25,073 nt of DNA, taken from Chrysophaeum taylorii. Lineage: Eukaryota > Sar > Pelagophyceae > Pelagomonadales > Pelagomonadaceae. Positions 1-25,073 of the stretch are shown one piece after another; the first letter of the stretch is position 1; each line of letters begins with the position of its first letter. The position numbers and the translations under genes are program-made. The DNA is taken from positions 1-25,073 of the forward strand of contig JAQMWT010000369.1 in assembly GCA_029834535.1 (NCBI GenBank), in the 5' to 3' direction. The notes under the pieces were generated by a model. It did no database searches. It saw only the letters and a program-made list of their open reading frames with translations, and was not told the origin of the DNA.

Positions 1-63
1 TCGGTAATACTTCGTTCAGTTACGTATTATGGAGGCCGGAAAAATGATGTAGACGGATGCGTT

Positions 64-963
64 TTAACATACGTAATCGCGTATACGGAACCAACGTGTG
101 CTGATAGCTTTAGCCTTAGTCGCACTGTCGGGATTATTAGATAGATGAATAGCAGAAGCAGACTCTACAAGTATAGGGCTGTTACGTATGAACGACATGT
201 CCGACGGGAGGGGATTGTCGTGAGCATCATAGTCTAATAGCAAGTCTTTCCCTGGAGGTTGGTGGAAATAGAAGTGAGGATTTATAGCGAATGCCATTTC
301 CGTTAGCAATTTGCGTAACCAGACCACATCATCGGCGCACATATTAAGGGCTATGAGCTCACTTTCGTGCGTAGAAGTAGCTGTAATAGGTTGTAGCTTA
401 GACTTCCAAGTGATGAGAGAACCAAACAAAAAGATAGCGTAACCGGTCGTAGATTTGCGGTCTTGTTCATAAGAGGGTGCATTATCGGCATCAACGAACG
501 CGACTAGTGGATCAAAATTACCTAAATTAACTTGTTCTTTAGTGTAGTCCAACATGGTAGCCATGTCAGTGCGATTGCCGATAAGAAGTCGAAGATGGTC
601 CATTCGAGCGGAAGAACCAGAGTAGTACCAGAGGCGAAGATTGCGATTTTCGGGCTTGCGCAAGTAGCGGAGCGATCCTGTTAGTACTTGAACATGTATA
701 AATGCTGGATTGTGCATTCCTCGAGAGCAACGACTAAGGCTTTGGGATAAATCAGGACGACAGGCCAATTGAACAAACGCGAGCTTGCCGATTAGCGTAG
801 AGAAAGTATGAAGGGTGAACTTGTCCATATCAGAAGATGGCTCTCCAGTTTTATTCGTGGCTGATGGTGACATCGGTGTGGAAGTGGGACGCAACTGCAA
901 AATAAAATTTACTCTTCGAACAATGATCAAGTTTAGCCTGACAGTCCAGTGATATAGAACCAT
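64..963 (-). pseudogene. copia RNase H and RT-RNase H connection
   Basis: A 299-codon frame carrying the C-terminal part of a copia polyprotein. Residues 50-110 match the conserved IGKLAFVQLACRPDLS / LRYLRK region that follows copia RT. Residues 155-220 are the RNase H core: FVDAD with the first acidic residue, DRKSTTGYAIFLFGSLITW, then STHESE with the catalytic Glu near 200, then VVWLRKLL. RNase H would remove the RNA strand of the RNA-DNA hybrid during reverse transcription. The frame stops after IRDYVC, short of the usual copia C-terminus, and its RT half lies in another frame. I treat it as part of a broken polyprotein rather than an independent gene. Confidence 0.8.
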
Positions 964-1568
964 CAGTTGTACGCGTTATGCGCATGCCTAGAGAGTATGG
1001 ACTTCCTCGAAGGTGTCGACTGAGTATTCCTTTTCAGAGCGTGCTGGAACTCGACGTAGAACGAAGTACAAGTAATGACGACGTCGTCTACTGAGAGCGT
1101 GCAAATTAGAAGTGTAGCGTCAGCTTGGACTTTAGCGTAAATGCATGTGTCTGTTCGAAATCGTGTATAGCCTAATGAATCAAAGAAACCGTTTATGGTT
1201 TGATTCCAAAGGGCAGGGCTCTGACGCAATCCATAGAGAGATTTAAGTAGCCTTGGAAGACGGCGGCCTTGGTATTTAGTATCTTAAGGATCGAGAAGGT
1301 AAATGCCTCGTGGCAGTTTGACGTAGACATGAGAATCGATGGGAGCTTGAACAAAAGCGTTAGGGACGTCGACATGGTAGACGGGAAGTCGCAGGTGAGC
1401 TGCTAGCGCGAAAACACAACGGATTCCAGTAAGCTGTGCCATAGGACTGAGTGTGTTTAAGAAATCGGTGCCCAGGGAGGCTAAGAATCCTCGTAGGACC
1501 AGGCGTGCTTTATGTTTAATGTACTGACCAGCAGCGTTGGTTTTATCCGTAGGACGAACGGGTGTCAA
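963..1568 (-). pseudogene. copia reverse transcriptase (RVT_2 type), frame-shifted
   Basis: Two pieces of one RT domain. The first, 1568-1284, has KARLVLRGF, SPMAQLTGIRCVFALAAH and VDVPNAFVQAPI; these are the copia RT fingers and palm with the motif A Asp. The second, 1229-963, has RQSPALWNQTINGFF, DTCIYAK and the active site LSVDDVV, where SVDD replaces the usual YVDD. The linking residues (equivalent to LLKSLYGL) are readable across 1230-1283 only after a frame change. RT would copy element RNA into cDNA. The frameshift and the altered YxDD box make this copy inactive as it stands. Confidence 0.8.
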
Positions 1569-2280
1569 TAGGTTTTGAGTTGACCATTGGCAGCGCTAGT
1601 TTAAAGCAGCCAACCAACAATGTCAAAAATCTCTTTAGAGATGGCAGCAACATAAGCTTGCGATCAGCGTCTGAGAGCCTTTGAGGCAGGTCAACTCATA
1701 TTCATCAATTTTGATATCTTTGGCTTGAATCTTGTATTCGTCCGAACTAACCGTGCTAGGTCATGAGTCGTCGTCAGATGAGTAATCGAATAAACGATAT
1801 TATCGTGCAGATGAGCATGATCGGGATCTTCGACGAGTTGAACAACTAGTAGAGGAGCATCACCAAGGTGGGCTTCAATGTAATGCGATTGTACGGTGAT
1901 ATAGTCTTCGATGGCGGAGAGATGAGGCTCGGAGGCGCCGTAGGAAGCGTCATTATGATCCATAATGGAGTGGGGTGTGAACAAAGCATAAACATATTGA
2001 GCGGGAGGAACTAGAAAGGCGTGAGCATGTTCAGAGATTAAATGAACGAGAGCTTGAGGAAGGTGAAAGTCCGCAAGGTTGATGTTGTCGCAGAAGTGAA
2101 CATGAGGAGTATCAGGCGATGGGTGGCTATGGCTCCTATGACACATAACTGAAGAGGACTGTGAAATCACTTGGTGCACATGGTGATGAAGGGGTGATGT
2201 AAATTCCCCCTCTGGAGGTATAGCCGTCCAGTGGGTGCCATGAGCGATATGAAGGGAGTGGAGGGTGGGGTCGCAGAAGG
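1569..2280 (-). pseudogene. copia linker between integrase and RT
   Basis: This stretch lies between the integrase and RT frames and holds an open frame of 162 codons at 2179-1691. It is rich in His, Pro and Ala and has no motif I can name. In copia polyproteins this segment is a poorly conserved linker, so assignment rests on position only. The 120 bases below 1691 contain stops in every frame I tried before RT homology begins at 1568. Confidence 0.4.
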
Positions 2281-3288
2281 TTATGTACTGCTTGGAGTAT
2301 AGGTAGTCCCCCTCTCGTGTTCAGTGTCGGGTGACACAGCAATCCCCCTCTGCAACGCAACACCGGGGGTGCCTCGAACAGAAAAGGGTATCTCAGGAGA
2401 AGGTGCAGGTGGTGGGGATTGTTCATAATCGGGAGGAGATTTAGAACTGAGGTATGGAAAGGTAAGTTTAGAAGAGACACGGACTTGGCCGTTCTCAGGA
2501 TTGAGAACAACATCAGCTAAGTGGTTGACATGGGGTGTAACCAGCAGGTTAATGACATTAGCGCCACATAAGTAGATATAGGGACGACAGCGAGGTTCGT
2601 ATTTATGAGACTCATTAGACTCCAAATGCAAATAACATACCGAACCAACTGGTTTTAGGTAATCTTGTTGGGGAACATTACATTGGCCCAACAACATTTG
2701 TTGGGGACATGACACTTTATTGTATATACGTTCGAGAGAGACACTAGGAAGGAGATTGTACGATTGAACAGCGTGGATTACAGCCCACGGAAAATGTGGA
2801 GCAGGGTCAATTGCGGGATGACCCTTGTACGACACATTGAGTATATTCCTAAGTCTAGTGGATGCGGCAGTTGCTGTGTGACCAACAGCAGCTTCCACTT
2901 CATAATTGAACACATGTAAGTACGGCGGGAAAGCAGACATAATAATACCATGCTCAACACGATAGGGAGTGGTGATGTACTGGGACATGTGGGGTTTAAA
3001 AGAGTCACAATAGATTTGCTTTAATTGCACATGAACATAAGTAGAACAAAAGTCACGAACAAATTCGAGAGCATTGCAAAATTCACTAGCGTTTGTTGTG
3101 CGACAGAAGTAGATTGACAATCGAAAGAGGCCCCACTCGGAGAGGATGGGAACATAGCCACCATCGCATGCCCAAGCTTCGCCAGGTTGAAAGACTTTTT
3201 CGAATGAAGATATTTTCTTTAAATGGTGGGAGCGTGGGAAGCGCTTCTTATGTAAAGTGCAATCCACAAAATTTACGGTAGGGCACAT
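2281..3288 (-). pseudogene. copia integrase
   Basis: A 335-codon frame with a copia integrase layout. The N-terminus (FVDCTLHKKRFPRSHH) resembles the end of a GAG-pre-integrase zinc region. The catalytic core has WACDGGYVP with first Asp 42, QIYCDS with second Asp 95, and HGIIMSAFPPYLHVFNYEVE with a Glu at 130 or 132. A Glu about 35 residues after the second Asp is the retroviral-type D,D-35-E arrangement. LKPVGSVCYLHL and the following residues match the copia integrase C-terminal signature. The flanks of the two aspartates differ from the usual DxxGP and DNGxEF, so this is a divergent lineage. It overlaps the preceding frame by about 40 bases in another phase. Its product would insert cDNA into the genome. 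Confidence 0.75.
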
Positions 3289-4777
3289 CCGAGGGATGAT
3301 GACCCGGGTTTGATGTGACCTGAACAGCCTTTATGGCTTGCGAGTCACTTGAATGATGAGCATTATGAAAGTTCGTTGCGCGTGTCTGTGCATCGCGAAA
3401 AGCGAGGGTACCACGAGCATGGACCTTTTTATCGAAGGGAGCATGTTTCTCATGCGGTTGTCTGGGAGTTATTAAAGGGATATGCTTGGATTTAGATGTA
3501 GAGGTTGATGTTTCATCTGAAGACGAGATGTTAGACATAAATACACGTGCAACAGAGTCGACATCAAACAAAGGAAATTCGGGATTAGATAATAAATTGT
3601 CACAGCATTTGAAAATTTTAGTGGAGATGTACTGCATAGTAAGAAAACTCTGGGTTATTTGTTGTGAATAGTCTGTTTGGAAAATGTTGGTGAATAAAGT
3701 TGGCCTGTATGTTTTGGTTAGTGATGCTTGGTCGGGATCGAAGGATGGCGATAGATTTAATTTACGCAAATCATAGACGATCCGACACAAGTGTGTATAC
3801 AATACATGATAGGTGCCAGCTGGAATAGCATTAGCAATCATGTCACAACACAAATCAGGAGATAGAGACAAAAGAAAATTAGTTTGGTGCGCGGTAGAAT
3901 TATTGGCGCGTGCCAATTCTCGTGTTGAATAGTGTCGGATGCGACCAACTCTGGGATCGTACACCAGCATATTCGCATATCCACGAATCGTGGGAGTTGG
4001 TGTATATATGGAATGGACTTTAGCGCCCATCTTCCTGTCACTGGATGTAATGAAGCCAAGGTACCTGCTTTGGGACAAATGCATATCACTTAGAGCAAAG
4101 GATCTGTCGACAAACTCGAGATGGTTGGACTTCGAATAGAAAATGAGAGAATCTTGAAGTACAGGAGAGGTGTGAGACAAAGGAGTCTGCATTAGGCGGC
4201 GTGTATCTCGCAGCTCTACATCATGGTGGTAAGCTTGACACAACCAAAGGAAACCAGTCGCGGATTCAAGTACAGCCGTTTTATCGACTCCACTTTCATG
4301 CGATTGCAAAATGTAAGTTTCGCCAAAGCGGTTGATATGTCCTTGGTAGTTGGGGGAAGGATAGGTGACAGTTATGTCACCGCCTGTGTGTTTACCACCT
4401 GTGATGTAGATGATGGGAGAACTTGAAGATTTATTTAGAAATAACCTGTGTGAAGGTTGGTTAGTTTCGAATGTTGTTATGCGAAAAGACACAGGTAAAG
4501 TGGTTGAGTTAGCGAACAAGCGCTCCATGGCGTTGCATAGAATGACGAACGCTTTTAGTTCAATGGGTGACGTCATACAAGGTAGAGGTCGCTTGGAATT
4601 CGTTAAGAATCCCATGCGAAAATCGGCGATGAAGCTCGTACCATCTTGAACTGGGTGTTCTGTCGTCTTTTGAGAGTGTAGCCGAAGAAAGAGCATGATT
4701 AGTGTTTCGAGTTCAGCTACAGTCAGACGAACAGATCCTGTGCGACTAACGGCGCCGAGTGTTTTATGATTGGACAC
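3248..4777 (-). pseudogene. copia gag C-terminal and protease region
   Basis: A 509-codon frame directly upstream of integrase, where copia elements carry the end of gag and an aspartic protease. Residues 222-228 (FVDRSFA) stand where a DTGAS-type active site is expected. About 78 residues later, NFLLSLSPDLCCD (300-312) resembles the NLLSVxxLC signature that closes copia proteases. Both matches are loose, and the catalytic DTG is not canonical. Residues 425-480 are Ser/Thr-rich linker. The codon before the first Met is in the same frame as 5086-4799 and is separated from it only by a TAA at 4799, so the two were probably one frame. I am confident of membership in the element and less so of the protease. 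Confidence 0.5.
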
Positions 4778-4798
4778 ATAAGGAGCATCTGGAAAAAC

Positions 4799-5086
4799 TT
4801 ACGTCCAAGGTTCATCGACATATAGTTTTCGACTTATAGCATTGCTGTTATCTGCAATGTCAAGAAAAGAGGCGGCCCTTTTATTAGGCCAGGAAGACAG
4901 ATCTAATGGACCATAGTTATAATTGCGAGCAACAAGGATCCATCTTCCCCGAGATTGAAAATCGCCACATAGGTAGCAAGGACAGCGATCACGTATATCC
5001 ACCGTGTAATGCATCGTAGAGAAGAGTAGATTAGCAACCCTGATGTGGTCTTCGTAGGATGCCGCATGTGGCGGTGTCATTTCCAT
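4799..5086 (-). pseudogene. copia gag segment with cysteine cluster
   Basis: A 95-codon frame in the same phase as the following 509-codon frame. It contains RDRCPCYLCGDFQ, a CxxC pair that could be the remnant of a zinc knuckle, but the downstream His and Cys of a CX2CX4HX4C knuckle are not where they should be. It overlaps the end of the upstream gag frame by 10 bases in another phase, with an ATGGAAATGA overlap. That could be a decay frameshift or a coupled overlap. I name it gag by position only. Confidence 0.4.
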
Positions 5087-6282
5087 AATGAGGACAAGGG
5101 GTTTTTAAAGCTCAGCACACTTGACGCGCTTGGAAGTAAAGAATCGCCCATATCTCGCTCGAAAGTCGAGATGGCCCTCCCGTTGATTAGGTTTCGATTG
5201 GTGCACGGGGACGTCAATTCCACAATGTCCGAGTCGTATGTGGCACGTTCGTTCTCGGATGCACGGTGCAGATACGTCAGGAACTTGGGTAGAGAAGGAA
5301 ACACTTCGATAGAGTTGCCAGACCTTATTCGAAGCATGTGCGTGAAATTTTCATCGCTCTCAAAAAGAACTTTGACATTAATGTTAAGATGCAAGTCATT
5401 GGTAGCACAGGCCATGAATGCTGGAGTGGACAAGCCGGAACAAAGCAAAGTTACCGAAGGTGTACGGGAATTAGCAGTGGATGTTACCGTATGAAGCAGA
5501 TTGTGATTAAGTCTGTGTCATACAGGCGGTGAGATGTGCTTGCGAATATAATAAGGGAGCTGTGAATACATGGACTCCAAAATGGATTTCAGCCAATGAA
5601 CGTAAATTACACGTTCAAGCAATTTGTTATAAAGCCCTTGCATTTCACGTTGCTCATGGAAGGCACCTAAACTAAATTGCAAGGAGCGAAGCTCCATCTT
5701 TCATGCCTTTGCTTGTTGAAGCGAATATATGGGAAGCGTAGGAAGGAGATTTGCCAATCTAAACAGCAGGATCTTAACATTATCGTCGATCTTACTGGTG
5801 ATGTTAGTTTCCCCTTCAAATTCAGTACCGAAGAGATGGATGCCCAGTTTATCTTCACCCCATTGCGTCATGCTTATGATATGCAAATCAGGGTCATTGT
5901 GTTGGTTTTGTTTAGGAAGGAACAGGGCGACATCGAGTTTAACATAGCCAACGTCAGGATACTTCGGTAGAGCTGGGATGACAGTCCTTATAATCATGGC
6001 ATGAGTACTACTTCGAGTGTCGGTAGCTGTCTGGATTGCGGGAGACAGAGATTCTGGCAATTTAACGATATGCAAGGGATCAGCGTAACGTCGGAAATTG
6101 ATGACGTGTTGAGAAGCGCAAGTATCCGCGTATCCAGGTGCTCTCATAATAGGCCGGTTATACTCATTATACAACGTGAGAATAGTGGAGTACCATGCAT
6201 GAGTTGAACTTTGACCGAAAGCATATTGCGCAAGAAAAGTCAGCATTTGCTCGGAGGGTGTAACAACCAAGGTAAATCCACA
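5077..6282 (-). pseudogene. copia gag, N-terminal part, with two in-frame stops
   Basis: One phase can be followed from about 6282 to 5077 if TGA codons at 5701 and about 5530 are ignored. The sequence on both sides of each stop looks like ordinary protein (for example KMELRSLQFSLGAF just after the first, QLPYYIRKHISPPV before the second), which suggests substitutions in a formerly open gag. No gag family motif is recognisable; the call rests on its place upstream of the protease and integrase. The true start is missing because the 5' end is replaced at about 6283 by gypsy sequence. Confidence 0.45.
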
Positions 6283-6398
6283 AATCTTCTTGCGACAATC
6301 GGACCGTTCACGATCGGGGAACCGAAAGACAACGAACTTACCATGCTTAAAATCGTCCCGGGAGGTTTCCTTGGGGTTAGGCGCGGCTTGATCGACCA
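6283..6398 (-). pseudogene. fragment of Ty3/gypsy polyprotein C-terminal tail
   Basis: About 39 codons (VVDQ..., DDFKHGKFVVFRFPDR, RSDCRKKI) align without gaps to residues 475-512 of the gypsy-C integrase frame at 18095-19987. They are closer to gypsy-C than to the same tail in gypsy-B. Homology starts and stops abruptly: the copia gag phase takes over on the left and GC-rich unrelated sequence on the right. The frame runs through both junctions by chance, giving a false 285-codon chimera. It is a relic of insertion or recombination. Confidence 0.75.
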
Positions 6399-6521
6399 CC
6401 GGGCTTGGCGACAGCCGCATCCGAGGGGGGGGGCGCGCGAGAACAGCGTTTTGCTGGGCGGGGGGGGGCGCCACCCCCCAGCGCCAAAGTCTGGTGTCCG
6501 GTGGGGAGTCTGCAACATCCC

Positions 6522-6540
6522 AGCACGAAAGTTTCGTGCT
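6522..6540. repeat. 19-bp palindrome
   Basis: AGCACGAAA and its exact reverse complement TTTCGTGCT, separated by one G. It is a perfect 9-bp inverted repeat in GC-rich sequence of unknown origin. Confidence 0.85.
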
Positions 6541-6670
6541 AGGGGGGTGTCCGACCACCGCGCACGCACTCTAGAAGGCGCCTCGAATGCTTGCCGAGCG
6601 CCCAGGTGGTCAGCCGAGCTATAGAACTACGTACGGCCACGGAGTGGGTGCCGGCTACTCGGCCGGGAGG

Positions 6671-6696
6671 GAGCGCCTCTGCTAGCAGAGGCGCTC
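6671..6696. repeat. 26-bp perfect palindrome
   Basis: GAGCGCCTCTGC, TA, then GCAGAGGCGCTC: a fully self-complementary 26-mer with 12-bp arms. It could form a very stable hairpin or cruciform. It lies 130 bp from the smaller palindrome, with no gene next to it. Confidence 0.9.
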
Positions 6697-7177
6697 TTCG
6701 GCGGCATAGGCGTTAAAGAATCGGACCAGAGGAGGCGCGGTTGCATGAAAATCACAGTGGCATAGCCATACGCGCGACTCCGAGCCGTAAAACTTGTCGG
6801 GATGTTGCACGCGCCCTGTCCTCAAGACGACGATGATGACGACAACGAACCGCCCCCCGCGAACATGGCGAGGTCATCGAGCCAGACTCCGTCGACGAGC
6901 CCGCCCTCGATGAGGAGGATGAGAGCCCAGCTCCCGAGGAGAACCTCCGCGACTACCTCATGGACATCGGAGACGCCACATTCTACCATGAAGCCGCCAC
7001 ATTCCTTGCGCGACCCATTCAGCGTCGCCAAACACCCCTTTCGAACCCAATTTCCCTGCCAAACTGTAGCCAACATTGTAGAGGCACTCAGGTGCTGCGG
7101 TGCCCGTCGTCCTAGGGGGGGCACCGATCCCTCCGCGCTATAGGGGAGGCCTAGGGGAGGGGATACCGACCCTGTCG

Positions 7178-7501
7178 TGGTTTTCTCAGACACCCGCCCC
7201 TCTTGGCCGGGCCAGTGCCTCAACAACCCGTTCTCCCAACCCGAACCGCGGGTGAAACCACCACACGCCCGATCTCAGCGTAACACTCACGCCATCACGA
7301 AAATCGGACAATCAAATGAGGGTAATAGCAAGAAGACAGCAAGAAAGCAATACAGATGCCGGGTACATTGGGTTCAGTGGAAGTGCAGGTGAGGATGTCA
7401 AGATGACACCCCCCCCCATAGTTGTAAGGTCAGTACCAGGGCAACAATCAGGGTAAGTCAGGTGGCAGGCAGGCAAGAGGGGGGATGGCGTTACTGCCAC
7501 A
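7178..7501 (-). repeat. gypsy-B 3' LTR
   Basis: A 324-bp LTR beginning TGTGGCAGTAACGCC on the minus strand and ending CTGAGAAAACCA. It matches the right-hand LTR (16136-16776 minus its LINE insert) along its full length, about 29 differences in 325 by eye. It sits just downstream of the polyprotein end and next to a purine tract, as a 3' LTR should. Confidence 0.85.
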
Positions 7502-7515
7502 GGAGCCCCCTACTT
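7502..7515 (-). promoter_or_regulatory. gypsy-B polypurine tract
   Basis: On the minus strand AAGTAGGGGGCTCC ends exactly at the TG that opens the 3' LTR. This is the expected site and composition for the plus-strand cDNA primer. Gypsy-C has a similar AGGGGAGTCC at the same place. Confidence 0.65.
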
Positions 7516-7536
7516 GAGATGAAGTCGTCCTCGACT

Positions 7537-7818
7537 TCAAGGGCGACGAAGGTCACGCTCACGAATAGTGCGATAAGCTCGGTCAGCTACACCAGCAGGA
7601 ACTTTGTTGCTGTGGAGGCCGAAGTTACTGACGAGGACATCGATTTCATCCGGGCGAAAATCAGTCACACAGGGTTCACAGCCCTCCATGTTTGGTCGTA
7701 GGCGTGTGAAGCTACCTCCGTCAGTGTCCTTGTATTCTGGTCTTAAGCGTCGCTCGGCCAGGGGCTTAGTAGGATCAAAAACACGAGGATCATCGCGCGG
7801 TCCCAAATCGGCATAGTA
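7537..7818 (-). pseudogene. gypsy-B polyprotein, extreme C-terminus
   Basis: About 90 codons (LGPRDD..., RLRPEYKDTDGGSFT, PCVTDFRPDEIDVLV, RAYRTIRERDLRR) that align end to end with residues 536-620 of the gypsy-C integrase frame. It is separated from the rest of the tail only by SINE copy 1, which cuts the YYADLG sequence. Deleting the SINE and one copy of its duplication restores the reading frame. The role of this tail is unknown. Confidence 0.8.
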
Positions 7819-8181
7819 ACTAACTAACTAACTAACTTCAGACCTCTCCCGAGCATGGGAGCCAGGCCGGACCGACAGGAGCCAGTCCGGAATCACGGGC
7901 CTGTAGACGAGGAGCGCCGAAAGGACGGTCGGCGGAGAGTGACCATCAAGCTTGTCGCCATGCGACGAGGAGACCGCGATGTGACTGACAACCAACTCGT
8001 CGATAACCTTCCGTCTGCGCCCCCCGGCCATACCCCGTCCCACTGCGAACGTTCCGGCTGCCAACCGGCCCGCCCGGGAGGCGAATAGGTGCCAACCTAC
8101 GCCGGGAGGGCGGATGCCCTCGCAAGGCTCAGGATTCATGAGGCACCGTCCTCCATCGCAACCGCCGTCGGCGATCAGGGT
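7819..8181 (-). mobile_element. SINE-like element, copy 1
   Basis: A 363-bp GC-rich element read on the minus strand: head TTACCCTGATCGCCG near 8181, tail (GTTA)n near 7819. The 13-bp sequence AATCGGCATAGTA lies on both sides (7806-7818 and 8182-8194) as a target-site duplication. Both flanks belong to the gypsy-B tail codons YYADL, so the insertion point is exact. It is about 97% identical to copy 2. No reverse transcriptase is encoded, and I see no convincing tRNA-type A and B boxes, so the origin of its promoter is open. The last 80 bases resemble the 3' end of the LINE at 16263-16556. Confidence 0.85.
7867..7890 (-). ncRNA. conserved 3' stem-loop of SINE copy 1
   Basis: A 10-bp stem with loop UCCU in the RNA sense (minus strand), including two G-U pairs. 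The same fold occurs at the equivalent place in the other copies and in the LINE. It is probably the recognition element for the LINE reverse transcriptase. Confidence 0.6.
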
Positions 8182-8872
8182 AATCGGCATAGTAGTGAAG
8201 CGCAACTGTATCATTGTCGTGATCATATTCTTCATAGACTTCGGCAACGTAGATACGCTTCTTCCGCGCGTTGGATCGTCCTTTAACCCTGAAAATCACG
8301 AACTTACCATGCTTGAAACGGTCGCGGTCTGAAGGTAAATGCAGAAGGGCTGAAGAAGTGTCGATGGTTGGCACTTTCAAAGGCACAATCTGTTGTACAG
8401 ATACTACAACCGACTCAGCATCATCGTCGTTGACGTCCTGAGTTTCGTAAACGACGGGAGAGATCTTTCTGGTAACTATGTAAGGCCCGCGCCAAATGGG
8501 CCGTAGCTTGTGGCGCGTCTTAGGCACGAAACGCAGAACATAATCACCTGGGGGAAACTGGATGTCAATTTGGTGGGCATCATAGTTGAGTTTTTGGCTC
8601 TCCTGTGCTTTGCGGTGAGCTCGTGTAACGAGTCGACTATAAAATTCAAACTTGTTCTTAAAGTCCATCAAAATCTGCTGACGTGATTGCGGTAGATCAC
8701 GCTGTTCACTCAAAAGATTGCAATCGGGTGGTAACAGGAGTTGCTTGCCAGTACGCATCATGCAAGGTATAATTTTCGTTCCCGGAATGCACATCCTATT
8801 GTACATGAATGCGACATATGGGAGGAAATTCGACCAATCTGGCTGACGCTGTTCATCGATCGCAGCTCTCAA
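8182..8872 (-). pseudogene. gypsy-B integrase C-terminal region and tail
   Basis: Continues the gypsy-B integrase after a frame change at about 8870. It reads LRAAIDEQ, then YVAFMYNRMCIPGTKI and the post-catalytic region, then LRPIWRGPYIVTRKISPVVYE. The last is the beta-barrel-like GPF/Y module typical of gypsy integrases. It continues into KHGKFVIFR and VAEVYEEYDHDNDTVALHYYAD, a conserved extra module also seen in gypsy-C. SINE copy 1 interrupts it at 8182. The continuous codons belong to one former polyprotein. Confidence 0.8.
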
Positions 8873-11061
8873 GAAGGCTTTAATATGTTGACACGTACAG
8901 TGTGGTTACTCTGAGGGTGATACGGAAGGGTAGTACGATAACGTACGTTGAATTGACGAACAAACGTGCGAAATAACCTGTTCGCGAGCTCATTTCCATT
9001 ATCCGTGACTATGCACCGTGGGAGACATCCCTCAAGTAAAATCTTGTCCACAAACGCGTTCAAAATGGAATAATCCTGCTTGGTGTTGATCAGAGCCAAC
9101 TTCAAGAAATGCGACGCTGCATCGTACATCACGAGTATGTACGTGTACAGGTCAGCGCCTCGCAGAGGTCCAATCAGATCCATACCTAGGACATAGCAAT
9201 CTCCGACGCGATTCGGTTGATAGAGCAAGCCATGACGCTTAGGCATGGTGGATCGAATCTTCGGGCAAATAATGCAGGCATTAACGAACTCATTAACTGA
9301 CGACGAGACGTTTGGCCACCAATACCGTTCTAAGATTTGATTCGCTGTGGAGTCTCGTCCTACATGGCCTCCGAACAATCCTCGGTGATGCATGGCGATT
9401 ACACGCTTTCGCGTATACTGAGGGACCACAATAAGACGTCGAGAATCCGAATCATCGACCTTATACAACACGTTGTTATCAACTTCATACGGTACGGACG
9501 ACTGATCGTCTTGATCTTTCTGTTCAGAATCGAGATTTCGTTTGATTCGCTTGCATGTGTCATCTTCAGCTTGTTCTTTCGCTATCTCATCGAGAGTGAT
9601 CTCATCCCCCGCTTGATCCGCAAAAGGGAGACGTTTGACGGAGTCAACTGGCTCATATTCGTACGAGAATTGAGGCGGTTGTACGTTCTGTCGCGTACTA
9701 ACTGCTGCCATAGCTGCGGAGGGTCCGCTGTCCGTCGGTATAGGCATCGTCACCGAAGAGAAGGTAAAACAGGCTGTGTCAGGTACATCGGTGGGGATTT
9801 CTTGGAAGATCAAATAAGCTTCATTGATCGGTTCCCCGTCTTCGTCTTTCTCGATCAACTTGTCGATAGGGTTGCGCGACAGACAATCCGGGATACGCAT
9901 GCCAGGGGAATTTCCAGGCTTATTTCCGAGCTCACGGTCGAATGCAGCAAGCCGCATAGCCCATCGCGCTAACTGTCCAGACGTATGATTCGAATCCCGA
10001 AGAAACGTTAAATTACGATGATCCGTATCTAATTTCGTCGGATGACCTTCGATGTAAAATCGGAAATTTTCAAGAGCGGAGAGTATTGCGAGGAGTTCCA
10101 AGCGCCGAGGATCATACTTCCTCATCGACTTAGGCACGGTTCGACTCCAGTACTCAATAACTCTCTCTTCTATTCTTTCTCTTCCATCGTCGTCAACGAC
10201 TGGTACCTTTTGAAATAGGTAAGCACCCAACCCATGCGCGGAAGCATCAGTTCGAATGTAAAAAGGCAACGAGTAATCAGGATGGTAGACGCCCTTCGAA
10301 GTGACAATAGCCTCGATGATGGCATCCCAAGCTCCCTGACACTCTTTCGTCCACTCGAATTTTACGTCCGGAAACGTCAGTTGTCTTAATGGCTCTGCAA
10401 CTTTCGCAAAATTCCTTACATAACGCCGGCGAAAACTCCCCATTCCAAGGAAAGACCGCACTTGCTTCTTAGGGTCAGCATCCGACAAAGTGCCAGGAAT
10501 TGGCATGTGTCCGATGGCTTCTAAAGACCTCGGTGATGGAAGAAGTCCGTTCGTGGTGGATAAATGACCCAAAAACGCAATGACTTCTTCCATGAAATGG
10601 ATCTTCTTGATATTGGCGCTGTGCCCATTCAAGGCGAGATGGGGAATAACTCGCACAAGGCACTGCAAGTGATTCTTTGTATCTGCGTAACCGGCGAGAA
10701 TATCGTCGATATGTACCACGAGATCACGATATAGCCATTTCGACAAGTCAGTGTTCAACTGCTTACAGAACAAACTTCCGGCTGGTTTGACTCCCAAAGG
10801 TAGACGCATGTAGCTGTACGCTCCCAGAGGACTAGTGAAGATTACCACATCTTGTGCATCTAGCGACAGACGCAAATTGTGATAGCCCCAACGAATATCC
10901 AAACTGAAACGACGGAACTTGTCGATGAGAAAAATCAACGCGTCAGCCATGCTCACACTCGGCCAGCTATCATCCTTGAGCAATGCATTAAGGCGCCGTA
11001 GTCGACAGCTGCCCTGTAAGCAATGGAAGTGCCAGGCTCAACACCTTTCTTAGGCAACATC
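8869..11061 (-). pseudogene. gypsy-B reverse transcriptase (palm), RNase H and integrase core
   Basis: A 704-codon frame (10983-8869) plus a 5' extension in another phase up to the SINE at 11062. RT: LDIRWGYHNLRL (motif A Asp 29), LPLGVKPAGSLFCKQ, and active site VVHIDDILAG (91-94). RNase H: IRTDASAHGLGAYLF (Asp 246), RRLELLA (Glu 296), DTDHRNLTFL (Asp 319/321). Integrase: zinc finger H533, H540, C570, C573; catalytic GMDLIGP (Asp 602) and VTDNGNE (Asp 661). The third catalytic residue, expected at 696, is Val (SNHTVRVN where gypsy-C has SNPAERAS), and the frame breaks just afterwards. A 1-base loss near 11000 separates the LPKKG part from the rest. Dead copy. Confidence 0.9.
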
Positions 11062-11436
11062 TAACTAACTAACTAACTAACTTCAGACCTCTCCCGAGCA
11101 TGGGAGCCAGGCCGGACCGACAGGAGCCAGTCCGGAATCACGGGCCTGTAGACGAGGAGCGCCGAAAGGTGGGTCGGCGGAGAGTGATCATCAAGCTTGT
11201 CGCCATGCGACGAGGAGACCGCGATGTGACTGACAACCAACTCGTCGATAACCTTCCGTCTGCGCCCCCCGGCCATACCCCGCCCCACTGCGAACGTTCC
11301 GGCTGCCAACCGGCCCGCCCGAGAGGCGAATAGGTGCCAACCCACGCCGGGAGGGCGGATGCCCTCGCAAGGCTCAGGATTCATGAGGCACCGTCCTCCA
11401 TCGCAACCATGCGGTCGGCAATCAGGGTAAGGGTAA
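11062..11436 (-). mobile_element. SINE-like element, copy 2
   Basis: A 375-bp copy in minus orientation with tail (GTTA)n at 11062 and head TTACCCTTACCCTGATTGCCG at 11436. It interrupts the RT codons ILMLPKKG of gypsy-B; the matching sequence resumes on the other side. The short repeat CAACATC flanks it (11055-11061 and 11437-11443), a 7-bp duplication, shorter than the 13 bp seen for the other two copies. About 97-98% identical to copies 1 and 3. No coding potential of its own. Confidence 0.85.
11112..11135 (-). ncRNA. conserved 3' stem-loop of SINE copy 2
   Basis: Same 24-base hairpin as in copies 1 and 3: 10 paired positions around a UCCU loop in the minus-strand RNA, about 30 bases before the GTTA tail. 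Confidence 0.6.
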
Positions 11437-11894
11437 CAACATCAAAATAGGGAAACCCCATGCAGAATTCGCGGGACGAATAACTCCGTCTCGGGTCCAT
11501 TCTCCAATGTGCATCCGCAAGCATTCAGTCTTTTCGTTCGACAACCGACATGGCGAGAGTTTGACGGGAGTCGGGTTCTCTTCTTTGAACCGGAGCGTCA
11601 CTTCAGGTGAATTAACAGGTCTCATCACATCATCGAAAAATGCGCACGAATACGAGGTTATACACGCTTCATCATCAGCTTCTCGTCATCATCGAAAGCA
11701 GGGTGCTCTGTAATACCCAATTCAGTCATCACCTCTTCGACCTGCGCGACGGTCGGAGGGATGACCTGCATGCTCTACTGATCCGCTAAATGAGGAGGCA
11801 TCACCGGCAAAGGTTGACCATGTTCGTCGTGAGGCGCGTCCGCCCACGGAACATCGTACTTATTGAAATACGCCGGTAGCTCCTTCGCGGTGCC
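11437..11894 (-). pseudogene. gypsy-B RT N-terminus and linker
   Basis: At 11628-11437 the frame reads MRPVNSPEVTLRFKEENP, VKLSPCRLSNEK and DGVIRPANSAWGFPILML, matching RT residues 1082-1144 of the gypsy-C polyprotein. Above it, 11640-11780 gives VIPPTVAQVEEVMTELGI and HPAFDDDEKLMM in one phase, with a stop before the RT part; this is the pre-RT linker (VDKVVQELGIPDNPHLDDEA in gypsy-C). The piece is cut from the rest of the RT by SINE copy 2. Confidence 0.75.
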
Positions 11895-12493
11895 TTATTC
11901 TTCAGCAGTTGCGGAGGGCTGGTTGTCGGCTTGGTTGCTCTGCATAACAGCAGTGGCGACGGTGCCCCCTGCAAAAGATGGAGCCGTCCAAGGCAATGTA
12001 ACCGGAGAGGGTGGCGGGGTGGTGGTGGCAGCAGCTGAAGGTGCAGGACTCGCAGAAGAATAGAGGTCATCGAGCGAGATCCATGACTCACTTCGAGTGG
12101 CAGGGTCGAGCGTTGGAATGCGCGACTCGACAGCAAAAGGTAAAAATCGCAGAATATGGTGATCGGGTTGGGCTATCGTAGTCGTCGCAATATTCCGCAA
12201 CTTACCCAAATTTAGAAGTGAAGGTTCAAACGAATTGTGCACTGCTAGCGCGATCCGCGTCATAGTCGCGGGTGGCACCATACTGCCAAGCATCTTCATA
12301 GCTGCTGTCTCTGAAACTTTCTCACCCCATTGCCACGTAGCAGGAACGGTCATAATTTCCAGGTGCATCTGCAACGTGAGTGGACGGGTGTTCTAGATAT
12401 GAGGTCCCATCTGCGATTTGTCGCGCGTCACTGTGAAGGTAGGGCCGGTAGCCGGGCGCGAAGATGAGAAACTGTCCACTATAATGAGCGAGT
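11895..12493 (-). pseudogene. gypsy-B C5-methyltransferase, C-terminal part, and linker
   Basis: Begins next to SINE copy 3 with SLIIVDSFSSSRPATGPTF and TVTRDKSQMGPH, matching gypsy-C residues from about 785. It then has LEIMTVPATWQWGE (motif IX region) and MLGSMVPPATMTRIALAVHNS, methyltransferase motif X (compare SVVPPDTMALLVLDLHNS in gypsy-C and the GNAVPP motif of standard C5 enzymes). Two frames are needed, changing near 12380. The remainder to 11895 is Pro/Ser/Ala-rich linker (SWISLDDLYSSASPAPS). The N-terminal half of the domain lies at 13897-14503 beyond the inserted SINE. Confidence 0.75.
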
Positions 12494-12847
12494 ATCGCCG
12501 ACCGCATGGTTGCGATGGAGGACGGTGCCTCATGAATCCTGAGCCTTGCGAGGGCATCCGCCCTCCCGGCGTAGGTTGGCACCTATTCGCCTCCCGGGCG
12601 GGCCGGTTGGCAGCCGGAACGTTCGCAGTGGGACGGGGTATGGCCGGGGGGCGCAGACGGAAGGTTATCGACGAGTTGGTTGTCAGTCACATCGCGGTCT
12701 CCTCGTCGCGTGGCGACAAGCTTGATGATCACTCTCCGCCGACCCACCTTTCGGCGCCCCTCGTCTACAGGCCCGTGATTCCGGACTGGCTCCTGTCGGT
12801 CCGGCCTGGCTCCCATGCTCGGGAGAGGTCTGAAGTTAGTTAGTTAG
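12494..12847 (+). mobile_element. SINE-like element, copy 3 (main part, plus orientation)
   Basis: The only copy reading on the plus strand. The head starts at 12494 (ATCGCCGACCGCATGG) and the (GTTA)n tail is reached at 12836-12847. Its last six tail bases, TTAGTT, are at 13891-13896, beyond a 1043-bp insert. The 13-bp sequence ATAATGAGCGAGT at 12481-12493 and 13897-13909 is the target-site duplication and encodes HSLII of the gypsy-B methyltransferase. Rejoining the two parts gives a 360-bp element with a perfectly phased GTTA tail, the same length as copy 1. Confidence 0.85.
12781..12804 (+). ncRNA. conserved 3' stem-loop of SINE copy 3
   Basis: CCGGACTGGC TCCT GTCGGTCCGG: 10 paired positions (two G-U in RNA) with a 4-base loop. 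A second hairpin CTCCC/GGGAG follows at 12810-12825 before the GTTA tail. Both are repeated in the LINE 3' end. Confidence 0.6.
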
Positions 12848-12938
12848 TCCTAACTACTAATCGACAGATGTTTGTCTGTCTGTCTGTTTGTTTGTCCCTC
12901 GATTTAGGGTAAGGATCAGGTAGGCGCGAGAGTAAGGA

Positions 12939-13475
12939 TCAGGTAGGCGCGAGAGCCAGACAGTGATCCTCCAAGCCGTCTACGGCGACCTCGCAGACTA
13001 TTTCCACGACCCGCGGCGGCTCTTTCAGCGCGCCATTCTCACGCCCCGTCGAAACGATGTTGTCGATGCTGACAACGCGCGCATGACCGCGGCCTTTTTT
13101 TCCCGGAGACGAGGCGTCGGAGTTCTTTTCGGCTGACTAGGTTGGGTCGGAAGACGACGCCTCGCTCTTTACAGTCGAGTTTTTTTCCCTGAGACACCGA
13201 CGGCTGACTGACTTTGTCGGAGCGAGTCTCGCAACCTCGACCCGTCGCACGGCCACTGCAACGGTACCAGATACATGATCGATCGTGTCGTTGTCACCGA
13301 GGCTCCTCCAACCTGTATCCCTTAAGGCCCGCCGACGCCAAACGATCACCAAGAGCCAGGGCCAGACGCCCCGCGAGGTCGGCGTCCTCTTGGCGAAGCC
13401 CGTCTTCTGCCACGTCCAGCTCTACGTGGCTCTCTGTCGATCGGCAACCCCGAGGATATCCTCTTCTGAGTCGAC
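12939..13475 (+). pseudogene. Pif1/Helitron-type helicase, C-terminal remnant
   Basis: A decayed helicase read with frame changes. 12963-13110 gives VILQAVYGDLADYF and RAILTPRRNDVVDADNARM, the Helitron/Pif1 block usually seen as RAILTPxNxxVDxIN. 13230-13310 gives RNLDPSHGHCNGTRYMI, equivalent to LLRNLDPxxGLCNGTRLIV. In the next frame 13330-13450 gives TITKSQGQT and VFCHVQLYVALCR, helicase motifs V-VI (TINKSQGQT, VFSHGQLYVALSR). In-frame stops occur between and after these blocks. The N-terminal Walker motifs are absent. Pif1-family helicases unwind DNA 5'-3', and in Helitrons they drive rolling-circle transposition. Family membership is clear; Helitron rather than host Pif1 is inferred. Confidence 0.8.
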
Positions 13476-13544
13476 GACTCCACCCTACCCCACACGTGCT
13501 GCGCAATACCGATAAGCCCCCTCCCGGCGTCTACACGCGCACTA

Positions 13545-13880
13545 TAGGTGAACTTACTGGGACCAGGTGAACTTACTGGGGTTTGAGATTGGGACTAGGT
13601 GAACTTAGTGACCAGGTGAACTTACTGGGACCAAGTGAACTTACTGGGGTTTTTAGAGTGAACGCAAAGGCTAGCGGCGTGTACGGATCAAAGCAGCTTA
13701 GATTGGCGGAGGTGAGAGCGACGAGCTCGAAGGAGAGTGGGGTGAGTGGGTGTGAGCACGAGTGGGCTTACAGTGTAAGTTACACCGAACTTACTGGGGT
13801 TAGAGATTGGGACTAGGTGAACTTACTGGGACCACGTGAACTTACTAGGGTTAGAGATTGGGACTAGGTGAACTTACTGG
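13545..13880 (+). repeat. degenerate tandem repeat, GTGAACTTACTGG core
   Basis: Nine copies of a GTGAACTTACTGG-like core in two blocks (about 13545-13653 and 13786-13880), separated by about 130 bp of non-repetitive sequence. Two unit types alternate: a short one of about 19 bp ending GGGACC and a long one of about 32 bp containing GGTTAGAGATTGGGACT. It lies inside the helicase segment, after the helicase, and ends 10 bp before the segment boundary. Confidence 0.85.
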
Positions 13881-13896
13881 CCTGCACTTGTTAGTT

Positions 13897-14503
13897 ATAA
13901 TGAGCGAGTGACCACCTGTAAATCCCAACGCTGACCCAGAACGGTCCCGTAAATTCGGTGGTACACGCGACAATAACGGCAGTTTCAAGCGAACATTGCA
14001 AGCAAGTAGGCGCGTGCGCGAGCACAGCAATTCTGGTGTGATACTATAAAAATCGACAATGCGCGGCACACAAAATTGGTGATGCACAAAAGGGATCACT
14101 GATGTTTCCTGCTCGAGCGTCCATCGTCCAATTACATAAGGTGCGTTGCGGAAATGACGCAGGACCCAAGAAGTAATAGTAGCGCCCTTGCGTGCGTCCC
14201 TGTAGTGCAAATTGGCAGTCGACCCATAGATTCACGGCGGACTTGCGTGAAATAAGAATGCTTCCGAAAATCTGAATGTAAATACGACAACACGAAGTCG
14301 TATGTACGACGATGAGATTCCCCCAGCTCGTGCAAACCATAGGGAATCTTCGGAAAATCGAGCTCAAAGGTGGCTCGGGCTTGAGGACAAGCATCCAAAG
14401 CCAAGACAATGCGAAATGAACTGCCAGATAGCTCATTGCATCGCCGGATACCCAACGTTGATCCTCCAGCGCCAGCAAAGTAGACGACGACAAAGGTGTA
14501 GGT
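13897..14503 (-). pseudogene. gypsy-B C5-methyltransferase, N-terminal part, catalytic Cys codon mutated
   Basis: Starts at about residue 385 of the gag frame: VVYFAGAGGSTLGI (motif I, SAM-binding F-x-G-x-G-G) and RIVLALDAC (motif II). A frame change near 14260 leads to FHASPP followed by TGA where gypsy-C has ASPPC, so the catalytic cysteine of motif IV is replaced by a stop at about 14234. Downstream, LEQETSV fills the ENV motif VI position, ITPELLCSRTRLLAC is motif VIII (the R-x-R of QxRxR), and the domain runs into SALGFTGGHSLII where SINE copy 3 interrupts it. Intact, it would transfer methyl groups from SAM to cytosine C5 in DNA. This copy is dead. Confidence 0.8.
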
Positions 14504-15655
14504 GATGGATATCCAAACCAAGGAGGCGCGCTTAGATAGCAGTTCCTTAGCGGTCGCCTCCATCTCCATTTCTGGTGCTTTTTTCACTTCTTCATCTGGA
14601 GGTGGCTCAGGAGGAGGTCTGTCACTTAAGACATCCTCCTCGACTTCACTCTCGTCAACGGCAGCCGTGAGAGTCGCATGACAAAAGTCCTCTGTGGCTT
14701 CTAGCTGCGTGGTGACACATCCTTCATGCTGCATGATCTCGCCTTCCATCTTACGCTGCAACCGCATAAACCACGCGTTAACCTCATCCTGGGTCTTGGT
14801 GATTTGCCCGGTGAGAGGCGAAAACGTGATACGAGTCACACTAGCAGCCCCCTTCTTGATCTGAAGTAGCTCTTCTTCGTCGCGAGGACGCGCTGAACCG
14901 TGGTCTGTATGATGCTGCGGGGTAGGCTCTGGTCGACTTCGCTGTGGCTGATCATCGGTCAGTGCCGATACAGCGTCATCTTCTTCGGGCGTAACACGCG
15001 TAGCATCCGGAGAGGCTGGCCGTGCCTCTCGAGCATGCGCCCGCGTGGATTCCTCCACCATTCGTCGAAGTCGATCGTTGTCGATCCGCTGCCGCTCCAC
15101 TTCTGAGCGTTGTTGTTGCGCGTCGCGGCGGGTGCGCTCAATTTCAAGTAGGACTTGCTCGAGCTGCGACTGGCACATCTCGAATCGCTCGTTGATGGCC
15201 TGTAGAATCTCGGGGTCGGTATCCACTCGAAAATCTGCCGCTCTCGTATTCGCGGATGGTGGCCTAGGAGGTGCACTCTCCTCTGGTCCACGCATCGCAG
15301 TAGTGACTCCAGGGTCCGCTCGAGATGACTCCGCAGCATTCATCGCACGTTCGTAGGGTCGTGCGTACGGGAACGTCGGCTCACCCGGTCTTGAAGTTGC
15401 GTCTGGCGCAACCGTAGCTCCCCCTTCAACGGCGCGTGGATCCGGAAGGATGACCGCGCTTGGGGGGTTGTCGAGGCTGCCCGATGACCTTGCCTCTCTT
15501 CTGATGCCGCTTTCTTCGGCTTCCGGCCGTGGAAAGGGCGTACTCAACGGTGTTCTTCCAATAGACGAAAACGGAGTCGCTGCACTGAGTCGTTGCAGAC
15601 GCGCCTGTGCGCCCCGAAACCACGGCGGTCGTTCTGTCATTGGCCTCTCTGCCAT
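14504..15655 (-). pseudogene. gypsy-B gag N-terminal region
   Basis: About 385 codons from Met at 15655. The first 140 residues are low-complexity, Pro/Arg/Ser-rich. Residues 150-205 (EILQAINERF, LEQVLLEIERTRRDAQQQ, EVERQRIDNDRLRRMVEE) form a strong coiled coil. Residues 270-325 (RITFSPLTGQITKTQDEV, WFMRLQRKMEGEIMQ) resemble the start of a gypsy capsid. After about 330 comes an acidic, Pro-rich linker that joins straight to the methyltransferase. No zinc knuckle and no protease are present, whereas gypsy-C has about 585 residues of other sequence, including a protease-like region, before its methyltransferase. This copy therefore appears internally deleted. The gag call rests on position and composition. 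Confidence 0.6.
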
Positions 15656-16083
15656 GACCGCGCTTTGCCCGGATAATAGGATTAATCCGAACGCTCACAA
15701 CTCGCTTGTTGTATTCCTTTTCGTCAGACGACAATTGCCGGCAGCCGTCTGACTGCGCGCTGTACCGGTGCGCTGGACTTACGGTAGGATTTGCCTTGCG
15801 CGTGAAGGCTGTGGACGGCCTTCCCGGTGCTGTCGCTCGCCGTCAGGGAGGTGGTCTGCCTCGCGCGAGCTAGGTTAGAGCTTACTTGTTTTGTTGCCTT
15901 GTGGTTAGGTCTTACGATTGCTTTGCCCGGTGGAGTCGTAGAGACTCCGCTCCCCGTTCGATCCGAATCACGCAAAATGAACCCCGCGGCGCTACCCGCG
16001 ATCCCCTGGATCTTCACCCACAAATGCGTCGGCTTCGCACTCACACGACCGTTACGAACCGACTCGCCGCCGAAAAACAGGAG

Positions 16084-16112
16084 ATCGATAGTCCGGGAGT
16101 TGGACTATCGAT
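16084..16112. repeat. 11-bp-stem perfect hairpin in gypsy-B leader
   Basis: ATCGATAGTCC and its exact complement GGACTATCGAT separated by GGGAGTT. It lies next to the candidate primer-binding site, where retroelement RNAs often carry structured priming or packaging signals. Confidence 0.8.
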
Positions 16113-16113
16113 T

Positions 16114-16129
16114 CCCGTTTCTGAGACCA
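16114..16129 (-). promoter_or_regulatory. candidate primer-binding site of gypsy-B
   Basis: On the minus strand TGGTCTCAGAAACGGG starts six bases after the CA that ends the 5' LTR. It begins with the TGG expected to pair with a tRNA 3' CCA. Its first nine bases are also complementary to the LTR end (CTGAGAAACCA), forming a hairpin across the junction, so a self-primed mode is conceivable. The matching tRNA was not identified. Confidence 0.45.
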
Positions 16130-16307
16130 CTTTAGTGGTTTCTCAGATACCCGCCCCTCTTGGTTAGGCCAGAGGCCTCGACAACCCTTTCTCCCAACCC
16201 GAACCGCGGGTGAAACCACCGCGCGCCCGATCTCAGCGTAACACCTCACGCCATCACGAAATAACTAACTAACTAACTTCGGACCTCTCCCGGGCATGGG
16301 AGCCAGG

Positions 16308-16331
16308 CTGGGCCGGCAGTAGCCGGTCCAG
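16308..16331 (-). ncRNA. LINE 3' stem-loop
   Basis: In the RNA sense CUGGACCGGC UACU GCCGGCCCAG pairs 9 of 10 positions. It has the same length, place and loop pattern as the SINE hairpins although several paired bases differ. The second hairpin CTCCC/GGGAG follows, then GTTA repeats. Confidence 0.6.
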
Positions 16332-16347
16332 GATCACAGAGCAAAAA

Positions 16348-16556
16348 TCACACAGTTGGGGTAGAGGCGAGGGATGAAAGTGCGTGGATGGCGGACCGCC
16401 ACTGCGCGCGGTCTTGTGCGAGGTCGTGCCACGAGTTGAAGGGGATGTCGCATTTCCGGAGTGCCTTGGCGAGCGACCTCCCGTACGTCATCTGCGGAGC
16501 CCCCGGTGGGCGCTTGGAGCGGACCCAAGACGAGAGCATCTTGCGAGGGAGTCGGG
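16348..16556 (-). pseudogene. LINE ORF2 C-terminus
   Basis: Reads SRLPRKMLSSWVRSKRPPGA, then PQMTYGRSLAKALRKCD, SWHDLAQDRAQWRSAIH and a natural stop. The pattern R.xGxP...TxxRxL...L......W...AQDRxxWR is the common C-terminal signature of non-LTR retrotransposon polyproteins, downstream of the reverse transcriptase. RT and endonuclease are lost by 5' truncation. The clade cannot be fixed from this much sequence. Confidence 0.8.
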
Positions 16557-16776
16557 ACACCTCACGCCATCACGAAATCGGACAATCAAATGAGGGTAAT
16601 AGCGAGAAGACAGCAAGAAAGCAATACAAATGCCTGGTGCGTCGGGTTCAGTGGAAGCGCAGTTGAGGATGTCAAGATGACACCCCCCCCCTAATTGGAA
16701 GGTCAGTACCAGAGCAACAATCAGGGTAAGTCAGGTGGCAGGCAGGCAAGTGGGGGGGATGGGCGTTACTGTCACA

Positions 16777-17203
16777 CGTCTGCTCCTCCTTCGGCGTGAG
16801 CGACATCCGGTCCGAGCGAGTGTGCGTCGCGGCTGTTTCATCAAACAAAACACGCTCCTTCAGTCTATCGTCGAGCTGTCTCCAGGTGGTCGGTCATGCA
16901 CTTCTTGGCCCCTACCCCTTCCTCATCGCAATACGCTGAGGCCTCCGCGAAGACTTTCTGCTGCTGGCGTTTCTTTTCTGCGTCCAACGCAGCCGTTATC
17001 TTGTTGAAAACTCGCTTCGGAGCCGTTTTTTCTCGCTGCCGCTTCTCCCGGGCTGTCATAGGGGACCGCCCAGGCTCCTTCCGTGCCTTGGGGGGCTTCG
17101 CCACCATCGGCTTGGCTCTGGAGGCCTTTCTAGCTGCGGAAGCTGAGTTTCGAAAGAGCGGGTAATTTTTAGTGTCGGGTGACTTTTAGTGTCGACCAGC
17201 CTG
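16777..17203 (-). pseudogene. unidentified basic coding fragment
   Basis: On the minus strand the frame 17107-16865 gives 80 codons: strongly basic at first (KPPKARKEPGR, TAREKRQREKTAPKRVFNKI), then a helical stretch (LDAEKKRQQQKVFAEASAYC) and CDEEGVGAKKCMTDHLE. The phase is open further upstream to about 17165. After a one-base shift near 16870 it continues as QLDDRLKERVLFDETAATHT up to the LTR border at 16776. It looks like real protein cut by gypsy-B or by rearrangement. I do not recognise the family; a DNA-binding N-terminus of a transposase or host factor is possible. No continuation is visible on the far side of gypsy-B. Confidence 0.4.
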
Positions 17204-17726
<523 letters not shown>

Positions 17727-18054
17727 GGCGAATTCTAGGGGCTACCTGGCGGTGCCTTCGAATCCTGGCTCGCCGATCGCGTCCGTGCCCTTGGTGGGAT
17801 CACTGGACGAGGATGGCCGTTCTCCCGCCACGCGACCACAAACAACTTCCGTGCCTGGTCCTCTCAACTTGAGGATCGGCTGTTGCTTTATGATCGAGGA
17901 TAATCGAAAATCAGAAATCAGGGTGACATGCGTCACGGAAAAGGAAGATGATGTCATAGAGAACACTGACATCATCGGAACGGAGTAGGGTGCCCCTGAC
18001 AAGGGGGGGCCCTAGAAGAGGGGTAAGCCTGAGGAGGCGGAAGTTGCCGCTACA
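17727..18054 (-). repeat. gypsy-C 3' LTR (left end uncertain)
   Basis: Starts TGTAGCGGCAACTTCC at 18054 on the minus strand, directly after a purine-rich tract and 40 bases downstream of the polyprotein stop. Gypsy-B has the same arrangement. The left boundary is not proven because the second LTR lies outside the window; it is bounded by the helicase repeat at about 17726. Sequence similarity to the gypsy-B LTR is not obvious. Confidence 0.55.
17947..17976. promoter_or_regulatory. inverted repeat in gypsy-C LTR, CRE-like half sites
   Basis: GATGATGTCA and its exact complement TGACATCATC separated by ten bases. Each arm contains TGACATCA or its complement, close to the bZIP site TGACGTCA. It sits in the U3-like part of the LTR, where enhancers are expected. 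The regulatory role is inferred. Confidence 0.35.
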
Positions 18055-18068
18055 GGACTCCCCTGGTA
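18055..18068 (-). promoter_or_regulatory. gypsy-C polypurine tract
   Basis: Minus strand TACCAGGGGAGTCC immediately before the TGT that opens the LTR. It parallels AAGTAGGGGGCTCC in gypsy-B. Confidence 0.6.
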
Positions 18069-18094
18069 AGAATTCGAGCTGCCCCAGCGAGGTG

Positions 18095-19987
18095 CTAGCG
18101 CGAGGAGCGCGGCTTCGCCTTACGAGCATCTCGTGAACGAATCTTCTGGTAAACGCGGGTGATGATCGGTTCAGGAACTCGACCACTGCGTAAAGTAAAC
18201 TTGGGGACCAACACGTCAATCTCGTGCGGAGCGAAATCCGTGACACAAGGAGTTGTGTTGGAGGAAATTCGGGACTTGTCGGTGAAACTTCGACCTTCAA
18301 CGTCCTTGAACTCGGGCTTGAGCTTGCGGTGTGAAAGGTGAGAGGTCGGCTTGAAATAAGCGACATCATCGTTCGGACCCAAATCGGAATAGAAATGTAG
18401 AGCAACACGATCATTTTGGTAATCGTAAGGCTCGTAAACCTCAGGAACATAAATCTTCTTGCGCCAATCGGAGCGCTTCCGGTCAGGAATTCGGAAAACA
18501 ACAAACTTACCGTGCTGATAATCATCACGGAAGGTTTCTTCGGGTTTGCGGATGGTTTGATCAACAATCGGAGGTACCATCACAGGCGTGATCTGACTTA
18601 CATGAACACGCCGCTCTTCGGGCGGCGAGTCGAGAGACTCAATCCTATAGGTGACCGGGGAGAGGCGTTCCTTGATAATAAACGGCCCTCGCCATTCCGG
18701 TCGAAGTTTGTTCTGAAGGAAAGGGATGTAGAGCAAAACGTGCGATCCTTCCTTGTATTCAACATCAACATGATCAGCATTGTAAGCCAATCGCTGTTTC
18801 TTCAAAGCTTTATCACGAGCTTCGCGGACGATCTTTGTATAATATTTCAATCGTTCGCGAGTCTCGGCGACTGCATCAGAGCGAGTCTTCGGCAATAATC
18901 GTGTATCAAAATCCATGAGCGTGTAGTCAGTCGGCAGCATCGGCTGACGGTTCAGGCGCAGCATAAAGGGAGAAATCTGCGTGCCTGGAATAAACTTGCG
19001 GTTGTAGCAAAACGCAATATAATGAGCAAAGTCAGGCCAATCCGTGATGTTCCGGCCTTGAAGGCAAGCACGGAGGAAGGCCTTGATAAGTCGGCTGGCA
19101 CGCTCAGCCGGGTTCGACTGGGCATGATAAGGAATCGTAGTTTGGTATCGTATGATAAAGAGATGGCAAAACCCGCGCATCAACTTGTTCACGAACTCTT
19201 TACCGTTGTCGGTACGAATCATCTGGGGCAAGTAGCCCTTGAGGAGAATGTTAATGACAAAAGACTCAAGGACAGACTCAGCAGTCTTATCGTTCAAAAC
19301 ATCCAGAATCAAGAAATGCGAGAACGGATCAAAAAATACTAGAAGATACGTCTCGGGACCAGCGCTGGGCAAGGGTCCAAATAAATCCATGCAAAGAACA
19401 GCACCATCACCATCGTAGACGGGCTGCTGCAAGAGTCCATCTCGTTTCGGCTCAGGCGTACGAGCTTTCTGACAAACTAAGCATTCAGCAATGAAGACTC
19501 CAACTTCGTTCGACATGTGAGGCCACCAAAATCGTTCTTGGATAGCCTGGACGGTACTGTGACGTCCCATATGACCACCGTTAACCGGAGTGTCATGATA
19601 GAGTCGAATAATGCGTTTGCGCAACGTAGCAGGTGCAACAATCATCGGGTGCGAATCAGCAGAAATGCGGTAAAGAACATCTTTAACGACTTCGAATCGT
19701 TCGTTCGCTCGGGAACGTCGCGGCGTCTGACCTTGGGCCATTCGGTAGCGAATATCCTCGCAAGTAGCATCAGATTCTTGCTCACGTGCGATCTCAGCGA
19801 GCGTCATATTATCGGGTATCTTATCGATATAATCTTTGTAAGCGGCTGCGTCCTTGAAGATCTGTGGCTCATCACGCGCACGGTTCTTCCGACGTTGTCT
19901 CGTAGCGTGAGACGTAGCCAATTTCATCGGATCCTTTTCAGGGTCTTCGTCTTCGTCTTCCGGCAGTTCGGTCGTAATAAACGACAT
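18095..19987 (-). CDS. gypsy-C integrase and C-terminal tail (polyprotein part 3)
   Basis: A 630-codon frame. Residues 131-172 are the HHCC zinc finger (H131, H139, C169, C172; FWWPHMSNEV between). The catalytic core has CMDLFGP (Asp 201), RTDNGKEF (Asp 260) and NPAERA (Glu 295), so the D,D-35-E triad is complete. LRPEWRGPFIIKERLSPVTY (428-447) is the GPF/Y-type module. Residues 488-540 (YQHGKFVVFR, IYVPEVYEPYDYQNDRVA, LHFYSD) form an extra conserved module, also present in gypsy-B and in the fragment at 6283, whose alternating pattern suggests a small beta-barrel reader of the chromo/Tudor kind; this is inference. The Met at 19987 overlaps the stop of the RNase H frame (TAATG), so it was probably joined to it. 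Its product would integrate the cDNA. Confidence 0.9.
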   Translation of the reverse strand: MSFITTELPEDEDEDPEKDPMKLATSHATRQRRKNRARDEPQIFKDAAAYKDYIDKIPDNMTLAEIAREQESDATCEDIRYRMAQGQTPRRSRANERFEVVKDVLYRISADSHPMIVAPATLRKRIIRLYHDTPVNGGHMGRHSTVQAIQERFWWPHMSNEVGVFIAECLVCQKARTPEPKRDGLLQQPVYDGDGAVLCMDLFGPLPSAGPETYLLVFFDPFSHFLILDVLNDKTAESVLESFVINILLKGYLPQMIRTDNGKEFVNKLMRGFCHLFIIRYQTTIPYHAQSNPAERASRLIKAFLRACLQGRNITDWPDFAHYIAFCYNRKFIPGTQISPFMLRLNRQPMLPTDYTLMDFDTRLLPKTRSDAVAETRERLKYYTKIVREARDKALKKQRLAYNADHVDVEYKEGSHVLLYIPFLQNKLRPEWRGPFIIKERLSPVTYRIESLDSPPEERRVHVSQITPVMVPPIVDQTIRKPEETFRDDYQHGKFVVFRIPDRKRSDWRKKIYVPEVYEPYDYQNDRVALHFYSDLGPNDDVAYFKPTSHLSHRKLKPEFKDVEGRSFTDKSRISSNTTPCVTDFAPHEIDVLVPKFTLRSGRVPEPIITRVYQKIRSRDARKAKPRSSR

Positions 19988-20685
19988 TATGAAGTGGCAG
20001 CCAGAGACGGGAACTCCTCGGTCATCAACAGGTCGGGAAGCTCTTGGAACACTAAATACGCGTGGTTCAAAGGTTCTCCAAACTCGTCAGTCTCGATGAC
20101 ATGATCTATCGGGTTGCGGGAGAGACAGTCAGGGATACTCATTCCCGGTGACTTTCCCGGCTTGTAACCAAGTTCAGGGTCAAAATTGGCGAGGCGCATC
20201 GCCCAACGAGCAAGCTGCCCAGACGAGTGCGTCGCCTTACGTAAAAACGTCAAATTTCGGTGATCGGTCTCCAAAACAGTCCGGTGCCCTTCGATGTAGG
20301 CTCGAAAGTGCTCTAGAGAAAGTATAACTGCCAGCAGCTCTAGCCGACGGGGCTCATAATTCCGCATCTCCTTCGGCACAGCTCGGCTCCAGTATTCAAT
20401 TACTCGTTCTTCTCGAGTCACTCTTCCGGCATCGTCCTTGACTTCGACAATCTGGAAGAGATATGCTCCAAGTCCATCCTTGGAAGCATCGGATCGGATC
20501 TGAAAAGGCAGATCATAATCGGCGTGGTAGACTCCACGGGAATCAACCAAAGCTTCAATAATCGTATCCCAAGCTTTCTGACACTCGGGCGTCCACTCGA
20601 ACTTTACACCTTCGAGGCATAATCGTCTCAACGGTTCCACAATCTTCGAGTAGCCCTTCACATATCGCCGGCAATAATTACTCAT
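19987..20685 (-). CDS. gypsy-C RT thumb/connection and RNase H (polyprotein part 2)
   Basis: A 232-codon frame starting within the RT connection (SFIGMSNYCRRYVKGYSKIV reads through the Met). RNase H residues: IRSDASKDGLGAYLFQ (Asp 66), RRLELLAV (Glu 116), ETDHRNLTFLR (Asp 141), then SGQLARWAMRL and GKSPGMSIPDCLSRNPI, typical of Ty3/gypsy RNase H. The start codon is an artefact of a frame break near 20723. The homologous segment is joined to RT without a break in gypsy-B. It ends FPSLAATS with TAA overlapping the ATG of the next frame. Confidence 0.9.
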   Translation of the reverse strand: MSNYCRRYVKGYSKIVEPLRRLCLEGVKFEWTPECQKAWDTIIEALVDSRGVYHADYDLPFQIRSDASKDGLGAYLFQIVEVKDDAGRVTREERVIEYWSRAVPKEMRNYEPRRLELLAVILSLEHFRAYIEGHRTVLETDHRNLTFLRKATHSSGQLARWAMRLANFDPELGYKPGKSPGMSIPDCLSRNPIDHVIETDEFGEPLNHAYLVFQELPDLLMTEEFPSLAATS

Positions 20686-23600
20686 GCCGATGAAAGAGCG
20701 TATCTGGGTCTTCGGGAAGTATTCGGTAAAGTACCTGGAATCGGCATCTTCGGCAGTGCTTCCAGCGTCTTCGGATTCGGCTTCAAGCCTTCTGGGGTAG
20801 AAATGTGTCCCAGAAATTCTATATCATCCTTGAGAAGGTGGAACTTCGCGGTTCGACCGCTGTACCCTCTCTGTGCCAAATGACACATCACTTCGATCAA
20901 AACTTGTAAATGTCGATGAAGATCGTCGGATCCCATCATAATATCGTCAACAAACGCAACCAAGTCTTGATACATCCATTTCGAAAGGTCGCTCGCCATT
21001 TGCTTGCAGAAAAGAGCTCCGGCCGTCTTCACACCTAGAGGTAATCGCAAGAAACTGTGAGCGCCAAGTGGGCTAACCATCGTGACAGCGTCCTGCGCTG
21101 CCGGATCCAAACGAAGGTTGTGGTATCCCCATCTAATATCAATGCATGTCCGCCATCGTCTCATCGCGAGAAAGGCTAAAGCATCATCTTGTCGAATGTT
21201 TGGCCAACTGTCATTGACCAATTGATCGTTGAGCTGACGTAAGTCAACTGCAGCACGGAACGCGTTTGACGTTCCAATCTCAGCTCCTTTCTTCGGAAGC
21301 ATCAACACAGGAAAGCCCCAAGGTGAGTTGGCCGGACGAATGACTCCATCCCGGCACCACTCGCTGATCTGCTTGCGGAGGCAATCGAGCTTCGCAGGCG
21401 TCAATCGGTAGGGCGTCATCTTTATCGGTCGCGGATTCGCGTCTTTGAATCGTAGAGACACAGGAGGCGAGTCCACAGGTCTCATAATCGGGTCGAAAAA
21501 GGCCCAAGAATATTGCACACAGTGACGGAGCATCAGTTTCGCCTCGTCATCTAAGTGCGGATTGTCAGGAATTCCCAGCTCCTGCACAACCTTGTCAACT
21601 TCTTCCTTCGTAGGAATTTTAACTTTCATTGCTTCGTTGTCCTTGACATGCTCTGGAGTCTGCGGCAGTGGTGCACCCTCGGCATCGCGCGGCGCATCTT
21701 TCCATGGCACATCGAACTTTTTCTCGTATTTTAGTTTCACTTCCGGGTGGCTTTTGTTGATCCTCTCGCCTTTGACACGAACACTCGGCTCGCTCTTAAT
21801 TTTCGGTTCCCGATCTCGCTCAGGATCTGGCGGAACGTCTAAATTTGGTTCTCGGGGGGGCCCAGCAGAAGAAGCATGAGACGTCCCCGGCTCATCTGTT
21901 GCAGGCGGAATCAACGGTACCTCTGGAGGTTTCCATTTGGTGAGATCTTGAAGATCATCATTCGACACCCATCTTACGACACGTGTGCGCGTGTTTAACA
22001 GCGGAACTTGTACGTGACGACGGGTGGTTTCGTCAATTTGCAAATAATAATCAAACGGTCGGTCTGCAGGACTCAACGCTGACGGCAAAGCTTCGCCGCT
22101 CAGGTGAAATTCCCTGGTCACAGAGTTGTGCAGATCGAGCACTAATAAAGCCATCGTGTCAGGTGGCACGACGGACGCCAAGTGTTTCGACGAGGTCGTC
22201 CTGGAGAAGCCGGCCCAATCAAAATCAGGGGACATCGTCAGCAACTCCGAAGTCATTTCCAGATTCAGAGATCTGTAATCGGAACGGTGCGGTCCTACGC
22301 GAAGCGGGACACGCGTAACAGTATAAGCTGCGTCTGTCGCGGCTCGTGATGATCCTAAATTGTTCATCTGAAGTAAATGTCGTTCGTCGGCGTAGCCAAG
22401 TGCTGCGGCGAACTTTTGCTGCATATTCTTGCAAGTCTTTGGAACTGCGCGCAAATGGAGCGGATGGCTCGAAACCAACAATCGCACGCGACAGCTCATC
22501 AAACTAGGAGTTATGTCGCAAAAATTGACGACGTACACGTAAGGGTGCAAACGTGCAACGTAAGAAATAATCGAAGCCTCCTGCTCTATCAACCACATGA
22601 AGAAACCAGCCATCTTGCATAATTTCATCGTCCAGTGGGTAGCGGTAACTCCTTTCCCAACATCTCTGGAGGTCAAGTTGCATAGAGCGGAGTGTACGCA
22701 GGGTGGCGACGCGACACACATCGACGACGACCATTCCGCGTAGGGTAAATAAGATTCGATCAACCGTAAGGTTGTAACATAGCGACCACACAGTGTGTGC
22801 TGCACCACAGGAATATTCGGAAAGTTCTTGTGGTGGATCTGGTTGGCGGTGTCCGACGCATCGAGTGCTAGCACGACTCGAAACGACGCCCCACACGTTT
22901 CGTTGGCTCGTTGGAGACCTAAAGTACTGCCTCCGGCTCCACTGAACAGCATCACCACCTTGCGATAAATGATTGGAAGCCATTGAACCTTTTCATATCG
23001 GCGGCGGATCTCCGCTTCGGTGATCTCGCGGCATTTCTTTTCATCTTCTTCCGACCTTCGAGCGAAATCGTCGCTGCCTTCAGGTCGTTTGAGGGTGGAC
23101 TTGTCCGTCATAGCGGTCGTAGCGTCCTTCTGCACCGTGCTCAGCAGCATCGGCGGGGGAGATTCGTCGCATCGCGTCAAGTGACTAGCGACAGAAACGG
23201 TGAAAGAAAGGTTCCCCTTGTCGTATCCTTCTTCACATTCTTTCGTAAGTTCGTCGATCGTAGAGACGTTCAACTCATCTTCGTACCTAACGATATCACC
23301 AATCGCAAGGACTTCGCCTTGAGTGACGACCGTCGGCACTTCTTCCGTGGCAGTAACCGCCACCCGAGCAGCGGACCGGTCGTGCTCTTCGCAAGAAGAA
23401 CACATTCCTTCGACAACTCCCAAACTGCTCGTTCTCAGCAAACGTAGCGACGAAACCTGTCCTCTTTCCATAGGTTTCGACAAAATAACCGGTAGATTGT
23501 ACGTTCGACCGGGCTCGATTTGAAGCGTGCGCGCAGCATAAGCTATTACTTCTCGCGCGTCTTCTCCCGGAGCTGGGGAGAATGTGGTCGTAGCATGTCC

Positions 23601-24728
23601 CCGCGTAGCCAAGGCTACCTTACGTTCCGGCGGCGGGCTTCGGAGATCTTTAATCGTGCTCAAACGAGCGTAAACTCGAGTCTTGACCAGGTCGAGACTC
23701 TGCCGAAAGGCATCGTGTTGATGATTGTAAATTGGTACGGTTATCGGATTTCGATCGTAAATAGCCCGAAAGGTCACGATTGGTGCATCGACTCGTTCAT
23801 CCTTAACTTTAATCTTCTTGCGCCCGTAGACGACTTGGGTTCGACAAAAACAGATCCGATCATGGGGAAAATCCACGATGGCTCCTAAAACTCGTATATC
23901 GCGCCCTCCCAACAGGAACAGATAATTCGTATCGGCTACAATAGCGACAATGGGGGCAGCGAAGTCGTCGGCGAAAGCGACCCGAAGGGCGATCCAACGA
24001 TGGATCGTCGTCGTATTCAATCCTGATCCGTACAGCTTGCGCTTAATCGGAAGTTCGCCTTCATCGAAAATCAACTGATCTTTGGTCAACTTTTTGACCA
24101 TTTCTCGGCAAATATAAGAAACATCTGCCATTCCATCGACACCGATGGTCGTCGAGAATTTCGGTCCGTCACGATTCCTGTAGATGTGACAGGCTATAAA
24201 CGTTAGAGTACCCGTATCTAAACAACTGAGGGTAATCAAATCATCTTCGATCGTCTTGCCGTCTCGCGGCGTCAACGAAGTGTGAGCACATCGGGCTCTG
24301 ATTCGCTCATCTCCGGGGTTGGGCATCGATACCGCGGCTTGAGCTTTCGTATTATCTGTTGTTGGCGTCCTCGCCATAACGCTCGCGGCAGCCTCTTTAT
24401 CTGGCGGCTTCCGCTCTTCCTCCAAGACAATCTCCGAGGGAATAAACGCTGGTAGGGGATCCTGGTCTTCGTAATCCTTGGAAGCAAACCACCCCTCCCA
24501 TAAATCATTCATTTCGTCGTTCCATAATTCATCGGTGGATTCCTTCGTCGCCTGCTGATCCTCATCAGCATCGGCGATCGGTTCCGTGTCAGCTGCGGCT
24601 TTGAGTCTGCAGCTGCGCGGTTGTTCTGTGGCTTCTTTAGCAGAAATTCCGAGCTTTCGTCCACCAATCCTGCAGGTTCCACGTCGGCTCGTCTTCGTCC
24701 ACTTGAGAACGCTGCTAATCTTCTTCAT
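20682..24728 (-). CDS. gypsy-C polyprotein part 1: protease-like, C5-DNA-methyltransferase, reverse transcriptase
   Basis: A 1348-codon uninterrupted frame. Residues 190-295 are protease-like: GVDGMADVSYI at 196-206 where DTGAS is usual, then LLGGRDIRVLGAIVDF at 272-287, like the closing ILGxDxL segment. Residues 588-868 are a C5 cytosine methyltransferase: motif I LFSGAGGSTLGL (594-605), II VVLALDAS, IV ASPPC with catalytic Cys 677, VI IEQE (714-717) in place of ENV, VIII CRVRLLV (746-752), IX YRSLNLEMTSELLTMSPDF (818-836), X HLASVVPPDTMALLV (849-863). Residues 1082-1310 are Ty3/gypsy RT with CIDIRWGYHNL (Asp 1197), LPLGVKTAGALFCKQ and active site FVDD (1259-1262). A one-base frame break follows PIPGTLP near 20723. 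The first Met is tentative, since the phase stays open upstream to about 24855. Confidence 0.92.
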   Translation of the reverse strand: MKKISSVLKWTKTSRRGTCRIGGRKLGISAKEATEQPRSCRLKAAADTEPIADADEDQQATKESTDELWNDEMNDLWEGWFASKDYEDQDPLPAFIPSEIVLEEERKPPDKEAAASVMARTPTTDNTKAQAAVSMPNPGDERIRARCAHTSLTPRDGKTIEDDLITLSCLDTGTLTFIACHIYRNRDGPKFSTTIGVDGMADVSYICREMVKKLTKDQLIFDEGELPIKRKLYGSGLNTTTIHRWIALRVAFADDFAAPIVAIVADTNYLFLLGGRDIRVLGAIVDFPHDRICFCRTQVVYGRKKIKVKDERVDAPIVTFRAIYDRNPITVPIYNHQHDAFRQSLDLVKTRVYARLSTIKDLRSPPPERKVALATRGHATTTFSPAPGEDAREVIAYAARTLQIEPGRTYNLPVILSKPMERGQVSSLRLLRTSSLGVVEGMCSSCEEHDRSAARVAVTATEEVPTVVTQGEVLAIGDIVRYEDELNVSTIDELTKECEEGYDKGNLSFTVSVASHLTRCDESPPPMLLSTVQKDATTAMTDKSTLKRPEGSDDFARRSEEDEKKCREITEAEIRRRYEKVQWLPIIYRKVVMLFSGAGGSTLGLQRANETCGASFRVVLALDASDTANQIHHKNFPNIPVVQHTLCGRYVTTLRLIESYLPYAEWSSSMCVASPPCVHSALCNLTSRDVGKGVTATHWTMKLCKMAGFFMWLIEQEASIISYVARLHPYVYVVNFCDITPSLMSCRVRLLVSSHPLHLRAVPKTCKNMQQKFAAALGYADERHLLQMNNLGSSRAATDAAYTVTRVPLRVGPHRSDYRSLNLEMTSELLTMSPDFDWAGFSRTTSSKHLASVVPPDTMALLVLDLHNSVTREFHLSGEALPSALSPADRPFDYYLQIDETTRRHVQVPLLNTRTRVVRWVSNDDLQDLTKWKPPEVPLIPPATDEPGTSHASSAGPPREPNLDVPPDPERDREPKIKSEPSVRVKGERINKSHPEVKLKYEKKFDVPWKDAPRDAEGAPLPQTPEHVKDNEAMKVKIPTKEEVDKVVQELGIPDNPHLDDEAKLMLRHCVQYSWAFFDPIMRPVDSPPVSLRFKDANPRPIKMTPYRLTPAKLDCLRKQISEWCRDGVIRPANSPWGFPVLMLPKKGAEIGTSNAFRAAVDLRQLNDQLVNDSWPNIRQDDALAFLAMRRWRTCIDIRWGYHNLRLDPAAQDAVTMVSPLGAHSFLRLPLGVKTAGALFCKQMASDLSKWMYQDLVAFVDDIMMGSDDLHRHLQVLIEVMCHLAQRGYSGRTAKFHLLKDDIEFLGHISTPEGLKPNPKTLEALPKMPIPGTLPNTSRRPRYALSSA
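22125..22967 (-). other. C5 cytosine-DNA-methyltransferase domain within gypsy-C pol
   Basis: Residues 588-868 of the polyprotein, about 280 residues, compact for a C5 methyltransferase. All landmarks follow in the standard order: SAM pocket F-x-G-x-G-G, acidic residue of motif II, PPC nucleophile, catalytic Glu of motif VI, R-x-R of motif VIII, then IX and X (VVPP for the usual AVPP). The target-recognition stretch between VIII and IX is only about 65 residues. Motif VI reads EQE instead of ENV, also EQE in gypsy-B, so this is a lineage feature rather than damage. The domain should methylate cytosine in DNA using SAM. Activity and target sequence are unknown. Confidence 0.88.
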
Positions 24729-25073
24729 AAATCTATCCTTTTCTTCCGGCGGCGTATCCGTGTCTCGATCCGTAAGTATCGAACCCGTTTCGGGGGGGTC
24801 CGCAGGAAAGATGGCGTCGTCCCCGACGTCAACTCTGTCGTAAAATCGTCGTCTGCATACTCGCGCTGGTCATCGTCTCGTCAGTCGAATGCGCGCAACG
24901 AGCTAGCACTGCATGAATTCATGTCTGGCTCACAGCCAGTTCGGTCGCCGGCGGTCATCTCTGAGGTCAAGATAAGCCGATGTCATCGAGTGCTTCCTCA
25001 TCAAAAATAACGGTGGGTCGTCCGTGGACCGACCTTCTTCAAATAACGTTATCGCGGGACACTGGTTCCACAA
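24729..25073 (-). other. gypsy-C sequence upstream of the first Met
   Basis: The phase of the 1348-codon frame stays open for about 40 codons upstream (RVDVGDDAIFPADPPETGSI and TDRDTDTPPEEKDRF), then reaches a TGA at about 24855. This suggests that gag continues here in another phase. Beyond that I see no identifiable domain, LTR or repeat before the window ends. Confidence 0.4.

Follow-up and report, generated by a model that had tools for sequence, protein, structure and literature searches.

Retroelements that carry a cytosine methyltransferase have been described in several algae. According to the parts of PMC5890265 available to us, the carriers in Symbiodinium are LINE and DIRS elements, the carrier in Klebsormidium is a Gypsy element, and the captured enzymes are under purifying selection. 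For the SymbioDIRS-Dnmt3 domains, CG methylation has been demonstrated in yeast and a methylation of cDNA has been proposed; the Klebsormidium Gypsy enzyme gave zero methylation in yeast, a result that its authors call inconclusive (PMC5890265). Citing that 2018 paper, the accessible text of PMC12344493 mentions DIRS elements and LTR elements of the Copia type that carry a DNMT3. Another kind of methyltransferase is reported in a DNA transposon (PMC12477816, available part), the available part of PMC9033089 deals with a host enzyme only, and PMC5963040 does not mention methylation. A search of titles and abstracts, covering few subscription journals, returned no Gypsy enzyme with the motif EQE described below and no genome with both Gypsy and copia carriers.

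Here we analyse a stretch of 25,073 bp from Chrysophaeum taylorii (the window) together with the rest of its 70.8-Mb genome. Sequence comparison confirms that positions 22125-22967 of the window encode a C5-cytosine methyltransferase (MTase) domain within a Ty3/gypsy polyprotein. Like KnitGypsy-Dnmt3 of Klebsormidium nitens (PMC5890265), it is a C5-MTase inside the Pol of a Gypsy LTR element and under purifying selection. However, as far as the available text describes it, KnitGypsy-Dnmt3 is a Dnmt3 relative in an element with a DIRS-like repeat arrangement, whereas here there is no Dnmt3 likeness among the listed PDB matches, the LTRs are ordinary and motif VI reads EQE. SymbioDIRS-Dnmt3 and SymbioLINE-Dnmt resemble the present domain in being many-copy retroelement C5-MTases under purifying selection, and SymbioDIRS-Dnmt3 also shares its frame with the reverse transcriptase (RT), as here; the Symbiodinium carriers belong to other classes (DIRS, LINE), though, and activity of the DIRS enzyme has been shown in yeast, whereas that of the present enzyme is predicted. 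E. coli Dcm and the phage C5-MTases have the motif order I-IV-VI-VIII-IX-X and the key residues of the Gypsy MTase, but they are stand-alone enzymes with 15% identity to it over 265 columns. The initial annotation had named dinoflagellates and charophyte algae as precedents for capture by LTR retrotransposons; the charophyte Gypsy element bears this out, whereas the dinoflagellate carriers reported in the available text are LINE and DIRS elements (PMC5890265). A Gypsy Pol with a DNMT has already been published, and the EQE-type MTase found here appears to be a separate variant of that arrangement.

The methyltransferase domain and its place in the polyprotein

Table 1. Features of the window, and of other stretches of the same genome where an L number is given.
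Feature	Position	Strand	Basis or remark
C5-cytosine methyltransferase (MTase) domain, family A	22125..22967	-	residues 635-915 of the frame; profile evidence
Motif I, FSGAGG	22929..22946	-	SAM binding in known enzymes
Motif IV, PC	22698..22703	-	catalytic Cys in known enzymes
Motif VI, EQE replacing ENV	22578..22586	-	profile alignment and copies
Motif VIII, RVR	22482..22490	-	profile alignment and copies
Motif IX Arg	22272-22274	-	profile alignment and copies
Motif X, VVPP	22161..22172	-	profile alignment and copies
Open frame, 1395 aa stop-to-stop: protease-like region, MTase, RT	20682..24869	-	longer gag-pol frame, broken in this copy
Protease-like region	23868..24137	-	DGMADVSY (24137-24114) to LLGGRDIRVLGAIVDF (23915-23868); assigned solely by motif and position
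Reverse transcriptase, RVT_1 (PF00078)	20802..21296	-	Pfam, 2.5e-12
RNase H, RT_RNaseH (PF17917)	20182..20520	-	Pfam; frame differs from MTase-RT frame
Integrase zinc-binding and core (PF17921, PF00665)	19124..19633	-	Pfam; frame differs from MTase-RT frame
3' LTR, 338 bp	17717..18054	-	matches L033 and L036 at their 5' ends, where the 5' LTR lies
Second Gypsy element, family B, broken	7168..16776	-	bounded by repeat pairs taken as LTRs
Family B MTase, first part, broken	13863..14497	-	sequence comparison
Family B MTase, last part (motif IX-X), broken	12234..12494	-	sequence comparison
Host Dnmt2	L009:1498-2577		PDB 1g55, 3.9e-39
Host Dnmt5-type gene	L032:6467-9997		PDB 7r76, 2.9e-129; record name Rad8
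Copia element carrying a C5-MTase unlike the Gypsy one	L030:3096-8954; domain also listed at L011-L029		after protease-like region, one frame

The features are collected in Table 1. On the minus strand the domain reads through 281 residues with no stop, and the plus strand of the same interval has stops in the frame tried; the strand of the initial annotation is corrected to minus. Residues 635-915, counted from stop to stop, become the 588-868 of the initial annotation when numbered from the Met at residue 48. That the MTase and a Ty3/gypsy RT are encoded in one frame, as had been proposed, is borne out by the window frame, by open frames of family A of up to 3063 and 3067 aa elsewhere in the genome, and by the domain order of the copy L033, where a 2890-aa part contains MTase, RT, RNase H, H2C2 and rve. 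The further proposal of an order protease-MTase-RT holds for the last two; the protease is assigned by motif and position, with zero Pfam matches to E 1 in the window frame or to E 0.5 in the L033 frame. Compared with L033, the window copy is broken downstream of the RT and upstream in the gag part, with pieces in different frames, and the contig ends (25073) before its 5' LTR is reached. The LTR evidence for family A is pooled across copies, each stretch having at most one LTR per copy, and the full element would be near 10.3-10.5 kb when summed from parts of different copies. At least 138 copies of the family A domain, at 80-100% identity, are present in the genome (138 of 985 candidates scored), and the domain is stop-free in 115 of these 138. 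A GTTT microsatellite of about 107 units (window 17219-17652) lies near the outer end of the 3' LTR.

The Pfam profile PF00145 matched the window MTase alone with 22.5 bits (cut-off 22; E 8.9e-5), over residues 3-59 only, which include motif I, and the whole 1395-aa frame with 17.8 bits; the NCBIfam dcm profile gave 18.5 bits for the window copy (cut-off 100.65). The PF00145 search that the initial annotation had suggested as a check thus comes out above the cut-off, but barely, and on this profile alone the call is marginal. We therefore compared an alignment of ten relatives from the same genome, including the window copy and covering families A, A' and B (A1), with a reference set of 12 C5-MTase sequences (A2), consisting of E. 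coli Dcm, the host Dnmt2 and ten phage proteins, three of which are annotated as hypothetical or of unknown function only. The two profiles matched with a score of 106.0 (probability 98.3, E 2.3e-14) over 265 columns, against 14.1 for the reversed profile and 21.0 for the best of 100 column shuffles. In this comparison motifs I, IV, VI, VIII, IX and X are in register, with EQE under ENV, and it is this match that bears out the motif order claimed earlier beyond motif I. The profile of family A alone scored 67.9 over 75 columns and that of family B alone 77.3 over 256 columns. PF00145 was found in all ten members of A1 (E up to 0.1), and its cut-off was passed by five of six single domains, the sixth (L037) reaching 20.3 bits. 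Two members of family B reached 39.2 and 37.2 bits in two stretches each; for one of them the best stretch lies at motif IX-X, for the other at motif I. Because of the profile match with its controls, the presence of PF00145 throughout A1 and the matches of the family B members, the resemblance to C5-MTases is far beyond chance. The marginal PF00145 match of the window copy, limited to residues 3-59, would also be expected if the resemblance were accidental, an unrelated Rossmann-like domain having a short loop rich in glycine; we consider this extremely improbable, since the profile match is colinear over the full length and exceeds its reversed and shuffled controls, and PF00145 matches family B at both ends.

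Comparisons with characterised proteins bear on the substrate of the enzyme. As a single sequence, the window copy matches DNMT2 structures best among PDB entries (E 0.036, non-significant). The sole match of the A1 profile to E 1 is 8yf3, a cytosine-specific methyltransferase (E 0.83), which is also the sole match of a family B member to E 10 (E 0.29), both non-significant; a DNMT3 chain is absent among the PDB matches listed for the window copy, the profile and the B member. Two PHROG families of DNA methyltransferases match all four domains given, with E values from 1.2e-6 to 4.7e-11. The DNMT2 matches could be taken to mean that the domain methylates RNA, either element RNA or a primer tRNA, as Dnmt2 does on tRNA, rather than DNA; RNA methylation has been proposed for the SymbioLINE enzymes (PMC5890265, available part), and a CpG footprint is absent (see below). 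We regard this as unlikely in view of the phage DNA methyltransferase families and of 8yf3 as the only match of both the profile and the family B member.

Retention in two Gypsy families and the catalytic residues

The window contains a second, broken Gypsy element, family B, with repeat pairs at 7286-7501/16561-16776 (92% identity) and 7168-7302/16125-16261 (89%) that are probably its LTRs. A genome search with 90 residues of this element gave 150 rows (150 of 576 candidates scored), of which at least 137, at 52-100% identity, were taken as family B and near kin; the other 13 have 47-49% identity, and five of them overlap family A rows. A repeat of about 360 bp occurs three times in the window (7817-8183, 11062-11430 and 12494-12848; 97-98% identity, one copy inverted) and also within the integrase region of L035 (8405-8685).

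Families A and B are 43% identical in the MTase, 35% in the protease-like part and 62% in the N-terminal part of the RT, and in a tree their MTases form one branch with support 100/100. A comparison of family A (L033) with A' (L035) gave a dN/dS of 0.059 in the MTase, 0.022 in the RT, 0.076 in RNaseH-integrase and 0.151 in the linker that precedes the MTase. These values are rough, since dS amounts to 1.5-1.9, with saturation in the protease-like part. Within families, pN/pS is 0.18 for A and 0.21 for B, in a set that includes two duplicate copies. Judged by the A/B identity together with the dN/dS and pN/pS values, the MTase predates the split between A and B and has been kept since, which shows that the common ancestor of the two Ty3/gypsy families carried an MTase and that selection has retained it in Gag-Pol.

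To what extent this MTase is catalytically intact may be judged from 26 copies that are stop-free in the domain, 12 distinct ones of family A and 14 of family B; L001 and L006, which duplicate the window copy and L036, were left out, and the family B copy L065 carries an internal deletion. The Cys of motif IV and the first Glu of motif VI are each kept in 25 of the 26 copies, and both Arg residues of motif VIII in all 26. In 25 copies Gln occupies the second position of motif VI, where 12 of 12 reference sequences have Asn; motif X has AS or GS where known C5-MTases have GN, and A' (L035) has Gln at the position of the motif IX Arg. The substitutions of ENV by EQE and of GN by AS or GS could, from the sequence, reflect altered or lost catalysis. 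They would be in line with a catalytically dead or altered domain whose task in the polyprotein is to bind nucleic acid or SAM, as a cofactor of the RT for instance. We consider this rather unlikely, because the Cys, the first Glu and the motif VIII Arg residues are kept in nearly every copy and across families that are only 43% alike, and mere binding would not need them.

Other methyltransferases of the genome and relatives elsewhere

A PF00145 search of the genome gave at least 57 matches (123 of 474 candidates scored), the top two being the host Dnmt2 and a Dnmt5-type gene. The PDB record 7r76, named Rad8, is presumably fungal Dnmt5; in fungi, Dnmt5 is an upkeep enzyme. Its presence in several algal groups is reported in the available text of PMC9998398. 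An antisense frame overlapping the Dnmt2 gene resembles a chlorophyll a/c antenna protein, and the genome also has rbcL.

The next 18 PF00145 matches (L011-L028) all have one other C5-MTase domain, in which ENV is kept; at L030, the copy available at length, this domain lies in a copia element. The copia frame at L030 contains RVT_2 (1.6e-38) and an rve match of 17.2 bits, under the cut-off, and its MTase domain is about 550 aa long; the profile of this domain against C5-MTases scored 74.6 over 143 columns, compared with at most 25.1 for shuffles. As in the Gypsy elements, the C5-MTase of the copia element follows a protease-like region and precedes the next Pol domain, all in a single frame; unlike them, the copia element has RVT_2, keeps ENV and carries the much longer domain. 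There is no profile match between the copia and Gypsy MTases, and a tree in which the two were held together had a p-AU of 0.538, on long branches and with 12 other rows, so that a common origin is neither shown nor rejected. The window itself contains a degraded copia-type element (1-6600), with pieces of an integrase (23% identity to L030) and an RT; a candidate for a decayed end of a copia MTase in this region (P0007) was rejected, its score of 59 being below that of the best of 500 shuffles (61).

Outside this genome, no relatives of the MTase were found in a set of 5.8 billion proteins, the length limits of which excluded many polyproteins and fragments; this absence is weak evidence because of these limits and because the genome's own long frames were missed as well. 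Pattern scans of viral and genome contigs with A1 confirmed no relative outside the own genome, and a scan with the copia alignment gave one match (L082; 28% over 74 residues, with an E of 5e-7 relative to candidate stretches only). A tblastn search with the window MTase against phages returned three records with E 0.3-0.5. The suggestion that the EQE enzymes are a separate lineage is thus plausible: EQE is common to families A and B, and within searches limited by length and pattern there was no relative outside the genome.

Possible role of the enzyme

The reading that we favour, and to which we give an even chance, is that of an ancestral C5-MTase of Gypsy elements, kept by selection, whose target would be the cDNA or the new insertion of the element itself. 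The sequence shows that the domain is present and constrained; its activity, target, packaging and benefit would be as follows. The element protease may release the MTase together with the RT, and the MTase would travel in the virus-like particle and methylate cytosines of the element's cDNA or new insertion, so that the element DNA would integrate already marked. The mark could then shield or conceal the copy, or pass it on to the host Dnmt5-type enzyme for upkeep. The colinear profile match, the kept catalytic residues, the low dN/dS, the sharing between A and B and the single frame with the RT support this role, and methylation of the own cDNA is favoured because of the precedent of the Symbiodinium DIRS elements (PMC5890265, available part). 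Against it stand EQE and AS/GS, the motif IX Gln of L035, the protease-like region without a Pfam match, the Klebsormidium yeast result and the CpG statistics described next.

The observed over expected CpG ratio is 1.2-1.3 in family A stretches and 1.0-1.1 in family B and copia, compared with 1.13-1.57 in host stretches, which are GC-richer than the elements; CpG depletion as a sign of self-methylation is not seen in family A. Between copies, CpG transitions exceed GpC transitions by 9% in A, 27% in B and 14% in copia, and CpG transversions are raised too. The contexts in which C-to-T changes are highest are CCT and ACT in A, and ACT and ACG in B, in copy pairs that are non-independent and include codon effects. 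Decay driven by methylation has thus left no clear mark on the elements. It should be noted that the CpG test says little, since host DNA is likewise without CpG depletion.

Methylation by the MTase might also serve the host, or be directed at rivals such as viruses or other elements, the element gaining indirectly. Antiviral roles have been suggested for transposon methylases in general (PMC6338049, available part), and a function of this kind is one option in the available text of PMC5890265. We consider it very unlikely here, because the frames remain in multi-copy LTR elements and a domesticated single copy was not seen, in searches that were not dedicated to finding one. A wider view is that Gypsy and copia elements both seed de novo methylation on their own DNA, the Gypsy elements via the EQE-type enzyme, and that the host Dnmt5 maintains it. 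The host C5-MTases behind this view are Dnmt2 and the Dnmt5-type gene only, among at least 57 PF00145 matches of which 20 were examined, and we regard it as distinctly doubtful.

Hosts direct cytosine methylation against elements of this kind, and an element that makes the mark itself would turn this silencing tool to its own use. In one small genome, the polyproteins of two Gypsy families and a copia family include a C5-MTase at a comparable position, and the Gypsy version adds a divergent catalytic motif. With many natural copies in a genome of 70.8 Mb, the purpose of retroelement methyltransferases becomes directly testable.
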